A DNA stretch of 62,486 bases from IMG/VR virus record IMGVR_UViG_3300043395_001755, positions 1 to 62,486 of that record; one strand, given 5' to 3'. This DNA is from a virus. The position numbers were made by a program, and so were the translations under genes. This document shows, piece after piece, positions 1 through 62,486 of the stretch (position 1 is the stretch's first letter; every line of letters starts with the position of its first letter). The notes under the pieces are model-generated. The model made no database searches. It worked only from the letters and a program-made list of their open reading frames with translations, and had not been told where the DNA came from.

Positions 1-22
1 AACAAAAAAGGCAACTGATGTT

Positions 23-51
23 ATTGTAAAGATAGTTGAAGTCATTGTCAA
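23..51 (-). promoter_or_regulatory. sigma70-like promoter for a gene beyond the left edge
   Basis: On the minus strand TTGACA (51-46) is followed after exactly 17 bp by TACAAT (28-23). It lies just downstream of hli and points out of the window, so it probably drives the next gene. Confidence 0.55.
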
Positions 52-54
52 GTC

Positions 55-264
55 TCAAACTACTCCAAAGAAGAGGTGCCCAGTGAGAGCATAAGAAATA
101 GCGCCAGCAACAATGCCGACCATAGCCCAGCGTCCATTCATTTTCTCCGCTTTCTCTGCATAAGGTTCGATGCCATAACGCTCAAGGTCTTCCTTGGTCA
201 TATACATCGCGGGTTCTTTGGCAAACATATTCATTTGCCCAAATTCATTTCTTGTTACAGTCAT
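55..264 (-). CDS. hli: High-light-inducible protein (Hli)
   Basis: A 69-residue single-helix protein of the chlorophyll a/b-binding superfamily. The C-terminal half has the diagnostic motif NGRWAMVG inside one membrane helix (about residues 38-64), preceded by the acidic EKAEKMNGR stretch that carries the chlorophyll ligands. Hli proteins sit in the thylakoid membrane and protect photosystem II during its repair; phage copies are thought to keep photosynthesis running during infection. The 38-residue N-terminal extension is hydrophilic. It is a single-gene unit with its own promoter nested in the pstS terminator. Identification is firm; which host Hli it replaces is unknown. Confidence 0.95.
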   Translation of the reverse strand: MTVTRNEFGQMNMFAKEPAMYMTKEDLERYGIEPYAEKAEKMNGRWAMVGIVAGAISYALTGHLFFGVV

Positions 265-292
265 TGTTACATTCGTTAAGAATTGTTACACA

Positions 293-321
293 ATTATATA
301 GGAAAAATAAAGGGGTGTCAA
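293..321 (-). promoter_or_regulatory. hli promoter nested in the pstS terminator
   Basis: TTGACA (321-316), 17 bp, then TATAAT (298-293): a perfect sigma70 consensus. The -35 hexamer lies in the loop and 3' arm of the preceding terminator hairpin, and the -10 follows directly after its U-tract. Predicted start is about 286, giving a leader of about 20 nt. Confidence 0.75.
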
Positions 322-329
322 GCACCCCT
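310..329 (-). terminator. Intrinsic terminator of pstS
   Basis: Seven-bp stem AGGGGTG/CACCCCT with a five-base loop, followed on the minus strand by a T-rich tract. It lies about 30 bp after the pstS stop codon. Confidence 0.8.
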
Positions 330-361
330 CTGTATCATATGCTACTTTTTTATGTTAAGAA

Positions 362-1324
362 TCACTGACCGATGCGGTTTACAGCGATACGTGATTTGTT
401 GAGAACCGAACCTGCAAGAGGAACATAACCTAAATCATCAGCAATCATTTGTGCCTTAGAACTCAGAGCATAGTTCAGAGCAGCACGAATGTCATCAGTC
501 TTAGCACCATTACCTTTCTTATATGCAAGAATCCAAGTCAGAGTAGAAATTGGATATGCATTTGCACCAGAAGGATTGGGGTTTTCACCAGCAAGATTTG
601 CATCTAGAGTAATGCTGTTCAGAGCAGCAGCACCAGTCACTGCAGAAGGACCAACAAACTTACCTGCTTTGTTTTGAATAACTGCTGCCTTAAGTTTGTT
701 TGCACGAACAAATCCAGTATTCACATAACCAATAGCACCAGGAGTGTTCTTGATAGTTCCAGAGACACCTTCATTACCTTTTGAACCAACACCAGTAGGC
801 CAATTAATAGACTTACCTACACCATAAGTCCAACCACCAAATGCTTCTAGAGAGTTAGTAAAAGCAAAGGTAGTACCAGAACCATCAGAACGATGAACAA
901 CTTTGATTGCACCAGCAGCACATCCAACTTGCTTCCAGTCTTTAATACGACCAGCAAAAATATCTACGGTTTGTTTCTGAGTGAGTTTCAGAGTGCAACT
1001 GGGATTGTTATAGGCAACAGCAATCGTTCCACCAATCATAGGAATTTGAACGACACCACGCTTTACCTTTGCTGCTTCTGCGGGTTTGATTGGTTCATCG
1101 CTTGCTGCGAAGTCAACCGTTCCCGCAAGGAATTGACGAACACCAGCACCAGAACCAACGGACTGATAATTAACCCTACTCCCAGAAGTTCGTGCATAGT
1201 CTTGGAACCATCGTTGATAAAGAGGTGCTGGGAAGGTGGCACCTGCACCATTCAAAGTAGATCCAGCAAATGCAGCAGCAGGAGCAAGAGCAAGACCAAC
1301 AGCAATAAAGTTTTTGAGTTTCAT
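362..1324 (-). CDS. pstS: PstS, periplasmic phosphate-binding protein
   Basis: A 320-residue substrate-binding protein of the high-affinity phosphate ABC transporter. After a Sec signal peptide (MKLKNF then a hydrophobic core, cleavage near AFA-G at about residue 20) the mature protein starts with the family hallmark LNGAGATFPAPLYQRW. The phosphate-loop motifs VGSGAGVRQF and RSDGSGTTFAF are present. The ATG at 1324 is preferred over the TTG 13 codons upstream because it begins the signal peptide and leaves room for the promoter. PstS delivers phosphate to the host PstCA permease; no other pst gene is nearby, so it must use the host transporter. It has its own Pho-box promoter and terminator. 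Confidence 0.95.
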   Translation of the reverse strand: MKLKNFIAVGLALAPAAAFAGSTLNGAGATFPAPLYQRWFQDYARTSGSRVNYQSVGSGAGVRQFLAGTVDFAASDEPIKPAEAAKVKRGVVQIPMIGGTIAVAYNNPSCTLKLTQKQTVDIFAGRIKDWKQVGCAAGAIKVVHRSDGSGTTFAFTNSLEAFGGWTYGVGKSINWPTGVGSKGNEGVSGTIKNTPGAIGYVNTGFVRANKLKAAVIQNKAGKFVGPSAVTGAAALNSITLDANLAGENPNPSGANAYPISTLTWILAYKKGNGAKTDDIRAALNYALSSKAQMIADDLGYVPLAGSVLNKSRIAVNRIGQ

Positions 1325-1347
1325 AAAAAGCGAATAACTACGAAGAA

Positions 1348-1392
1348 ATTCTAAAAGAACCAAAAGTAAAGGTCAACTAAGAGTAGGTTAAG
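1348..1392 (-). promoter_or_regulatory. Pho-box promoter of pstS
   Basis: On the minus strand an array with 11-bp period reads CTTAACCT (1392-1385), CTTAGTTG (1381-1374), TTTACTTT (1370-1363) and TTCTTTTA (1359-1352), each pair separated by 3 bp. The first copy matches the cyanobacterial PhoB-box repeat. A -10 hexamer TAGAAT (1353-1348) follows at once and no -35 is needed, the architecture of a PhoB-activated promoter. It predicts induction by the host phosphate-starvation regulator. Confidence 0.75.
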
Positions 1393-1407
1393 GTTTTGTT
1401 TTACCAA

Positions 1408-1433
1408 TAAAAAACCACCCCATATAGGGGTGG
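1408..1433 (-). terminator. Intrinsic terminator of the porin gene
   Basis: Perfect 7-bp stem CCACCCC/GGGGTGG (1415-1421 and 1427-1433) with a 5-nt loop and a run of T on the minus strand, 26 bp after the porin stop codon. Confidence 0.85.
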
Positions 1434-1458
1434 AAACACTCAGGTTATGAGTAGTTTA

Positions 1459-2955
1459 TCAGAACGTGAATTTGGTTTGGATTACACCACCAAAGTTGGA
1501 AGAAGCATCAGTGAATGCTTGGTTGTTAGAAGCATAGAACACTGCAGGAGTAACAGTAATGTTATCGCTTACACGATACTTATAGAATACTTCCCACATC
1601 GTTGCATCCTTAGTAAGACCTTCTGCATTGCCAGGTTGACCCACAGCAACACCAGCAGAATTACCTTTAGCAAGTACATCACTCCACTGAAGACCAGCAT
1701 ACCAAGTTTGAGAATCGGTAGCACCAGCAGGAGTTGCTGCACCTTCAGCATTCAGACTTACAGTATTCCAACCGTAACCAGCGGATACGGAGGGAACAAT
1801 ACCAGACTTAGAGGGTTGCCAGTAAGCACTCAGAGCATAACCGTTAGAGGTTTGACCTGGAGCAAGAGCACCAGAAGCACCAGCAACACCATTAAAGGTG
1901 CGAACACGGGTGCCTTCAGTACCATAACGATAACCGAATGCAATACCGTAATTAGGAGCACGGTAACCAATCTGTGCCAAGGTATTCAGTGAACCCTTTT
2001 CGTTGAACTCACCTTTGGTAGAATCACCACCATTTTGAGCAACATAGTTCAAACCAGCAACGAAACCTTTCTTACCTTGTGACCACTGGGCACCGAAACC
2101 AGCACCAGTTGCCTTGTTATAGACACCAGGAGCACCAGCAAGTTGGAAGAAGTCAAGAACTTCCGATTTGTATGCAGTAGGAATCCAGGTCATCTCGGTG
2201 TTACGAACCAGAGCACCAGCAGTCAGAGTTACACCTTTAGCAAGTGCAGGGAACTGGTAGTACAGACGGTCAAGAGTGACTGCATTTGCAGTGCTCTCTG
2301 CCTTATCCAGTTTGAACAGGGAAGAAGATGAACCAAAGGGTTGACTGGAGAAGTTACCAGAACGCAGACGAGTGCGGAGCAGGTCTTTACCAGTGAACGA
2401 AGTATCAAGGTTCAGACGAAGATCATAGTTGAATGCAGTGTTACCAACATTCGTACTTGCAGTTGAACCAGGAGTCCAAGCATTATCTACGCCGCCAAGA
2501 ACGAAGTTTGCTTCGCCTTTCAATTTGGTAGTGGTTGAGAATTGAGTTGCTTCAAGAGCACCAACTTTGGTTTCCAGAGATGCAACTTTACCTTGAATAA
2601 CAGTGAGTTCATCACGGAACTCATTAGCAAGACGCTTCAGTTCATCAGTGTTTTCAGTTACACGATCAAGACAGGCATTCAGTAGTGCTGCTGCCTCATA
2701 GCGGGTCATTGCTTTTCCACCACTAAAGGTGCCATTAGGATAACCAGCAACGCAACCATAACGCTCTACAAGGTTGCTAAGTGCTTGATATGCCCAATCA
2801 GTTGGTTGCACATCAGAAAGTTGAGTGACACTTGTGACCTGCTCAGAGGTGGCATATTGGTTGACTGCTGCCATATTAAGGTCTGCCGCATTCGCAGCAA
2901 CAGGAGCAACCATTCCCAGAGCAACAGGTGCAAGCATCAGTTGTTTGAGTTTCAT
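1459..2955 (-). CDS. Cyanobacterial-type SLH-domain outer-membrane porin
   Basis: A 498-residue Som/OprB-like porin. It has a signal peptide (about residues 1-23, ending ANA-A), then an S-layer homology domain (about 46-100) with DVQPTDWAYQALSNLVERYGC, GYPNGTFSGG and MTRYEAAALLNACLDR. A coiled-coil linker (about 100-135, TENTDELKRLANEF) follows, then a C-terminal beta-barrel of alternating residues ending in phenylalanine. This is the standard layout of cyanobacterial major porins, with SLH binding peptidoglycan. It lies between pstS and the glycan operon and has its own promoter and terminator. A role in nutrient diffusion or in masking a receptor is inference. The cysteine in GCVAGYPNG and the clean barrel argue against a pseudogene. 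Confidence 0.88.
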   Translation of the reverse strand: MKLKQLMLAPVALGMVAPVAANAADLNMAAVNQYATSEQVTSVTQLSDVQPTDWAYQALSNLVERYGCVAGYPNGTFSGGKAMTRYEAAALLNACLDRVTENTDELKRLANEFRDELTVIQGKVASLETKVGALEATQFSTTTKLKGEANFVLGGVDNAWTPGSTASTNVGNTAFNYDLRLNLDTSFTGKDLLRTRLRSGNFSSQPFGSSSSLFKLDKAESTANAVTLDRLYYQFPALAKGVTLTAGALVRNTEMTWIPTAYKSEVLDFFQLAGAPGVYNKATGAGFGAQWSQGKKGFVAGLNYVAQNGGDSTKGEFNEKGSLNTLAQIGYRAPNYGIAFGYRYGTEGTRVRTFNGVAGASGALAPGQTSNGYALSAYWQPSKSGIVPSVSAGYGWNTVSLNAEGAATPAGATDSQTWYAGLQWSDVLAKGNSAGVAVGQPGNAEGLTKDATMWEVFYKYRVSDNITVTPAVFYASNNQAFTDASSNFGGVIQTKFTF

Positions 2956-2985
2956 AAAAATGTTTTATGTACTATAGGACAAATG

Positions 2986-3010
2986 TTAAGAATTACAACT
3001 GAATTCTTAA
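2986..3010. promoter_or_regulatory. Perfect 9-bp inverted repeat upstream of porin
   Basis: TTAAGAATT (2986-2994) and AATTCTTAA (3002-3010) flank a 7-bp spacer. It overlaps a second promoter-like pair, TTGTAA (2998-2993), 16 bp, TATAGT (2976-2971). The same half-site TTAAGAATT also occurs just upstream of hli. It may be an operator; no known regulator is assigned. Confidence 0.4.
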
Positions 3011-3020
3011 GTACTTATTT

Positions 3021-3049
3021 AGTGTAAAGGAAATCTAAAATTTTGTCAA
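3021..3049 (-). promoter_or_regulatory. sigma70-like promoter of the porin gene
   Basis: TTGACA (3049-3044), 17 bp, TACACT (3026-3021). The -35 overlaps the stop codon of the last glycan-operon gene. The predicted transcript contains the 9-bp inverted repeat in its leader. Confidence 0.55.
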
Positions 3050-3843
3050 GTGTTTTGTTGTGTTGCTGAATTTTCGGTTATCCGACCCAAATAAGGATCA
3101 TAGTCCATTAGGTAATCAATTTTCAATTCATCATTTTTTTGACTCCAGAAATTAAAAAGTCCATCATGACTTGATCGATGAAAAACATCAATGTGCTCTG
3201 GATGAATTGAAGACCCCAATTCAATCTTATAAAGAAGTAATGGGATACTATAAGTGTTCCCAGAATTATAAATTAAATCGTCAGCAACTGGACGTGGTTT
3301 AACTCCATTATCTAATTTGTACTTATCACCTCTAATATGATGTTTTAATAGTTTTTCTGCATGATGACGATTGATTAGATAACATGCAGTAGAAAAATCA
3401 TTTACAAATCTCTTATGAAGTCTTACGTGCAGATCTCCTGTGCAAATAATTGCAATCTGAACTACATCCCAATCATAAGGAATTCTGCAATAAAAATCGT
3501 TCCAAGTAAAGTCCCAATACTTCACTAAGTCCAAATTGCAATCATCTTCCATAATAATTGCATAAGGACTATCTGAAGTTTCATACCAGTGCTTAATTGC
3601 CTTTAGATGAGAAGTAACACATCCAACTTCACCTGAAGACATCATTTCTGGATATCTACCTTTGATAATATCACCTAGATCATCTTCTCTTCCATCATGG
3701 GCAGAGATGCGAGTGTAATTTTCAATCTCCCAATATTTAAATTGATCTTCCATATATCGTGCTCTTTCTGGTTGACCATCAAGATTTAGATAATAAATTG
3801 GACCAATTCCTTTAAGTTTATAAACTGATTTATTTTTATCCAT
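3046..3843 (-). CDS. Glycosyltransferase family 25 (LPS biosynthesis type)
   Basis: A 265-residue GT25 enzyme. The N-terminal block YYLNLDGQPERARYM (about 17-31) is the family's opening strand and arginine-rich helix; GEVGCVTSHLKAIKHW and YAIIMEDDCNL follow, where EDD is the probable metal and nucleotide-sugar binding motif. Members transfer galactose or glucose onto lipooligosaccharide. It is the last gene of the glycan operon, starting 1 bp after the preceding gene. Substrate and acceptor cannot be read from the sequence. Confidence 0.85.
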   Translation of the reverse strand: MDKNKSVYKLKGIGPIYYLNLDGQPERARYMEDQFKYWEIENYTRISAHDGREDDLGDIIKGRYPEMMSSGEVGCVTSHLKAIKHWYETSDSPYAIIMEDDCNLDLVKYWDFTWNDFYCRIPYDWDVVQIAIICTGDLHVRLHKRFVNDFSTACYLINRHHAEKLLKHHIRGDKYKLDNGVKPRPVADDLIYNSGNTYSIPLLLYKIELGSSIHPEHIDVFHRSSHDGLFNFWSQKNDELKIDYLMDYDPYLGRITENSATQQNT

Positions 3844-3844
3844 A

Positions 3845-4639
3845 TCAAATTCTAATCCAACTTGAAGGTATTAAATCTTTTGTATCCTTAGATGCATTAT
3901 TAGGACCAAACCAATTAATTGGAGAAACCACTTTTTTAGAATTTGCTAACCAAGCACCCCACCAACTAAAAGAACTATTTGCAATAATGTGACCAGAACA
4001 TAAAGTCATAAGACAAAGATCGATTTTATTATCTTCATTTTCCGAAATCATAAACCTATCTGAGTTAAAAATTTTTTGCTCCATACACCATTTTGGATCA
4101 TCGGAAAATACTACAACTGTTGTTTTATCATCAAAGTGAGTCAAGGCTTTTTCATAATAATCCAATTGAAGATTATAATGATTTACACTATTTGTCAAAT
4201 AATCTGTTCTTCTTACGTGCAAAGAAACTGGATTATCTAATCCAGAAATCATCTCTTTGCAAGGTTCAAGAATCTCATCTTTAAAAGTAAAATCTTCTTT
4301 AATACTCTCTTTAATGTGCGAAAAGTATTTTTCAGATTGGAAAAATCCAATTAAAGATATATCATTTGGACACTGATTAAATAGAAGTTCATCAAAATGA
4401 AAAAATTTCTCTGCTGCTTCTGGAGCATGTCCTCTATCAAGATAAGTAATATTTTGTTTTGGAAGATGAGGTAGATCAAAAACATCAAATAACTGATGTT
4501 CAGTCCACTCGTTTGAAAATGATGAAGGAGGAATTCCAAAATCGTACCCTCTACGTGCAGCAATACCACGAAGAGAAGCATACTGAAACATTTGGTTACC
4601 AAGTCTTCCTAATTGACCCAGTTTATTAAACGCTAGCAT
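3845..4639 (-). CDS. Glycosyltransferase family 11 (alpha-1,2-fucosyltransferase-like), copy A
   Basis: A 264-residue GT11 enzyme. It opens with GRLGNQMFQYASLRG (11-25) and has the donor-binding motif HVRRTDY (141-147). The C-terminal pair SDDPKWC and NSSFSWWGAW is characteristic of the family. GT11 enzymes transfer L-fucose, or a related L-sugar, from a GDP carrier. Two further paralogues are encoded upstream in the same operon. No GDP-fucose synthesis gene is seen here, but GDP-mannose 3,5-epimerase is, so GDP-L-galactose is a possible donor (inference). It overlaps the neighbouring gene by 14 bp. Confidence 0.88.
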   Translation of the reverse strand: MLAFNKLGQLGRLGNQMFQYASLRGIAARRGYDFGIPPSSFSNEWTEHQLFDVFDLPHLPKQNITYLDRGHAPEAAEKFFHFDELLFNQCPNDISLIGFFQSEKYFSHIKESIKEDFTFKDEILEPCKEMISGLDNPVSLHVRRTDYLTNSVNHYNLQLDYYEKALTHFDDKTTVVVFSDDPKWCMEQKIFNSDRFMISENEDNKIDLCLMTLCSGHIIANSSFSWWGAWLANSKKVVSPINWFGPNNASKDTKDLIPSSWIRI

Positions 4640-5435
4640 TTCTTCTCTCCTTTACATAATCTTGCTGTTCGTAGTATTTAATCAAAGTTTCTTTATCTTG
4701 ATTTCTGATCCACTGCCAAAGATTATGATTATCCATAAACTTTGGATTGTGGTAATGAGAATTATGGGTTCGACTATGTTCAAAATGCCAAATCCAATCA
4801 TTTACTCTACCAACTCTATATCCCAGTGCATTAAATCTATAATAGAATTCACAGTCCTCAGCCCCCCAGGATAAGAAATTTTCGTTCCACATGTATCCTT
4901 CAATTACCTTCTCTCTATTATAAAACTGAGTCCATCCAATTGTTGATGATTCAGTTCTACATCTATTAACAATCAGATTTAAATCAAACTCCGAGTCTAA
5001 AAATTGATTAAAAATTTCGTCGGGATAATCTACTTGATATTGATAGACACCACATCCATAAGGATAGACGACATCACATTCATCATTTTTTATAACATTA
5101 TAAGATGCAATATGACTTTGAACTGGATAAATCACATCAACATCATGACTTGCAACAACTTTCGTATCACTCATCATGATTAAATCATTTAGATATTTTG
5201 TTTTATGAAAAATATCACTATCACTCATCTCAAATATATGAGTGAGATTTGTAACGTCTGAATATTTACTAATCAGAGGAAGAGCATGTTCATTAAACAC
5301 CGAATTCTTATCAACCTCTTTGATAAGAACTTTAGCCTCAGGAATTTTTCTAAGCAAATATGATACTGAGGTAATTATATTTTTTAATCTGTCTTTAGAT
5401 TCTATTTTTATTGGTAAGATATATGTTAAATCCAT
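4626..5435 (-). CDS. Galactosyltransferase-like glycosyltransferase (GT2/GT7 fold)
   Basis: A 269-residue GT-A type enzyme. It starts MDLTYILPIKIESKDR, an N-terminal strand typical of GT2-like enzymes. It has a DxD-like ASHDVDVIYP and, near residue 215, NFLSWGAEDCEFYYR, which matches the GWGxEDxxxxxR motif of the GT7 galactosyltransferase C-terminal domain. The ATG at 5435 is chosen over an upstream start at 5471 because the domain begins there and the start abuts the preceding stop. Donor and acceptor are unknown. Confidence 0.72.
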   Translation of the reverse strand: MDLTYILPIKIESKDRLKNIITSVSYLLRKIPEAKVLIKEVDKNSVFNEHALPLISKYSDVTNLTHIFEMSDSDIFHKTKYLNDLIMMSDTKVVASHDVDVIYPVQSHIASYNVIKNDECDVVYPYGCGVYQYQVDYPDEIFNQFLDSEFDLNLIVNRCRTESSTIGWTQFYNREKVIEGYMWNENFLSWGAEDCEFYYRFNALGYRVGRVNDWIWHFEHSRTHNSHYHNPKFMDNHNLWQWIRNQDKETLIKYYEQQDYVKERRNASV

Positions 5436-5436
5436 T

Positions 5437-6294
5437 TCACTCTTCAATCCATTTATCGGGAATAAGATCACTCATATCATAGTGATTAAATTGAGGACCA
5501 AACCAATTCTTAGGAGCAACAACAGTTTTATTTGGATTATCAATTAACCATGCTCCCCACCAAGAATATGATGAATTAGCAATGATTGCATCTGTGCAAA
5601 GAGACATCAAACACAAATCAGTCCAAGGAACTCTCTGACCATCGGAAAATTCATCCGTAGTTTCTGATAGAATAAATCGATCAGGTTTAAAGAAGTCTTG
5701 TTCCTTACACCACTCAATTACATCAGAAAAAACAACGACAGGAATGTCTTCTGGAAAATGAGATAGTGCTCGTTCGTAATAATCCCAAGTTTGAACTGGA
5801 TGTGCATTTTGAAGATTTACATATGCCCAAGGAAGTTTTGGATCACCTCTTCGAATATGAAGAAAAATCTTTCTACCTCCACCAAGACTATCAATCATCT
5901 CCTTGCAAGGTTTATAAATCTCATCTTGAAATTGAAAGTCTTGACGAATTTCTTTTTCGATATTTGAAAAGTATTTTTCAGTCTGAAAATATCCATCAAG
6001 ATTTACATTATCTGGACAGTTATTAAAAAGATCTTCGTTAAAATGAAACTCTTTCCAAATTGCCCAAGGAAACTCTGTTGAAACCCCGTGATGTTCTGGA
6101 GTTGCATGAGTAAGTTTAAATGTATCAAACATACAATAGTTATTCTCACATCCAAACTCATCAACTCCTGAAGTTCCTGGAGGGGGAACAGACCAATCAA
6201 ATCCACGATTTGCAGCAATACCTCTTAGCGCGGCATACTGAAACATTTGGTTACCAAGTCTCCCCGATTTTCCTAACTTATTAAAAGTGAGCAT
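5437..6294 (-). CDS. Glycosyltransferase family 11, copy B
   Basis: A 285-residue paralogue of copies A and C with SGRLGNQMFQYAALRG near the N-terminus, FLHIRRGDPK as donor motif and NSSYSWWGAW near the C-terminus. The start is ATG 6294, which overlaps the previous stop as TGATG and follows a GGGAG ribosome-binding site; the longer reading frame to 6309 has no such signal. Probably an L-fucose or L-galactose transferase. The insert after the RRGD motif differs from copy A, suggesting a different acceptor. Confidence 0.87.
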   Translation of the reverse strand: MLTFNKLGKSGRLGNQMFQYAALRGIAANRGFDWSVPPPGTSGVDEFGCENNYCMFDTFKLTHATPEHHGVSTEFPWAIWKEFHFNEDLFNNCPDNVNLDGYFQTEKYFSNIEKEIRQDFQFQDEIYKPCKEMIDSLGGGRKIFLHIRRGDPKLPWAYVNLQNAHPVQTWDYYERALSHFPEDIPVVVFSDVIEWCKEQDFFKPDRFILSETTDEFSDGQRVPWTDLCLMSLCTDAIIANSSYSWWGAWLIDNPNKTVVAPKNWFGPQFNHYDMSDLIPDKWIEE

Positions 6295-7136
6295 CAAATT
6301 TTCTCCCAACGTTCAGGAACAAGATCTTTTAAATTAAAATGGTCATAGGCTTTTCCAAACCATTTCTGAGGAGCAATAACTTTACCTGCATCATTTTGCA
6401 ACCAAGCACCCCACCAACTCATACTACTATTAGCAATTATACCACCTTTACATAAACTCATCAAGCATAGATCCCAATAAGGAACCAATGACTGCTGAAT
6501 ACTTCCATCACCAAGTTTAATCTTGTTTGGATATTTAACATGATTCTCAGAGATCAAGAATCTGTCTGGTTTTAAAAATTCTTGCTCCTTTACCCAATCA
6601 AGAGTATCAGAAAACACAAGAACTGGAATATCATTATCAAATTTTTTTAGTGCTTCAATATAATATTCTGAACTTAATGTAGGATGATGATCTGGTGTTG
6701 CAACATAATCACCACGTCTAATATGTAAAAAAATACAATCACCAACAGATTCTATAATTTCTTTACAAGATTCAAAAATATCATCATTGAAGGTAAAGTC
6801 TTCACGAATTTCTTTATCAATATGCTTAAAATATCTTTCAGATTGAAGATACATATTAACATTTACATTATCCGGACAATTGTTAAAAAGATCTTCATCA
6901 AAATCAAATCTTCCAGTATCAATTGTTTGATAGGTTCCAAATCCCTTATTTTGGGGTTTTACATTGGACATTTTAAAACACTCAAATAATCCATAGTTGC
7001 AAGTAGACTCTGCATCCTCTGGAGGAATAATCCAATCAAATCCCCGATTAGAAGCTATTCCTCGAAAACTAGCATATTGAAACATTTGATTTCCCAAACG
7101 TCCATTAGATCCTAGATTATTATAAGTTATAGCCAT
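6294..7136 (-). CDS. Glycosyltransferase family 11, copy C
   Basis: A 280-residue GT11 enzyme with NGRLGNQMFQYASFRG, FLHIRRGDYV and NSSMSWWGAW. The ATG at 7136 (MAITYNNLG) aligns with the starts of the two paralogues and overlaps the preceding gene by 17 bp. Three tandem copies in one operon suggest that the phage builds a glycan with more than one alpha-linked deoxy- or L-hexose. Confidence 0.86.
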   Translation of the reverse strand: MAITYNNLGSNGRLGNQMFQYASFRGIASNRGFDWIIPPEDAESTCNYGLFECFKMSNVKPQNKGFGTYQTIDTGRFDFDEDLFNNCPDNVNVNMYLQSERYFKHIDKEIREDFTFNDDIFESCKEIIESVGDCIFLHIRRGDYVATPDHHPTLSSEYYIEALKKFDNDIPVLVFSDTLDWVKEQEFLKPDRFLISENHVKYPNKIKLGDGSIQQSLVPYWDLCLMSLCKGGIIANSSMSWWGAWLQNDAGKVIAPQKWFGKAYDHFNLKDLVPERWEKI

Positions 7137-7980
7137 ATTCTTTACTAATCTCTTTAAAAACTTTTGCAATACCTTTATCTAGAGATGTTTTTGGCATCCA
7201 CCATCCCATTATATAATTGTCAGCTTCGTTTCTCTTATCCAACTGAACACTATCTTTTGCTAGTCCGGGTTTAATCTTAACATCATACAGTTCAAGCAAA
7301 TTAAATTGTCCCTGAATCATTTCAGCAACAGATTTGATAGAATCACTACGGAAAGAAGTAACGTGTAGTGGATCTGTTGATTTAAAGTCACTATAACAAT
7401 TCATTATTGTTTCCAGTGCTTCACAGCAATCCTCTGCATAAAGAAATTGCCTTTCCTCAGTACCATCAGTCAGCATTTCAAACTGACCTTCTTCAAAACC
7501 TTTTCTGATAAAATCGGTGATGACATGAGACTTTTCTCTGTCATTCTCTACACCATACACATTCCAGAATTTTACAATGAGACCATTTAGAGATTTTGTA
7601 TACAACTCTCCTACATTTTTAAGAACACCATAAGGAGAGTAACTCATATTACTCATTTGAGAAGATGCAAAAACAAATCTTTTATTGTATTTTTTCAAAT
7701 ATCCAAAGACGTTTGCCATCAAACGAGTATTATTATTAATAAATTCAAAAGTATGTTGATACTTGGCAAGATAACGTGATCCACCAACATCAAATGCTAG
7801 GAAGAAAACAAAATCTGAATCAGATATTTTTTCTTCCAAATCCAAATTGGGAATTATCGATCCATCTTGTTCAGAACCATTAACAATATCAAATTCATAA
7901 ACTTGATGTCCTTTTTCAGAAAGATAATTTTTTAGGTACGCACCAATCTGTCCTTCAGATCCAAGAATAGTTACTTTCAT
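7120..7980 (-). CDS. NAD-dependent epimerase/dehydratase (extended SDR)
   Basis: A 286-residue nucleotide-sugar epimerase or dehydratase. The Rossmann motif GSEGQIGAY (7-15) and the catalytic Tyr117-x3-Lys121 (YGVLK) are intact. It resembles UDP-hexose 4-epimerases and ADP-heptose 6-epimerases in length and order. Lying 2 bp from the TalC-like gene and near a kinase and nucleotidyltransferase, it may act last in making the activated sugar, as HldD does for ADP-heptose. The exact reaction is not readable. Confidence 0.82.
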   Translation of the reverse strand: MKVTILGSEGQIGAYLKNYLSEKGHQVYEFDIVNGSEQDGSIIPNLDLEEKISDSDFVFFLAFDVGGSRYLAKYQHTFEFINNNTRLMANVFGYLKKYNKRFVFASSQMSNMSYSPYGVLKNVGELYTKSLNGLIVKFWNVYGVENDREKSHVITDFIRKGFEEGQFEMLTDGTEERQFLYAEDCCEALETIMNCYSDFKSTDPLHVTSFRSDSIKSVAEMIQGQFNLLELYDVKIKPGLAKDSVQLDKRNEADNYIMGWWMPKTSLDKGIAKVFKEISKEYGYNL

Positions 7981-7981
7981 T

Positions 7982-8653
7982 TCAGTTTATCCAAGATGAA
8001 AAATCTTTATTAAAGCGTTCAACTGCTTCATCTGTTTTGGGATGGAGAGCCATCTCTTGAATAACTGGTAGCCCAGTTGTTACAATGTCTGCACCATAGT
8101 CCCAAGCATCAGAAACATCTTGCTGAGTACGAATACTACCAGCAATAATCTGAGTATCTAGTCCATTTTCTAGAATATATTTTTTTGTACGATTCAAAAC
8201 TTTTTCAACATCTCCACCGTGTTGTTTCAAACGGCAATAAAAAAGAGAAACATACTTTGCTCCAGCAGATGCACAAAGATGAAGTTGCTGCTCACTATAG
8301 CAAGCAGTGGCGTTAATTCTAACACCAGTATTTGAACAAGTTTTGATCGCTTTAAGTTCCTCAAATCCAACAGGAATTTTTACATGAAGTTGAGGACAAA
8401 TGTTAGAAAATTTTTCATAAATTTCACATGCTTGTTTAACAATTGCATCATATCCTTCAGCAAAAACCTCAACACTCAAAGACAAATTTTCAGAACCACA
8501 GTATTCAGCAAGTCCTTGAATCAGAGAATCAAAACTTCCTTTTGGTTCTTTAGCAATAATTGATGGGTTAGTGGTAACACCTTGAATGGAACCCATTTCA
8601 TTGGCTTCAATAATTTCAGAAAGATTTGCAGTGTCAGCAAAAAGATAATTCAT
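7982..8653 (-). CDS. talC: TalC/fructose-6-phosphate aldolase-type transaldolase
   Basis: A 223-residue class I aldolase of the short transaldolase family. It has FADTANLSEI at the N-terminus, GVTTNPSII (25-33), the Schiff-base lysine in HVKIPV (Lys92), and GSIRTQQDV with ADIVTTGLPV at the phosphate site. Cyanophage talC usually serves the pentose phosphate pathway. Here it sits inside the glycan operon between a cupin gene and an SDR gene, so it may instead make or interconvert a sugar phosphate (for example sedoheptulose-7-phosphate) for activation. That role is inference. Confidence 0.87.
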   Translation of the reverse strand: MNYLFADTANLSEIIEANEMGSIQGVTTNPSIIAKEPKGSFDSLIQGLAEYCGSENLSLSVEVFAEGYDAIVKQACEIYEKFSNICPQLHVKIPVGFEELKAIKTCSNTGVRINATACYSEQQLHLCASAGAKYVSLFYCRLKQHGGDVEKVLNRTKKYILENGLDTQIIAGSIRTQQDVSDAWDYGADIVTTGLPVIQEMALHPKTDEAVERFNKDFSSWIN

Positions 8654-9075
8654 TCGTCCTCTTTAAATAGATAAGTTTTTCCATCTTCAACGATGTTTGA
8701 ATCTTCATCATCGTCTTTATTTGACCATTCTATCACAACTGTGTCTTCTAATGCAATACGCATATGCATAAGACCAGGAGGGATATGGAACACATCCCCT
8801 GTTTGTAAAATGATTGATTTATTTTTGGCACGACCAATTCTCATACCAACTTTAAGTTTACCGGATTGAATATAATAATATTCATCCTTCGTAACATGAT
8901 ACTCCATACTACTTTGAGTATCTTTTTTCATAAAGACTTCTTTTAAGGTAAAGTCATCAGAAGCAAATATAGTAGTTATATAACCCCAATATTTTTCTCT
9001 TCTTTCTTCACATTTTAAAATTGGTGGAAGTTCTTTTCTTCCATAATTATTGTCCGTAGTATTTGTTGATTCCAT
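8650..9075 (-). CDS. Cupin-fold sugar-phosphate isomerase/epimerase-like protein
   Basis: A 141-residue single-domain cupin. Cupin motif 1 is HVTKDEYYYIQSGKLKV and motif 2 is GDVFHIPPGLMHM, so the metal-binding His/Glu set is present. It resembles the C-terminal domain of mannose-6-phosphate isomerase and small sugar isomerases. ATG 9075 is preferred to 9111 because the upstream part merely runs back into the previous gene. It is coupled to talC by a 4-bp overlap. The substrate is unknown. Confidence 0.75.
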   Translation of the reverse strand: MESTNTTDNNYGRKELPPILKCEERREKYWGYITTIFASDDFTLKEVFMKKDTQSSMEYHVTKDEYYYIQSGKLKVGMRIGRAKNKSIILQTGDVFHIPPGLMHMRIALEDTVVIEWSNKDDDEDSNIVEDGKTYLFKEDE

Positions 9076-9739
9076 TTTTTCTTTCAAAGTGTTTAGTATA
9101 AAGAACTTCACTCAAATGAGTTAATTCAATTTTTGGATTAATTCTAGTAGTATAATATGCCATTTCTGCGACTTCTTCTAAAACCAGAGCACAATCTAAG
9201 GTTCTCTTAGGAGAATCAGAAAAGACCATTGATCCATGACAAGGTAAAAGAATTGCTGGTATATTTAATGGATTAATTTTATGAAATTGAAAATAATCAA
9301 CTACGCTTTGACCAAGGTTTTTTTCATATTGAGATAATTCTTTTTCTTCAAGTTGTCTTGCTAAAGGAATATCTGATAAAAAATAATCAGCATGAGTTGT
9401 TCCCAAAATGGGAATTGGTTTTAACGCTTGAGCCCAAGACGTAGCAAATTTTGAATGGCTATGTATTATAGATTTTATTTCAGGAAATGCTTTGTAAATT
9501 TCTAGATGAATATCTGTATCGACAGATGGTTTCATTCCAGAAATTTGCTTTCCAGTATAAAGTTCTATGATGGAGATCTCACTAAAAGTGAGATCATCAA
9601 AACTTACTCCAGATGGTTTAATTGCAATGTATTTTCCATCTTCGGAAAGAACGCTTGCATTTCCCCAAGTTAACTTAACTAAATTATTTTCTTTTAAACT
9701 CTTATTTAAATAAAGACAATCTTCAATTGTTTTGTTCAT
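9047..9739 (-). CDS. Class II aldolase/L-ribulose-5-phosphate 4-epimerase-like (AraD family)
   Basis: A 230-residue zinc enzyme. WGNAS (25-29), HSHSKFATSWAQ with zinc ligands His93 and His95, GTTHADYF and LPCHGSMVF (third histidine) match AraD closely, as does the C-terminal YTKHFERKNGINKYYGQ. AraD epimerises L-ribulose-5-phosphate to D-xylulose-5-phosphate; relatives cleave sugar phosphates. Start ATG 9739 is taken from the family alignment. Placed between a PfkB kinase and a cupin, it probably supplies or edits the sugar phosphate for activation. Confidence 0.83.
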   Translation of the reverse strand: MNKTIEDCLYLNKSLKENNLVKLTWGNASVLSEDGKYIAIKPSGVSFDDLTFSEISIIELYTGKQISGMKPSVDTDIHLEIYKAFPEIKSIIHSHSKFATSWAQALKPIPILGTTHADYFLSDIPLARQLEEKELSQYEKNLGQSVVDYFQFHKINPLNIPAILLPCHGSMVFSDSPKRTLDCALVLEEVAEMAYYTTRINPKIELTHLSEVLYTKHFERKNGINKYYGQ

Positions 9740-10511
9740 GAAAATCACTTGAAACATACTTTGCAGATTGTTCATTAGCAAATTCTGGATTACCAGATGC
9801 TAAAAGAGCTGCGTAAAAACAATCTCCTGCACCAATTGTATTTAGAACTTTATCTACAGGGTACGCTGGATAACTAATTCCATTCATTTCGCAACCAGAA
9901 TCACCTTTTGTAACACAAATGTTTGTTTTTCTATCAACGTAAGTAGACTCATTTTTATTGCAAACGATATAATCAATATCCCAATACCTATCATAATTAG
10001 AAGACTTACTTGATATCTGAGAAGATGCATAAGTAATCTTTCCAGATTTTGTACAGTTTAGAATAAAAGAATCTGTAATAAATCCACATCTGTAGTCAGC
10101 AAAAGCAATAATATCAAACTCAGATACATCATAGTCTAATAATAAAGAATACGAAAACTCTTCATTTACATTGTTAACTTGAAGATATTTGTATGTTTCA
10201 TCTCCGTGATGCACCCAGTATCTTGTTTTTATATTATTGTTACCTTGATAAAAATTAAGAACTTTAACAGTGGGATTATTCTGTTCAAATAAAAAATTAT
10301 GTTCATCTGACAGAGATGTCATAAAGGTTACATCCCTATTAAATGTTGCTAAAAATTTTGCAACATTCGCAGCTCCACCATAATTAATTTTACTATGACT
10401 ATAATTAGTTTTTATAGTTGGAGATTCCAATGAGAGTCCAGATGCTTTTAGGTAAACATTTTCATCAATGATAGTATCACCAACAACTAAAAATTTTAGA
10501 TTTTCTCGCAC
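9723..10511 (-). CDS. PfkB-family carbohydrate kinase (HldE kinase-domain-like)
   Basis: A 262-residue ribokinase-fold kinase. VVGDTIIDENVY (9-20), SLESPTIKT, GGAANVAKFL (45-54) and the catalytic NTIGAGDCF (224-232, base Asp230) are present. The N-terminal pattern, with S-x-E-x-P after the first strand and GGAANVA, resembles the kinase half of HldE, which phosphorylates D-glycero-D-manno-heptose-7-phosphate at C1. It starts at GTG and is about 40 residues shorter than typical PfkB kinases. The preceding gene encodes the nucleotidyltransferase half found fused to this kinase in HldE. Confidence 0.82.
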   Translation of the reverse strand: MRENLKFLVVGDTIIDENVYLKASGLSLESPTIKTNYSHSKINYGGAANVAKFLATFNRDVTFMTSLSDEHNFLFEQNNPTVKVLNFYQGNNNIKTRYWVHHGDETYKYLQVNNVNEEFSYSLLLDYDVSEFDIIAFADYRCGFITDSFILNCTKSGKITYASSQISSKSSNYDRYWDIDYIVCNKNESTYVDRKTNICVTKGDSGCEMNGISYPAYPVDKVLNTIGAGDCFYAALLASGNPEFANEQSAKYVSSDFHEQNN

Positions 10512-11356
10512 GTTTCCATACTCCGAATCTTTTGCATAGTATTAGTTGTAGAATAATCACCAACTAATGGATAAACTTTTACTTGAATATTTTCGGGTAT
10601 AACATCTCTTTTTCTGACTTCATCGGCAGTCCACTCAGACCCCTTAACAATTACGTCGGGCAGTAATGTTTCATAAAGGTTTTGGAGTTCATCTGTGGAA
10701 TTAAAAACAACAACCTCGTCCACATACCTATTCGCTTCTAAAACCTTCCTGCGGTCTTCTTGATTATTGACTGGTCGATTGTTTCCCTTCAATTCTTTCA
10801 CTCTGAGATCAGAGTCAATAGCGACAATGAGTTTTGTTCCTTGACTCTTAGAAAATTTAAGAAGCTCAATGTGACCTTTATGAAGAATGTCAAACACTCC
10901 ATTCGTCAAAACAATGCCAGTATGGGAATCAATTTTTTCAACTCTTTTAACATGACGACCCTCTCCCCATGCTTCATCTAACCACATTTTAGTCATCTCT
11001 CTCATTTCAATCTGAGAGGATAACCAAGATCCCAAGCAGAGTACATTTGAATTATTATGTTCTCTAGACTTAACTGCTGTTAATTCATTATGTGCAAGAA
11101 CAGCACGAACTCCTGAAAACCGATTAGCAACAATGCTCATACCAACACCAGTTCCACAAATAAGGATTCCCCTATCTGCTTCCCCACTTCCAACAATTGT
11201 AGATAACTGTGCTGCATAATCAACATAATCTACACTAACTTCTGGTGTATAAGGTCCAATATCAATTACTCGATAACCTTCACCTTTAAGATATGTTTTT
11301 AGTTGTTGCTTGTTTTCAACACCATTATGATCAGATGAAATAATAATTGTTTTCAT
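10496..11356 (-). CDS. Fusion: RpiB-type sugar-phosphate isomerase plus HldE-type nucleotidyltransferase
   Basis: A 286-residue two-domain protein. Residues 1-140 are RpiB/LacAB-like: SSDHNGVENK at the start, ICGTGVGMSIVANRF with catalytic Cys68, and SREHNNSNVLCLGSW. Residues 148-286 are a cytidylyltransferase-like domain with TNGVFDILHKGHIELL (HxGH at 159-162), DEVVVF, VIVKGSEW and YSTTNTMQKIR. The second domain matches the adenylyltransferase half of HldE/RfaE. The fusion would join aldose-ketose isomerisation to nucleotide activation. ATG 11356 is used because RpiB begins there. The sugar made is unknown; ADP- or CDP-activated heptose or pentose are candidates. Confidence 0.85.
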   Translation of the reverse strand: MKTIIISSDHNGVENKQQLKTYLKGEGYRVIDIGPYTPEVSVDYVDYAAQLSTIVGSGEADRGILICGTGVGMSIVANRFSGVRAVLAHNELTAVKSREHNNSNVLCLGSWLSSQIEMREMTKMWLDEAWGEGRHVKRVEKIDSHTGIVLTNGVFDILHKGHIELLKFSKSQGTKLIVAIDSDLRVKELKGNNRPVNNQEDRRKVLEANRYVDEVVVFNSTDELQNLYETLLPDVIVKGSEWTADEVRKRDVIPENIQVKVYPLVGDYSTTNTMQKIRSMETCEKI

Positions 11357-11357
11357 T

Positions 11358-12071
11358 TTAAAATTCTTCCTCGTTTGGACAAAGTTCTCTCCAAGTATCC
11401 CTATCATACTCGATAAATTCCCAAGGTTTCTTGAACAAATTATTGATTTGAGAATTGGAAAATTTATAATGTCTTGGATGACAAGTCATTTTTTTAGACT
11501 TCAAGTTTAGAGTTTCAATTACATACAAGATAGAAGTATCTACCGTATGAATTTCTTCCGCATTTTCAAAAATCCAAGCCCAATCAAAAACTGTCACTCC
11601 TTCAAAAATTTCCAGTTTAATAATTTTTCCATCGTAATTCTTTGGAATAGAATTCACAACTCCATTGTGTTTTTGACCAGGACCGTAAGTATCATTATAA
11701 AAAATAAAAGGTTCTCCCTCTGACAAATTAAAATGCTGTCGAAGTGCATTTTCTATATCAGTATTTCTATCATACTTTACATAATCTGCCCAATCACTCC
11801 AATCCATTCCAATGGAAGTATATTTTATCCTCATCAACTCAGTATCACTTCTATGAGTCAAATCACATAATTTAATAACTTCTCCACCCCTAACATTTTT
11901 AGGAGATGAAGGTCCGATTACTGCGGATGTTTTAACTCTACTAATTCCATTATTCCAAAAAGTTGGAGCAACCTGCCAATAGACAGTCCCTTTTTTGGAT
12001 AACTCTTCTGCTATTTTTATAGTAAACAAGATATCACCAAGACATCCAGGTTGATCAATACAATAATCCAT
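11358..12071 (-). CDS. GT9-like (heptosyltransferase-like) protein
   Basis: A 237-residue protein without a clear family assignment. The N-terminal QPGCLGDILFTIKIAEEL resembles the donor-domain start of GT9 heptosyltransferases (G-x-L-G-D-x-L-x-T). Near the C-terminus EEIHTVDTSILYVIETLNL resembles the GT9 segment that contacts the nucleotide. It is shorter than LPS heptosyltransferases (about 320-350). Directly upstream of the HldE-like genes, it could be the transferase for that sugar. ATG 12071 follows the previous stop by one base; ATG 12080 is an alternative. Confidence 0.5.
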   Translation of the reverse strand: MDYCIDQPGCLGDILFTIKIAEELSKKGTVYWQVAPTFWNNGISRVKTSAVIGPSSPKNVRGGEVIKLCDLTHRSDTELMRIKYTSIGMDWSDWADYVKYDRNTDIENALRQHFNLSEGEPFIFYNDTYGPGQKHNGVVNSIPKNYDGKIIKLEIFEGVTVFDWAWIFENAEEIHTVDTSILYVIETLNLKSKKMTCHPRHYKFSNSQINNLFKKPWEFIEYDRDTWRELCPNEEEF

Positions 12072-12072
12072 A

Positions 12073-12804
12073 TCAAACATCAAAAAGTATATTTACAGCT
12101 CTTTTGTTTTTACACTCAAATTTTTTCCACACTTCCTCTTTAACATACTTAGGATTAATATACCAGTCCTCAAACATATCTTCGTCTGTTATATGACACA
12201 CGTTTTCGCAAACAAGAATATATCCATTTTGTTGCATAATATCCTTCATATGATTTTTTAGTTCGTAACCCCTACTATAGAGATCATGCTCAAATGTTAC
12301 GACTGAAAAATCAAACTTAGAGAAGTTGATTTTATCCAAAACAGCATAGGTGGCTGATTCTGAATCGATATCAATTTGCAAGTAGTCAACGTGATTGTTG
12401 TCATACTGACTTAACAAGTGATCATAATCAATCAATGATGCATCGTTTTGAAAAACTGGGTTCTTCCTAGATTTTTCAAAAACTTTAGTTCTAGCAGGAT
12501 CAATATCTACAGAAACACCAGTCCAATCAAATTCTGTTTCCAACAAATATGTATTATTAATTTCAACAGGGTAACTGCATCCCAACTCCAGATAAGTACC
12601 TTCTCTTTTTTCTTCTAAAACACTTAATACAAAGATATCTTGAAAAGCCTGAGAATAAGAAGATGTTGCAGAAATATCATGCTTTAGTTCACCAAATCCC
12701 CAATGAATCATTTCCTCAGGAGAACTTGCGTTTTCAACAGGAGTATATTCTCTCCAGTTTGGATTTAATTCTGGAAGTCTTCCAATTGTTCTTATTTTTG
12801 TCAT
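12073..12804 (-). CDS. FkbM-family methyltransferase-like protein
   Basis: A 243-residue SAM-dependent methyltransferase fold. Key segments are SQAFQDIFVL, GTYLELGCSYPVEINNT (motif I), WTGVSVDIDP (motif II) and VDYLQIDIDSES. These match the FkbM group, which O-methylates sugars and antibiotics. In this operon it most likely methylates a sugar hydroxyl of the product glycan. It is preceded by the UDP-sugar dehydrogenase gene with a 1-bp gap. Confidence 0.78.
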   Translation of the reverse strand: MTKIRTIGRLPELNPNWREYTPVENASSPEEMIHWGFGELKHDISATSSYSQAFQDIFVLSVLEEKREGTYLELGCSYPVEINNTYLLETEFDWTGVSVDIDPARTKVFEKSRKNPVFQNDASLIDYDHLLSQYDNNHVDYLQIDIDSESATYAVLDKINFSKFDFSVVTFEHDLYSRGYELKNHMKDIMQQNGYILVCENVCHITDEDMFEDWYINPKYVKEEVWKKFECKNKRAVNILFDV

Positions 12805-12805
12805 C

Positions 12806-14035
12806 TTATTTTAATATTCCCCAATAGTCTACTACATTTACTCTAGTATAGTCAAATTGCTGATATCTTTTATCTGGATGCATAATAACAACTACTTCAG
12901 AATTATCAATACATTCTTGAACTTGATTGCAGGTTTTGACTTTCATATTTTGGAAAAAGTCCAAATTTTCAAAAGTTTCCTCAATAAAATCATGGCAGTA
13001 AATTTCTTTTCCATGCAATTTGAGATCCATTATTAGGTTAACACTTGGAGATCCAATTGTTACAGGAGAGTTTGGTTTAAAAGAAATACCTAAGATTGCA
13101 ATTTTTTTATAGGTCTTAACCTTATCAAAAATACTCTGATAAACCATAAAGTTTACTTCTTCTGCAAAAATCAAATGCTTTGCAATTTTTTTCCTATCTT
13201 CAGCAAACTTAATAAAAGCAGTAGTATCTCTCGGGAAGCAAGTTCCTCCATAGGGAGTACCGTATCCAAAAAAGTATGGAGATATTCTTTTATCTAAACC
13301 AATGGTACTAGTGATGTTATGAACATCTACATTTTTAATTCCATCACATAGTTGTCCCAAAAAATTAGCAAATGTAATCTTATTTACGATAAAAGCATTT
13401 AGAGCAACTTTAGAAATTTCTGCTTCCTCAAGAGTTAGAATTCTTTCTGGTGGATTATTTTCATGAAACCCTTCCCAAATAGATTTGGTAAGATCTACAT
13501 CTCGATCATTGTTTGCGCCAACTAGGAAAAATTCTGGATTCCTAAAGTCTTTGATTACACTACCAAGTTTTACAAAATCAGGAACGTAAGAGAACCCAAA
13601 ATCTTGCTCATACTTTTTACCAGAAACATCCTCAACCAATTTAATGAGTTTGCTAATAGTTCCAGGAAGAACTGTGGATGAAAGAACTATTAAATGATAG
13701 TCTTTTGTAGAGGTTTTAAATTGTTGAGAAAACTCCTCTAATACTTTTTCAACAATTAGAGAAGAATATCCACCATTTTCATCTTGAGTATTAACCAATA
13801 TGATTGTAGAATCAGTCTTTTCAAAAATATCATCATAAGAATCTGTAAATCCGATAAAGTTTGAATAATCAAAAACTTCATCAAGTTCAGGTTCATAAAA
13901 AGGCAACTCTTGCCGATTTAATTTATCAATGAAATATTTGTTTTTATCTATTCCTAAAATTTTATTTCCAGAATTTGATAAACATGATGCTAAAGGCAAT
14001 CCAAGTTTTCCCAATCCAATAAAACTAACATTCAT
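12806..14035 (-). CDS. UDP-glucose/GDP-mannose 6-dehydrogenase family
   Basis: A 409-residue NAD-dependent nucleotide-sugar dehydrogenase that makes a UDP-uronic acid (or GDP-mannuronic acid) by two-step oxidation. It has the N-terminal Rossmann motif IGLGKLGLPLA (6-16), the central-domain Lys209 in EISKVALNAF, and the catalytic Cys266 in GGTCFPRD. The C-terminal UDP-binding domain has ILGISFKPNSPV. All catalytic residues are intact. ATG 14035 is used rather than TTG 14041. It gives the glycan a negatively charged sugar. Confidence 0.88.
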   Translation of the reverse strand: MNVSFIGLGKLGLPLASCLSNSGNKILGIDKNKYFIDKLNRQELPFYEPELDEVFDYSNFIGFTDSYDDIFEKTDSTIILVNTQDENGGYSSLIVEKVLEEFSQQFKTSTKDYHLIVLSSTVLPGTISKLIKLVEDVSGKKYEQDFGFSYVPDFVKLGSVIKDFRNPEFFLVGANNDRDVDLTKSIWEGFHENNPPERILTLEEAEISKVALNAFIVNKITFANFLGQLCDGIKNVDVHNITSTIGLDKRISPYFFGYGTPYGGTCFPRDTTAFIKFAEDRKKIAKHLIFAEEVNFMVYQSIFDKVKTYKKIAILGISFKPNSPVTIGSPSVNLIMDLKLHGKEIYCHDFIEETFENLDFFQNMKVKTCNQVQECIDNSEVVVIMHPDKRYQQFDYTRVNVVDYWGILK

Positions 14036-14037
14036 AA

Positions 14038-16527
14038 TCAATCTTTTTCCATGAACTCTTTTATAGACTCTACTATGTAGAGATTTTCTTCTTTGGTCTT
14101 TCCAGCAATTCTAACAAAAGTATTGCGATCAATTCCCATTCCTATCTTATCATCCATACTTCTGACATAGATTCCTTTTTCAATCAACATCCAACAAACA
14201 AAATCAAAAGATTTTTTTGTCTTGAGATCGATTAAGAAAAAGTTGGTTTTCGAAGGATAAACATCAATTCCATCAATTTTAATTAATTCATTATAAAACT
14301 CATTAAATTCATCCAAAAACTTAACTCTTGTTTTTTCATAGTCATCAATAAATGACTTATCAGAAAGTAAACTAAAAAAGTATTCAGAAATTCCATTAGA
14401 ATTCCATAGGAAACCTTTTTGAATGGAGTATTCAACTTTTTCTTTTGACATTATAGCATATCCACACCTGATTCCAGCAATACCGAAATCTTTAGACATA
14501 CTCTTAATAACTACTAGATTTGGATATTCTAGAACCAATTCACCAACAGATACAGTATTAGGGTCTTCTTTTGAAACAAAATGAAGAAAACTTTCATCGA
14601 TTATAATTGTATCTAAGTGTTTTAGTTCAGATAAAATATCTTTAATTTGATTTTTAGAAATATAATGGCCTGTTGGATTATTTGGATTTACAAGAAGTAA
14701 ATTATTTGAACCAGTTCTTTTTACTTCTGATACGACATCTTCAAATGTTGTTAAAGGTTTTTGACTCTGAACAATTTCACATTCCTTGTTAAATTCATAA
14801 TAAGATGAAAAGGTAGGAAGTCCTATTAGCATCTTACCTTTCATATTGTTCATAACCTTTTCAATGATTTCGATTGCACCATTTCCAACTAAAATATTTT
14901 CAGCAGGAACATCAATGTAACTCGAAATCTTTTTAGAAACAAATTTATTTTGCTGCGGATAAAGTTCTAAGTAGTTTCGAATATTATTTGAAGAGATTAG
15001 GTCTTCATTGAATTTTCTAAGAAAAAGATCTGTGGCGTAAGGATTGCTCAAAAAACAAGCATCAATGTTACATTGAATTTCTGGAATATATTCTATAATA
15101 GTATTAATACTAGGAGAGTGTGTGCCATTTTGCTCCTTCAATTCATACAACTTTTTATACAAATCCTCTGTAGGAGTTTTGTTGGAAAGATTATTAATAA
15201 TACATCTAATTTTTCCAGTAGACTCATTTCTCTTAATTTCACGAACCTTGTTTATTTTAAAGTTTAGATTTCCAAGACGTGATGTAAGACCTTCTCGAAT
15301 TTGAGGAATAGTTTGTTCAGTGTACTTAGAACTTCCAACAAAACTAAAGACAACTTCTTTCCTACTCTTTTGAACGATTTGGAACATTGAAACACCAGGA
15401 ACTCTTTTATCAATCCAACTATAAAAGTTTACTCCAGGTAATCTAGATCCATCTTCAGCAATCAAAATATCACTTGTTCTTCCATTGATTGAAGAAACCT
15501 TATCAAATCCTTTTGCATCAGGATTTAAAACTACACTATCCTCTGTTCTATATCTAAGAAAAGGCATGTAATAATTTAAAAATCCAGTTCCAACTATAGT
15601 ATGAGTCCCATCTCCTTCATCAACATATTCAGTGATACCATACTGAGGGACCTCGTAATATCTTCCATCATCCTCTTTTTGATACATAAAAGAAACTTTT
15701 TCTATTGCACCATAATGAGCAACAGGAACAATTCCAAATACTTCAATTATTTTACTCCTCCACTCAGGTAGCATCATTTCAGAAGAAACGTGAATCTTTT
15801 GAATATGATCAAGTTTAAGATTATGTTCCTCACATAAACAAGCCAGGACATAAGCACTTGATGGATATGCAACCAATGTGTGATATTTTTTGGAGTTAAT
15901 TTCTTTAATGTAATTGTGAATTGTATCATCATTTAGATGATACGCAGACATATAAAGTCTTTTTAGTTCATAGTCATAATACCAAAGATCAGAATCTCTC
16001 TCTACTGGAACATATCTCCGTAACCAAACACTTGGTTTATCATACAAATTAGCATCATGCTTTTCATAGGCACGAAGAACAAAGGCAGCCTCTTTCTTAT
16101 AGACATCATCAGTTCCATAAAAAACCAATTTCTTACCAGTAGAACCACTTGTTCTAAACTCATAAGATTTTTTGTCTTTCATATTTGTAGAGATTAGATC
16201 GTTTAGATTTTCTCTAATAATATCTTTAGTAAGAAATGGAAGTTTTGTGATGTCAGATAACTTTTGAAAATCATCTGGAGTTAACCCTCTATCACTAAAA
16301 ACTTTAGTATAGTATGGGACATTTTCATAACAATGATTGATCAACTTTTTAAACTCTTTAAGTTGATAATCTTCAAGTTGCGCTTTACTCCACTGTTCAC
16401 TTTCTAAAAGAAAATTATAGGTTTCATTAAAAACTCTTCCATACCTTTTAGAAAAAGGAACTAAGTTATAATAAAATCTCTGGATAAAGAAAGGAGACTT
16501 TTTAATTAGAGATTGTAGACTTGCCAT
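14038..16527 (-). CDS. Fusion: CapK/PaaK-like adenylate-forming enzyme plus class I/II aminotransferase
   Basis: An 829-residue two-domain enzyme. Residues 1-450 resemble the CapK/phenylacetate-CoA ligase family, with the ATP-binding FRTSGSTGKK (124-133), HYGAIEKVSF, RTEDSVVL and NGRTSDIL. Residues 475-829 are a fold-type I PLP enzyme like histidinol-phosphate aminotransferase: NPNNPTG (614-620), IIIDESF with Asp644, and PLP lysine Lys679 in SMSKDFGIAGIRCGY. Both halves look catalytically complete. CapK proteins occur in capsule loci and are thought to activate an acid for transfer. Together the two domains might activate and attach an amino or acyl group to a uronic acid (inference). Confidence 0.82.
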   Translation of the reverse strand: MASLQSLIKKSPFFIQRFYYNLVPFSKRYGRVFNETYNFLLESEQWSKAQLEDYQLKEFKKLINHCYENVPYYTKVFSDRGLTPDDFQKLSDITKLPFLTKDIIRENLNDLISTNMKDKKSYEFRTSGSTGKKLVFYGTDDVYKKEAAFVLRAYEKHDANLYDKPSVWLRRYVPVERDSDLWYYDYELKRLYMSAYHLNDDTIHNYIKEINSKKYHTLVAYPSSAYVLACLCEEHNLKLDHIQKIHVSSEMMLPEWRSKIIEVFGIVPVAHYGAIEKVSFMYQKEDDGRYYEVPQYGITEYVDEGDGTHTIVGTGFLNYYMPFLRYRTEDSVVLNPDAKGFDKVSSINGRTSDILIAEDGSRLPGVNFYSWIDKRVPGVSMFQIVQKSRKEVVFSFVGSSKYTEQTIPQIREGLTSRLGNLNFKINKVREIKRNESTGKIRCIINNLSNKTPTEDLYKKLYELKEQNGTHSPSINTIIEYIPEIQCNIDACFLSNPYATDLFLRKFNEDLISSNNIRNYLELYPQQNKFVSKKISSYIDVPAENILVGNGAIEIIEKVMNNMKGKMLIGLPTFSSYYEFNKECEIVQSQKPLTTFEDVVSEVKRTGSNNLLLVNPNNPTGHYISKNQIKDILSELKHLDTIIIDESFLHFVSKEDPNTVSVGELVLEYPNLVVIKSMSKDFGIAGIRCGYAIMSKEKVEYSIQKGFLWNSNGISEYFFSLLSDKSFIDDYEKTRVKFLDEFNEFYNELIKIDGIDVYPSKTNFFLIDLKTKKSFDFVCWMLIEKGIYVRSMDDKIGMGIDRNTFVRIAGKTKEENLYIVESIKEFMEKD

Positions 16528-16840
16528 TAAAGAAATCCTCAGAATTTATTGCTTTATCATCAACATAATAATCAGCAGAAAATTTCACCCCTGTTCTAAG
16601 AGAAGTAAATTTAAGACCCCAAGAACGAAGTTGATCAAAAGTTTGTTCGTAATGATTTATTTTTGAACTACAACCTCTGGCAGTCTCTATTATTATAATA
16701 TGACCCTCTTGCCATAATTTGTTTACAAAATCAATTCTATCATAATATGGAGTTGCTTCATAGTAGTTCCATTTACCATCCTCTCCAAGTTGAGTATCGC
16801 ATAGAGTGTGATCTAAATCGATTATATATGTCTTTTTCAT
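16502..16840 (-). CDS. Small HAD-superfamily phosphatase
   Basis: A 112-residue HAD-fold protein with motif I DLDHTLCD (8-15), where the two aspartates are nucleophile and acid/base, motif II around IIIETARG, and a late acidic motif in YYVDDKAINSEDF. There is no cap insert. Such small phosphatases accompany capsule loci. In an HldE-like route one is needed to remove the distal phosphate (the GmhB step), which this protein could do. It overlaps both neighbours by 4 and 26 bp. Confidence 0.75.
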   Translation of the reverse strand: MKKTYIIDLDHTLCDTQLGEDGKWNYYEATPYYDRIDFVNKLWQEGHIIIIETARGCSSKINHYEQTFDQLRSWGLKFTSLRTGVKFSADYYVDDKAINSEDFFNGKSTISN

Positions 16841-18420
16841 TTTTCTACGATAAAGTCTTCGGTAACAAGAAAATCAAGTTCAGTTTCTTTAAGAACAAAG
16901 AAAGCATCTTCATAAGTAGTTAATATTGGTCTACCTTTGATATTAAAGGAAGTATTTAATATAACTGGAATTTTTTCAATATTATTCATCTCAGTTAAAA
17001 TATCATAAAACAATTCATGTTGCTCTTTTCTAACTGTTTGTAGTCTACTTGTATTATCTGCGTGAGTGATAGATGGCAACAACTCTCTATACTTTTCTTT
17101 TACAACAGGAGCGTAACTCATATAAACAGACTCATACGCATCATCAAAGTAAAGATTTCTATCTTCATATCTACAAACAGGAGCAAAGGGTCTAAACCAT
17201 TCTCTAAATTTAACTTTAGAGTTCAGCACATCCTTCATGTCAGCAAAAGAAGGATCGCAGATGATACTTCTATTACCCAATGCTCTAGGTCCAACTTCAG
17301 AATATCCTCTAATAATACCACCAATTTTACCTTGAGATATTAAATTTACGATCTTTTCTACCGAAACATCTTGAAATTTGAATTGTGATTTATATTCTTG
17401 AATTTTTTGTCTATCTAGAATATCAAAATTTCCATATACAACTGGATCTATTTTTTCTTGAACTTCTAAAAGATATTGTCCGAGAGATAATCCACAGTCA
17501 TTTGGATTTGGTGGAACATAGAAATTATAATTTCTCTCATTTAGATATTTTTTTAGTTTTTGATTAACTAAAACATTAAGAGCACATCCACCAGTAAAAA
17601 CTAAATTTGTAGTTTCTTTATATGAAATGATTTTTTCTAAGAGAGAAAATACTAATTTTTCAAAAGCATACTGAGATGTAGCAGCAAAATCGAAACTCAT
17701 TTGACCACTCAATGAGTCTTTAGATAGATCAATTCCCAATTTAAACTGTAAAACATTAAAGTTATCAGATTCAGTATGATTTTGATACGTAGAAAAGAAT
17801 TCAACTAGTGGTTCAATCCACTCATCTACAATATTACCATATGCACATATTCCCATAGTTTTTCCTGCCCATGCCAAACCATTACCAGTTTTAGGAATTT
17901 CTGAGATTGGAACAGCAATAGCCCTATAGGCACACCCAAGATTAATATCAACTCTATCATATGGAGTGATTCCATTATTATCACCATAAAAGAATCTAAC
18001 GGTGGTGGAAATGTTATCATCAACTCCACCACCATCAACAGACAAAATTAATGCTTCATCAAATGGTGACTGGTAGAATCCACATGCTGCGTGAGAGATG
18101 TGGTGCCATACTTGTTTTCTCTTGGAATTGGGGAAATGTTTAGTAAAGATTGGATCATCTTTCTCTGTAAATCCATTGTAAAGAATGACTTCAGGTTCAG
18201 AAATTATATTGTCCTTAATATAAGAATAGAATTGATCTCTAATAATATCATCTGTGCCTAGATCATCATGCTCTGCATTCTTTCCAAGAGCAGCATATCT
18301 GATATTAGAAATTCTTTCATATTCCAGAACTCTTAATTGATTATTTTTATCAACAAAGGTGACATTAGAATCATGAGATCCATACAAACTTAAAACTTTA
18401 TGGTCTTTTACACTTTTCAT
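16837..18420 (-). CDS. NodU/CmcH-family O-carbamoyltransferase
   Basis: A 527-residue carbamoyltransferase. The N-terminal Kae1-like domain has YGSHDSNV, HHISHAACGFY (metal ligands, 106-116) and SVDGGGVDDN. The C-terminal YrdC-like region has GYSEVGPRALGNRSI and LNTSFNIKGRPI. NodU, TobZ and relatives transfer a carbamoyl group from carbamoyl phosphate to a sugar hydroxyl using ATP. Related genes are common in cyanophages. Here it should decorate a sugar of the operon's glycan. Confidence 0.88.
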   Translation of the reverse strand: MKSVKDHKVLSLYGSHDSNVTFVDKNNQLRVLEYERISNIRYAALGKNAEHDDLGTDDIIRDQFYSYIKDNIISEPEVILYNGFTEKDDPIFTKHFPNSKRKQVWHHISHAACGFYQSPFDEALILSVDGGGVDDNISTTVRFFYGDNNGITPYDRVDINLGCAYRAIAVPISEIPKTGNGLAWAGKTMGICAYGNIVDEWIEPLVEFFSTYQNHTESDNFNVLQFKLGIDLSKDSLSGQMSFDFAATSQYAFEKLVFSLLEKIISYKETTNLVFTGGCALNVLVNQKLKKYLNERNYNFYVPPNPNDCGLSLGQYLLEVQEKIDPVVYGNFDILDRQKIQEYKSQFKFQDVSVEKIVNLISQGKIGGIIRGYSEVGPRALGNRSIICDPSFADMKDVLNSKVKFREWFRPFAPVCRYEDRNLYFDDAYESVYMSYAPVVKEKYRELLPSITHADNTSRLQTVRKEQHELFYDILTEMNNIEKIPVILNTSFNIKGRPILTTYEDAFFVLKETELDFLVTEDFIVEK

Positions 18421-19307
18421 TTTAAATAATTTCTATAAATATAATCTTCTATGGTCTGCTCAGTCAGAGCAATTTCATAGTTTTCTTTCACTGCATCATA
18501 ATGGTCTTTATAATATTCTTCTGTTAAGCATTCTGAATTAAAAGAAAGAACTCCATTTTCATCAGGAAGAATCATAATTATACCATCAATATTATAGAAA
18601 TCACCAATATCTGGAGCACCATAATAAATTGGAATTGTTCCAGTCAAGAAACAATCATGAATCTTTTCAGTGTAATAAGATTCGTAAGAATCATTCTCAA
18701 GACAAAACTGGAACATATAATCTTTAAGAGTTTCTAGTTTTGTAGGTGCATACTTAAAGTCTGCACCATAACCATACATATCAACTTGTCCTGTCTTCTC
18801 CAACTCTCTTGCAAATTCTAAGCGAAGTCTATGCCCTTCACTCATTACCTTATCAGAAACACAGCAAGAAACTAATTTTGTTTTTTCAAACAAACCATTT
18901 TCTTCAACAAGCGCCCCTTGACCAGGAATAAATTTAAAGAAGTCGGGATTACTTTGAATTAACTCTTTGTCGTGAGTGAAAATATATTCATAGGCATCAA
19001 TATATGGTTGAGGATTTCTTTTAATTTCTAAAGTCGTAGGATTATACCATCTAGGTTCAAAAAGAATTCCATACTTTTTTGAGCTCTTTTTATCTTGCAA
19101 TCCAAGAGCAATTAATCTTTCAGTATAAAAAGTTTCATCTCCCTCAGAAAGATTATTAAAAGTTTTCATATAGTTTCCATGACCTTCGTGAATCCATTCA
19201 ACATACTCAGGTACACGGTTTAGTGCAATATATCCATTTTGTTTTCCAAGTTGACACGTTCCCTTATAACAAAAAGTATCGTCAACTAATTTAAACTCTT
19301 TTTTCAT
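18417..19307 (-). CDS. Glycosyltransferase family 10 (alpha-1,3-fucosyltransferase-like)
   Basis: A 296-residue protein. The GT10 signature is clear at about 205-230: FCLENDSYESYYTEKIHD, then CFLTGTIPIYYGAPDI. This is the GDP-sugar binding site of alpha-1,3/1,4-fucosyltransferases. The N-terminal half is not recognisable. With the GT11 copies, it adds a second type of fucosyl-like linkage enzyme. It overlaps the carbamoyltransferase gene by 4 bp. Confidence 0.83.
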   Translation of the reverse strand: MKKEFKLVDDTFCYKGTCQLGKQNGYIALNRVPEYVEWIHEGHGNYMKTFNNLSEGDETFYTERLIALGLQDKKSSKKYGILFEPRWYNPTTLEIKRNPQPYIDAYEYIFTHDKELIQSNPDFFKFIPGQGALVEENGLFEKTKLVSCCVSDKVMSEGHRLRLEFARELEKTGQVDMYGYGADFKYAPTKLETLKDYMFQFCLENDSYESYYTEKIHDCFLTGTIPIYYGAPDIGDFYNIDGIIMILPDENGVLSFNSECLTEEYYKDHYDAVKENYEIALTEQTIEDYIYRNYLK

Positions 19308-19319
19308 TATTAACTCCCA

Positions 19320-20219
19320 TTAAAGTCCATTAAATTGTAAAAGATCAGAAAATAAACTAAAACTAACCGAAGGATTCATCGATAGAGCTCCCAAAAACAT
19401 ATTACTACTAGATCCAATAATATGGTTACATTTACTCGAAAGAATTACATCCATTAAGCAATACTCAATCTCCTCAAGATAATCTTCATGATTCATTGTT
19501 TGACTTACTCCAATCCAATCAATGTCATGTGAAAGTCTTTTAGGTCTTTCTGGTACAATACATTTATCTCCAAAAACTTTTACAAATTCATCAACAAATG
19601 GTTGAACTTGAGTAGTGATTAAAACACTATCATAATCATCCATTTTTAATTTAACATCACTAATAATAGATTCTAACATTTGTTGTGGTCTATGTCCATA
19701 TCCCTCATAGTGTAGTGATGTTCTTACCATTGCACATAATGTTTTGTTTGATAAGATATTTTCTTCTGATTCAATTTTTTTATAAAATGAATCATTTAGT
19801 TTAAACTTTGACCAACTTTTATTATATAAAGATCTAATGTCATTTAAAATATCTGGATCTTTATATTGTTCTTTATAAAATCCTTTACCAGAATACTTGG
19901 ATAAACAATATGGTATTTTTATTTCGTTAATATCAGAAGGATAAAGATGAGTAAAAAGATATTCTTCTGGATATTTTTCGTTTAGAATTTCACTTTCTTC
20001 AAAAAATTTCAAATAGAAGTTTTTCTCCAAAAAATTTTCAGGAAGATCTTTAGAAGAAACTAGATTTCCAACCAAATATTTTTCATCATAAATTCCAGTT
20101 TTGTTGGTTGTATGAAAATGAAGTTTGATATTATTTTCTTCACATACAGACAACCAAGAAAAAAACCCTATGAGAGTGCTGAAAACACCAGAAGAATTTG
20201 TTATTACAAAATTTTCCAA
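19320..20219 (-). CDS. Probable glycosyltransferase, O-fucosyltransferase/NodZ-like fold
   Basis: A 299-residue protein with weak but ordered resemblance to GT-B fucosyltransferases. ALCAMVRTSLH-type segment (CAMVRTSLHYEGYG) takes the place of the GDP-binding arginine strand, followed by DSVLITTQVQPFVDEF and, near the C-terminus, EYCLMDVILSSKCNHIIGSSSNMFLG. The last segment is like the LLSK-x-D-x-x-I-G-x-x-S-S-N block of GT23/GT68. The arginine motif is degenerate, so the donor is uncertain. Confidence 0.5.
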   Translation of the reverse strand: MENFVITNSSGVFSTLIGFFSWLSVCEENNIKLHFHTTNKTGIYDEKYLVGNLVSSKDLPENFLEKNFYLKFFEESEILNEKYPEEYLFTHLYPSDINEIKIPYCLSKYSGKGFYKEQYKDPDILNDIRSLYNKSWSKFKLNDSFYKKIESEENILSNKTLCAMVRTSLHYEGYGHRPQQMLESIISDVKLKMDDYDSVLITTQVQPFVDEFVKVFGDKCIVPERPKRLSHDIDWIGVSQTMNHEDYLEEIEYCLMDVILSSKCNHIIGSSSNMFLGALSMNPSVSFSLFSDLLQFNGL

Positions 20220-20222
20220 AAA

Positions 20223-21272
20223 TCAACTCCTGTTAACAATTTGCTCAGAAATCCAATTATAGGTTTTACGAATCCCTTCTTCAAGAGTCTGAGAATAATC
20301 CCATCCAAGTTTTTCGCGAATCAAATCATTATTCGAATTACGTCCACGAACTCCAAGAGGACCATCAATATGATTCTTTCCTACTACTTTACCAGAAACT
20401 TTAGCAGCAGTATCTACAAGTTGGTTAATGGTAACCATTTCTTCAGAACCAATATTCACTGGTCCAATGAAATCAGATTCCATCATTCTACGTGTTGCTT
20501 CAATACATTCGTCAATGTACAGGAAGGAACGAGTTTGTAGACCATCTCCCCACACATCGATTGTTCCACCTTCCTCTGGAAGGTAGGCAACTTTACGGCA
20601 GATTGCTGCAGGTGCTTTTTCTCTTCCACCTTCCCAGGTTCCTTCTGGTCCGAATATATTATGGTATCTAGCAACACGTACAGCAATATTATAGTTGCGA
20701 TGATAAGCAAAGTAGAGACGTTCCGAGAACAGTTTTTCCCATCCATATTCAGAATCTGGGTTAGCAGGATATGCGGACTCTTCACGACAATCTGGATTGT
20801 CTGGGTCTAGTTGATTATGCTCTGGATACATGCAAGCAGATCCAGAATAAAAGATTTTGGTTTTGTTTACACCTTTAGTCTCATTTAGTTGGTGCTGCGC
20901 TTCAAGAACGTTCAGATTAATAGTTGCAGAATTATGCATAATATCTGCATCATTCTCACCAGTGAAGACAAATCCAGCGCCACCCATATCAGCAGCAAAC
21001 TGATAGATTTCATCAAAAGGTTCAGCAAACTTATCTACAATCTGTCGATAGAAATTACCAAGATATCCAGTAAAACGAAGGCATCGCTCAACGAATCTCA
21101 GGTCTCTTAAATCTCCTTGAATAAATTCATCTGCCTCAGAAATTGAATATTCTGGGTACTTAAGGTCTACACCGCGAACCCAATATCCTTCTGCCTTCAA
21201 TCTTTTTACCATGTGGCTTCCAATAAAACCACCAGCACCAAGTACAAGTGCCGTCTTTTTATAATCACTCAT
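20223..21272 (-). CDS. GDP-mannose 3,5-epimerase-like
   Basis: A 349-residue extended SDR. It has the NAD motif GAGGFIGSH (12-20), AADMGGAGF (93-101), FYSGSACMYP with Cys147, YGWEK with Tyr176 and Lys180, and REKAPAA with Lys219. The Cys and Lys pair is 72 residues apart, as for the acid/base pair of plant GDP-mannose 3,5-epimerase. The enzyme would make GDP-L-galactose or GDP-L-gulose from GDP-mannose. It is the first gene of the long glycan operon. A UDP-sugar epimerase is less likely given the GME-specific motifs. Confidence 0.85.
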   Translation of the reverse strand: MSDYKKTALVLGAGGFIGSHMVKRLKAEGYWVRGVDLKYPEYSISEADEFIQGDLRDLRFVERCLRFTGYLGNFYRQIVDKFAEPFDEIYQFAADMGGAGFVFTGENDADIMHNSATINLNVLEAQHQLNETKGVNKTKIFYSGSACMYPEHNQLDPDNPDCREESAYPANPDSEYGWEKLFSERLYFAYHRNYNIAVRVARYHNIFGPEGTWEGGREKAPAAICRKVAYLPEEGGTIDVWGDGLQTRSFLYIDECIEATRRMMESDFIGPVNIGSEEMVTINQLVDTAAKVSGKVVGKNHIDGPLGVRGRNSNNDLIREKLGWDYSQTLEEGIRKTYNWISEQIVNRS

Positions 21273-21298
21273 AGATTAATAAATTTCTCTTAGTATAT

Positions 21299-21327
21299 AT
21301 TATACAAAAAAAGAGGAGTTTATGCAA
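21299..21327 (-). promoter_or_regulatory. Promoter of the glycan operon
   Basis: TATAAT (21304-21299) lies 27 bp upstream of the GME start codon. A weak -35, TTGCAT (21327-21322), is 17 bp away, within the loop of the preceding terminator. This nested layout also occurs at hli and tRNA-Ala. Confidence 0.5.
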
Positions 21328-21335
21328 CTCCTCTT
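21306..21335 (-). terminator. Strong intrinsic terminator before the glycan operon
   Basis: A perfect 10-bp stem AAGAGGAGTT/AACTCCTCTT (21311-21320 and 21326-21335) with a five-base loop and a run of T on the minus strand. Confidence 0.85.
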
Positions 21336-21481
21336 AATAAATTCAGGCTCGCCACTTGCCCTTTGACTGGAGGCAAGAAACCAGGCGGAGAAAGAATTCC
21401 CCATCCGCACCACTTGCTCTTGAGAGAAGCAAGAAACTCATAGGGGTCATACTTGACTCCACCACTTAGTTTTGTGAAACT
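21336..21481 (-). ncRNA. Candidate structured RNA with twin hairpins
   Basis: This stretch follows the 77-residue gene and ends in the terminator. It holds a perfect 8-bp hairpin CTTAGTTT/AAACTAAG (21462-21481) and two similar stem-loops, SL1 (21413-21433, CTTGCT/AGCAAG) and SL2 (21355-21377, CTTGCC/GGCAAG). On the minus strand each is preceded by TTT and followed by TGG. A 35-codon frame (21343-21450) with a GGAG site is the coding alternative. The two repeats sit in different frames of it, which favours RNA structure. Confidence 0.4.
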
Positions 21482-21699
21482 AAGAAAAGTTGGGTTAACT
21501 TTGATATCTCGGTAATACCAAAGAATGCACATAAGAATAATACATCCCAAAGTTTTAGTTTAATTGCAAAAGGTACTGTGAGTAATCCCCCAACAACTTT
21601 TATCATTAAACCATATTTAAATTCTCCCCATAGCATAGTTTGATAACCAATTATGAGAAGAATGTTTCCAATCCACCGAAGCAAATCAGATTTAGACAT
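21466..21699 (-). CDS. Small membrane protein, unknown function
   Basis: A 77-residue protein with two or three hydrophobic segments (about 8-24, 32-46 and 48-62) and few charges after a polar N-terminus MSKSDLLRW. No family is recognised. It starts at ATG with a distant GGGAG. It lies between an oxygenase gene and the structured RNA region. Confidence 0.6.
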   Translation of the reverse strand: MSKSDLLRWIGNILLIIGYQTMLWGEFKYGLMIKVVGGLLTVPFAIKLKLWDVLFLCAFFGITEISKLTQLFLVSQN

Positions 21700-21750
21700 A
21701 AGGGGTTTTGCTCCCGACCAGTGCTGTTAAAGTCCATCCGTGACTATTTA

Positions 21751-22284
21751 CTATACAAAAGAACACCATCCAGTTGAAATGTATTTTGTTTCTCTATTTG
21801 AAACAATTCCATAATGGCTATGTGTCCATCCTGAAGGCCATATTAACAGATTTCCTGCTCTTGGATTTGCTTTAAACTTTTGTTGTGGCCAATATGTTTG
21901 TCCACCATCCTTAACATCATTCAAGTAAATCATCCAAGCAAGTAGTCTTTTTGAATCAAAGTTACTTTTACCATTCTCCATATGTTCTCCAGAATATGAC
22001 ATTCCCGGATAGTATTTTTGAAGATTATAATACTCATCTATTTTCCATGGATCACATACTTCAGATAAAAATGGATGTTTTTTGACATACATTTTTATAC
22101 AAGCACGCAAACACTTAACTAAAAATTGATGAGGAGTATTATAGATTGAACATGGTTTAGAGTAGTAAATATTTTCTCGTTTAGTAAGATCAGAGGAATC
22201 AATGTAATTAATAATTTCTCCGCATTCTAAATTACTTAATGCTCTTTTTTTTAAAAAAATGTACTTGTCTCTAATCTTTAACAT
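21751..22284 (-). CDS. 2-oxoglutarate/Fe(II)-dependent oxygenase (prolyl 4-hydroxylase-like)
   Basis: A 177-residue dioxygenase. The double-stranded beta-helix core runs from about residue 85: GEHMENG supplies the first iron ligand (His, then Glu in the usual Asp position), WMIYLNDVKDGGQTYWP the next strands, GNLLIWPSGWTHSHYG the distal histidine and RETKYISTGW the 2OG-binding arginine. Substrate unknown. It is one of three such enzymes in the window. Its start overlaps the preceding small gene by 14 bp. Confidence 0.8.
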   Translation of the reverse strand: MLKIRDKYIFLKKRALSNLECGEIINYIDSSDLTKRENIYYSKPCSIYNTPHQFLVKCLRACIKMYVKKHPFLSEVCDPWKIDEYYNLQKYYPGMSYSGEHMENGKSNFDSKRLLAWMIYLNDVKDGGQTYWPQQKFKANPRAGNLLIWPSGWTHSHYGIVSNRETKYISTGWCSFV

Positions 22285-22501
22285 AACAAGGAACTCTGTC
22301 AGGATCTAACCATTTTGCATACTCAATGTCTTCCATTGCAGTAGTACATTGTAGACCATTATCAAAAAGATAAATGTCATTCCAGCGTTTAGTGTACTCA
22401 TTCTGTTTTTGCATACGGTAATCAGGTTTACCGTTGATTTCAAGAATACCAACTTCCACAAAGCGATATCCTTCACGTTCCAAAAGAACTTTAGTTGCCA
22501 T
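22271..22501 (-). CDS. Conserved-looking small protein, unknown function
   Basis: A 76-residue soluble protein with the pattern of a compact alpha/beta fold: EGYRFVEVGILEINGKPDYRM then YLFDNGLQCTTAMEDIEYAKW. No known motif. Its ATG overlaps the stop of the 43-residue gene upstream (TAATG), so it is translationally coupled. Confidence 0.6.
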   Translation of the reverse strand: MATKVLLEREGYRFVEVGILEINGKPDYRMQKQNEYTKRWNDIYLFDNGLQCTTAMEDIEYAKWLDPDRVPCYVKD

Positions 22502-22632
22502 TAGTTGATGTAAATATAATCCAAATGTTGTTGTTTAAACGTATCAATTTGTTCTTGTGTCTCAAAGAACTTACGCAAAACAACATTTGGAAATTCTGCG
22601 TATTGATACTCAAGTTTGATTAGATTTTTCAT
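22501..22632 (-). CDS. 43-residue protein, unknown function
   Basis: A short frame starting MKNLIKLEYQYAEFPNVV, rich in aromatic and charged residues. It is coupled on both sides by start/stop overlaps (TGATG upstream, TAATG downstream), which supports it as a real gene in a chain of small early genes. Function unknown. Confidence 0.6.
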   Translation of the reverse strand: MKNLIKLEYQYAEFPNVVLRKFFETQEQIDTFKQQHLDYIYIN

Positions 22633-22847
22633 CATGCAACCTCAACTGATTCAAGATCTGCAAGGACATATTCCATAAGCATTTCATAGTCATCTAGAGG
22701 ATCACCAGAGAATACTACACCTTCGTTCTCATAGAAACGACGAACCTTCTTATAAAGTTTCGGATTCTTTACATCAAGGTAGAAGTCACCGTTTGCTGCT
22801 CCACGAAGAGTTTGGATGTCTTTCTTGAATTTTGCTGTGAGAGTCAT
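22632..22847 (-). CDS. Small acidic protein, unknown function
   Basis: A 71-residue protein beginning MTLTAKFKKDIQTLRGAANGD and ending in the acidic DDYEMLMEYVLADLESVEVA. No motif recognised. ATG 22847 is chosen because a consensus promoter (22870-22898) lies just upstream; the frame extends to 22898 but that part holds the promoter. First gene of a four-gene unit ending with the 2OG oxygenase. Confidence 0.65.
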   Translation of the reverse strand: MTLTAKFKKDIQTLRGAANGDFYLDVKNPKLYKKVRRFYENEGVVFSGDPLDDYEMLMEYVLADLESVEVA

Positions 22848-22869
22848 TGTTTTGAATGTTGACCTTAGT

Positions 22870-22898
22870 ATTATAAGGGTTTGACTTGGAGAAGTCAA
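22870..22898 (-). promoter_or_regulatory. sigma70-like promoter
   Basis: TTGACT (22898-22893), 17 bp, TATAAT (22875-22870), about 22 bp before the start codon of the 71-residue gene. It lies between that gene and tRNA-Met. Confidence 0.7.
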
Positions 22899-22923
22899 GA
22901 TGGACAGTAGAGTTTCTGTCCTA

Positions 22924-22996
22924 TGCTCGTTACTGGGATCGAACCAGTCTATCAGGTCTTATGAGGACCGCGCTTTCGCCAGAGAGCTAAACGAGC
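22924..22996 (-). tRNA. tRNA-Met (CAT)
   Basis: Acceptor GCTCGTT/AACGAGC, T-arm with GGTTCGATCCC, anticodon loop CTCATAA. A tRNA-Ile with modified CAU anticodon cannot be excluded. No CCA is encoded. One weak pair in the anticodon stem. Confidence 0.85.
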
Positions 22997-23018
22997 GTTT
23001 GATAATTGAAATAGAAAA

Positions 23019-23453
23019 TTATTTTTTATTTTTAGATCTATATGTAGGAGTTTGTGCATGACAATTAGGACAAAGAATACGAAGATTTTCTAAACGATTA
23101 TCACTCGGATTTCCATTAATATGATCCAATTCTATTGGTGCCAATTTTCCCATCCATTCAGTTATTCCACAAGATTCGCACTTATGTTGTTTTAGACCTT
23201 CTGTTATTAGACGATTTTTAAGTCTATGTGAAGATGTTTCTTTATTTTTTACCAATACTTCGTTTAATGGTAAAGGATTATATCCAGAATTTCTAAAATG
23301 ACTAAAGTTTAAATTCAACTCTATAGATCTTTTTTTTAGAAGAGAATTAGTTGCTCTTGACATATTCAGATATGTCGCTACTTCACTAAAACTATTACAT
23401 TTTGGCAAAGCTTCTATTAATTGTTCATCAGTCCAAGTAGGTCTTTTTGCCAT
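23019..23453 (-). CDS. HNH homing endonuclease
   Basis: A 144-residue free-standing endonuclease. The N-terminal part (about 1-60) looks like a helix-turn-helix DNA-binding region (WTDEQLIEALPKCNSFSEVA). The HNH domain has the zinc knuckle CESC, ELDHINGNPSDNRLENL and LCPNCHAQT. It lies between tRNA-Met and tRNA-Ile and has a late promoter. Probably an intergenic mobile gene that inserts near tRNA genes. Confidence 0.88.
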   Translation of the reverse strand: MAKRPTWTDEQLIEALPKCNSFSEVATYLNMSRATNSLLKKRSIELNLNFSHFRNSGYNPLPLNEVLVKNKETSSHRLKNRLITEGLKQHKCESCGITEWMGKLAPIELDHINGNPSDNRLENLRILCPNCHAQTPTYRSKNKK

Positions 23454-23477
23454 TATAGTCGAAAAAGTAACACTATC

Positions 23478-23485
23478 TATTTATA
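23478..23485 (-). promoter_or_regulatory. T4-type late promoter of the HNH gene
   Basis: TATAAATA on the minus strand, 25 bp upstream of the HNH start codon, identical to the T4 late -10 consensus. Confidence 0.65.
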
Positions 23486-23499
23486 ACTAGGATAGTGGA

Positions 23500-23571
23500 T
23501 GGGAATACTGGGAGTTGAACCCAGACTAAGCCCTTATAAGGAGCCCGCTCTAACCATTAAGCTATACTCCC
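23500..23571 (-). tRNA. tRNA-Ile (TAT)
   Basis: Acceptor GGGAGTA/TATTCCC with one wobble pair, T-arm CTGGG/CCCAG, anticodon loop CTTATAA giving UAU, which reads AUA. AUA is frequent in AT-rich phages and rare in the host. Confidence 0.8.
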
Positions 23572-23584
23572 TTGAACCAGGTCT

Positions 23585-23613
23585 ATTGTAGAGGACCTGG
23601 AACTCTGTGTCAA
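23585..23613 (-). promoter_or_regulatory. sigma70-like promoter of tRNA-Ile
   Basis: TTGACA (23613-23608), 17 bp, TACAAT (23590-23585), directly upstream of tRNA-Ile. The -10 lies in the loop of a hairpin CCAGGTC/GACCTGG. Confidence 0.65.
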
Positions 23614-23840
23614 GAACCTTCTTCGTGGTCGGTGTGTATTCGTATTACATCGTCATCCACATCAGATTCTACTGCAAACTTTATGGTTTCGTTGTATGGA
23701 ACTATCACTGCGCTTCTATCTCCATCAGTAATGATAAATGATTCCCCGTTTTCTACTCTTTCTATTAGTGTGTCAAAATCTTCTTGAAACTCTTGAACTG
23801 TAAACTTTTGGAGATCGGAAAGTTCTGGATACATTTTCAT
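23610..23840 (-). CDS. Phd/YefM-family antitoxin-like protein
   Basis: A 76-residue protein. The core FTVQEFQEDFDTLIERV followed by NGESFIITDGDRSAVIVPYNE matches the DNA-binding N-terminal domain of Phd/YefM antitoxins. The acidic C-terminus (SDVDDDVIRIHTDHEEGS) would be the toxin-binding tail. The start is ATG 23840; the frame runs further upstream only by reading through tRNA-Pro. No Doc- or YoeB-like toxin is seen next to it, so it may neutralise a host toxin or act as a regulator. Confidence 0.75.
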   Translation of the reverse strand: MKMYPELSDLQKFTVQEFQEDFDTLIERVENGESFIITDGDRSAVIVPYNETIKFAVESDVDDDVIRIHTDHEEGS

Positions 23841-23857
23841 AAAGTGAAGTTTTATGA

Positions 23858-23931
23858 TCCGAGTTGCAGGATTCGAACCTGCGACCCTCTGCTCCCAAAG
23901 CAGATGCGCTACCAAACTGCGCTAAACCCGG
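23858..23931 (-). tRNA. tRNA-Pro (TGG)
   Basis: Acceptor CCGGGTT/AACTCGG, T-arm GCAGG-TTCGAAT-CCTGC, anticodon stem TCTGC/GCAGA with loop TTTGGGA. All arms pair well. Confidence 0.92.
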
Positions 23932-24048
23932 TTATTTGTGTCTGTGTATGTACATAATACCAGCAAATGGTACGATTGTCAACCCACATCCACAAAGAAA
24001 AAGAAAAAAAGGACTTGCTGCTAATGTTTCAACAAGATGAAAAATCAT
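23932..24048 (-). CDS. 38-residue membrane peptide
   Basis: A short frame starting MIFHLVETLAASPFF with one long hydrophobic helix (about 10-33) and a basic C-terminus IHRHK. Its ATG overlaps the preceding stop (ATGA), indicating coupling. Its stop abuts the 5' end of tRNA-Pro. The promoter of tRNA-Pro lies within it. Function unknown. Confidence 0.55.
   Translation of the reverse strand: MIFHLVETLAASPFFLFLCGCGLTIVPFAGIMYIHRHK
23954..23982 (-). promoter_or_regulatory. sigma70-like promoter of tRNA-Pro
   Basis: TTGACA (23982-23977), 17 bp, TATTAT (23959-23954), about 23 bp upstream of tRNA-Pro and inside the 38-residue gene. Confidence 0.65.
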
Positions 24049-24272
24049 CTTCCTCTCCAGTTCTTGTATTCATAATAGAAGTATTGGTCCGTTTCGTCAA
24101 GCCCCTGTAAAGGGGAATGAACATCCCAATATGACCACTCAATACAAAACTGTTTAATATGTATATCATTAGCAGCAGTCTTTACACCATACATTCTTGA
24201 AAAAGCAGACATTGCGAACCAATATCTCTGCCTAATGTGCGGTTCCATTTCCTTTATAGTCTTTGGAGTCAT
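24045..24272 (-). CDS. Small soluble protein, unknown function
   Basis: A 75-residue aromatic-rich protein starting MTPKTIKEMEPHIRQRYWF. A strong AGGAGG ribosome-binding site precedes ATG 24272, deciding the start over a longer frame to 24329. It overlaps the 39-residue membrane gene at its 5' end and the 38-residue gene at its 3' end. No motif recognised. Confidence 0.65.
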   Translation of the reverse strand: MTPKTIKEMEPHIRQRYWFAMSAFSRMYGVKTAANDIHIKQFCIEWSYWDVHSPLQGLDETDQYFYYEYKNWRGR

Positions 24273-24351
24273 AATATCCTCCTCTTGTTCCGAAATAGAG
24301 TGTAGATAATACAAATGGAATAGCAACAAATAAAAGTGCTTTATCTAACAT
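24232..24351 (-). CDS. 39-residue membrane peptide
   Basis: Starts MLDKALLFVAIPFVLSTLY, one N-terminal hydrophobic helix, then a glycine- and tyrosine-rich polar tail. Its ATG lies inside the end of gnd and its 3' part overlaps the 75-residue gene in another frame. Coupled position and hydrophobic pattern support it; function unknown. Confidence 0.5.
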   Translation of the reverse strand: MLDKALLFVAIPFVLSTLYFGTRGGYYDSKDYKGNGTAH

Positions 24352-25375
24352 GATGACCCCCAAACATATAACGCATTCCGTTCAAGATTTTTGCTCCGAA
24401 TGATCCAAGATTGCGTGAGTTAAATCTTTCAAATAGTGCCGTAGTAATAACAGGAGCGGGAACCCCCAGGTCCACAGCGGCAGAAACAGTCCAACGACCC
24501 TCACCGCTATCGGATACTCCTCCAGAGAAGCGTTTAAGGCTACCATCGCTGCGTAGCACATCAGCAGTAAGATCGAGTAACCAAGAACCAACAACGCTAC
24601 CGCGACGCCATAACTCAGCAACTTCAGCAACGTCAATATCATAACAATAGGATTCAGGATCTGACATAGGGGCAACCTCTGCGTCTCCTTCTTTGACATA
24701 TTGAGCACCTGCATTAGCATTCTTGAGAATATTGAATCCTTCGGCATATGCCTGCATAATGCCATATTCGATTCCATTATGGACCATTTTTACAAAGTGT
24801 CCTGCTCCTGGTCCACCACAATGTAACCAACCAAACTCAGCAGAGGTTACATCCGAGTCAAATTGAGTCCTTGGGGCAGCGGCGATTCCTGGAGAGAGGG
24901 CATCAAAAATGCGCGAACAAGTGGCGACCGCAGTATTTCCCCCGCCAACCATAAGACAGTATCCACGATCCAAACCATAAACACCACCGCTAGTACCACA
25001 ATCAATATATTGGATACCAAGTTTTGCCAGACGTTCTGCTCTTTTCCGACTGTCTTTAAAATTGCTATTGCCATGATCAATAATAATATCTCCTTCACTA
25101 CAATATCGTAGTAACTCATTGATCGTCTCCTCTACAGTTTCTGCTGGTACAACCATTTGAAATATTCCTGGTTGCATACCACCAGTGGTTTTATGTTTAA
25201 CTACTTTAACAAGACTTTCAATATCAGTTGTAATTCCATTAACAAATCCTTTTTCAAAGGATTCATTTGCTTTTTCATAATTCCTTCGATAACCCCAGAC
25301 TTCGATGCCTGCTTTCATCATACGACGGGACATTCCTTCTCCCATCCGTCCGAGTCCGATTAATCCTACTTTCAT
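24341..25375 (-). CDS. gnd: 6-phosphogluconate dehydrogenase
   Basis: A 344-residue enzyme of the short bacterial type. It has the Rossmann motif GLIGLGRMGEGMSRRM (4-19), DHGNSNFKDS, CGTSGGVYGLDRGYCLMVGG, and the catalytic GAGHFVKMVHNGIEYGIMQAYAEG (lysine, histidine and asparagine). It oxidises 6-phosphogluconate to ribulose-5-phosphate. In cyanophages gnd fits diversion of carbon from the Calvin cycle to the pentose phosphate pathway, supplying NADPH and pentoses. It sits in a run of small genes with ATGA overlaps. Ribulose-5-phosphate is also a plausible input for the RpiB-fusion pathway (inference). Confidence 0.93.
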   Translation of the reverse strand: MKVGLIGLGRMGEGMSRRMMKAGIEVWGYRRNYEKANESFEKGFVNGITTDIESLVKVVKHKTTGGMQPGIFQMVVPAETVEETINELLRYCSEGDIIIDHGNSNFKDSRKRAERLAKLGIQYIDCGTSGGVYGLDRGYCLMVGGGNTAVATCSRIFDALSPGIAAAPRTQFDSDVTSAEFGWLHCGGPGAGHFVKMVHNGIEYGIMQAYAEGFNILKNANAGAQYVKEGDAEVAPMSDPESYCYDIDVAEVAELWRRGSVVGSWLLDLTADVLRSDGSLKRFSGGVSDSGEGRWTVSAAVDLGVPAPVITTALFERFNSRNLGSFGAKILNGMRYMFGGHHVR

Positions 25376-25470
25376 AAAACTCCTGGATATGCGTGATTAA
25401 GTCCCCAGACAATCCAAATTGCCATGGTTGAACCGTAAATGAGCGTTAAAGTTAAAAGCGTTTTAGTCAT
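25372..25470 (-). CDS. 32-residue membrane peptide
   Basis: Starts MTKTLLTLTLIYGSTMAIW, almost entirely one hydrophobic helix followed by a short loop. Its stop overlaps the gnd start (ATGA) and its start lies in the end of the 96-residue gene. Real expression is suggested by this coupling; function unknown. Confidence 0.5.
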   Translation of the reverse strand: MTKTLLTLTLIYGSTMAIWIVWGLNHAYPGVL

Positions 25471-25753
25471 CTTCCTCATCCTCGTAAGTAGATGGTTCTT
25501 CAAAGAGTTCATCCATTTTCTGTTGGAGAATTCTTTGGTGCAGTTCTTGTAAATCTTCTTCTGTGAATTTAACCACTAGTAAAGGATCTCCTGCTTTAAC
25601 GTCGTTTAATTCTGGATGTTTTACCTTTGGACTTTTTGAATACCCACGATGAGCATTCATAATCATCCAACCTTGCACAAACATAGTAAGTGCAATCACC
25701 ACAAGAACAAACCAAGGAACCAAAAAAATTAGTTCAGGGTAATTTTGAGCCAT
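25463..25753 (-). CDS. Membrane protein with acidic C-terminal tail
   Basis: A 96-residue protein with one N-terminal transmembrane helix (about 6-32, PELIFLVPWFVLVVIALT) and a cytoplasmic tail rich in Glu and Asp with FTEEDLQELHQRILQQKMDE, a probable short coiled coil. No family recognised. Overlaps both neighbours. Confidence 0.65.
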   Translation of the reverse strand: MAQNYPELIFLVPWFVLVVIALTMFVQGWMIMNAHRGYSKSPKVKHPELNDVKAGDPLLVVKFTEEDLQELHQRILQQKMDELFEEPSTYEDEEDD

Positions 25754-25932
25754 GGAAGTAATGGCGGAATTACACCCACAAGTCTCAACAGTCCCTCAGC
25801 AAATAAAGCAAGAACCACCCAACCGACGCACATACTAATGATAGAAGCATTACGGTTGTGTCGTCGTATTGCTGCATCGATCATCTCCTGAACTTCAGAA
25901 CGTGTAATAAATTCTTCTTGTTCGTACATCAT
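25729..25932 (-). CDS. Small membrane protein, unknown function
   Basis: A 67-residue protein: a polar N-terminal helix (EEFITRSEVQEMIDAAIRRH) and one hydrophobic helix from about residue 31 to 57. It begins with two adjacent ATG codons and overlaps the preceding stop by ATGA. Confidence 0.6.
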   Translation of the reverse strand: MMYEQEEFITRSEVQEMIDAAIRRHNRNASIISMCVGWVVLALFAEGLLRLVGVIPPLLPWLKITLN

Positions 25933-26078
25933 TTCTCGTCTCCAAGAAATTTTGCAAGAGGATCTCTTTTAGTTTTTACGATTTCACAAGCTCTATAGTA
26001 AAACATATTATCGGTGTTGCCAGAGGCTTCAAAAGTTGCCTTGATCTTCACCCAATTATCGTAGGTGTGTTGATCCAT
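25929..26078 (-). CDS. 49-residue protein, unknown function
   Basis: A short soluble frame starting MDQHTYDNWVKIKATFEASG and ending KRDPLAKFLGDEK. It looks like a single helical hairpin. Coupled to the next gene by ATGA. First gene of the run leading to gnd. A TATAAT lies about 30 bp upstream, without a well-spaced -35. Confidence 0.55.
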   Translation of the reverse strand: MDQHTYDNWVKIKATFEASGNTDNMFYYRACEIVKTKRDPLAKFLGDEK

Positions 26079-26191
26079 AGGTTTGTCCCTGTGATACTAT
26101 TATATACTAATCACAGGTATTTCAAAGTCAACTTTTTGTGTTCATACCGTAACACTGTTGAAGAAAATATTAAATTTGTAACTTTTCTAAA

Positions 26192-26276
26192 CGGAAAGGG
26201 TGGGATTCGAACCCACGGATGCTTTCACATCGCTAGTTTTCAAGACTAGAGCCTTCAACCACTCGACCACCTTTCC
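26192..26276 (-). tRNA. tRNA-Ser (TGA)
   Basis: 85 nt with acceptor GGAAAGG/CCTTTCC, a long variable arm, anticodon stem CTAGT/ACTAG with loop CTTGAAA and T-loop TTCGAAT. Class II tRNA as expected for serine. Confidence 0.92.
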
Positions 26277-26286
26277 AGTGGGAGGT

Positions 26287-26538
26287 TCAGCGAACCTCAA
26301 AATCCAAACGCTTTACTTTGCGTTGGCGTCTTGCCTCTTGCCAGGCAATATCTTGTGAAGTCAGAACATTTGATTTTTGTTCTTTCTGAATAGAGTTTAA
26401 CATAACAATGCGAGATAAGTCAACTGCTGAAACTTTATCCCCACGAATTGTTGCCATATTAGGACAACCACACGTTACTGTTTTTGAATGGTGTCCTGTT
26501 ATTTCTCTATTGCAATCTTTGCATCTTATTGAAATCAT
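26287..26538 (-). CDS. Zinc-ribbon-like small protein, unknown function
   Basis: An 83-residue protein with a CxxC (CKDC at 6-9) and a second Cys pair (CGC, 23-25) forming a probable zinc ribbon, followed by a polar helical region ending EARRQRKVKRLDFEVR. Could bind nucleic acid. It lies between tRNA-Ser and dps. No defined function. Confidence 0.65.
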   Translation of the reverse strand: MISIRCKDCNREITGHHSKTVTCGCPNMATIRGDKVSAVDLSRIVMLNSIQKEQKSNVLTSQDIAWQEARRQRKVKRLDFEVR

Positions 26539-26553
26539 TATTCTTCATCCTAT

Positions 26554-26988
26554 TCATTGCAGGTGTGCTCTCAACTGCCAAACAAACTTACCGTGAGACT
26601 CCATTAAATCTTGAACTAAATTTGCTGTAGCATATGACTTCTGATTTTCAGACTCTTCCGAAATCTCTGTCATTAAATCACAAAACTTGGTGTTATTCTC
26701 AAGAAGTTCCTGGAGCATTTCTTTTGCTCCAGTTGAACTTGCTGCTTCTTTAATTTGAGTAACCTCAAGCATTCTTGAGAGAGAACTGAGAGGTTTTACA
26801 TTTAGATAACGCATATGTTCTGAGAGACGATCAATCTCCTCAAACATAGTTTCATACTGACCACCAAAAAGTTGATGGAGTTGAGTGAAGTCTTCACCAA
26901 CAACATTCCAGTGAAATGCCCAGGTTTTATGGAATAAAACAAAAAGCGATGACTGAGCATCACTTAAGAGTTTATAAAGTTTTTCCAT
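26554..26988 (-). CDS. dps: Dps-like ferritin (DNA-binding protein from starved cells)
   Basis: A 144-residue four-helix ferritin-like protein. WAFHWNVVGEDFTQLHQLFGGQYETMFEEIDRLSEHMR contains the Dps intersubunit ferroxidase set: the HWNVVG histidine, the second-turn histidine, and the Asp and Glu of ID-x3-E. Dps dodecamers oxidise and store iron and protect DNA from hydroxyl radicals. ATG 26988 is chosen over a start 9 codons upstream. A CATAAATA late-promoter-like box lies 17 bp upstream, suggesting late expression and perhaps packaging. Confidence 0.85.
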   Translation of the reverse strand: MEKLYKLLSDAQSSLFVLFHKTWAFHWNVVGEDFTQLHQLFGGQYETMFEEIDRLSEHMRYLNVKPLSSLSRMLEVTQIKEAASSTGAKEMLQELLENNTKFCDLMTEISEESENQKSYATANLVQDLMESHGKFVWQLRAHLQ

Positions 26989-27004
26989 TATACTCTTTTT
27001 GAAA

Positions 27005-27012
27005 TATTTATG
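27005..27012 (-). promoter_or_regulatory. Late-promoter-like box of dps
   Basis: CATAAATA on the minus strand, matching NATAAATA, 17 bp upstream of the dps start and at the 3' edge of tRNA-Val. Confidence 0.45.
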
Positions 27013-27016
27013 CAAA

Positions 27017-27089
27017 TGGGAGCAGAGGGATTCGAACCCCCGACATTCTGCGTGTAAAGCAGACGCTGCTACCGCTGAGCTATGCTCCC
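27017..27089 (-). tRNA. tRNA-Val (TAC)
   Basis: Acceptor GGGAGCA/TGCTCCC, anticodon stem TCTGC/GCAGA with loop TTTACAC, T-loop TTCGAAT. The last 21 nt at its 5' side are also the 3' end of the HNH reading frame. Confidence 0.92.
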
Positions 27090-27500
27090 GTATTTAGGAT
27101 GCCCACCGTTTTTATATCTTCCACCTTTACTCTTATTTGGAGATTGAGTTTTAAGAGAGTGGCAATTTGGACAGAGAACCTGCAAATTGCTTGGCGAATG
27201 ATTAAATGGGTCATCGTCAATGTGGTCTATTTCTAATGGAACTTTACCAGTATGGATATTAGTTCCAGACCAACCACATTTAGAACACTTGTGCAGTGCT
27301 TCCTCCAAAAGATAGTTTCTTACATATTGCGATAAATTGTAAGAAGAACCACCCGAAACTAAACCTTGTTTCCATTCAGTAATATACTGATTTCTTGTGT
27401 GTTCTTGTTGACATTTGTTGTTACAATACTTACCTCTTTTATGATAAGGATTGTAAGTAAACATCGTAGAACAATTTAAACAAGTAGAGGTTTGTTTCAT
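27069..27500 (-). CDS. HNH homing endonuclease overlapping tRNA-Val
   Basis: A 143-residue endonuclease with two zinc knuckles, an N-terminal CLNC/CNNKC pair and the HNH domain CSKCGW, LEIDHIDDDPFNHSPSNLQVLCPNCHSL. The frame ends GSIAQR inside tRNA-Val, using the TAG of the tRNA D-arm as its stop. It has a late promoter. Its position and overlap point to insertion right at the tRNA 5' end. Confidence 0.87.
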   Translation of the reverse strand: MKQTSTCLNCSTMFTYNPYHKRGKYCNNKCQQEHTRNQYITEWKQGLVSGGSSYNLSQYVRNYLLEEALHKCSKCGWSGTNIHTGKVPLEIDHIDDDPFNHSPSNLQVLCPNCHSLKTQSPNKSKGGRYKNGGHPKYGSIAQR

Positions 27501-27521
27501 TAGTTTAGTAGAACACTTTAT

Positions 27522-27529
27522 TATTTATA
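27522..27529 (-). promoter_or_regulatory. T4-type late promoter of the second HNH gene
   Basis: TATAAATA on the minus strand, 22 bp upstream of the HNH start codon. Confidence 0.65.
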
Positions 27530-27543
27530 AGGTATTCTACTAA

Positions 27544-27615
27544 CTCCACAACCTGGATTCGAACCAGGGACCTGGAAATTAACAGTTTCTCGCGCTACCG
27601 CTGCGCCATTGTGGA
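27544..27615 (-). tRNA. tRNA-Asn (GTT)
   Basis: Acceptor TCCACAA/TTGTGGA, T-arm CCTGG-TTCGAAT-CCAGG, anticodon loop CTGTTAA. The anticodon stem has one mismatch at its outer end. Confidence 0.88.
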
Positions 27616-27617
27616 AT

Positions 27618-27692
27618 AAAGGAAGTTACTGGACTTACACCAGTTCAAAGGGCATTGTCTGCTTGTCTCGATTCTTTGACTTAACTTCCTTT
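27618..27692 (-). pseudogene. Degenerate tRNA or tRNA-like RNA
   Basis: A 10-bp stem AAAGGAAGTT/AACTTCCTTT closes a 75-nt element. Next to its 3' strand is a 5-bp stem ACTGG/CCAGT with a 7-nt loop TGTAAGT, exactly where a tRNA T-arm belongs. The T-loop keeps R57, A58 and Y60 but has lost T55 and C56. A 3-bp D-stem and a poor anticodon arm (loop GACAATG, no U33) can be drawn. It is either a decayed tRNA or another stable RNA. Confidence 0.5.
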
Positions 27693-27729
27693 GGCGTCTT
27701 TCTATGCTATCTGCATAACGACTACCAAG

Positions 27730-27801
27730 AGCGAAAGACGAGATTCGAACTCGCAACAACCTGCTTGGAAGGCAGGGACTCTACCGTTGAGTTACTTTCG
27801 C
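27730..27801 (-). tRNA. tRNA-Gly (TCC)
   Basis: Acceptor GCGAAAG/CTTTCGC, anticodon stem CCTGC/GCAGG with loop CTTCCAA, T-loop TTCGAAT. Confidence 0.92.
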
Positions 27802-27810
27802 AATGAGACA

Positions 27811-27839
27811 ATCATAAACTATTTAAGTCTGATTGTCAA
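27811..27839 (-). promoter_or_regulatory. sigma70-like promoter of tRNA-Gly with inverted repeat
   Basis: TTGACA (27839-27834), 17 bp, TATGAT (27816-27811). A 7-bp inverted repeat GACAATC/GATTGTC (27807-27813 and 27831-27837) spans it; the promoter at 28180 has the same repeat. Confidence 0.7.
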
Positions 27840-27840
27840 G

Positions 27841-27923
27841 TGCTCCAGAGAAGATTTGAACTTCCACGCTTTTTAAGGCGGCGGATTCTAAGTCCGCTGT
27901 GTCTACCGTTCCACCACTGAAGC
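27841..27923 (-). tRNA. tRNA-Leu (TAG)
   Basis: 83 nt with acceptor GCTTCAG/CTGGAGC, a variable arm, anticodon stem GCGGA/TCCGC with loop CTTAGAA. The T-loop is TTCAAAT. Confidence 0.9.
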
Positions 27924-28019
27924 AGATGGAGTAAGCGTAATATACCTCAAGGATATAACAGAGGCTTACCCTCTATCTTACCACGGCATTCTGGTTTATC
28001 TTTCCAGCGCAAGTGGTAA
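27924..28019 (-). ncRNA. Structured spacer RNA between tRNA-Arg and tRNA-Leu
   Basis: No gene is seen. Two stem-loops fit: TTACCAC/GTGGTAA (27978-27984 and 28013-28019) with an inner CTGG/CCAG stem, and GTAAGC/GCTTAC (27931-27936 and 27964-27969). It may be a small stable RNA like those in the T4 tRNA cluster, or a processing element. Confidence 0.35.
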
Positions 28020-28093
28020 CGGGTTAGGAGGGACTCGAACCCCCGACCAACTCATTAGAAGTGAGTGGCTCTATCCATCTGAGCTACTAACCC
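28020..28093 (-). tRNA. tRNA-Arg (TCT)
   Basis: Acceptor GGGTTAG/CTAACCC, anticodon stem ACTCA/TGAGT with loop CTTCTAA, T-loop TTCGAGT. Confidence 0.92.
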
Positions 28094-28172
28094 AAGAGAC
28101 CTCCTGGTTTGTGCTTCTATGAGAGGCATAGGAGGGGTGAGACTTATATGAGGTTTGGACCCTCACCGCTCA
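28094..28172 (-). ncRNA. Structured leader RNA before tRNA-Arg
   Basis: Transcribed from the promoter at 28180. Two adjacent hairpins fill it: CCTCCT/AGGAGG (28100-28105 and 28130-28135) and GGTGAG/CTCACC (28136-28141 and 28162-28167). No reading frame of note. Confidence 0.35.
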
Positions 28173-28179
28173 TGAGACA

Positions 28180-28208
28180 ATCATACCAGTGATGGATTTG
28201 ATTGTCAA
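28180..28208 (-). promoter_or_regulatory. sigma70-like promoter inside the tRNA cluster
   Basis: TTGACA (28208-28203), 17 bp, TATGAT (28185-28180), with the inverted repeat GACAATC/GATTGTC (28176-28182 and 28200-28206). Nearly the same core as the tRNA-Gly promoter. Confidence 0.7.
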
Positions 28209-28209
28209 G

Positions 28210-28281
28210 TGGGAAATGGTGGACTTGAACCACCGACCTCTGCGTTATCAGCACATTGCTCTACCACTGAGCTAATCTCCC
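28210..28281 (-). tRNA. tRNA-Ile (GAT)
   Basis: Acceptor GGGAGAT/ATTTCCC with one wobble, T-arm GGTGG-TTCAAGT-CCACC, anticodon loop CTGATAA. The anticodon stem has weak pairs. Confidence 0.87.
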
Positions 28282-28285
28282 ATGG

Positions 28286-28358
28286 TGGGTTTGGTCGGGC
28301 TCGAACCGACGACTTACAGGTTAAAAGCCCGCTACTCTACCAACTGAGTTACAAACCC
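28286..28358 (-). tRNA. tRNA-Lys (TTT)
   Basis: Acceptor GGGTTTG/CAAACCC, anticodon loop CTTTTAA, T-loop TTCGAGC. Four bases from tRNA-Ile. Confidence 0.92.
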
Positions 28359-28361
28359 ATA

Positions 28362-28453
28362 CGGAGGATGTTGGATTTGAACCAACGGATGCACTTAGAG
28401 TACATCGGGGGATTAGCAATCCCCTGCATTAAACCTAACTCTGCCAATCCTCC
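28362..28453 (-). tRNA. tRNA-Ser (GCT)
   Basis: 92-nt class II tRNA with acceptor GGAGGAT/ATCCTCC, long variable arm, anticodon stem GGGGA/TCCCC with loop TTGCTAA. Confidence 0.92.
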
Positions 28454-28470
28454 ACAAGAATCTTAATCTA

Positions 28471-28869
28471 TCACTCCTTAGGGCAATCGTCAACCCATGG
28501 AGCACATAACCTCATTTCACCTCCTAATAATCTTTGAGCTTCAGAGTTATCTGGAGCTTTCTCAATCAACCGTGGCAAAGGTACTCTAGGTGGTTCTGTA
28601 CCTCTTGTCAAGTCCTCATAATCTCTGATGGCTCTGTCAACATCTCTTTCAACTCTTCTCTTCACCACATTGGGGTCTTGGAGCAGAACATCGTTGATTA
28701 CAGTGCCTGGGAACAGAGTCCTCTGAACCTCGTCTAGAAGGTCCCAGAGGCGCTCCTGGGGCGCTCCAGTGCATTGTGAGAGGGTTGCTACGATACCACT
28801 GAGTACGACGCTTATAAGGATTATCTGCTTCTTATCTGGTTTCTTCTTTCCAAAGTTAAAATTGAACAT
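28471..28869 (-). CDS. Single-pass membrane protein next to the lysozyme gene
   Basis: A 132-residue protein with a basic start MFNFNFGKKKPDKKQ, one transmembrane helix (about 16-32) ending in a cysteine (LSQC), then a soluble charged domain with two C-terminal cysteines. It follows the lysozyme-like gene. A lysis accessory role (spanin or holin-like) is possible from position and topology only; the cysteine does not fit a lipobox well. ATG 28869 is used. Confidence 0.55.
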   Translation of the reverse strand: MFNFNFGKKKPDKKQIILISVVLSGIVATLSQCTGAPQERLWDLLDEVQRTLFPGTVINDVLLQDPNVVKRRVERDVDRAIRDYEDLTRGTEPPRVPLPRLIEKAPDNSEAQRLLGGEMRLCAPWVDDCPKE

Positions 28870-28899
28870 AAAAAAGAGGAGTAGCAACCGCTCTCCTCT
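28870..28899 (-). terminator. Terminator after the lysozyme-like gene
   Basis: Seven-bp stem AGAGGAG/CTCCTCT (28875-28881 and 28893-28899) followed by T's on the minus strand. Its U-tract ends at the next start codon. Confidence 0.7.
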
Positions 28900-28937
28900 A
28901 TTTATTATTCAGTTGTTATATTCTATATTTTATTGTA

Positions 28938-29591
28938 TCAAACTTCTACCGTGATCAGTTTGGAAGCATACTCATGAGCATACGAAGTGCGGGCACCATG
29001 ATGCCCCCAACCAATCCAACTATACGCATAGTTCATGTAGCGGTCGATCGATTTACCAGGAGTTTTCATCCTATCTTCGATTTGTTGCCATTGAACTTCA
29101 GTCGTTAGATAACGAAGTTGCGTGTGAAGATCTGATGGAGAACCACCAATCTTCTTAGCAAAATCACCCAATCCATAATATCTGTTGGCAGATGTCCATT
29201 GGATCAGTCCATAACCGCCGTAGCAGTTATGCCAACTGGTCCTACTACCACCTTCGCAAATGTTAGGAATAAAAGTGGATTCCTGACGAATATTGCCCAT
29301 GATGGTAGCAAGGGCGTTTCTGTCTCTAATACCACGATCCTGGAAGTATGCCAGGGTAGCATTCTCATGTTCATTACACCCTTTACAAATTAACCTTAAC
29401 TCTTTTGGCTTTGGTGGCGCAACCTCGCGGATTGCTGTCGTCTCTGGTTCAAACTCTTTAATAATTGAGTAAGGTTGTGTCTCCACTGGGGGAGGCGGAC
29501 CTTGCAGTTTATAACTAGAGAAAGGCAGTGATGCCGTACTGGTTGTAACCGTTGCCAAGAGAGGCAGGGTTACTGTAAAGAAATTTTGCAC
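28938..29591 (-). CDS. Phage lysozyme/tail-lysin-like protein
   Basis: A 217-residue protein. The N-terminus (about 1-25) is hydrophobic, signal-like, then a proline-rich linker (GPPPPVETQPYS). The C-terminal domain from about residue 85 has NALATIMGNIRQESTFIPNICEGG and GGYGLIQWTSANRYYGL, the pattern of Phage_lysozyme2 muramidases; the Glu in IRQES is the likely catalytic acid. It starts at GTG. It should hydrolyse peptidoglycan during lysis or entry. It has its own promoter and a long structured leader. Confidence 0.78.
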   Translation of the reverse strand: MQNFFTVTLPLLATVTTSTASLPFSSYKLQGPPPPVETQPYSIIKEFEPETTAIREVAPPKPKELRLICKGCNEHENATLAYFQDRGIRDRNALATIMGNIRQESTFIPNICEGGSRTSWHNCYGGYGLIQWTSANRYYGLGDFAKKIGGSPSDLHTQLRYLTTEVQWQQIEDRMKTPGKSIDRYMNYAYSWIGWGHHGARTSYAHEYASKLITVEV

Positions 29592-29716
29592 TATTTTTAA
29601 TTGAACTCTACATCCGTATAGGCAAAGGAGAAGTTCCCCTTCTCAGGGGCAGCGCCCACGGCTCTAATTGTCACTCAAAGTCTCATTATGAGAAAACCCA
29701 CTTTTTAAGTGGGTTA
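29592..29716 (-). promoter_or_regulatory. Structured leader of the lysozyme-like gene
   Basis: From the start site near 29716 the RNA opens with a 9-bp hairpin AACCCACTT/AAGTGGGTT (29695-29703 and 29707-29715). A GC-rich segment follows with mutually exclusive stems: GAGAAG/CTTCTC (29628-29644) plus GGGC/GCCC (29647-29657), or CCCC/GGGG (29636-29649). No known riboswitch family is matched. Confidence 0.4.
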
Positions 29717-29721
29717 TGGAC

Positions 29722-29750
29722 ATTATAAGTTTTTATTTAGATTTTGTCAA
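29722..29750 (-). promoter_or_regulatory. Consensus promoter of the lysozyme-like gene
   Basis: TTGACA (29750-29745), 17 bp, TATAAT (29727-29722): a perfect sigma70 promoter. Confidence 0.75.
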
Positions 29751-29758
29751 GATTTGGT

Positions 29759-29977
29759 TTACCGAACATCAATCTCTTGTTCATCAGTCCAGTCTTCATC
29801 TTCCAAACAAAGATAATCTAGTTCATTAACTCCCTCAGGGATATTAATCCACTCATCAAACTCTGCTAGAAGTGCCTGAGCATTTTTATGTCGATCTGCA
29901 TCGTGTAGCAATTCAATTTTGTTCATTGCCCATTCACGAACAAACGCTACAGGTTCACTATGAATCTGAGTTTCCAT
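29759..29977 (-). CDS. Small acidic protein, unknown function
   Basis: A 72-residue helical, acidic protein starting METQIHSEPVAFVREWAM and ending DEDWTDEQEIDVR. ATG 29977 is chosen because the longer frame merely shadows the GIY-YIG gene. A consensus promoter lies 38 bp upstream. It could be a DNA mimic or protein inhibitor by composition, but no motif supports this. Confidence 0.6.
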   Translation of the reverse strand: METQIHSEPVAFVREWAMNKIELLHDADRHKNAQALLAEFDEWINIPEGVNELDYLCLEDEDWTDEQEIDVR

Positions 29978-30404
29978 AATAATCTTTTCGGAAGTACCTG
30001 TTGAGGATGTTGCTATTGTAGAATGCAGGTGTTCCGTTGTCAAGTGATTCTGTGAGGACATTGTGTGCAAAGAGTTGTCTTGTTTCTTCGAAGTTAGTTT
30101 TGCCCTTTGTTTTATGTAATGATAAAATAGTGCGCGTAAAATTCTCCCTACCATACTTTTTTATGTCCTCCTTGAGTTCTGGGCACGATCCATAGTAGTT
30201 CTTCCAGTCAGATTCTGCCTTAACTTTTCTAGACTTTCCTCTCGGAGTGCGGAAGCTCCAGAAATATTTTCTACCAATATAGTCGCGATTAGTTGTGTTG
30301 CAATGAATATGGTATACAAAACCATAATAATCCAGAATATCACTTGAACCAAATTCTTTTCCATTGTAGGTCCAAGGATTTTCATAGTCAATATCTATAC
30401 TCAT
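29958..30404 (-). CDS. GIY-YIG-type nuclease-like protein
   Basis: A 148-residue protein. YGFVYHIHC and RDYIGRKYFWSFR give the GIY and YIG elements of the catalytic domain, with the conserved arginine after YIG and a following KNYYGSCPELKEDIKKYG helix, common in phage proteins of this group. It could be a free-standing endonuclease or a DNA-processing nuclease. It overlaps the genes on both sides. No intron is seen. Confidence 0.75.
   Translation of the reverse strand: MSIDIDYENPWTYNGKEFGSSDILDYYGFVYHIHCNTTNRDYIGRKYFWSFRTPRGKSRKVKAESDWKNYYGSCPELKEDIKKYGRENFTRTILSLHKTKGKTNFEETRQLFAHNVLTESLDNGTPAFYNSNILNRYFRKDYYGNSDS
30015..30043 (-). promoter_or_regulatory. Promoter inside the GIY-YIG gene
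   Basis: TTGACA (30043-30038), 17 bp, TACAAT (30020-30015), positioned to drive the 72-residue gene. Confidence 0.55.
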
Positions 30405-30549
30405 CAATTATATCAAGGACTTCGTTGAGATATTTATGGGCAAGTCCTTTCATATCCATTTCTGGTCTGATGTGGTCTTTATGTAATTTGTCTTTTAATT
30501 TTAGAATGCGAACTTTCAATTCGTCTTTAAGCAGTTGATTTTTAGGCAT
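30388..30549 (-). CDS. 53-residue protein, unknown function
   Basis: Starts MPKNQLLKDELKVRILKLKD and continues as a charged helical protein ending IIDEYRY. It overlaps the GIY-YIG start by 17 bp. Composition suggests a helical hairpin. Function unknown. Confidence 0.6.
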   Translation of the reverse strand: MPKNQLLKDELKVRILKLKDKLHKDHIRPEMDMKGLAHKYLNEVLDIIDEYRY

Positions 30550-30550
30550 T

Positions 30551-30575
30551 AAAAAAGAGGAGCGTTACCTCCTCT
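30551..30575 (-). terminator. Terminator after the nrdB unit
   Basis: Seven-bp stem AGAGGAG/CTCCTCT (30556-30562 and 30569-30575) with six T's on the minus strand. Confidence 0.8.
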
Positions 30576-30580
30576 ATCTA

Positions 30581-30727
30581 TTAGATATCATTTAACCATT
30601 CTTCACAAAAGTCATAATCTCCAAACAAATATTCGTCACATCCTGCTGCTTCTTTATATGCGTTCAGGATTTCCTGTTCACACCATTCATCATAATTTGA
30701 ATCCTGAGAAAGTATTTTTGGTAACAT
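30581..30727 (-). CDS. 48-residue acidic protein downstream of nrdB
   Basis: Starts MLPKILSQDSNYDEWCEQ within the end of nrdB in another frame and ends EEWLNDI before the terminator. Rich in Asp, Glu and aromatics, with three cysteines. Position suggests co-translation with nrdB; function unknown. Confidence 0.55.
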   Translation of the reverse strand: MLPKILSQDSNYDEWCEQEILNAYKEAAGCDEYLFGDYDFCEEWLNDI

Positions 30728-31820
30728 CTTGTTTGATTCCGCCGACTACATAACTCTCGACTTCCGTTTCCTGGGGAGCAACCTGAAGACCTTTAGAGGA
30801 AATCCAGTGCTGAGTCCAAGGTAGTGGATTATTGTTTGCTGAAATGTCGTATTGAGGTTTTAATCCAATTGCTTTAAGTCTTCTATTTGCAATCCACTCT
30901 ACGTATTGCTGAAGAAGTTTATCGTTAAGTCCAATCATGCTACCATCTTTGAACAGATAATCTGCCCAACGCTTTTCTTCATTTACAGCACGATCAAACA
31001 TTGCATAAACCCATTCTTCTTCTTCGGCAGCAATTTGCTTCATTTCAGGATCATCACCTTCTTTCCATTTATTCAGAATATTCTGAGTAAGTGCTAGGTG
31101 TTGGTTTTCGTCTCTTGCGATGAGACTAATGATTTTAGCGGATCCTTCCATAAGCTTAAGTTCACCAAAGGCGAAACTACAAGCAAAACTAACGTAGAAG
31201 CGAATACCTTCAAGAATATTAACGTTTGCGACTGCTCTATAGAGTTTTCGTTTAACGTCATTGATTGTTTCCTTTGCGTATGATACTCCTTCAAGGTTGT
31301 GCAACCATGCATCGGATACACCATATTGTTGCGCTGATTGAATGAAATCATCATAAGACTCTGTAACGCTCTTAGCACGTTCCAGAAGACGCTCATCACC
31401 AATGATAGTATCAAAGACCTCAGATGGATCAGAATAAACGTTTTTGATAATATAAGTGTATGAACGACTATGAATCATTTCCATAAATCCCCATACTTCC
31501 ATACATGCTTCTAGTTCAGGAAGAGAGCAGTAGGGAATAAATGCCATACCAGGACCACGACCTTGAACAGAGTCAAGCATAATCTGATACTTCAAATTAG
31601 AAGTATAGATATGCTTCTGTTCTGGACGAAGGGTTTGATAATCTCCACGATCCTTCTGTAGAGAAACCTCTTCAGGTCTCCAGAAGTATCCAAGTTGTTG
31701 TGTCGTCAGTTTGTCGAAGATTGGATATTTGTATGAATCGTATCTCTGAACTCCAAGTGGTTTCCCAAAAAACATTGGTTGTTTTTTGGTATCAACCTTT
31801 TCAGTATTAAAAACAGTCAT
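30690..31820 (-). CDS. nrdB: Ribonucleotide reductase class Ia, beta subunit NrdB
   Basis: A 376-residue ferritin-like diiron protein that holds the tyrosyl radical. FWRPEEVSLQKDRGDY, FMEMIHSRSYTYII and LIARDENQHLALTQ carry the metal ligands. The start MTVFNTEK at 31820 matches the T4 NrdB start (MSTVFNTN), so the frame extension to 31880 is excluded. It works with NrdA to make dNTPs. In the window it is separated from nrdA by an endonuclease and an ADP-ribosyltransferase-like gene. Confidence 0.95.
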   Translation of the reverse strand: MTVFNTEKVDTKKQPMFFGKPLGVQRYDSYKYPIFDKLTTQQLGYFWRPEEVSLQKDRGDYQTLRPEQKHIYTSNLKYQIMLDSVQGRGPGMAFIPYCSLPELEACMEVWGFMEMIHSRSYTYIIKNVYSDPSEVFDTIIGDERLLERAKSVTESYDDFIQSAQQYGVSDAWLHNLEGVSYAKETINDVKRKLYRAVANVNILEGIRFYVSFACSFAFGELKLMEGSAKIISLIARDENQHLALTQNILNKWKEGDDPEMKQIAAEEEEWVYAMFDRAVNEEKRWADYLFKDGSMIGLNDKLLQQYVEWIANRRLKAIGLKPQYDISANNNPLPWTQHWISSKGLQVAPQETEVESYVVGGIKQDVTKNTFSGFKL

Positions 31821-31860
31821 TCCTTTGATATTTGTTTGGGGTTCCTCTGTTGAAGAAATT

Positions 31861-31950
31861 TTAAACTGCACAGGATTCACACTCTCCCTCCTCTACTGAA
31901 CTTAACTCACACATTCTATTTAACTCTCCAAAATATTTGGTTTTCATCAT
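31861..31950 (-). CDS. 29-residue peptide resembling the NrdA C-terminal tail
   Basis: Starts MMKTKYFGELNRM and ends ELSSVEEGECESCAV. The last 15 residues match the end of this phage's NrdA (ELSGAEEEDCESCKI) at 9 of 15 positions, including the CxxC redox pair. It lies just before nrdB. It may be a relic of an older nrdA 3' end or a short functional peptide. A GGAG is close to the two ATGs. Confidence 0.5.
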   Translation of the reverse strand: MMKTKYFGELNRMCELSSVEEGECESCAV

Positions 31951-31976
31951 ACTCCAAAATTATAGTTTTGTCTATT

Positions 31977-32522
31977 TTATGATTTTTTCTTTGGTTGTGT
32001 TTGAGTTCTTCTTGATTTACCAGATGCTCTCATCGTTGGTTGTGGATTTTTTACAACTTTTCCCGAAGCATAATCGTGCTTCATAATAACATAATCTCCA
32101 CTTTCGTCGTGTCCAGCAGAACCATATTTTTTTCCAGGTTTTACTGGTTTTCTTAATTCACCACGAAGAGCAGCATTTTTTACTCTAACTGCCTTTGTCG
32201 CAGGTTCTTTCATTTTTTCAGTTGAACTTGTATGAGTTGATGAATCTTTATTTTTAATATTAGTCATATGTTTTGCAGGAATTCTAACTTTCACAATTCC
32301 ACGATCACCTTCAGAAGATTGTGTTCCTGCACTGGAAGAATAATCTCTTGCTACATTTTTGTTAGTAGAACCATATACTCCTTTTCCGTATCCGCCAGTT
32401 TCTCCAGGTTCTTTAAATCCACCAGAAACTATCTTTTTTTTATTTTCTGGTGTTGTTCCGTGGTAAACAGTGTGAAATTTTAACCTTTTTGCCTCTGCAA
32501 TAAATTCTTGAAATGTTTTCAT
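31977..32522 (-). CDS. Putative packaged ADP-ribosyltransferase-like protein
   Basis: A 181-residue basic protein. The N-terminus MKTFQEFIAEA is almost the T4 internal-protein capsid-targeting sequence (MKTYQEFIAEA in IPIII), with a prohead-protease site I-A-E after residue 10. Residues 17-62 have TVYHGTTPENKKKIVSGGF and GGYGKGVYGSTNKNVARDY, the H-G-T and G-x-G-x-Y pattern of PARP/diphtheria-type ADP-ribosyltransferases. The rest is lysine- and serine-rich. It may be injected with DNA, like T4 Alt. The catalytic glutamate is not certain. Confidence 0.6.
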   Translation of the reverse strand: MKTFQEFIAEAKRLKFHTVYHGTTPENKKKIVSGGFKEPGETGGYGKGVYGSTNKNVARDYSSSAGTQSSEGDRGIVKVRIPAKHMTNIKNKDSSTHTSSTEKMKEPATKAVRVKNAALRGELRKPVKPGKKYGSAGHDESGDYVIMKHDYASGKVVKNPQPTMRASGKSRRTQTQPKKKS

Positions 32523-32543
32523 TTCTTATTGGTTTTTAGATAT

Positions 32544-33224
32544 TTAGTTTTCATAACTCCACTTGTATCCTTTGCAGTGCTTAAATTTTCCTTCACAAGT
32601 ATATTTGATATTAGAAGGAGTTGTTCCTACAAATTTAGAAGCATCACTAATAGATTGAAACTCTCTTAAAAAGTTTCCTTCAATATCATACTGAAATACT
32701 TTGGTTCTTTTTACATTTGGATTATTTTTGAGTGTTTGAGATGTTTTACTTTTACTTTCTTCTTTGTGAGATTTTCCAGCAAATCCACAAGGAGATGGTT
32801 GCCCTTTTCTCATTTTACTCCAGTTCTTCTTTTGTTCTTCTGTATGTGTTTGATTATAGAATGGATTTTCTTCTCCAAGAAATTTACCTTTTCTTTTTAA
32901 TGATAAAAGTTCCTTTGTTTCTTCTGTATGAGAGTATCCAAGAATTCCACCATCACCACCAAGAGTTTGGTTGTATTCTGGTTTTAACGAAGAAATCCAC
33001 TCAATTTCTTTTTCGCCCAAAATATCAATATTGCACCTATCTAATTCCTCAATAATAAAATTATCTTCACCATACTTTCTTAATGCTTTATGAAAGTAAG
33101 TTGTTGAACCATTTTTAGAAGCATACAAGTGGTTATAAAATCTTGTTGATAAAGATTTTATGGTTTTACCAACATATTTTTTATTATTGATTTTATTAGT
33201 TATTAGATAGATTCTACCCGACAT
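32544..33224 (-). CDS. GIY-YIG homing endonuclease with NUMOD repeats
   Basis: A 226-residue endonuclease. The catalytic domain (1-90) begins GRIYLITNKINNKKYVGKT with Arg in LSTRFYNH and Glu in the ELDRC region. Then come NUMOD3-type DNA-binding repeats (YSHTEETKELLSLKRKG, KSHKEESKSKTSQT) and a NUMOD1-like C-terminus (SISDASKFVGTTPSNI). It lies in the nrdA-nrdB gap, with a late promoter in a hairpin upstream. Most likely a mobile gene. Confidence 0.9.
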   Translation of the reverse strand: MSGRIYLITNKINNKKYVGKTIKSLSTRFYNHLYASKNGSTTYFHKALRKYGEDNFIIEELDRCNIDILGEKEIEWISSLKPEYNQTLGGDGGILGYSHTEETKELLSLKRKGKFLGEENPFYNQTHTEEQKKNWSKMRKGQPSPCGFAGKSHKEESKSKTSQTLKNNPNVKRTKVFQYDIEGNFLREFQSISDASKFVGTTPSNIKYTCEGKFKHCKGYKWSYEN

Positions 33225-33234
33225 AAGAATTATT

Positions 33235-33266
33235 AAAACCTATTACTATTTATAATAATAGGTTTT
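33235..33266 (-). terminator. nrdA terminator hairpin containing a late promoter
   Basis: Nine-bp stem AACCTATTA/TAATAGGTT (33237-33245 and 33256-33264) followed by TTTT. Its loop contains TATAAATA (33254-33247), a T4-type late promoter for the GIY-YIG gene 23 bp downstream. Confidence 0.65.
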
Positions 33267-33276
33267 TACACTTTCG

Positions 33277-35574
33277 TCAAATTTTACAACTTTCGCAATC
33301 TTCCTCTTCAGCACCAGAAAGTTCTTGGAGGAGTGATTGGAGATTAGGTTTCTCCTCAACTACTTCATCAGTTTTAATATCATAAGTGTTTTGATAATAT
33401 GCTGTTTTCCAACCATAGCGATAACAATTCAAAAAGTCATTTGCCATAACTGACACAGGAACTTCATTATCTGGATAATTTTCTGGATTATACGACCAGT
33501 TTCCAGAAATCGCTTGATCGAAGAACTTTTGCATAACAGCAACAACGTTGATATAACCAGTATTGCTAGGCATATCCCAAAGAAGCGTGTAATTGTTCTT
33601 AAGTGTATGATACTGTGGAACAATCTGTTTGAGTGGTCCTTTTTTACTTTTCTTAACGGACAGGAATCCGCGAGGTGGTTCGATTCCGTTGGTTGCGTTT
33701 GACACAACGGAACTGCTCTCCGATGGCATCTGTGCGGACAATGTTGAGTGCCTGAGACCGTGTTCCAAGATGGATGCTCTAAGTTCTTCCCAATCATGCT
33801 GAAGGTTAATCGATGAAATTTCGTCTACGTCTTTTTTGTATGTATCGATGGGAAGAATACCATCAGCATACTTAGTACGTCCAAAGTATTCACAATAACC
33901 CTTTTCTTTAGCAAGTTGATTAGATGCTTTCAAAAGATAATACTGAAATGATTCAGAAAGACCGTGAACAGCATCCCATGCATCTTGAGACTCATAATTG
34001 AACCCAAGTTTTGCCAAATAGTGAGCAAGGCCAATAAACCCTATACCAAGCGAACGACGTGCTTTAGTGGCAATCTCTGCCGCAGATACAGGGTATTTCT
34101 GATAATCGATTAATTCATCCAGACCACGAACCGAAAGATCACAAAGTTCTTCAAGTTCTTCATCAGACTTTACTTTACCAACATTGATAGCAGAAAGAAT
34201 ACAAAGTGCAATTTCTCCACTTGTATCATCAATATGTTGAATTGGATAAGTAGGAAGAGTAATTTCTTGACACAGATTGCTCATCTCAACTTTATCCTTA
34301 AAGGATGAATGAGAATTGCAATGGTCAATATTCATAATGTAGATGCGACCCGTTTCCGCACGTTCTTTAAGTAAGTTAAGGATGAGTTCTTGCGCTTTAA
34401 TAGTTTTTTTCTTAATGGACGGATCTTTTTCATATTGTACGTAGAGAGCATCAAACTCAGGCAGTCCAAAGCTATCATAAAGTCCAGGGACATCATGCGG
34501 AGAGAAAAGCGTGATCTCATCGTCTTGAATAAATCTTTCATAAAACAACTTGCTTATTTGAATGGAATAATCAAGTTTACGAACACGATTATCTTCCGTT
34601 CCCTTGTTATTCTTAAGAACTAAAATATCTTCTATTTCTTGGTGCCAGATTGGGAAGTGGACTGTCGCGGATCCACCTCGTATGCCATTCTGCGTGCAAC
34701 ATCTGACAGTTGCTTCAAACTTTTTGAGAAATGGTACAACACCCGTGTGTTGAACTTCTCCCCCTCGGATCTTGCTGTTGATGCCACGGATTCTACCAGC
34801 GTTAATGCCGATTCCCGCCCTCTGTGCAACGTATCTGCCAATAGCCATATCGCTACTAAAGATAGAATCGAGGGTGTCATCAACATCAACAAGAACACAG
34901 CTAGCGAATTGTCTAAGTGGTGTCCTAACGCCTGCCATAATGGGGGTAGGGATGTTGATTTTGTGCTTGGAGATTGCGTCATAATACCTCTTGACATATG
35001 ACATTCTGGTTTCTTTTGGATACTCTGCAAAGATAGTCAGAGCAATCATCATGTACATAAATTGTGGAGTTTCATATACTCCACCAGAACTACGGTCTTG
35101 AACCAAATACTTATCAACTACTTGGCGAAGTCCCGCATATGTGAATAAGAAGTCACGATCGTGGTCAATAAAAGAATCTGCACGAGCAATCTCTTCTTGA
35201 GAATACTTATTGTAAATATCGTTATCGTAAACTTCGGCAGACACACAATCAATAATGTGCTGTTCAAGAGTGGGAAGATCCTTCATCTTTCCATAAAGTT
35301 GCTTTCTCACAGCAAAAAGAAGCAAACGAGCAGCAACAAATTGATAGTTTGGATGATCCAAATCAATCAAATCGCTAGCACTACGAATCAAAATTTCTTG
35401 AATCTCTGCAGTCGTAATGCCATCATAAAACTGAATTCCAGACTTCATTTCGACCTGACTTGCAGAAACTCCTGCAAGACCTCTACACGCCTCTTCAACC
35501 ATTACGTGCATCTTATCAAGATCAATACTCTCAATAGATCCATTTCTTTTTTGAACTTTTAGACCGTTGCTCAT
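33277..35574 (-). CDS. nrdA: Ribonucleotide reductase class Ia, alpha subunit NrdA
   Basis: A 765-residue catalytic subunit. The N-terminal ATP-cone begins LKVQKRNGSIESIDLDKMH. The active-site elements are QFASCVLVDVDDTLDSIF, the NLCQEITLPTYP cysteine region, MPSESSSVVSNATNGIEPPRGF, and the C-terminal CESCKI tail that relays electrons. It reduces ribonucleotide diphosphates. It directly follows gene 61 with a 4-bp overlap and ends at a hairpin. Confidence 0.96.
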   Translation of the reverse strand: MSNGLKVQKRNGSIESIDLDKMHVMVEEACRGLAGVSASQVEMKSGIQFYDGITTAEIQEILIRSASDLIDLDHPNYQFVAARLLLFAVRKQLYGKMKDLPTLEQHIIDCVSAEVYDNDIYNKYSQEEIARADSFIDHDRDFLFTYAGLRQVVDKYLVQDRSSGGVYETPQFMYMMIALTIFAEYPKETRMSYVKRYYDAISKHKINIPTPIMAGVRTPLRQFASCVLVDVDDTLDSIFSSDMAIGRYVAQRAGIGINAGRIRGINSKIRGGEVQHTGVVPFLKKFEATVRCCTQNGIRGGSATVHFPIWHQEIEDILVLKNNKGTEDNRVRKLDYSIQISKLFYERFIQDDEITLFSPHDVPGLYDSFGLPEFDALYVQYEKDPSIKKKTIKAQELILNLLKERAETGRIYIMNIDHCNSHSSFKDKVEMSNLCQEITLPTYPIQHIDDTSGEIALCILSAINVGKVKSDEELEELCDLSVRGLDELIDYQKYPVSAAEIATKARRSLGIGFIGLAHYLAKLGFNYESQDAWDAVHGLSESFQYYLLKASNQLAKEKGYCEYFGRTKYADGILPIDTYKKDVDEISSINLQHDWEELRASILEHGLRHSTLSAQMPSESSSVVSNATNGIEPPRGFLSVKKSKKGPLKQIVPQYHTLKNNYTLLWDMPSNTGYINVVAVMQKFFDQAISGNWSYNPENYPDNEVPVSVMANDFLNCYRYGWKTAYYQNTYDIKTDEVVEEKPNLQSLLQELSGAEEEDCESCKI

Positions 35575-36539
35575 ATTTTCTTCCAGGTAGTAAATTTAAG
35601 TTTTGCTTCTAAACCAGAGTAAGTATTTAATTCTATCACAGATTGAACATTTAGTCCAGACAGAATCATATCATTAATATCTTTTTCAGATACTGTAGAG
35701 GGCCAAATTACAATTTGTTCACCTTCATCAATACGCTTTGAGATTCGATTGACGATTTCTGCATTACGTGGTTCGTTATCATAAATCCAAACACGCCTGC
35801 AAATATTCCACTTATCAAGATCACCATCAGCTCCACACAAAGCAATTGCGTTGCGAATGAAAGTTGAGTCGAAGGGACCTTCCGTAATATAGACAGTTTC
35901 ACTTTTTTGGACTTCATCAAGACCATAGATTTTTGGTGCGTCATCATTAAGCATTACAGTGATGTATTTTACCTTGCTGGGACCAAGTGCTCTACCTTGA
36001 AATCCGACTAGAGTATTTTGATAAAACAAAGGAATAATAATCCTTGGCTCATCTTTATCCGTATTGTCGAATGTTTGTTGGAGAGAGTTGGTCCACTCCT
36101 TGAATTTTTCGGTGTAATAATAGTTATCTGGATTTAATTTTCTATTCTCCAGATATTTTTTTGCATCAGAATTTACCGATGCTTTTGGTAAATTTAACTT
36201 TGGTTTGAATTTTGGTGCTTCAAACTTAAACTTTGGCTCTTCTACTGTAAAAGATTTTCCAGTATGCCCTTCCTTAAACTTTTCAAATGTATACTGCTTA
36301 TAAACTACAGGATCTATTTGTTTTAAAAAATTATTGAAAGAAACATTAACACCGCAATTATGACACTTAAAGTTTGTATTATTCTTTACTTGATACAAAT
36401 ATCCCCTTGCCTTATTTTTGTTCTTTTGTGAATCTCCACAAATTGGGCAACGAAAATTATAAAGATTATGCTTTACCTTTTTAAATTTTTGAAATCGCGT
36501 AGATAACAAATTGATGTACTTCACATCAACAAAGTCCAT
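35571..36539 (-). CDS. gp61: DNA primase gp61
   Basis: A 322-residue primase that makes RNA primers with helicase gp41. The zinc-binding domain has CPICGDS (about 34-40) and CHNCGV (61-66). The TOPRIM domain has VYITEGPFDSTFIRNAIALCG and a YDNEPRN acidic motif. ATG 36539 (MDFVDVKY) is used; the preceding GTG/ATG option gives only two more residues. It has its own promoter. Confidence 0.93.
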   Translation of the reverse strand: MDFVDVKYINLLSTRFQKFKKVKHNLYNFRCPICGDSQKNKNKARGYLYQVKNNTNFKCHNCGVNVSFNNFLKQIDPVVYKQYTFEKFKEGHTGKSFTVEEPKFKFEAPKFKPKLNLPKASVNSDAKKYLENRKLNPDNYYYTEKFKEWTNSLQQTFDNTDKDEPRIIIPLFYQNTLVGFQGRALGPSKVKYITVMLNDDAPKIYGLDEVQKSETVYITEGPFDSTFIRNAIALCGADGDLDKWNICRRVWIYDNEPRNAEIVNRISKRIDEGEQIVIWPSTVSEKDINDMILSGLNVQSVIELNTYSGLEAKLKFTTWKKI

Positions 36540-36563
36540 AACCAATCTTTAAAGTGTGTATCT

Positions 36564-36591
36564 AGTCTACCAGACTACCTCGTTTTGTCAA
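36564..36591 (-). promoter_or_regulatory. Promoter of gene 61 and nrdA
   Basis: TTGACA (36591-36586), 16 bp, TAGACT (36569-36564), just after a terminator and 25 bp before the gene 61 start. Confidence 0.55.
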
Positions 36592-36596
36592 GACAC

Positions 36597-36630
36597 AAAA
36601 CAGTTATAAGACCTGTCCACTTTATAACTG
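36597..36630 (-). terminator. Terminator before gene 61
   Basis: Nine-bp stem CAGTTATAA/TTATAACTG (36601-36609 and 36622-36630) with TTTTG following on the minus strand. A second small hairpin TTGGCA/TGCCAA lies upstream at 36680-36695. Confidence 0.65.
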
Positions 36631-36704
36631 AGTTTGTAATCTTTTGAAGAGAGTAAATGGATGTTTTATTTTTAATTTTCATTGGCATCAGTGCCAACAC
36701 TCAT

Positions 36705-37091
36705 CTATTTAGTATCAGGGGCGACTGTTTGTTGATGAGAATGACCTTCGGTTTGAACTTGTAATTCTGATGGCGTCCACCATCCAGATGCTAATGTTGA
36801 AAATGCTGCAGTCAAAACTGCAAGGACAACACCACATCCAACCGTCATCCATTTGATTCTAGAAACATCTTCCAACTTAATTTCCATTCTACCAATTTTT
36901 TCAATGATGCTTATATCTTCTCTAGTACATTGATCCAATCTTTCATCATGAACAGCAAGCATTTTACAAATATTTTGATTTGTTTCGCTTAAAGTTTGAA
37001 TGGCGGCATCTACACGTTCTACCATTTCCTCATGAATTTTTACTCTTTCTTCAAGCACTGCAACTTTAATTTTTGAGTCTTGTCCGAACAT
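36705..37091 (-). CDS. Coiled-coil membrane protein, XhlA/holin-like
   Basis: A 128-residue protein. A long coiled coil (about 8-75, VAVLEERVKIHEEMVERVDAAI onward in heptads) is followed by one transmembrane helix (about 80-100, TVGCGVVLAVLTAAFSTLASG) and a short polar tail. This layout is like XhlA-type hemolysin/holin partners. A late promoter-like AATAAATA (37157-37164) lies upstream. A lysis role is inference. Confidence 0.6.
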   Translation of the reverse strand: MFGQDSKIKVAVLEERVKIHEEMVERVDAAIQTLSETNQNICKMLAVHDERLDQCTREDISIIEKIGRMEIKLEDVSRIKWMTVGCGVVLAVLTAAFSTLASGWWTPSELQVQTEGHSHQQTVAPDTK

Positions 37092-37156
37092 TTTTCTTTG
37101 AGGTTATTATTTGTTTACTACCGATACAAAGTAATAACCTCAAGTAGTATTATTTT

Positions 37157-37164
37157 TATTTATT
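37157..37164 (-). promoter_or_regulatory. Late-promoter-like box
   Basis: AATAAATA on the minus strand (NATAAATA), 65 bp upstream of the coiled-coil membrane protein gene and overlapping the stop of the previous gene. Confidence 0.4.
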
Positions 37165-37372
37165 ATTCTGGTTTCATCCACCTTTTACGTGATCCAGGTG
37201 GAAGTTTAATTTGAGGACCTTTTCTTCTTCTTAGTCCCATTACAGGATCAAAACCAGCAGTTGGTCCTTTTGCTTCAGCAGAACCACTAAATCCACCAGA
37301 GCCTCCAGGAGCATTTGCAACCATTTGCTCCCTAATTATAGAAATAATCCAGTCAATCTTCTTCTTTTCCAT
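37163..37372 (-). CDS. Small glycine-rich basic protein
   Basis: A 69-residue protein: a helical N-terminus (KKIDWIISIIREQMVANA), then a glycine/serine-rich linker and KGPTAGFDPVMGLRRRKGP with a basic tail. Probably a small virion component, judged from its neighbours. No enzymatic motif. Confidence 0.6.
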   Translation of the reverse strand: MEKKKIDWIISIIREQMVANAPGGSGGFSGSAEAKGPTAGFDPVMGLRRRKGPQIKLPPGSRKRWMKPE

Positions 37373-37745
37373 TGTAGATCTTGTTGAGTTCTGCTAAACA
37401 ATATAAATCAACTTGAATATCGTGGATTCCCGACTTTGGGTATTCAGGAAGTCTGTTTAAAAAGATAATAAAAGATTTTAAAGAAGACCATAACTCTTTT
37501 TCAATTTTAAAAAATAACATCGGAGTTGTTGCTTCACCAAAAATATTATAAAGAATAATAAAGTGATTTAAGAGAAGGTGAGTTTTGAGTTCTCCTTCTC
37601 TTTTATATCTTTTCAACAATCTCTTGATATATTTAAAATGATTTAGATCCTTTTCAAAGTCTTCTTTCGTGACTGCCTGAGGATTTTCATAATTTTTAAT
37701 AGCAAAGAGAAGAAAATTATCCTCATTCAATTCATTAAAAATCAT
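37353..37745 (-). CDS. Conserved-looking protein of the structural region, unknown function
   Basis: A 130-residue helical protein with FAIKNYENPQAVTKEDFEKDL, NHFKYIKRLLKRYKREGELKTHLLLNH-type basic segment (KYIKRLLKRY), and a C-terminal helix QVDLYCLAELNKIYNG. All-helical, basic centre. It overlaps the downstream small gene by 20 bp and starts 8 bp after the structural protein gene. Function unknown. Confidence 0.65.
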   Translation of the reverse strand: MIFNELNEDNFLLFAIKNYENPQAVTKEDFEKDLNHFKYIKRLLKRYKREGELKTHLLLNHFIILYNIFGEATTPMLFFKIEKELWSSLKSFIIFLNRLPEYPKSGIHDIQVDLYCLAELNKIYNGKEED

Positions 37746-37752
37746 ATATCAA

Positions 37753-38517
37753 TCAAACAGGGGTTGGATAAAGAATTCCATCAGTGCCTGTAGTGATACC
37801 AGACATTGCAACAAGAGTTTCTGTTTTTACTCTAAAGTTGCCCTGACAATCGACGTATGTTGTAACACCAACCCAACCAGAGTGTGCATAACCGCCATAT
37901 CCAGATTGAGCGTACTCTGTGGTAATATCAATACCATATACTTGCTTATCATATCCATCAGTAAATCTCTTAAAGGTTAAAGTATCACCTGTTGAGATTC
38001 CAGATGCAATCGTTGAAGCTAAACTGATTGTTGTTGCATTAATAGTGTTTATCTTAATATTTGAAGCGCCATTTACTAAGATATCTCCAACAACTAGTCC
38101 ACTTGGAGCAACAACTGGGATAATATTAGTTCCGATACCTGCGGTGGTTGTCGCAGTGCCAGTGATAGAAAGAGTCGTTAATGAAGGGGCAGCATCATTA
38201 GCATTACTATAAGTACTATCAAGAACTGTGTATTTTGGAAGTTCGCTGATATAAAACTGTGCTCCAGCAATAGCAGCACCACTTAGTCCAGTAGTTGAGG
38301 CAATTGAAAGAGAAGTTGTGCTAGCAATACCAACGATTACAGCGTCTCCAAAATAGGTTCCACCGCCGCCGCGAGTACCAAATCTAATCACGTCTCCAGT
38401 TGCTGCAGCACCAACTTGTCCAAAAGTTGTGCCAGAACCAACCACTTCAAGAGTGGTGTAATCTAAAGTTACTGTGCCTCCAGAACCCTTGTTGTCATTA
38501 TTTCCCCAGAGTGCCAT
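37753..38517 (-). CDS. Virion structural protein (beta-rich)
   Basis: A 254-residue protein starting MALWGNNDNKGSGGTVTLDY. It is rich in Gly, Thr, Ser and Ala with alternating beta patterns and few charges (SGTTFGQVGAAATGDVIRFG), typical of phage tail or head decoration proteins, and ends VDCQGNFRVKTETLVAMSG. A TATAAATA late promoter lies 33 bp upstream. The exact virion location is unknown. Confidence 0.7.
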   Translation of the reverse strand: MALWGNNDNKGSGGTVTLDYTTLEVVGSGTTFGQVGAAATGDVIRFGTRGGGGTYFGDAVIVGIASTTSLSIASTTGLSGAAIAGAQFYISELPKYTVLDSTYSNANDAAPSLTTLSITGTATTTAGIGTNIIPVVAPSGLVVGDILVNGASNIKINTINATTISLASTIASGISTGDTLTFKRFTDGYDKQVYGIDITTEYAQSGYGGYAHSGWVGVTTYVDCQGNFRVKTETLVAMSGITTGTDGILYPTPV

Positions 38518-38549
38518 GTTCTTTTCCGTAAAAGTTATTTGCTAGAAAT

Positions 38550-38557
38550 TATTTATA
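38550..38557 (-). promoter_or_regulatory. T4-type late promoter of the structural gene
   Basis: TATAAATA on the minus strand, directly after the U-tract of a terminator and 33 bp before the start codon. Confidence 0.7.
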
Positions 38558-38589
38558 AAAAATAGAGACCCCAAAATGAGGTCTCTATT
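38557..38589 (-). terminator. Terminator after the 59-residue gene
   Basis: Eleven- to twelve-bp stem AATAGAGACCCC/GAGGTCTCTATT (38561-38572 and 38578-38589, one wobble) followed by T's on the minus strand. Confidence 0.8.
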
Positions 38590-38605
38590 AAGTTTTAAAT
38601 ATCAG

Positions 38606-38785
38606 TCAAGGAGTTAAATCTTGAGCACCTTTCTTCTTCAATGCTGCTTGAGATTGAATAAGAATCAGCGAAAGAATACCATTTGACTTGACTTTTGGAT
38701 TAGCTCCAAGTGCTTCTGAAACTGCAAAAAGTACAGTTGCGATAAGTGCTTGATTGGCAAGACACCATGCTACTAGAGCGGACAT
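38606..38785 (-). CDS. 59-residue hydrophobic protein
   Basis: Starts MSALVAWCLANQALIATVLF, one hydrophobic helix (about 2-25), then a polar helix with LILIQSQAALKKKGAQ. A near-perfect ribosome-binding site AGGAGG lies 6 bp before the ATG, and a GATAAATA late box upstream. A small holin-like or structural peptide by position; not proven. Confidence 0.7.
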   Translation of the reverse strand: MSALVAWCLANQALIATVLFAVSEALGANPKVKSNGILSLILIQSQAALKKKGAQDLTP

Positions 38786-38814
38786 AATAACCTCCTATGA
38801 AGAGTATCCTGTCC

Positions 38815-38822
38815 TATTTATC
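38815..38822 (-). promoter_or_regulatory. Late-promoter-like box of the 59-residue gene
   Basis: GATAAATA on the minus strand (NATAAATA), 29 bp upstream of the start codon. Confidence 0.5.
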
Positions 38823-40629
38823 AATCAAATCTAGAACTCATAGCAGCTTGTGCCGCGGCCGCGGCACGACGACGCTTTGCAATTTTTTGTGCCGGAGATG
38901 CAGGAGCACCATATTGACCAGCGACAGGTGGTTTCTTACCAGGAACTTTTTTCTTTCCTCTTGGTTGTACACCTGCTCTACCAGAACCCATTATTGCAGA
39001 GACTGCTTTAAATGCAGCACTTGGTTCAGCAGGTCTTGGTTTTCCTTTGTCTTCTCTTCTTCTCTCATCAATCAATTCACCTTGTGGTTCATATCCTGCA
39101 GTGATATCAGTTTCAACACCTTTAGGAGTAGATCTTAATGTCTGGATTTTTCGATTCAAAAGTTGAATCTGCATCTGCTTTTGTCTTTCCTGTTGCTGTG
39201 CTGTCTTTTTTTGCATCTGATCAGGTTGACTTGCTTTTTGTGTTTTTGGTTGAATTTCCATTGCCTGCTCAGCAATTTTCTTAGCCATCTTAGTGGCGGT
39301 CGCATACATCACTTCTTTACCGCGACCAGGATATCTCTTTTCAAAATCTGCTGACTTATCCTTCATCGACTTTACAAGTCTTTCTTTTTCTTTAGTCTCA
39401 GCAGCAGTTAAGGTCTTTTCATCAATCTGAACTTGCTCACTTCTTACACTAGCAAGAAGATCATCTAACTTACTTTTTTTCTTTCTTGAAGACTTAGAAG
39501 TTCCACCACTCACTTTAGTAGTCTTTGCTTTTGCTTTTGGTTTTGCTTTTGTTGGAGTTGTTGCACTTCCTTCCCAAGGATCAGCAGGTTTTTCTACTTT
39601 CTTTTTAGTTACATCCTTTACAGAGACTTTTTTAACTTTAGGTTCACCAGCAACTTCTACTCTTTTTCCACCACCAATACCACGATAGGTTGATGCTGTT
39701 CTTGTTTTTGTATGTGCTACACTTGGTTTATCCTCACCCCTTTCCATCTTGCGAGCAACACCTAATGCACCCTTAGCAACTTTTCTTGCTCCTCTTGCAA
39801 CTGCTGCTTTAACACCAGAAACTTTACTTGCAAGTTTTTGTTTAGCGGCATTTAACAAACTACCCCTTTTCTTTTCTGGAGTAGGAGTATCGTGGCCGAA
39901 AGTTACTTTTGCTTCAGTCAGTGCAAATTCAATCGCTTCTTCAATGTCATCTTCCTCATATCCCTCTCCAAGAAGTTCGTCATAAACACTCTCAACGATA
40001 AAATCAAACTCATCAATCTCTACCATTTCAAGAAGAGTTCCGCCAAGATTTTCTACTGTTTCACCCATTGTGGGATTGATTTTGATTTTATTTTTTACCG
40101 ACTTTTCGGTAATTTTTTCATCATTTTTATCTTTAGAAACATATTCTGCAACTTCAGAAAGTTCTTCTCTCCAATTTGAATACCCCTCCTTTACCGTCTT
40201 TTTTGCAATCGCAGAACCACGAACTTTTCTGCGATTTAAAAGATACTTATCAGTCTTATCGTGGTCGCCGTCATTATCAATATCTTTATCTTCTTTACCT
40301 ACAGGATCAAGTGCTTCTTTATGAGTGATTGCTTTTGAGATTGCTTCTCTACGCTTTAGCAAATACTTATCAGACTTTGTATTCTTTTTGCCGTCATTAT
40401 CAACATCAGCATCCTCTTGACCTACGGGATCAAGTGCTTCTTTTGTAATACCTTTCTTTGCCCTGATTGCAGCAGACTTTGCAAGTGCTCTTTGTCTTGC
40501 AGCATCTTGCTCACTTTTTGGAATCGCAGTTACTGCACCAAGTCTTTCTGCTGGTTTTCCAGGAACTGCCGATTCTACAATATGCTCCAGATACACTCTA
40601 GAAATATCATTCAGAGGATTGATAGACAT
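38821..40629 (-). CDS. Large basic, low-complexity virion protein with DNDG repeats
   Basis: A 602-residue protein, mostly disordered and rich in Lys, Ala and Arg. Two tandem repeats near the N-terminus read KEALDPVGQEDADVDNDGKK and KEALDPVGKEDKDIDNDGDH, each followed by DKYLLKRR or DKYLLNRR; the DxDNDG loops look like calcium-binding EF-hand or dockerin loops. An acidic helical segment (about 185-240) separates these from long basic stretches (KAKPKAKAKTTK, GKKKVPGKKPP). It resembles internal or core head proteins that contact DNA. A late promoter precedes it. Confidence 0.65.
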   Translation of the reverse strand: MSINPLNDISRVYLEHIVESAVPGKPAERLGAVTAIPKSEQDAARQRALAKSAAIRAKKGITKEALDPVGQEDADVDNDGKKNTKSDKYLLKRREAISKAITHKEALDPVGKEDKDIDNDGDHDKTDKYLLNRRKVRGSAIAKKTVKEGYSNWREELSEVAEYVSKDKNDEKITEKSVKNKIKINPTMGETVENLGGTLLEMVEIDEFDFIVESVYDELLGEGYEEDDIEEAIEFALTEAKVTFGHDTPTPEKKRGSLLNAAKQKLASKVSGVKAAVARGARKVAKGALGVARKMERGEDKPSVAHTKTRTASTYRGIGGGKRVEVAGEPKVKKVSVKDVTKKKVEKPADPWEGSATTPTKAKPKAKAKTTKVSGGTSKSSRKKKSKLDDLLASVRSEQVQIDEKTLTAAETKEKERLVKSMKDKSADFEKRYPGRGKEVMYATATKMAKKIAEQAMEIQPKTQKASQPDQMQKKTAQQQERQKQMQIQLLNRKIQTLRSTPKGVETDITAGYEPQGELIDERRREDKGKPRPAEPSAAFKAVSAIMGSGRAGVQPRGKKKVPGKKPPVAGQYGAPASPAQKIAKRRRAAAAAQAAMSSRFD

Positions 40630-40634
40630 CTTAA

Positions 40635-41924
40635 TTAAGCACGTACTTTTTGTTTCTTATACTTATTTATAAATTTGTCTAAAAATGATGTTCCACCTGC
40701 TTGAAGATTTTCTTTTCCTAAAGTTGATCCCGGAGTTTGCTTCATTGCATACTTCAAATATCCCTTTGTTCCCAAAAGTGTATTTGGTTTTCCTGGCGCT
40801 CTATACATACTATCCATTTTCACTTCAGTATATTCCATTAAATCCTTAATCCAAGACTTAAACATATAACCTTCTTCAGTTACGCAAATGAGATGATTAG
40901 TTCCTCTTCTCATTACCTCACCAACTAATCCAGTGTTTAAATTTTCTACCTTATCACCAAGTCTAAACACTTTACCCCGAATGTAACTTTCTCGGAGATT
41001 TTTCATATCATATTTAGGAGCAATTTCCCATAATTGATAACTTTCTTTCTTTACTTTTGATTTTTTAATTTGCATCCCCTGACGAACCGCATCAAAGAGA
41101 GTTTGAGTATCACCATCATCAAGTGTTTTTGGTGTTCCTCTACGGAAAGAATCAAAATCATTATCCATTACTGCTTTCCTCATTTTAGAAGCAGACATTC
41201 CCTCCACACCTTCGGCATCAGCATCACGAACACCAGCAGAAACAACACGAATTAAATCAAAGTTGTAAAGATCTCCATTATATTTTTGGGCAAGGTTTTC
41301 AAACTCTGCTTGACGATCAGATCCAACAACAATATTTACAGATGAATATCCTTCTTCATTTGCCACAACAAGAACATTAAATATCGTTTTCATATCAGGA
41401 TCATTGATGATATTGTCCTTAAAATCAGGAAACATCTTTTTCATATATCCAACTTTTTTATTTGCATCCAAAGGATTTTTCTTTGGATCTTGAGTTCTTG
41501 AAGGATAAATTTTAATATCTCCTCCAGCAGATATTTTCTTTGCAGACTTCAGGAGTTTTTCGTGACCTATTGTTGGAGGGTTAAAGCGTCCAAAAACAAC
41601 AGTGAGTGGTGGGAGTTCTTCCGCAGGTTGCTCCTCTGGTGCTTGTCCTGGTGCTGCTTGAGATTGTGATGCGGGTACTTGTACCGCTTGAGATTGTGGT
41701 GCAACTGGAGCAGCAGTTGGTTGTCTTCCTACTGAGGGTTGTTCTGCACTTTTTGCCTGACGACCATCAATGAACTTGAGTTTTCCTTTATCTGTTCTTG
41801 CAACAACTTTACCTGAGCGATCCAACCAACCACCGTGACCATCTCCTTTCAACCCAAGCTTTTGTGCTTGTTGAGATGCCTGTGACTGAGTTGCTTCGGA
41901 TAAAAAATGGAAAAAACTTTTCAT
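40635..41924 (-). CDS. Packaged nucleotidyltransferase-like protein with capsid-targeting N-terminus
   Basis: A 429-residue protein. The N-terminus MKSFFHFLSEA resembles the T4 capsid-targeting sequence, with L-S-E as a prohead-protease site after residue 10. A low-complexity Gln/Ala/Pro linker (about 60-105) leads to a nucleotidyltransferase domain: TVVFGRFNPPTIGHEKLL (108-125, HxGH-type), VVGSDRQAEF and EGMSASKMRKAV (ISTMS-like). The C-terminal part has an SH3-like stretch GDKVENLNTGLVGEVMRRGTN. NMN adenylyltransferase or cytidylyltransferase are the nearest families. ATG 41924 is used because the late promoter overlaps the longer frame. Confidence 0.7.
   Translation of the reverse strand: MKSFFHFLSEATQSQASQQAQKLGLKGDGHGGWLDRSGKVVARTDKGKLKFIDGRQAKSAEQPSVGRQPTAAPVAPQSQAVQVPASQSQAAPGQAPEEQPAEELPPLTVVFGRFNPPTIGHEKLLKSAKKISAGGDIKIYPSRTQDPKKNPLDANKKVGYMKKMFPDFKDNIINDPDMKTIFNVLVVANEEGYSSVNIVVGSDRQAEFENLAQKYNGDLYNFDLIRVVSAGVRDADAEGVEGMSASKMRKAVMDNDFDSFRRGTPKTLDDGDTQTLFDAVRQGMQIKKSKVKKESYQLWEIAPKYDMKNLRESYIRGKVFRLGDKVENLNTGLVGEVMRRGTNHLICVTEEGYMFKSWIKDLMEYTEVKMDSMYRAPGKPNTLLGTKGYLKYAMKQTPGSTLGKENLQAGGTSFLDKFINKYKKQKVRA
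40664..40671 (-). promoter_or_regulatory. T4-type late promoter of the basic virion gene
   Basis: TATAAATA on the minus strand, 35 bp upstream of the 602-residue gene and inside the end of the nucleotidyltransferase gene. Confidence 0.6.
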
Positions 41925-41944
41925 ATTTTGTGTTAATATACTTA

Positions 41945-41952
41945 TATTTATT
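41945..41952 (-). promoter_or_regulatory. Late-promoter-like box of the nucleotidyltransferase gene
   Basis: AATAAATA on the minus strand, 21 bp upstream of ATG 41924. It rules out the start at 41960. Confidence 0.55.
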
Positions 41953-41973
41953 TTTTTCACTTCTTCTTATTTA

Positions 41974-42046
41974 TGGAGATAAGGAGACTCGAACTCCCGA
42001 CATCAGCCTTGCAAAGACCGCGCTCTACCAACTGAGCTATATCCCC
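41974..42046 (-). tRNA. tRNA-Ala (TGC)
   Basis: Acceptor GGGGATA/TATCTCC, anticodon loop TTTGCAA, T-loop TTCGAGT. It stands alone among late structural genes, 13.5 kb from the main tRNA cluster, with its own promoter. Confidence 0.92.
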
Positions 42047-42055
42047 GATCAAGAT

Positions 42056-42084
42056 ATTATAAAACCCGCTCAACTAAAAGTCAA
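42056..42084 (-). promoter_or_regulatory. tRNA-Ala promoter nested in a terminator
   Basis: TTGACT (42084-42079), 17 bp, TATAAT (42061-42056). The -35 lies in the terminator hairpin and the -10 follows its U-tract. Confidence 0.7.
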
Positions 42085-42091
42085 GCGGGTT
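42060..42091 (-). terminator. Terminator of the 357-residue head-protein gene
   Basis: Eight-bp stem AACCCGCT/AGCGGGTT (42063-42070 and 42084-42091) followed by TTTT. A GATAAATA box lies just upstream at 42110-42117. Confidence 0.7.
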
Positions 42092-42115
42092 AAAGCAACC
42101 TTCCGTGGTTATTTA

Positions 42116-43189
42116 TCAACCACGCTTGGCACGAAGTTTTGCGAGAACTGCACCAGCTACTTTTTCACCACGCTCTTTAGAACCATAACGCTTACCTGCA
42201 GAAGCAGCGATCTTTGCAAATGCCTTACCAGGTTTACCAATATCTTTACCTGCTCTTGCAGACTTTGCAGAATATGTTGCTTCATCAAGAATATCAGCAA
42301 CAATTTCTTCATCAATTAAATTAGCCATCACCCACTCTGCTTCTTCTATAGTTTCTACAATACCTTCTATTTGAAGGAACTCAAGTACGGTATCAAAGAT
42401 ATCTACTTCTTCAGTTGCCATTCTTGAGGCAAGTTTTGAAGCACCAGCAGCAATTCCAGATGCTGCTGCACCAACTGCTTTTTTAACACCTCTCTTTGTT
42501 CTTGTTGCAGTATACTTAGCACTTTGCTTTGCTTTTCCAGCAACATCAGATGCCGCTTGTCCTGCTTTTCTTGCAGCACTATAAGCACCAACTTGAGCTT
42601 GAGCAATTTTTTTCTTGACTCTACCCTTAATATCTGCAGCAACTTTTGCTCTTAGTCCTCTTCTCTTCTCAGGATCTTTTGATCTTGCCGCCATTCCTGC
42701 TGCAGGATGAAGTCCTCTCTTAGTTGCATATGCTGCAGCTGGTTTATCAACTGCTCGGAATTTTGCTTCTTTACCAACTTCTCTTGCTTTTGTAACTGCT
42801 GCTTTACCGGCAGACTTTGCTTTTCCGAGTGCAGACTTAACAGCACCTTTTACTTTCGCAACTGTTGCTGCTCTTGCTGCAGATCTCTCTGCGCCTCTCT
42901 TTGAAGCAGTTGTGGACTTTGCATATTGTCTTGCTGCCTTTGAACCTGCAGGAGCATAGGGATTCATTTCAAGAAGAACCCCTTCAAAAATTTCTTCTAC
43001 TTCATCAAAGTCATATCCTTCTGCAATCATTTCATCGATTGTTTCTTCAACAATTGCATCAATTTCTTCATCAGAGAGTTCTTCAATTCCAGCAAACTCA
43101 TCTGACATTTCTTCTAATTCATCAAGAAGTTTTTCATCATAAACTGCATTATAAGCTTCACATAAAGCTTTTAAATCTTTAGTATCCAT
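42116..43189 (-). CDS. Lysine/alanine-rich head-associated protein
   Basis: A 357-residue protein in three parts: an acidic N-terminus (1-75, many DE-rich helices such as LSDEEIDAIVEETIDEMIAEG), a histone-H1-like basic middle (about 80-270, repeats of KAKSAGKAAVTKA, GRVKKKIAQ, TRTKRGVKKAVGAA), and an acidic then basic C-terminus. Several L/I-x-E sites could be cut by a prohead protease. A GATAAATA late promoter precedes it. It is probably a core or DNA-contacting head protein; no enzymatic motif. Confidence 0.65.
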   Translation of the reverse strand: MDTKDLKALCEAYNAVYDEKLLDELEEMSDEFAGIEELSDEEIDAIVEETIDEMIAEGYDFDEVEEIFEGVLLEMNPYAPAGSKAARQYAKSTTASKRGAERSAARAATVAKVKGAVKSALGKAKSAGKAAVTKAREVGKEAKFRAVDKPAAAYATKRGLHPAAGMAARSKDPEKRRGLRAKVAADIKGRVKKKIAQAQVGAYSAARKAGQAASDVAGKAKQSAKYTATRTKRGVKKAVGAAASGIAAGASKLASRMATEEVDIFDTVLEFLQIEGIVETIEEAEWVMANLIDEEIVADILDEATYSAKSARAGKDIGKPGKAFAKIAASAGKRYGSKERGEKVAGAVLAKLRAKRG

Positions 43190-43214
43190 TAGAACTTTAT
43201 TAAATCTTCTGATT

Positions 43215-43222
43215 TATTTATC
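43215..43222 (-). promoter_or_regulatory. Late-promoter-like box
   Basis: GATAAATA on the minus strand, 25 bp before the 357-residue gene. Confidence 0.55.
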
Positions 43223-43224
43223 GT

Positions 43225-43737
43225 TCAAGATAGTTCTATTGGATAATGCTCACTATCAATATCAATCATATTTCTTTTTTTCCTTTTCTTTGCTTCATTG
43301 ACTGAAGGAAGTTCAAATAAACCAGAATGCTTTTCTCCAAACTTTCTTACGATTGTTCCTGCAAGTTTATTTGCTTCATTTTCTGTTGGAGCACCTGCGT
43401 GGCCACTACCATTTACTCCTTTTTTATGTTGACGATAATGAGTTAATTCGTGAGCAACGGTTCTCAAGATATCCATTGTCTGTCTTCCTTGAATATCAAT
43501 CACGATACGATTATTTTTAATTTGTCCAAATGCTGCAATTCTTTTTGCAAACTTTGGATCATCAATAAAATGAATTTTAGGAAGTTCTTTGATATTCAGT
43601 TCTTTTTTCACGAAAGAAAGGAAGTTATGAACAATTTTTTCAAAGTGTTGTCTTGATATTCCTTCTGCAACAAAAGATCCAGAAATATTAAACATCTCCG
43701 AATCTTTTTGCAATCTTCGCCACTCAGAAAAATTCAT
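43225..43737 (-). CDS. Putative zinc metallopeptidase
   Basis: A 170-residue protein with a clear zincin motif, TVAHELTHYRQH (HExxH plus a later histidine), preceded by NNRIVIDIQGR and followed by GHAGAPTENEANKLAGTIVRKFG, whose glutamate is a likely third ligand. It lies in the late head-protein region. ATG 43737 is used because the AATAAATA late box (43754-43761) overlaps the longer frame. It could process a host cell-wall or virion protein; the target is unknown. Confidence 0.7.
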   Translation of the reverse strand: MNFSEWRRLQKDSEMFNISGSFVAEGISRQHFEKIVHNFLSFVKKELNIKELPKIHFIDDPKFAKRIAAFGQIKNNRIVIDIQGRQTMDILRTVAHELTHYRQHKKGVNGSGHAGAPTENEANKLAGTIVRKFGEKHSGLFELPSVNEAKKRKKRNMIDIDSEHYPIELS

Positions 43738-43753
43738 CTTAGATTTTTCTAAG

Positions 43754-43761
43754 TATTTATT
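43754..43761 (-). promoter_or_regulatory. Late-promoter-like box of the metallopeptidase gene
   Basis: AATAAATA followed by CTTA, close to the T4 late consensus, 17 bp before ATG 43737. Confidence 0.55.
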
Positions 43762-43946
43762 CAAACACCAAGAGCAGCACCAATACTTTCATCAAGTTGA
43801 ACAATAACTTCACGAATATTAGAAACCCTAGGAGGAACACTTACTTCATTATAAGTATATCCTTTTTGAGCATCAAACAGAACTTGACGAACTGCTGCGG
43901 CTGCGTGAACATTCATTTTAATTGTTACTTGTTTTTCTTTACTCAC
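43761..43946 (-). CDS. Small protein, unknown function
   Basis: A 61-residue protein starting MSKEKQVTIKMNVHAAAAVRQ and ending VQLDESIGAALGV. It looks like a small alpha/beta protein. It overlaps the MazG gene by 4 bp. No motif recognised. Confidence 0.65.
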   Translation of the reverse strand: MSKEKQVTIKMNVHAAAAVRQVLFDAQKGYTYNEVSVPPRVSNIREVIVQLDESIGAALGV

Positions 43947-44347
43947 AGGTCTCCCTCCTTACGATTTTCAGAACGTTCGATACTAAAAGCACCTTCAGGA
44001 TAACGAGCATTCAGTTTCTCAAAGTTCATTTGAATTACTTCTTCAAGAGAAATATCCAGTCCGATACACGCTTGAGAAACATACCACATAATGTCTCCAA
44101 GTTCACGCTTCAAGTGAAACAAATTTTCTTGATTTACTGGTTTGCCTTGAAACACAATCTTCTTTACAATCTCGGTAAACTCACCTGCTTCTGCAGACAT
44201 TCCTACAGCAGCAGTAAGCATTCGCTCGGTAGGAAACTCTTGTTCCCTTAGTTCCATAAGGCTGTTGATGAAAGAAGCGTGGTCTTTACTTGGGTTTGAG
44301 GTTGTCATATTAACAAACTCAACATACTTATTAAGATCAATAGTCAT
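43943..44347 (-). CDS. mazG: MazG-like nucleotide pyrophosphohydrolase
   Basis: A 134-residue all-helical NTP pyrophosphatase. VGMSAEAGEFTEIVKK gives the first acidic metal-binding pair and LKRELGDIMWYVSQ the second (E-x2-D). Cyanophage MazG has been linked to altering (p)ppGpp or to nucleotide recycling; the true substrate is not settled. ATG 44347 (MTIDLNKYVEF) begins the domain; the longer frame to 44488 shadows gp41. Confidence 0.88.
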   Translation of the reverse strand: MTIDLNKYVEFVNMTTSNPSKDHASFINSLMELREQEFPTERMLTAAVGMSAEAGEFTEIVKKIVFQGKPVNQENLFHLKRELGDIMWYVSQACIGLDISLEEVIQMNFEKLNARYPEGAFSIERSENRKEGDL

Positions 44348-44348
44348 A

Positions 44349-45725
44349 TCAGAATTTAAATCCTTCGAATGATTTTTTAGGTTTTCTTTCTTCATAATCA
44401 TACTCTTCATCCTTTCCATTGTCAAGGATGTCATTTTGAGCAGATTGTTCGCAGTCATAAAGACGCATTTTTGCACGATCAATACCAACTACAAATCGCT
44501 TATGAATAGTTGGATCATTATATCGGTTCTTAAGTTGTTTTACAAGAATCTGTCCAAGACCTTCCAAATCCTCTGTTGAAATCAATGCAAACATTAAGTC
44601 AGCAGTTGCAGGAAGACCAAAGGACTCGGAGGTATCAGTCAGTTCCACGTCAGAGGAACCATAACCAGAACGAGTGGTCTGAGTAGCACTCATAATAGGA
44701 ACATTAAACTCTACAGCAAGACCACGAAGTTCTTCTGCAATGGATTTAACCAACGTATAAGAGTTAATATTACTTCCACCCTTAAATCGCGAAGAAGCAC
44801 AAATATTCAGGTAATCAATAAAGATAATATCTGGATGAAATGACTTCTTCAATGCAAGTTCATTAAGAAGAGACTTGAAATGTCCAGAGTGTGCAGAAGC
44901 AGTAGGATACTCTTTAATAATCAGAGTACCTTGAGTTTTCTTAGCAAGATTGGTAACCTTGTTCTCAAACATTTGCTTGGGAAGGTCTACAATGTCTTGA
45001 ATAGGAACATTCAATAGGTTTGCGTCAATTCTTTCAGCAATGCGTTCTTCTGCCATTTCCAACGTAATGTACAGAACGTTCCTCCCTTGGAGCAAGACGG
45101 AGCTAGCCACATGGCACATGAATAGAGACTTGCCGACGCCCGTACCAGCAAGAGCGATGTTAAGAGTTTTGTTAGGGAGACCACCTTTCGTGATTTTGTT
45201 AAAATATTCAAGATCAAATTCAATTTTATCCTCCTTTTTGTGATAAGATTCGTAGCGTTGTTCATAATCTTGCAGATAATCGTGTCCTACATGATTATCA
45301 AAACTTACAGCAAGAGCATCAGAGAGAATAGAAGGAATGCTGTCACGATTCTTCTTTTCGTCTTTTCCATCGGCAATATGAATAGATTCCATAAGTGCCA
45401 GATAAATGGCACGATCACGACACCACTTTTCAGTAGTATCAATTAACCAACCAGGTTCTACTGGAACATCTTCTAAACAAGAAATAAGTTGAACAATCTC
45501 TTTGAAAGACTGCTCATTAATATCTGTTCTTTTTTCGACTTCAATACAAAGAACTTCTTTAGTTGCAAGTTGATTATATTCACTTACAAAATTTAAGATT
45601 TCTTCAAATACAATCTTTTGATTGTAATCTTCAAAGTATTCAGATTTAATGAAAGGTATTACTTTTCTTACATAGTCCTCATTGTTTAGTAGATTTCTTA
45701 GAATCAGAAATTCAATTTTATCCAT
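44349..45725 (-). CDS. gp41: Replicative DNA helicase gp41 (DnaB-like)
   Basis: A 458-residue hexameric 5'-3' helicase. The N-terminal DnaB-like domain is followed by the RecA-like core: KGGLPNKTLNIALAGTGVGKS (Walker A near 215), YITLEMAEERIAERI, DIIFIDYLNI (Walker B) and QLKNRYNDP. It works with primase gp61 at the fork. It abuts the 2OG oxygenase gene, sharing one base. Confidence 0.95.
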   Translation of the reverse strand: MDKIEFLILRNLLNNEDYVRKVIPFIKSEYFEDYNQKIVFEEILNFVSEYNQLATKEVLCIEVEKRTDINEQSFKEIVQLISCLEDVPVEPGWLIDTTEKWCRDRAIYLALMESIHIADGKDEKKNRDSIPSILSDALAVSFDNHVGHDYLQDYEQRYESYHKKEDKIEFDLEYFNKITKGGLPNKTLNIALAGTGVGKSLFMCHVASSVLLQGRNVLYITLEMAEERIAERIDANLLNVPIQDIVDLPKQMFENKVTNLAKKTQGTLIIKEYPTASAHSGHFKSLLNELALKKSFHPDIIFIDYLNICASSRFKGGSNINSYTLVKSIAEELRGLAVEFNVPIMSATQTTRSGYGSSDVELTDTSESFGLPATADLMFALISTEDLEGLGQILVKQLKNRYNDPTIHKRFVVGIDRAKMRLYDCEQSAQNDILDNGKDEEYDYEERKPKKSFEGFKF

Positions 45726-46285
45726 TACTTATAGTGAAGATAGGTGCTCATTATGTACTTTGTATTGCTTATTGGAGCAACTCCTTTATGTGGGTACATC
45801 CATAAAGGGGGAAACACAATCATTGTTCCAGTTTTTGGTTTGATAGTCAAGTCATCAAAAATAGTTTCGCCTCCTTCATTCACGTCATTCAAATACAACA
45901 TAAAAGATAAAAATCTTCTAGCAGAAGCATAATCACTCACATCTACGTGTGTATCAAAAGCATCGTTACCGTCAGTATTATACTTCTTAATTCGAAATTG
46001 TTCAAAGTTGTTTTGTTCAGGAAAACAACGAGAATCTACAAACTCATAGTATTTTTTCTTATGTTCAAGAACTATCTTGATTAGATAATTATGAATATTT
46101 TCAACTTCATCAGTCATCTTACAGTTTTCTGTGAGATTAAACTGAGTAAAGTTGGGTCTTCTTTGATTGTCAATTCTCTCTTGTTTATCTGGATTACTCT
46201 CAAACAAATCAATCAAGAACTGACAAATATGAGGTTCTAGAACGTTTTCGTGAACGTGAATTAAATCATTTAACTCAACAGCCAT
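45725..46285 (-). CDS. 2OG-Fe(II) oxygenase (prolyl 4-hydroxylase-like)
   Basis: A 186-residue dioxygenase. [19 protein letters not shown] has the iron-binding Hx[17 protein letters not shown] the core strands, and [20 protein letters not shown] the distal His and 2OG-binding lysine. ATG 46285 is used. Inserted between uvsX and gene 41 of the replication block. Substrate unknown: protein, nucleotide or sugar. Confidence 0.83.
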
Positions 46286-47279
46286 AACTAAATTCTTCTC
46301 TTGCAATCTCATCCAATTTCTGCATCACTTCTTCAGTGAAGTATTCTTCTGGATTGGCAAGAATTTGCTTAGCATAGATTTTCTTTCCATCCATTTCGTA
46401 GCGTCCTGCTACATTCTTCCAGAGTCCACCAATCTCACCAAGTTCCAGAAGACCATAGTAACGATCAAGACCGCGCTCATCATAATACAAACGGACTTCA
46501 ACATCTTTATTCTCCTTACTCAAACGCGACTTAGCAGTCTTAGCTTTGATAATATTGCCGACCACTTCTGTTCCATCCTTCTCTTTCTTTTTGCTGAGAT
46601 AAATGATTGTACTTGCTGCGTATTTGAGTCCAGAGCCTCCGCCCATTTCTTTCGTTGGTACGTAAGCTCCGATGACATCGTATGTATGATTTGTGACAAT
46701 GAGCGGAACATTTGCTTGACCTAGTTTAAGTGTTAACATTCGGAAAGCACCTTTAACAAGTTGCGATTTAGTCATATCACGAACTTGTTTATCGTTCAGT
46801 GCATCAGTGATTTCTTTCTCAGTGGAAAGCATACCAAGAGAGTCTAGCACAAACATACAAGGTTTGCGTTCACCTTCAGGTTTTTTTAAGTAAAGGTCTA
46901 CCGCCTTAAGTGCTTTTGTACGAAACTCCTCAATTGTAACAACATTAACAACAACAAGACGAGAAGTATCAATTCCACGGGATTCTACAAGGGATTTAGT
47001 AATAGCAGCCTCAGTATCAAAGTAGAGACAATAACCATCGGGATTATTATCCAAAAAATTCTTAACAACGGCGAGACTGAAGAAAGTTTTTCCAGTACTA
47101 GACTCTCCAGCAATAGCAGTAATCTTGTTCCCAGATACACCACCAAATATGCTACCTGAAACCAGTGCATTAAAAATGTACGAACCTGTGTCAACATACT
47201 TTTCTGTTTCATCAATATCAGCAGCTAGTTGGGTATACTCACCACCAATTTCTTTTACAATATCTTTAAGGAAGTCCAT
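46275..47279 (-). CDS. uvsX: UvsX RecA-like recombinase
   Basis: A 334-residue recombinase. Walker [10 protein letters not shown] lies at about 57-65, Walker [10 protein letters not shown] at about 142-150, and loop 2 has the [12 protein letters not shown] segment. It forms filaments on ssDNA for recombination-dependent replication and repair. Shares one base with gene 43 (ATG/stop overlap). Confidence 0.95.
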
Positions 47280-49774
47280 TAACTAAAAAATGAATCAAGG
47301 TTTACTGTTTTTTCTACGCTCCACCCAATTGAATCAAGAATAATCTTGAGTGGTTCTAGAAATGCTTTCTCAAATTGTAGGTCATAATCTATGTATTTGT
47401 CAAGATTAAGTTCTTTCGGAAACTCTTGAATGAAAGAGATCACATTTTCATGAATATGATTAGGTTTTTTTAAATAAACAAACTTAACTTTTTCTCCATT
47501 TTGAATTAGAGAATACTTATTAGTAAGTTTATTCTGTTTAATATAATGATTGAATAGAAGTGCTCCTCTAACTTGAATAGGTGTTTTGGGTGCATAGATG
47601 TTTGAAGAGGATGAATACTTTTGAACATCAGATGCTGAACGAGGAAATGAAATTTGCTCTGGGGGAAGTTTTTTAAATTCGGAGCGACATTTATCAATAA
47701 ACTCAATTACTTCATCTTCGGTTCCACTCATCATTAGTTTGAGTGCATCCTTAATCATCTTACGACAAGGTGCAGGAGTTGAAGATTTAACTGCTTCAAT
47801 ACCCATCATCTTAAGTTTGGGTTCTTCATAGCGAACACCCTCACTATCCCAGACATTCAAGATATAACGTTTTTTAGCAGTCCAGATTCCACGATCAGCA
47901 ATGTTCTCACGTTTCATCTGCATCTTCTGGTCATATGCATTCACATAATCCGCCAGTTCTTGGTAGCAACCTTCAATATATTTTTCAAGTTCCACCTTAC
48001 AGACCTTATCAAGGAACGAAACAATGCTTTCAGTAGTTTTCTCTCTTCCTTTGTATACAGTTTCAACCAAAGGGCCCATATTAAGATAAATGGAGTCAGT
48101 ATCTGAAGCAATAACATAATCAACGTCCTGAGTTTTAAGAAGTTTATTGATGTAATTATTCATTTTACTCTCAATCCAACGAATTGCAACCTGACCACTT
48201 AAAGTGATTGCTTCAGCATTTTCAAGTTTATAATAACGGAAATACTGGTTACCAATCGCACCATAAGCAGAGTTGAGAGAAATCTTCTTTGCCATCTGAA
48301 TATTGTTACAGCGAGCAATCTCTTTTACAAGTTCTTTATTCTTGGTCTTCTCATACTCTTTCTTTGCTTCAATCATTTTCTTTTTAAAAATGACGCGATC
48401 CTGGTACATTTTATCCATCAATTCAGGAAGAAATCCACGAACGTCTTTGCGGAACATTGCACCGTTTGCACATACTGCATAGTCCTTATACATTTCAAAC
48501 GTAATTTCTTTGTTCAGAATCTTATCAACTGTTACGGTTGGATGCCTTTGTTCAACAAGCGTCTCTGGACTTACGTTAAATTGCATAATCAAGTGAGGAT
48601 ACAGACTATTCAAGTCAAAGTTAACAACCCAATCATACATTCCTGGTTTTGGTTCTTTTACATAAGCACCAGCATACTTTTCATTCTTTTGAGTTTTACT
48701 TCTTGGAGGAATGACAATATTTCTTTTCTTCAGATAATTGTAGATAATATTATCCCACATTCGAACTTGATAAAACACATCAGCATAATTGACTTTAGCG
48801 TCATATGCCATTGTGAGGGCAAGTTCAATCAACTTCATCTTGTCTTCCAGACGGTCAACAAGTTCTACGTCAACAATGTTGTACTCAATAAACTTTTGCC
48901 ATCCTTGAGTATAGAAATCTTTGAATGTATCAAACTCAGAGTGATCAAGTTTTTTCTGTCCAAGTTCAACTTCAGCAATGTAATCAAGACGATATGATTC
49001 CTGTGCTTTATAAGTAAACTTTTTATAAAGGTCAAGATAATCAAGTTGAGTCATTCCACCAACATCAAATGTGGTGTGCTTACGTCCATTGATATAGACT
49101 TCTCCTTCGGTTACAAGTCCCCAGTTAGAGAAACGCTTCATTAGTTTCTCACCAAGAACACGATTCAGTCTCTTACAGATATAAGGAATATCATACAACT
49201 GAATGTTCCAACCAGTCACCACATCAGGGACATCAACCATCCAATAGTTAATGAAATGATTGAGAAGTTCGTATTCACTTGGACAGTAATGATAAGTCAC
49301 ATTACTTTGCTTATTATTAAATGGTTTAACACCCCAAGTAATAATTTCTTTAGTTGTATAATCCTGAATTGTAATTGCAAGAATTTCTTCAGAGCAAGAT
49401 TCTACATCAGGGAATCCTTGTTCCGATGCAACTTCAATATCTAAGGTTACAAGTTTGATTTTACTAATATCAAACTTGATCTCATCCTCTGGATACTTTT
49501 CTGAGATATATTGATAGATATATCGATCATTTCCGTAGATCTCAAACCCATCAATCTCATCATATTTTTTATAGAACTCCCGACAATCCTTAACTGTACC
49601 TGGATTGATTGGTTCTACTGCTTCTCCACCTAATGTTCTATACTTAGAATCTTTTTTAGTTTTTACATAAAGAGTTGGGAAGAACTCATCTCTTGTCTCA
49701 AATCTTTTACCATTTTCTACTCCACGAACCAAAAATTGATTTCCAATCAACTGAACATTAGTGTAAAATCTCAT
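47279..49774 (-). CDS. gp43: Family B DNA polymerase gp43
   Basis: An 831-residue polymerase with 3'-5' exonuclease. Exo I is [10 protein letters not shown]; polymerase motif A is [13 protein letters not shown], motif [18 protein letters not shown], motif [10 protein letters not shown]. The C-terminus carries the clamp-binding end [11 protein letters not shown]. The protein appears intact, without intein or intron. It is translated with the small gene upstream by a 4-bp overlap. Confidence 0.97.
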
Positions 49775-50022
49775 TCTTTAGTAAGGTCCTCGTATTTTTC
49801 AAGTAAAGTTGGAGTTGGGTCGGCAAGTGTAAGAATTTTATCCGAACTCATCATAAATGTAGTTTGTTTAGTGACACCAATTAGAAATGGTTCTAAAGTT
49901 TGATCACTTTTTACAACAAATGGTTTTGTGAGTTTACAATCTGGTTCTCCAAGTTCAGAAGTAACTTCGTCAATCTTGCTGATCAGAATCTGATTGTTCA
50001 GTAAACATAATACTTTGATCAT
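49771..50022 (-). CDS. Small protein, paralogue of its upstream neighbour
   Basis: An 83-residue beta-rich protein starting MIKVLCLLNNQILISKIDEV and ending [21 protein letters not shown]. Both its N- and C-terminal parts resemble the next upstream protein (LISDI, IVTIAEPTDEIKETYEN), so the two arose by duplication. It may be an Sm-like fold. Function unknown; overlaps that gene by 53 bp. Confidence 0.6.
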   Translation of the reverse strand: MIKVLCLLNNQILISKIDEVTSELGEPDCKLTKPFVVKSDQTLEPFLIGVTKQTTFMMSSDKILTLADPTPTLLEKYEDLTKE

Positions 50023-50347
50023 TTTCTTTTTCCTCTTTGTCTATACCCAAAATTTGATTTTCGTAGGTTTCTTTTATCTCATCTGTTGGTTCTGCAATAG
50101 TAACAATCCAATCAGGAGATATTTCTATGGTTTCTTGTTTTGAAAAAGATGGCCAAGATTGAAGAGAAACACTTACCTTATTTCCACCTTTTACACCATC
50201 TTCATCAAGGATCTTGTAAGTTCCATTAATGGACATTGTACAAGGTTTTTCTAACAAATAACAAACTAACGTATCTTCAACAAAGCCCTCTTTAATATCT
50301 GAGATGAGTTTCTCACCAGACTTTAATAGAACAAGTTTTACAGTCAT
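49970..50347 (-). CDS. Small protein at the head of the polymerase operon
   Basis: A 125-residue protein starting MTVKLVLLKSGEKLISDIKE, with beta-rich centre and an acidic Asp/Glu/Gln tail ending SDSDQQD. Paralogous to the 83-residue protein downstream. First gene behind a consensus promoter that leads into genes 43, uvsX and 41. Function unknown. Confidence 0.65.
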   Translation of the reverse strand: MTVKLVLLKSGEKLISDIKEGFVEDTLVCYLLEKPCTMSINGTYKILDEDGVKGGNKVSVSLQSWPSFSKQETIEISPDWIVTIAEPTDEIKETYENQILGIDKEEKENDQSIMFTEQSDSDQQD

Positions 50348-50368
50348 TTTTACTCCTTACCTCCCAGT

Positions 50369-50397
50369 ATTCTACCAACAAAAAAAGGAGGAGTCAA
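50369..50397 (-). promoter_or_regulatory. Promoter of the polymerase operon, nested in a terminator
   Basis: TTGACT (50397-50392), 17 bp, TAGAAT (50374-50369). The -35 sits in the 3' arm of the terminator hairpin, the spacer is its U-tract. Confidence 0.7.
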
Positions 50398-50421
50398 CCT
50401 GGATTTTGCCAGGTGCTCCTC
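50379..50421 (-). terminator. Terminator before the polymerase operon
   Basis: Stem GAGGAG/CTCCTC (50388-50393 and 50416-50421) with inner stem ACCTGG/CCAGGT, followed by seven T's on the minus strand. Confidence 0.8.
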
Positions 50422-50444
50422 GCGCCGACGATATTCAATTCTAT

Positions 50445-50630
50445 TTATTCTCCACCGTCTCCTCCACCACCATTACCTCCATCACCATCTCCATTACCAC
50501 CAGCACTTGAACGACTTCTTACAGGAACTGCTTTTCCTTTTGGAATTTTCTTTTGTTTTCCTTGAGAATGAACAGTATGTGGAACTGCTCCTTTATATGC
50601 AATTGTTTTGAACTCGTCGAAAGATTTCAT
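50445..50630 (-). CDS. Small protein with capsid-targeting-like start and glycine-rich tail
   Basis: A 61-residue protein starting MKSFDEFKTIAYKGA, a basic middle (QGKQKKIPKGKAVPVRSRS) and a Gly/Asp/Asn-rich end. The start recalls the MK-[ST]-[FY]-x2-F leader of internal head proteins, but no L/I-x-E cleavage site follows. Possibly a minor packaged protein. Confidence 0.5.
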   Translation of the reverse strand: MKSFDEFKTIAYKGAVPHTVHSQGKQKKIPKGKAVPVRSRSSAGGNGDGDGGNGGGGDGGE

Positions 50631-50643
50631 TTTTTATTTTTAT

Positions 50644-51078
50644 TTAGAGATAATCCTTTCGCTTGTGATGTTCAGGAACAATCTTCTTCAAGTTGACAGA
50701 GAGGAGTCCGTCTTCAAATGATACATCTGCGACTTCTGTATCGTCTGCCATTGTCCATGCTCTCTTGAAAGATCGTTGAGCCAATCCCTTATGGACATAG
50801 TTGGTATCGGATTCCTTATCCTCTTTTTGTCCTTCGACAAATAATTTACCATCTTGTGTATAGACATAGACCTCCTTCTTTTTAAATCCAGCAAGTGCAA
50901 GTTCAAGTCGTGATTCTACGTTACTGATTTGAACAAGATTATATGGTGGATAGTTGGAAGTAGTTTCATGAAGATTGAATAGACGATCAAAGTATTCGTC
51001 CATACCAATACTATTGCGAGTGATCCTGTCCATCAGAGCAGGAAGATCCGCAGAAGTATAACGCATTAGGTTAGTCAT
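50644..51078 (-). CDS. hsp20: Hsp20 small heat-shock protein
   Basis: A 144-residue alpha-crystallin chaperone. The core from about residue 45 has PPYNLVQISNVESRLELALAGFKKKEV and EGQKEDKES; the conserved GLAQRSFKRAWTMADDTEV and FEDGLLSVNLKKIVPE close it. IbpA-like. Strong AAGGAG before the ATG. It is common in T4-like cyanophages. TATAAT (51145-51140) lies upstream, after a terminator. Confidence 0.92.
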   Translation of the reverse strand: MTNLMRYTSADLPALMDRITRNSIGMDEYFDRLFNLHETTSNYPPYNLVQISNVESRLELALAGFKKKEVYVYTQDGKLFVEGQKEDKESDTNYVHKGLAQRSFKRAWTMADDTEVADVSFEDGLLSVNLKKIVPEHHKRKDYL

Positions 51079-51154
51079 TATGGTAGCTCCTTTTTAAAGC
51101 GAGTTTGTATTTTGTGGACCCTTTCGGCATCCATTACTAATTATACAAGAAACG

Positions 51155-51191
51155 AAAAAAAGAGGTATCGGTAAAACCGAACCTCTTTTTA
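51155..51191 (-). terminator. Terminator before hsp20
   Basis: A long hairpin AGAGGT-x-CGGT/ACCG-x-ACCTCT with a short loop and T runs on both sides, so it may work in both directions. It is followed by TATAAT (51145-51140). Confidence 0.75.
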
Positions 51192-51238
51192 GGGTGTTCC
51201 GACTTTTGTAGAGACCGCACGAAAGGTCTCATACTTAT

Positions 51239-51685
51239 TTATTCGGTTTCCTGACCCTTTCCTTTCTTACCAATATTATACTTTTGCTCCAGAATCCAGT
51301 CACCTTTATCCTTATAAGAAAGAACCTTGATTTGATTCAGGGGAGCAATATCTGCAACCTTATCTTGATTGACTACAGTAATAAGTCCCCAGTCAGCAAG
51401 AAGACGTGCGATGCGATTACGTCTCTGAACATCGTTCACAGTTAGATTTGCGTGTTTGCCGTCGAGTGCAAACAACTCTTTAAAGTGAACAATGTAGTAT
51501 CTACCTTGCTTGTGAAGAATATGGCAAGACTGATAAAGTTTTTTCTCCTTACGCGAAGCAACTCCGATACGAGTCAAAGTTTCACGAACCTTGAGGAAGT
51601 CATCAGGTTCATTAAGAATTACCTCTACCATTTGGTCTGAAGACCAATGGACTTCAGGTTCTACTGTTTGATGAGCAGTAGTCAT
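51239..51685 (-). CDS. regA: RegA translational repressor
   Basis: A 148-residue RNA-binding protein that represses translation of early phage mRNAs by covering their start regions. VEVILNEPDDFLKVRETLTRIG, LYQSCHILHKQGRYYIVHFKELFALDG and RRNRIARLLADWGL are characteristic. Overlaps gene 62 by 4 bp, as in T4. Confidence 0.93.
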   Translation of the reverse strand: MTTAHQTVEPEVHWSSDQMVEVILNEPDDFLKVRETLTRIGVASRKEKKLYQSCHILHKQGRYYIVHFKELFALDGKHANLTVNDVQRRNRIARLLADWGLITVVNQDKVADIAPLNQIKVLSYKDKGDWILEQKYNIGKKGKGQETE

Positions 51686-52050
51686 TTTGTTCCTCCAATT
51701 TCAAGTCGTTGTTTAATAAAATTAAGTTGTTCTTTATTTAGAATTTTCAAAGCTTGAGATGCCTTTTCATTACTATAACCATAGTATTGTTTAACGCATT
51801 CTAAATCTTTGACTTTATCCTTACGGAGCCAGGGAGAGAATCTCTTCTTTTTCCTTAGACTATTTAGATAAAACAAATATTGCATATCCTTATCAAGTTG
51901 GTGGTGCATATTCATTTCATTTGCAAAAAGAATGCAATCAATATGTCCAGATAAACATCTGTTAATAACAAAAGGAGGATAAGAACTGATATCTTCAGAC
52001 AGATCTTCTTTTGTAAAATTAATCGAATTTAACCAATCCTTCAGTTCCAT
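51682..52050 (-). CDS. gp62: Clamp-loader small subunit gp62
   Basis: A 122-residue subunit that joins the gp44 tetramer to load clamp gp45. It starts MELKDWLNSINFTKEDLSED and has PPFVINRCLSGHIDCILFANEMN and LRKKKRFSPWLRK, features of T4-like gp62. It overlaps dam by 32 bp; in T4, gene 62 follows gene 44 directly. Confidence 0.88.
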   Translation of the reverse strand: MELKDWLNSINFTKEDLSEDISSYPPFVINRCLSGHIDCILFANEMNMHHQLDKDMQYLFYLNSLRKKKRFSPWLRKDKVKDLECVKQYYGYSNEKASQALKILNKEQLNFIKQRLEIGGTK

Positions 52051-52873
52051 AATTCATCAAAAGCAATTCTTTTCTAGTTTTTTGTTCACGCATATATTCA
52101 CCAACTGAACGCATTGTATAAGTCAGATCAAACTCAGCAGCGTTCCATTTTCCACCAAGAAAACGATTCTTTATTAGTTGTTCTGAATTATAACTTACTA
52201 GTATATCCATATCACTAACATTACAATCAGCAGCAAACTTATCGTGATCAAATCCTTTGTGCATTGATCCCTTTCGCCCATAGAGATTATCCTTAATGTC
52301 ATAAGGAGGATCGAGATACATAAAAGCACCTTTGTTTCCATCCATCAGATAATCATACGAATAATTAGTTATACGCCACTTCGCAATCAACGAAGAATAC
52401 GCAGGCAGTTTTTCGATCCCGCGCAAACTAAAATTGGAGTTGGATGCTTGCTGAGAAAATGATGAACTCTCTGTAAGACCAGAAAAACTGCACTTATTGA
52501 CAACATAGAAAGCCACAGCACGATCAATGCTTGGTAAATCCTTGTCATTGACTTGCTCCTTTGCTTTAAGAAAAAGTTCTTTTGCCAAGACTGGAGTATT
52601 GTTTGTCGTCTTAAGATCTACAAGTTTATCTTTTAGGTCAGTACCAAACATCTGGAGTTGTTGCCAGAAGTTTACCAAAGGTTCATAAAGATCATTCACC
52701 CAAATATCTAGGTTGGGATACTTCTTTGTGATATAAATCGCAACACTTCCACCACCCAAAAATGGTTCACGGAACTCATCATAATTGCGAAGGTCAGGAA
52801 AGTAAGGTCCCATCTTTTCACAAGCACGAGATTTACCTCCTGGGTAGCGCAATGGCGTCTTAAGAGATTTCAT
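52019..52873 (-). CDS. dam: Dam-type DNA adenine methyltransferase
   Basis: A 284-residue D12-class N6-adenine methylase. LRYPGGKSRACEKM (8-21) and EPFLGGGSVAIYI are SAM-binding motifs; the catalytic motif is MYLDPPYDIKD. It probably methylates GATC or a similar site, for protection or regulation. It is inserted between genes 44 and 62, next to an unknown protein. Confidence 0.9.
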   Translation of the reverse strand: MKSLKTPLRYPGGKSRACEKMGPYFPDLRNYDEFREPFLGGGSVAIYITKKYPNLDIWVNDLYEPLVNFWQQLQMFGTDLKDKLVDLKTTNNTPVLAKELFLKAKEQVNDKDLPSIDRAVAFYVVNKCSFSGLTESSSFSQQASNSNFSLRGIEKLPAYSSLIAKWRITNYSYDYLMDGNKGAFMYLDPPYDIKDNLYGRKGSMHKGFDHDKFAADCNVSDMDILVSYNSEQLIKNRFLGGKWNAAEFDLTYTMRSVGEYMREQKTRKELLLMNYGTEGLVKFD

Positions 52874-53391
52874 TTTAAATCAAACTTTATACGATTTTTA
52901 AATTTTTCAATTTCAATAGGACTGAAAAAAGATCCATATAGTTTACCATATTTAAAGTCAACTTTTCTAACTTTATCAATTTGACCATTTGGTAAGTTTC
53001 TATCAGTAACTGGAAACTTTAAAATATCATTTTTCCAAGCAATAGCAAACTTGGTTAGATTATTATTAAACCACACCATTCCAAATTCAGGATATTCAAG
53101 ATACTTAGATTTTCTATCCAAAAAACTTAAGCATCTCCAATTAGATGGCCAATCATCTTTCCAAGTTTTGCACCTTTCAAGATCAAAAGCACATTTAAGT
53201 TGGTTGTCACAATAAACACCAATATCTACACCATACTTACCAAAAGGTTTTGTCACAATTTTACATTGGTCGGGATATTTATTGCAAAGAAATTTTACAA
53301 ATATTTTGCTTTCATTATTGTCATCAAAAGAATCAATTCTGTCTTGAAAAGTTCCATATTCAAAAATTGTATCTTTAGTGACTGTTTTCAT
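52870..53391 (-). CDS. Unknown protein beside dam, possible nuclease
   Basis: A 173-residue protein without clear family. KPFGKYGVDIGVYCDNQLKCAFDLERCKTW has spaced acidic residues (VDIG, then DLER) that loosely recall a PD-(D/E)xK core, though the lysine is replaced. Its start and stop overlap gp44 and dam by 4 bp each, so the pair looks like one inserted unit. A restriction or editing partner for Dam is a guess. Confidence 0.45.
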   Translation of the reverse strand: MKTVTKDTIFEYGTFQDRIDSFDDNNESKIFVKFLCNKYPDQCKIVTKPFGKYGVDIGVYCDNQLKCAFDLERCKTWKDDWPSNWRCLSFLDRKSKYLEYPEFGMVWFNNNLTKFAIAWKNDILKFPVTDRNLPNGQIDKVRKVDFKYGKLYGSFFSPIEIEKFKNRIKFDLK

Positions 53392-54332
53392 TTGAATTCA
53401 CACTCACACATAATTTCAGTTAATGCAGCAAGAAGATTTACTTCTTGGTCAGCCACGAACGCACATTGGTATTGATACTTAGCAATAATAAGAACGGCAG
53501 CAGGGATAGATTGGGGTTCAAGGCAATCAAAAGTGGCGTCATAAATCCTGCGAAGTAGACTGCTAGCATCGTTGTCCAAGTTGGAGACCACCCACTTTCT
53601 GACTTCAGTAAAGTTCTTATCTTTGAGATTTTTAATGAGTTCATTTACAGAAATGTCTGAGAAAGATGCAAGAATGCCCGAGTCGATTTTTCCTCCTGTA
53701 GAATACCTTTGGCATTCGTTAAGGACCCTACGAAAATCTGGGAAGTGTTTTGTAACAAGTTCCGCAACGACCTTTTCATCATATTCAATCTTTTCCGCAT
53801 CCAAAATTGATTGAAGTCGTTGAAAGAAACTACCTGCAAGTTGAACTCTTTGCTTCCCTTTGATGGTGAAGTCAATGACGGCACATCGGGAGTGAAGAGG
53901 TTCAATAATTTTGTTCTTGTAGTTGCAGGTGAAGATAAATCGGCAGTTGTTATAAAATGCCTCAATATTCGCCCGTAGTAGGAGTTGTACGTCGTTCCCT
54001 GTGTTATCAGCCTCATCGATGATGATGACTTTGTGTTTAGAAGATCCCGTAAGTGAGACGGTCGAAGCGAAGTTCTTTGCTTGGTTTCGTACAGTATCCA
54101 AGAAACGTCCTTCATCGGATCCATTGATAACATAACAATCTGCTCCCAATTCATTACACAAAGCTTTAGCAATGGTAGTTTTACCAATACCAGGAGGTCC
54201 AGCAAGAAGGAGATTAGGAATCTCTCCCTTTGCTACAAACTCCTTAAATGTTTTTTTAGTTTCATCAGGAAGAATACAGTCGTCAATTACTTGAGGACGA
54301 TACTTCTCCACAAAAAGAAATTCACTTGTCAT
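53388..54332 (-). CDS. gp44: Clamp-loader large subunit gp44 (AAA+ ATPase)
   Basis: A 314-residue ATPase. Start EFLFVEKYRPQVIDDCILP, Walker A LLLAGPPGIGKTT (about 40-52), Walker B VIIIDEAD and the SRC motif HSRCAVIDF are intact. It loads gp45 with gp62. Confidence 0.95.
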   Translation of the reverse strand: MTSEFLFVEKYRPQVIDDCILPDETKKTFKEFVAKGEIPNLLLAGPPGIGKTTIAKALCNELGADCYVINGSDEGRFLDTVRNQAKNFASTVSLTGSSKHKVIIIDEADNTGNDVQLLLRANIEAFYNNCRFIFTCNYKNKIIEPLHSRCAVIDFTIKGKQRVQLAGSFFQRLQSILDAEKIEYDEKVVAELVTKHFPDFRRVLNECQRYSTGGKIDSGILASFSDISVNELIKNLKDKNFTEVRKWVVSNLDNDASSLLRRIYDATFDCLEPQSIPAAVLIIAKYQYQCAFVADQEVNLLAALTEIMCECEFK

Positions 54333-54338
54333 AATAAT

Positions 54339-54857
54339 TTATTTAAATACTACCGTAAATGCCACTGTTAGTCTAGGAACATTACTAGTATTTTCCAACA
54401 CATAATGTTCTAAATTTGAAGGGAAAAACAAAATATCACCTTGAGTTACTTGTGGACAAATAATATTTTTATCAGTAAATTCAGTTTTGGAATGATATTT
54501 TTTATCATAGATTAGATAATGGACTGCTGTATAAGCGTAAATATCAGCGGTTCCATGTATATGTGGTTCTTGATATTGTCCTCTTTTATAATAATTATAC
54601 CATATATCACTTATATGACTAAGTTCAGTATTTTGAATTTTATTTAATTCGTTTATCAATTCATTAACAACTTTTTCATATTCATTACGCAAAAAAGAAA
54701 AATTAATTTGAGTAACGTCAAAATCATCATCATGAATTACATGGCAATCACAATTCCACCTATTTCTATGTGGAAATAGTTTATGATTTTCTTCTATAAT
54801 TTTAATATTATTTTGAACAAACTTCCGCGTCCATTTAAGATTTTTGACGTAAAACAT
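54339..54857 (-). CDS. 2OG-Fe(II) oxygenase-like protein
   Basis: A 172-residue protein. IWYNYYKRGQYQEPHIHGTAD gives a likely iron-binding HxH/HxD turn, AYTAVHYLIYD the core strand, GDILFFPSNLEHYV the distal histidine, and NVPRLTVAFTVVF the 2OG arginine. Seen in other cyanophages. Third such oxygenase in this window; substrate unknown. Confidence 0.75.
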   Translation of the reverse strand: MFYVKNLKWTRKFVQNNIKIIEENHKLFPHRNRWNCDCHVIHDDDFDVTQINFSFLRNEYEKVVNELINELNKIQNTELSHISDIWYNYYKRGQYQEPHIHGTADIYAYTAVHYLIYDKKYHSKTEFTDKNIICPQVTQGDILFFPSNLEHYVLENTSNVPRLTVAFTVVFK

Positions 54858-54921
54858 TATAATTTAAATAAAAGTTTTTTATTTTTATGGATAAAATATA
54901 GTCTTTAATAACTTGTCATAA

Positions 54922-55437
54922 TCAAATCCAATCAGGTTTTCTTTCAGGCATACGAAGATAATTATCAGCAACCCAAGGTTTGGATGCAATGTATCGTTTG
55001 TATGCTTCAAATGTATCAATAGTCTCGTCAAACTTCCATTCCTCGGGCATAGCACGAGCAAATGGAGTCACGTCTGTAATTTTACCTTTGGGAAACAAAT
55101 AGTATGCATCCACAAGGGTTTTATAGCAGGAGTGAGTTTTATTATACCGCAGGCAGTATTCATCGGACAAGTTCAATCCCCATTTAATTAACCAATAGGC
55201 ATTATGAATACTCTTCAGTGCCCACTTGGTACAGGGATGATTGCGGAATGCTCCTTTGTCGGTCTTGTAGGGCGTTCCATCTGCCTTAGGAAGAGTACCA
55301 TAACCGTGCCCCCACTTTTCTGATGCCACGATAGAGAGCATCTGGCAGCACTCTAGTGGCATCTTAACGATGTGTTTGTCGGGGAGGCAAATGGCACTTT
55401 CAGCAGGCCAAGGAGAAGTAACGAAGATGTTCATCAA
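54922..55437 (-). CDS. Phage protein with DKHIVKM motif, unknown function
   Basis: A 171-residue protein starting MNIFVTSPWPAESAICLPDKHIVKM and continuing ECCQMLS, NHPCTKWALKSIHNAYWLIKW-type (HPCTKWALKSIHNAYW) and LSDEYCLRYNKTHSC. This pattern of D-K-H-x-V-K-M then N-H-P-x-x-K-W is a recurrent phage family of unknown role, often near replication genes. It overlaps gene 45 by 4 bp. Confidence 0.65.
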   Translation of the reverse strand: MMNIFVTSPWPAESAICLPDKHIVKMPLECCQMLSIVASEKWGHGYGTLPKADGTPYKTDKGAFRNHPCTKWALKSIHNAYWLIKWGLNLSDEYCLRYNKTHSCYKTLVDAYYLFPKGKITDVTPFARAMPEEWKFDETIDTFEAYKRYIASKPWVADNYLRMPERKPDWI

Positions 55438-56099
55438 CCAAATGTAGAATCAGGCTCCAGAGCAATATAATAAGTCACATCGAACCCAGTATTCTTAAAT
55501 CGTGACAAAAGTTTAGAAGAAATTACAACCTCATAAGAACCAGGAATAATCTTGATGTTTTCTACCTTAAAGTTAAAGGTGAATACTTCATCAGTCTCAC
55601 CAACAACCACGGAGAAATCGTTGGAAGTATCGTTTTTCTTATCACGAACTACCAGTTTTACCACACCTGCTTCACCAACCACAGACAAGTCAGGAAGTTG
55701 ATACACAGCAGCAGCTTTAAGCAGTTTATCAAGTTCTTTGGTATCAAGAATGAAACAAACATCTTCTGAGGGAAGAGAGATAGATTTATCTGGGGGAGTA
55801 ACAATTACATTAGGATCTGCAAAGAAATATTTGGAACGAGAACGACCTTCTTTAATGACTACATAACCGTCATTTTGAAAATCAAGTTCAGCATTCTGGT
55901 GAAGGTTAAGACCATTCAGGAACTGATTGAGATCATAGATACCAAAATCCTTAGGCAGTTCTTCTTCAATTGTTGCCTCTGCGAGAATGTTCTTCATCAC
56001 AGAAATAGTACGAAGATTATTTCCTTCCTTGAACAGGATGGATTGATTAATGGAAGAAAAGTTCTTCAGTAGAGTCAGAGTTTTATCGGAGAGTTTCAT
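55434..56099 (-). CDS. gp45: Sliding clamp gp45
   Basis: A 221-residue trimeric processivity clamp. It starts MKLSDKTLTLLKNFSSINQS, as T4-like gp45 does, and shows two clamp-like halves with FILDTKELDKLLKAA in the second. It tethers gp43 and is required for late transcription in T4-like phages. Confidence 0.93.
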   Translation of the reverse strand: MKLSDKTLTLLKNFSSINQSILFKEGNNLRTISVMKNILAEATIEEELPKDFGIYDLNQFLNGLNLHQNAELDFQNDGYVVIKEGRSRSKYFFADPNVIVTPPDKSISLPSEDVCFILDTKELDKLLKAAAVYQLPDLSVVGEAGVVKLVVRDKKNDTSNDFSVVVGETDEVFTFNFKVENIKIIPGSYEVVISSKLLSRFKNTGFDVTYYIALEPDSTFG

Positions 56100-56104
56100 A
56101 ATAA

Positions 56105-56431
56105 TCAGCGAAATTCAGAGAGACCGTTATCTTTGCGAGTGTAATGCCCATCAAAGTGAAGAAGGAGCATAGCATAGTGAATTACTTTTAGCAAATCACG
56201 CTTGTTGCGTCCATCCTTATCACCATAGCGACTACCATACTTGATGATATTTGCCTGACAGAAATGTGCTGCCAGGTCTTTTGCTGCCATCAGGTCAATT
56301 GTTTGAACATCTTTATAGTCTTGTTCGTGACCACAGTAATGACTTCCGTAAGTACTGGTCACATAATCTTCAACATCTTTGAGAATCTTATCTTCGTTGT
56401 ATTTCCAGAGATGATTTTTTGTTTCAGTCAT
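56105..56431 (-). CDS. DUF3310-like small protein
   Basis: A 108-residue protein. DLMAAKDLAAHFCQANIIKYGSRYGDKDGRNKRDLLKVIHYAMLLL matches the family's core of N-x-I-K-Y-x2-R followed by a D-L-x-K-x-x-Y helix. ATG 56431 is chosen because a TATGAT -10 (56459-56454) overlaps the earlier ATG 56458. Function is not known; the family is sometimes linked to nucleotide metabolism. Confidence 0.65.
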   Translation of the reverse strand: MTETKNHLWKYNEDKILKDVEDYVTSTYGSHYCGHEQDYKDVQTIDLMAAKDLAAHFCQANIIKYGSRYGDKDGRNKRDLLKVIHYAMLLLHFDGHYTRKDNGLSEFR

Positions 56432-56457
56432 ATCAATAGTAAAAGTCGAATCAATCA

Positions 56458-56487
56458 TAAAAAGAGGGAAGGCACTTTTTACCTTCC
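56458..56487 (-). terminator. Terminator of cobS, followed by a -10 box
   Basis: Six-bp stem GGAAGG/CCTTCC (56467-56472 and 56482-56487), CTC then five T's, running into TATGAT. Confidence 0.65.
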
Positions 56488-56496
56488 ACAATTATA

Positions 56497-57615
56497 TCAG
56501 AAAGGAGTAGGTTGGTCAATGTTTGGGTTGTAATCTACCTGTTCAGTAGGCATTTGGAAGTCAGCATCAACCTTGTCATAAAGTTCAAGGAATGCTTGCT
56601 TGGTTTCATCATCAAAGCGGTTGACGCACACTTGGATTGCCTTTGCCTTATCTTGGAAGATGCTGTAAGCACGGATGATGTGAACCAGACGGCGGGTACT
56701 GATGATCTCTTCAATACCACCATCGTAGAAGGTCTTGCGGATGATGTCTGCCCAGTCCACCAGGCGCTTGCAGAAGTCACGGTCTTCTACCTGTAGGTCC
56801 AGAGCGATGCCTTCCAGGATCTTCTGCTCGGTACTAGGAGCGGGATAGGACTGCTCAAAGGTCACAGGGAAACGCTCTAGGAATGCTTCGTTCAGCACGT
56901 TGGTGCCGATGAAGCGACCATCATCAGAACCCTTGCCCTTGGTGTTAGCAGTAGCAATGACATTGAAACCTGCTGCAGGTTTCACCCAACGACCGATTTT
57001 TTTCAGGAACACACCCTTACCTTCAAGAATGGACTGAAGACATAGAATTTTATTAGATGCAAGATCAATCTCATCCAGCAGCAGGATAGCACCGCGTTCA
57101 AGTGCTTCAATCACGGGACCATTGTGCCAAGAAGTATTTCCATCAACAAGACGGAAACCACCAATCAAATCGTCTTCATCAGTTTCAATAGTGATGTTGA
57201 CACGAATCAATTCGCGCTTGAGTTGAGCACACGCTTGCTCAACCGAGAACGTTTTACCGTTACCCGAAAGACCCGTAATGAACGTTGGATAGAAGAGATG
57301 GGACTGAATAATTTTTTTAATATCACCAAAGTTACCAAACTTGACGAAGGTATCATCTTTATCAGGAATGAGGTTTTGTTCGATAGGAGGAACCACAGAA
57401 GGTGCTTGGAAAGTACGTTCGATTTCTTCTACTTTTTGTTGCGTCACTTCAAGATTCCATTTACCACGGGAGATTTTATATTGATCAAGTTTCTTAGTTA
57501 CTGTTTGATAATTAGCATCGTTCATATTACACCAGGCACGAATATCAGCTCCTGTAATAGTGTTGCCGTACAGGTTCTGAAGAGAAGTGCGGATGTAGTC
57601 AGAGGAGAGTGCCAT
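56497..57615 (-). CDS. cobS: CobS-like MoxR-family AAA+ ATPase
   Basis: A 372-residue ATPase. After an N-terminal helical domain (IRTSLQNLYGNTITGADIRAW) come Walker A FITGLSGNGKTFSVEQA, Walker B AILLLDEIDLAS, sensor I NVIATANTKGKG and the arginine finger region ERFPVTFEQ. In bacteria CobS works with CobT in cobalt insertion into B12. In phages its partner here is a VWA protein two genes upstream. ATG 57615 is preferred because TATAAT (57646-57641) overlaps the earlier ATG. Confidence 0.9.
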   Translation of the reverse strand: MALSSDYIRTSLQNLYGNTITGADIRAWCNMNDANYQTVTKKLDQYKISRGKWNLEVTQQKVEEIERTFQAPSVVPPIEQNLIPDKDDTFVKFGNFGDIKKIIQSHLFYPTFITGLSGNGKTFSVEQACAQLKRELIRVNITIETDEDDLIGGFRLVDGNTSWHNGPVIEALERGAILLLDEIDLASNKILCLQSILEGKGVFLKKIGRWVKPAAGFNVIATANTKGKGSDDGRFIGTNVLNEAFLERFPVTFEQSYPAPSTEQKILEGIALDLQVEDRDFCKRLVDWADIIRKTFYDGGIEEIISTRRLVHIIRAYSIFQDKAKAIQVCVNRFDDETKQAFLELYDKVDADFQMPTEQVDYNPNIDQPTPF

Positions 57616-57650
57616 TCGTTTGCTTTGTTTCAACCTAGTCATTATAAACG

Positions 57651-57674
57651 AAAAAGAGGTCCTTTCGGAACCTC
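57651..57674 (-). terminator. Terminator before cobS
   Basis: Hairpin GAGGTTCC/GGACCTC with one bulge and a GAAA loop, then five T's and CGTTTATAAT. Confidence 0.65.
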
Positions 57675-57679
57675 AGTGG

Positions 57680-57865
57680 TCAGTTTGCCAACTGGTTGCT
57701 AAGTTGGTCAAGATATTCCTGTGTCCCAATTTTTGCTTTATATCCAGGATAGTACTTATTTACAAGTGCAGGAAGTCCCATAGCAGTAGTAACACTATTA
57801 CACTTAATCCATACTTCTTGAGTATCATATTTTACTATATGCTCAAACGGAAATTTGGTTTTCAC
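57680..57865 (-). CDS. Small protein, unknown function
   Basis: A 61-residue protein (GTG start) with VKYDTQEVWIKCNSVTTAMG and LVNKYYPGYKAKIGTQEYLDQL. It looks like a small folded alpha/beta domain. GTGA overlap with the upstream stop. Function unknown. Confidence 0.6.
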   Translation of the reverse strand: MKTKFPFEHIVKYDTQEVWIKCNSVTTAMGLPALVNKYYPGYKAKIGTQEYLDQLSNQLAN

Positions 57866-58086
57866 TTTTTCTCTCGTTCTGCTTGCTTGCGCTTTGCAAA
57901 TTGCATGTATGTTTCACCGGGTTTTAGTCGATTACTGTAATCTGGTTTTATTTGTGCTGAAGTATCTTGACCACTATTTTCACGGGATCTTAGTTGAGGT
58001 CCTCTACCAGGAAGTTTTTTATCTTTTTCTGGATCTGGATGCCACCAATCACCCGCTTCATTAGCAAACTGATTGTATGTTTTCAT
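57862..58086 (-). CDS. Small basic protein with capsid-targeting-like start
   Basis: A 74-residue protein starting MKTYNQFANEAGDWW, similar to the T4 internal-protein leader MKTYQEFIAEA, though the cleavage site would be A-N-E rather than L/I-x-E. The rest is charged and proline-rich (LPGRGPQLRSRE). It overlaps the CobT-like gene by 4 bp. It could be a packaged internal protein. Confidence 0.5.
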   Translation of the reverse strand: MKTYNQFANEAGDWWHPDPEKDKKLPGRGPQLRSRENSGQDTSAQIKPDYSNRLKPGETYMQFAKRKQAEREKK

Positions 58087-60269
58087 ACTACCAAAGAGAT
58101 AAATTCTCCTAATACTTTTTTATTTAGTTTTTTGGTTTTAAGAGACTTAACAAATGCAGACTTGATTTGAGACTTAGTTGCACATTCGGCAACTTCAAAC
58201 TCAGTATCTTGAGAAAGTGCAGTTGCAGACATTCCAAAGTATGCATCATAACCAGACTTGGTGATAGTGAAACTCTTTACTTTCTTCCAATCATTTTGAA
58301 TTTTCTCATATTCTTTCTCAAGTTGAGAATGATACATTTGAACAAATCGACTAAAGTTGCGACTTTCAAGAACACGAATACCAATAAAGTTTATCGAAGA
58401 AAACTTATCCTTCAAGTTCCTGAGAAGAACATCAGTAAATTCGTGATACCCATATCCAATCTTATAGGTAGTTCCAAGTTTGCGGTCACGAATGAATGTA
58501 TTATGTGGATTAATATATCCAGTCCCAAGAAATGGTTTCTTTTCCCACTGGCGTTTTACTTCTTTATGGTGAACAAGTTGGTTTGCTTCACCATCAGTCA
58601 GAACAATGCACTGAACTTTTTGAAGTTTGTTTTCCTTTTGAAACTTAGGAAGAATCTGATGAAGGGTGATCAGTGCTTCATTCAGAGGAGTTCCTGAAAG
58701 GGAAAGACGAGTAGAATAAGTGTAAGGAGAACTATAAGTTCTACCAAAACAATAAGCAAGGCGCCAGATGTTAAGCATTTGATGCTCAAGAACACTACCA
58801 GAAACTTTACTGGTAAGAATATTCATCATAGCAAATGTTTCATCAACAACTAGAAGTCCGTCTTTCTTTTGATAATGCGGAGTGCGGTCAGCAGCAAGAT
58901 AACGATCATTCTCATAATCATATTCACCACGACGCCACTCATTAGTAAAAGCATAAACCTCAAAAGGAATAGATACTTTCTTACAGAACCAAACAAGATT
59001 GAAAAGTTGCTTACATGTATCAAGCATCACATCACACATAGAACCACTCCAGTCCAGCACAAACACCAGACCGTGATTCTTACCATCAGGAATCACAGAG
59101 ACTTTCTTGAACAAGTCTTCATTGTACTTATAGGTATGAAGACGGGTGGTATCAAGAACACCTGTACGGGCAGTTGATGCACGAGCATATTGGTCAGCTG
59201 CCTTACGACATTCAAACTCTTTTACAAGATAATTAACTTCTTTCTGTGCAGAAGTCTTGAATTTCTTAAAGTCAAGATCAGATTCTTTATAAAGATTTGT
59301 GGGAGTATATCCTTTTTGCTCTGCATGTTCATTATGAAGTTTTTGTTGATGAGCAAATGAATCATCAATATCTTTATGAACTTCAGAGTTTTTACCAATG
59401 ATAGTATCAAGATTTACTTGAGGAATTTCAACATAAACATTCTCATATTCATCATTACCCACAAGATCACGAATCTTATCTTCCAAAGATTCTGCAGTGC
59501 GAACTTCAGGTTCATCCTGAACTCCAGAGGATTTTACAGGAGTTTCATCACCCTGAGCGGTGCCACCATAGGACTCTGAGGACTCTTTTTCAGAAGAGTT
59601 ATCACTCTCGCCTTCTTGCTCAGAAGAGGAGTCATTACTCTCTACAAAATCGCTTGCAGGAGACTGAGAATTTCCTTGAGTTTCGTGAGAATCAAAGTCA
59701 GCAACTTTCTGCTGTTGCTCTTTTTCTTTCTTACAATATTTGTAAAGTTCCTCTGCCGCAATCAATGCATCTGCAAAACTTTCACAAGCACCAATCAGAC
59801 TGATGATTTCTTTCTCTTCTGAAGAGAAATCAAGAGTGATAAAGTTACCGATCTTGAAGTAAAGATTTGCTCGGTCAGCAAGATTGAAAGTGGAAATATC
59901 TTCATCTTCAAGTTGAAAGAAATTTTCTTCATTCAGTTCCTTATAACCGTTGAAGAAAGTCTTAGCAAGTCCAGCATACTTACGCTTCATCAGTTTCTCA
60001 ATGCGAGCATCCTCAACCACATTTACAAACTGTGCAGGAACTTTTGCAGTCTCGGTCCAATCCTCATCAGGAGTAAAGAGAGCGTGTCCAACCTCGTGAC
60101 CCACCAGAAGGTCATACACGAGACCGCTTGCCTTTTCCCATAGAGGTAGAGTCAACACACGAGTATGAACATTAAAACAAGCAGTAGAGACTTTCTTGTG
60201 CTCAACCACGAGATCCTCAGTGGCAAGCAGTTTAGCAAGTTGAGATTTGATTTCGTGGCGAACAGACAT
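58083..60269 (-). CDS. CobT-like VWA protein with HExxH motif
   Basis: A 728-residue protein. Near the N-terminus LLVGHEVGHALFTP is a metal-binding HExGH; a long acidic, Ser/Glu-rich linker (about 205-280) follows, then a von Willebrand A domain with the MIDAS DWSGSMCD, the conserved Thr in SGTPLNEAL, and VLTDGEAN. It pairs with CobS: MoxR ATPase plus VWA is a common chaperone or chelatase module. ATG 60269 (MSVRHEIKSQL) is used because TATGAT (60297-60292) overlaps the earlier ATGs. Confidence 0.8.
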   Translation of the reverse strand: MSVRHEIKSQLAKLLATEDLVVEHKKVSTACFNVHTRVLTLPLWEKASGLVYDLLVGHEVGHALFTPDEDWTETAKVPAQFVNVVEDARIEKLMKRKYAGLAKTFFNGYKELNEENFFQLEDEDISTFNLADRANLYFKIGNFITLDFSSEEKEIISLIGACESFADALIAAEELYKYCKKEKEQQQKVADFDSHETQGNSQSPASDFVESNDSSSEQEGESDNSSEKESSESYGGTAQGDETPVKSSGVQDEPEVRTAESLEDKIRDLVGNDEYENVYVEIPQVNLDTIIGKNSEVHKDIDDSFAHQQKLHNEHAEQKGYTPTNLYKESDLDFKKFKTSAQKEVNYLVKEFECRKAADQYARASTARTGVLDTTRLHTYKYNEDLFKKVSVIPDGKNHGLVFVLDWSGSMCDVMLDTCKQLFNLVWFCKKVSIPFEVYAFTNEWRRGEYDYENDRYLAADRTPHYQKKDGLLVVDETFAMMNILTSKVSGSVLEHQMLNIWRLAYCFGRTYSSPYTYSTRLSLSGTPLNEALITLHQILPKFQKENKLQKVQCIVLTDGEANQLVHHKEVKRQWEKKPFLGTGYINPHNTFIRDRKLGTTYKIGYGYHEFTDVLLRNLKDKFSSINFIGIRVLESRNFSRFVQMYHSQLEKEYEKIQNDWKKVKSFTITKSGYDAYFGMSATALSQDTEFEVAECATKSQIKSAFVKSLKTKKLNKKVLGEFISLVV

Positions 60270-60438
60270 TTGATTCGTTTCGTATGAGACCATCATAAAA
60301 CGAAAGGTCGCCTTTTGGGCGACCCATGTGACGCTTTTTGAACTGGGCGAGTCGTGCTTTTGCTTGCCTCAGTGCTTGCGGTTTAAGTTTTCGTTTCTGA
60401 GGTTTCCCAGAATTGTGTTTCCAGTTTGGGACTTGCAT
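60232..60438 (-). CDS. Small basic protein overlapping a terminator
   Basis: A 68-residue frame starting MQVPNWKHNSGKPQKRKLKP, strongly basic up to about residue 36, then running through a terminator hairpin and into the CobT-like gene. The basic N-terminal part looks coding. The rest could be fortuitous. It follows gene 46 by 14 bp. Confidence 0.45.
   Translation of the reverse strand: MQVPNWKHNSGKPQKRKLKPQALRQAKARLAQFKKRHMGRPKGDLSFYDGLIRNESNVCSPRNQISTC
60297..60325 (-). terminator. Terminator before the CobT-like gene
   Basis: Perfect 7-bp stem GGTCGCC/GGCGACC (60306-60312 and 60318-60324), then TTTCGTTTT and TATGAT. Confidence 0.7.
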
Positions 60439-60452
60439 TGTTCTTGAATGGT

Positions 60453-62165
60453 TCAGACCACCATATGCGAAAAACCTTTAACTTTCTCAAACTTTATGAC
60501 ACTTTCAAATTTGTCCTCCATACCAGTCTTATGAGAGATAACAAAAATGTTTGCGTCTTTGATTACATAACGAATGATTTTAAGAAACTCTTCTGTTCCA
60601 GTGGAATCCAAAGAACTATCAAAAATCTCATCAAGAATCATTAAGTTAGTATTCACTGAGTTCTTCATTCTTGCAACTTCTCTCCAAGTAAAAAGAAGTG
60701 CTAGGTCGATTCTTTGTTTTTCTCCTTCACTAAAAGAGGCATAGGAGAAATCTTCGTGAATTGGTGACTGGACGGTTTCGTTAAATTCCTCATCAAGAGT
60801 AAAGTTAATATAGAAGTCCATCATTTGCAGATAACGATTGACCTGCTGATTGATGAGCGGCAAATACTTCTTAATGATTTTGGATTTTACTCCACCGTCT
60901 TTGAGCAAACTATACGAAAAATCGTAGTAGTTGATTGTGTCTTTTTTAGAAGCGAGTTCGTCGTATGTAGTTTTTAAATTGTCTCTGAAGGATTCTAACT
61001 TCTCATGTTCAGAATTTCGGTTTGCAAGGTTCTCGGTAAGAACTTGAATTTCTGATTCAAGATTTCGGATTTGTCTCCGTAATCCATTAATCTTAATATT
61101 GTTTTGAGAAATGCCATTCGTTAGTTTTGAAATCTCCTTCGACAGAGTATTGAATTGACGCTCTCGCTCTTCTTCCTCTTTAATTGCCTCCTCCAGTTCT
61201 TTATAACCAGATTGCAACTCCTTTGCTTTATTTTGAGCGTCGGTAATTCTATTTATTCTGAAGGTCTCTTCAATTGACTGTGTGCAGGTAGGACAAACCG
61301 TATTCTCAGTGAAGAACTTATGTTCTTTAGTAATGGTAGATACTTTTTGAGAAATCTTACCTTTTAAGTTTCCAAGTTTGCGTAGTTTTTCTGCATATCC
61401 AACTAACTTATCTTGCTCTCGGATATACTCATAAAGAGGTTCTTCTAAAGAACCATTCTCTTCCATATGTTGCTGTATTTCTTTATCTAAATCGGAAATT
61501 TTTCGATTATTGTTATCAATACTTTCCTTTCCGCGATTCTCAAGTTCCTCAATGAACTCTTGTTGCATTTTAACTTTATCAAGAAGAGATTCTTTCTTCA
61601 ACTCAAGAACTTTAATATCTTCCTTTGCCTGACGAATCTTCTCTTTGATTACCATATTCATTGAAGAGAAAATCTTAATATCAAGAAGGTCTTCAATCAC
61701 TTCTCTACGGTGAGCTGCAGAAAGTTGCATAAAAGGAACAAAAGTACTTGAACCTAAGATAACAATTTGAGTAAAGGACTTATAGTTCATTTTAAGAACA
61801 GTCTGCTCAAACCACTTCTGTTGGTCCAGAGCAGCAGAAGATTGGTCCAGAGCAGTATCATTTCTCCAAATTTCAAATAGTGCTGGTTTAATACCACGAA
61901 CTACTTTCCATTCAGTATTTCCAATCGAAAACTCAACTTCAACTCTACAATCCTTCTCATTTACAGAGTTAATAAGTTGTGGTTTATTAATCTTACGAAA
62001 TGGTTTTCCAAACAAAGCAAATGTAAGTGCATCTAGAACAGTACTCTTTCCTGCTCCATTTGTACCCACAATAAGATTGGTTTTATTTTTTGTGAAATCA
62101 ACTTCAGTGTACTGTGTTCCTGTACTTAGAAAGTTTTTCCAACGAATAGTTTTAAATAAAATCAT
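60453..62165 (-). CDS. gp46: Recombination endonuclease subunit gp46 (Rad50/SbcC-like)
   Basis: A 570-residue ABC-type ATPase. Walker A is IVGTNGAGKST (about 33-43), the central coiled coils flank a zinc hook CPTCTQ (near 290), the signature is FSEGEKQR, and Walker B NLMILDEIFDSSLD. With gp47 it resects DNA ends for recombination and degrades host DNA. Confidence 0.95.
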   Translation of the reverse strand: MILFKTIRWKNFLSTGTQYTEVDFTKNKTNLIVGTNGAGKSTVLDALTFALFGKPFRKINKPQLINSVNEKDCRVEVEFSIGNTEWKVVRGIKPALFEIWRNDTALDQSSAALDQQKWFEQTVLKMNYKSFTQIVILGSSTFVPFMQLSAAHRREVIEDLLDIKIFSSMNMVIKEKIRQAKEDIKVLELKKESLLDKVKMQQEFIEELENRGKESIDNNNRKISDLDKEIQQHMEENGSLEEPLYEYIREQDKLVGYAEKLRKLGNLKGKISQKVSTITKEHKFFTENTVCPTCTQSIEETFRINRITDAQNKAKELQSGYKELEEAIKEEEERERQFNTLSKEISKLTNGISQNNIKINGLRRQIRNLESEIQVLTENLANRNSEHEKLESFRDNLKTTYDELASKKDTINYYDFSYSLLKDGGVKSKIIKKYLPLINQQVNRYLQMMDFYINFTLDEEFNETVQSPIHEDFSYASFSEGEKQRIDLALLFTWREVARMKNSVNTNLMILDEIFDSSLDSTGTEEFLKIIRYVIKDANIFVISHKTGMEDKFESVIKFEKVKGFSHMVV

Positions 62166-62424
62166 GCTCAGTATTTGGAGGAATTACAATATCATCAGGA
62201 GTAATAACAGTATACTGGTATCCGTGCATTTCGCAAGTTTTTACCATCACTTCATCTTCAATTTCAATGACGTGCATTTCGGGATATCCATCATCTTCTA
62301 ACATCATAGCATATCTAACAGCATCGTCCTCTTCTTGAAAGAGATATAAAATATGTTCTCCTTCATCATCAATTACAGAATATGCTCCTTCGGTTTCTCT
62401 ACCATTAATCGTTAGAATAAACAT
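62152..62424 (-). CDS. DUF3110-like protein
   Basis: A 90-residue protein. FILTINGRETEGAYSV, LYLFQEEDDAVRYAMMLEDDGYPEMHVIEI resemble the small cyanobacterial DUF3110 proteins. Function unknown. It lies between genes 46 and 47, overlapping gene 46 by 14 bp. Confidence 0.65.
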   Translation of the reverse strand: MFILTINGRETEGAYSVIDDEGEHILYLFQEEDDAVRYAMMLEDDGYPEMHVIEIEDEVMVKTCEMHGYQYTVITPDDIVIPPNTEHDFI

Positions 62425-62486
62425 TTAAACTAATTCACATGCCTCTTGATAAATTTCTTGCATCATTTTTTGAATGACTGATTTAT
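62425..62486 (-). CDS. gp47: C-terminal end of recombination endonuclease gp47 (partial)
   Basis: An open frame enters from the right edge and ends QKMMQEIYQEACELV at 62425, one base before the next start. Position next to gene 46 indicates the Mre11/SbcD-like gene 47. Only about 20 codons are visible, so the call is by context. Confidence 0.55.
   Translation of the reverse strand, partial: KSVIQKMMQEIYQEACELV

Follow-up and report, generated by a model that had tools for sequence, protein, structure and literature searches.

A phage-encoded fusion of a CapK-type ligase and a serine-phosphate-decarboxylase-type enzyme as a candidate for glucuronamide-type glycan decoration

The window analysed here, the whole 62,486-nucleotide stretch of viral DNA, encodes a protein in which a CapK-type adenylate-forming domain is joined to a PLP-dependent domain (Table 1). 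Our analysis suggests, at a probability of roughly 0.7, that this fusion would carry out two successive steps in a glycan decoration of the glucuronamide type, with the neighbouring HAD phosphatase and nucleotide-sugar dehydrogenase supplying the others. In the proposed scheme, the C-terminal half would decarboxylate L-serine-O-phosphate to ethanolamine-O-phosphate, as its clade and active-site signature indicate; the N-terminal half would use ATP to adenylate a glycan-bound glucuronic acid residue at its C6 carboxylate and would then couple the amine to that carboxylate with release of AMP, a step suggested by gene context, motifs and PaaK-type precedents; the HAD protein would strip the phosphate to leave the ethanolamide; and the dehydrogenase, judging from its family, would provide UDP-glucuronate to the glycosyltransferases. 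The likeliest use of such a module would be remodelling of host surface glycans during infection, for example to block co-infection, with decoration of the virion as the alternative. With somewhat less assurance, we also lean towards the broader view that this widespread phage cassette encodes an AMP-forming uronic acid amide ligase of a new class, fused to or paired with amine-making enzymes that can be exchanged (a serine-phosphate decarboxylase or an aminotransferase), and that phages could thereby install ethanolamide or serinolamide on host or virion glycans.

Table 1. Features of the fusion gene and its surroundings, with positions in the window.
Feature	Position	Strand	Evidence
Glycan-biosynthesis operon around the fusion	3046..21272	-	Pfam
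Nucleotide-sugar (UDP-glucose-type) 6-dehydrogenase	12806..14041	-	TIGR03026; UDPG_MGDP_dh domains (Pfam)
CapK-type ligase and serine-phosphate-decarboxylase-type PLP enzyme, one 829-aa fusion	14038..16527	-	ORF; gap-free six-member alignment; dN/dS
C-terminal L-serine-O-phosphate-decarboxylase-type PLP domain, residues 456-829	14041..15162	-	6oux match; tree; DESFxHF
PLP lysine K679 (SKDFGIAG)	14491..14493	-	Sequence; alignment
N-terminal PaaK/CapK-type adenylate-forming domain, residues 1-447	15187..16527	-	NF045666; TIGR02155; AF2; Foldseek
A10 lysine K439	15211..15213	-	Conserved in all CapKs aligned
ATP-binding P-loop SGSTGK, residues 127-132	16132..16149	-	Sequence; motif conservation
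Small HAD phosphatase, 112 aa	16502..16840	-	TIGR01689 (below cut-off); motifs; Foldseek

The fusion is a single ORF that begins with ATG and runs through 829 codons with no internal stop, both in the ORF list and in the record sequence. Full-length homologues were found in five other IMG/VR viral contigs (81–83% identity), and the six proteins align over 829 columns with zero gaps. The intact 829-residue fusion described in a preliminary description of this DNA is thus upheld, and the missed stop or frameshift between the halves that it had raised as a concern was found neither in the ORF nor in the six-member alignment. Against the homologue in contig L003, dN/dS was ~0.08 for the N-terminal and ~0.10 for the C-terminal half (this one pair was used, dS being saturated in the remaining pairs), and both halves are under purifying selection. 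The window also encodes a DNA polymerase with 84.5% identity to its Synechococcus phage S-SM2 counterpart, and the window is therefore a fragment of a T4-like cyanophage. At positions 1459-2955 there is a phage-encoded SLH and OprB porin, an outer-membrane protein of cyanobacterial type.

The N-terminal half belongs to the PaaK/CapK branch of the ANL adenylate-forming enzymes. Its adenylation motifs are S127-G-S-T-G-K132, YGxxE (272-276), D330, GR350 and K439; the P-loop, YGxxE, A7 Asp, A8 Arg and A10 Lys were invariant in 11 phage CapKs, bar a few P-loop swaps, and the P-loop, YGxxE, RYxTxD, GRxxD and K439 were retained throughout the phage CapK family. The SGSTGK-type P-loop was retained in phage CapKs and in decarboxylase-linked bacterial CapKs. 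With all catalytic motifs present, the adenylate-forming CapK-like domain is intact, as had been proposed, and both SGSTGK and the Lys679 of the other half lie at the residues originally given. Profile searches matched NF045666 (DVU_1553 family, 3e-21) and TIGR02155 (PaaK, 3e-20), both below the curated cut-offs; the TIGR02155 score of 72 bits, against a cut-off of 646.3, places the domain outside the PaaK phenylacetate-CoA ligases as that model defines them, and the Pfam AMP-binding domain gave no match in this half. The AlphaFold (AF2) model of the domain (pLDDT 87) retrieved PaaK-family structures at the top of the Foldseek list (4r1m, E 1.9e-26; 2y27; 2y4o), with NatL2 and ClxA appearing lower. 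NatL2 is a PaaK-family enzyme that makes an ester without CoA (PMC7204872) and ClxA is a reported amide ligase that also makes esters (PMC12519233); since both couple directly, the PaaK fold has precedents for joining an acid to a nucleophile directly. A CoA step by the CapK half may also occur, the family being named for CoA thioester formation.

The C-terminal half matches PF00155 (Pfam) and is a PLP protein of fold type I. A HisC-like aminotransferase had been suggested for it, an identity rejected on score, tree and active-site signature; among characterised enzymes, L-serine-phosphate decarboxylases are closest to it. The best solved relative in a PDB search was 6OUX (285 bits, E 1.4e-83; runner-up 90 bits), a threonine-phosphate-decarboxylase-like enzyme which we take to be SMUL_1544, and a Sulfurospirillum relative (39% identity) encoded in a cobamide operon carries the annotation norcobamide serine-O-phosphate decarboxylase. 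In a tree of 55 PLP enzymes built with IQ-TREE (where, as in the other comparisons, Cj1436 and Cj1437 were represented by positional equivalents and not by their own sequences), the C-terminal half lay within a 33-member clade (support 100/99) that includes the norcobamide serine-phosphate decarboxylase and the decarboxylases of bacterial capsule-type loci, with the HisC-like rows falling outside it. The signature that marks this clade, DESFxHF, is present in the fusion, Phe replacing the Tyr of aminotransferases (DEAY). The top NCBIfam model by bits was TIGR01141 (HisC), at 151.1 bits against a cut-off of 276.55, and the score for CobD was also below the curated cut-off. Because of the gap in score behind 6OUX, the clade, the DESFxHF signature and the scores short of the HisC and CobD cut-offs, this half is read as probably an L-serine-phosphate decarboxylase making ethanolamine-phosphate, and its resemblance to HisC is at the level of the fold.

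The operon around the fusion encodes GT25, three GT11 proteins, GT10, epimerases, an FkbM methyltransferase, a carbamoyltransferase and sugar-phosphate enzymes (Pfam), several of the glycosyltransferases being of fucosyltransferase type. The HAD gene shares 26 bp with the start of the fusion gene, and the dehydrogenase gene, whose ATG is possibly at 14035, abuts the fusion gene, the nucleotide-sugar dehydrogenase, serine-phosphate-decarboxylase-type and HAD functions thus standing together at positions 12806-16840. The HAD protein matched TIGR01689 with an E of 0.0013, below the cut-off; it has all catalytic motifs (DLDxTL, T53, K86 and DD94-95), which were invariant in 15 aligned proteins; Foldseek matches (9iqw, 3e-6; 1xpj, 2.5e-5) showed likeness to small capsule-type phosphatases, and the solved structure nearest to it is that of an arabinose-diphosphate phosphatase from a phage. 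The dehydrogenase passed the TIGR03026 cut-off (251.7 bits against 189.8). No ATP-grasp ligase was detected in the window operon (Pfam) or in the cassette loci, and the phage CapK is, from sequence, the only candidate for an ATP-dependent ligase in the cassette. Between positions 7982 and 11407 lie genes for an RpiB-HldE-type nucleotidyltransferase fusion, a PfkB kinase, an AraD-like epimerase, a cupin and a transaldolase, which look like a phage-encoded NDP-sugar pathway.

A search with the phage CapK alignment recovered 35 other IMG/VR contigs with a cassette CapK, near-duplicates included (e.g. L176-L179 and L190). Among relatives, the trio of HAD, fusion and dehydrogenase is constant and the flanking genes vary. 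The HAD gene was upstream of CapK, within ~1.3 kb, in 34 of the 35 contigs and the dehydrogenase gene downstream in 34, the two exceptions (one without HAD, one without dehydrogenase) being contigs cut at the end. The PLP partner was a fused decarboxylase in five contigs and a probable cut sixth, a separate decarboxylase in four, a distinct aminotransferase in 23 and unrecognised in two, the latter (L166 and L167) being HAD-CapK-dehydrogenase cassettes with no recognisable PLP enzyme. The aminotransferase version, with a separate PLP enzyme, was observed across L140-L159, L168-L187, L190 and L193. The phage cassette aminotransferases group (100/100, IQ-TREE) with one bacterial aminotransferase, from a locus (L116) in which the order ATP-grasp, aminotransferase, decarboxylase, HAD is the same as that of Cj1438C-Cj1437-Cj1436-Cj1435, and in these related phages the decarboxylation step would be replaced by an aminotransferase that probably makes serinol-phosphate. 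Such a swap of ethanolamine- and serinol-type enzymes, with the HAD-CapK-dehydrogenase core unchanged, is an exchange that an amine-tolerant amide ligase would permit. No acyltransferase is part of the conserved cassette in the 35 contigs.

In the phage collection, no isolate carried a cassette CapK at >26% identity. The 'histidinol-phosphate aminotransferase' of Synechococcus phage S-SCSM2R was considered as marking an isolate with the cassette and was rejected, with no CapK or HAD gene adjoining it; matches in 'Acinetobacter phage MD-2021a' were left out, its large contigs with paaK and hisC (CAKLQF02/CAKLQH02) being apparently bacterial chromosome filed as phage. Other arrangements were also seen: a viral contig (L091:9136-10539) has the decarboxylase beside a 467-aa protein with an ATP-grasp-like half and a HAD half, and in the phages L136, L138 and L139 larger ORFs (381-606 aa) carry the small HAD domain at their N-terminal end. 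One cassette lies on a viral contig of 254,743 bases (L179), with near-identical copies in L176-L178 and L190. Fused and unfused proteins aligned poorly in one set of 34 rows (A5), which was excluded from structure prediction.

A ligase gene was present near the decarboxylase in 20 bacterial loci; it was of the ATP-grasp type in 15 and CapK in five, and no locus had both; the ATP-grasp ligases were RimK-like, ATPgrasp_ST or TupA, and included one GT2-TupA fusion like Cj1438. A HAD gene adjoined the decarboxylase gene or lay at most 100 bp from it in 16 of the 20 loci. In three of the CapK loci (L119, L120 and L121), all flavobacterial pairs of CapK and decarboxylase, a PHP-domain gene lies beside CapK in place of the HAD gene, which suggests a swapped phosphatase, and the stretch read of another locus (L017) contained neither; in L009, only a stop codon separates CapK from the decarboxylase gene, the two sharing a reading frame. 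Among 399 sampled genomes from the family of G001, CapK was directly upstream of the decarboxylase in four of the five decarboxylase-bearing genomes, and six control CapKs from this sample that were not decarboxylase-linked had no cassette partner within 8 kb and were without YGQxE(K/R) and VPxVNF-type motifs. Identity between flavobacterial and phage CapKs was only ~30%. Decarboxylase loci without a ligase were a cobamide operon (L018), L012 and L015. The last two, from Desulfobacteraceae and Parachlamydiales MAGs, have a same-clade decarboxylase whose surroundings are recognisable as neither a polysaccharide nor a cobamide locus.

Activation followed by amination or amide formation on a uronic acid had been put forward in the preliminary description. 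Amide formation is strongly backed by gene context, namely the conserved cassette and a parallel pathway in Campylobacter jejuni, whereas amination is not, since the C-terminal half lies in the serine-phosphate decarboxylase clade and therefore should supply ethanolamine-phosphate and not transaminate the sugar. According to two papers that review earlier findings on the C. jejuni capsule (PMC11800397; PMC11800379), Cj1436 decarboxylates L-serine-phosphate to ethanolamine-phosphate, Cj1437 transaminates dihydroxyacetone phosphate to serinol-phosphate, the TupA-like ATP-grasp enzyme Cj1438C joins the amine in amide linkage to the C6 carboxylate of bound glucuronate, and the HAD enzyme Cj1435 removes the phosphate after amide formation. 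One of them (PMC11800397) states that the ligase rejects UDP-GlcA and acts on glycosidically bound GlcA, and a UDP-uronic acid is therefore probably not the direct acceptor in the phage pathway.

With PaaK acyl-CoA ligases as its nearest folds and HMMs, the CapK half could be a conventional acyl-CoA or acyl-AMP ligase activating some small organic acid for N-acylation of an amine or sugar, uronic acid not being its substrate. We regard this as unlikely: the conserved cassette has no acyltransferase, the genes conserved with CapK encode a phosphatase and an enzyme that makes uronic acid, ATP-grasp ligases occupy the place of CapK in bacterial loci, and control CapKs of other clusters are without the cassette partners. 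Lower still is the likelihood that the C-terminal half is an aminotransferase, whether HisC-like or one that forms serinol-phosphate or an amino sugar; the Pfam match and the rank of HisC among NCBIfam models would agree with this, but the curated HisC cut-off was not reached, the match to 6oux has three times the score of the runner-up, the domain sits in the decarboxylase clade apart from both HisC-like rows and phage cassette aminotransferases, and its PLP tyrosine is replaced by Phe, as in decarboxylases. It is highly improbable that the cassette modifies phage DNA by amidating a carboxylated base, in the manner of CmoA/CmoX/CmoY of cyanophage S-B43. Carboxymethylated cytosine is indeed amidated by cyanophages and the HAD protein resembles a phage-encoded enzyme acting on arabinose diphosphate; however, the SPPC motif of CmoX was found in none of the ORFs of the window or of 11 cassette loci checked, CmoY is asparagine-synthetase-like and not a CapK, and the cassette is set among glycosyltransferases, with a UDP-sugar dehydrogenase.

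In the literature covered, which leaves out most subscription journals, we found neither a phage glucuronamide module nor a uronic acid amide ligase of the CapK type described. If the glucuronamide reading is true, the adenylate-forming CapK family, whose frequent presence in polysaccharide clusters is for the most part unexplained, would include amide ligases that replace ATP-grasp amidoligases, and the fusion would link such a ligase to its own amine source in one chain. Phages, T4-like cyanophages included, would then carry a complete glucuronate decoration module for surface glycans, offering a testable case of phage remodelling of host receptors.

Compared with known systems, the C-terminal half shares its clade and active-site signature with the SMUL_1544-type norcobamide decarboxylase (PDB 6OUX), from which it differs in being fused to CapK and in lying in a glycan cluster with no cobamide genes nearby. 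The N-terminal half has the fold and all five adenylation motifs in common with PaaK, NatL2 and ClxA, but it scores far under the curated PaaK values and has its own YGQxE/VPxVNF motifs, and aromatic acids are, in contrast to those enzymes, predicted to be unlikely substrates. Like CmoA/CmoX/CmoY of cyanophage S-B43, the cassette is phage-encoded and is proposed to use ATP to form an amide on a carboxylate handle, although its ligase is from another family, no CmoX was found and its context is glycan rather than DNA. The closest parallel is in the set of steps common to the cassette and the C. jejuni capsule pathway (Cj1435, Cj1436/Cj1437, Cj1438C, Cj1441), both having a UDP-glucose dehydrogenase, a serine-phosphate decarboxylase or separate aminotransferase, an ATP-dependent ligase (in the phage, a candidate) and a HAD phosphatase. 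The phage ligase candidate is of the PaaK/CapK AMP-forming type, whereas that of C. jejuni is a TupA-like ATP-grasp enzyme; unlike the latter, it is fused to the decarboxylase and phage-borne, and the phage HAD protein (~110 aa) is shorter than Cj1435 and of another subfamily. We read the phage module as a variant of the known C. jejuni-type pathway rather than a new kind of pathway.
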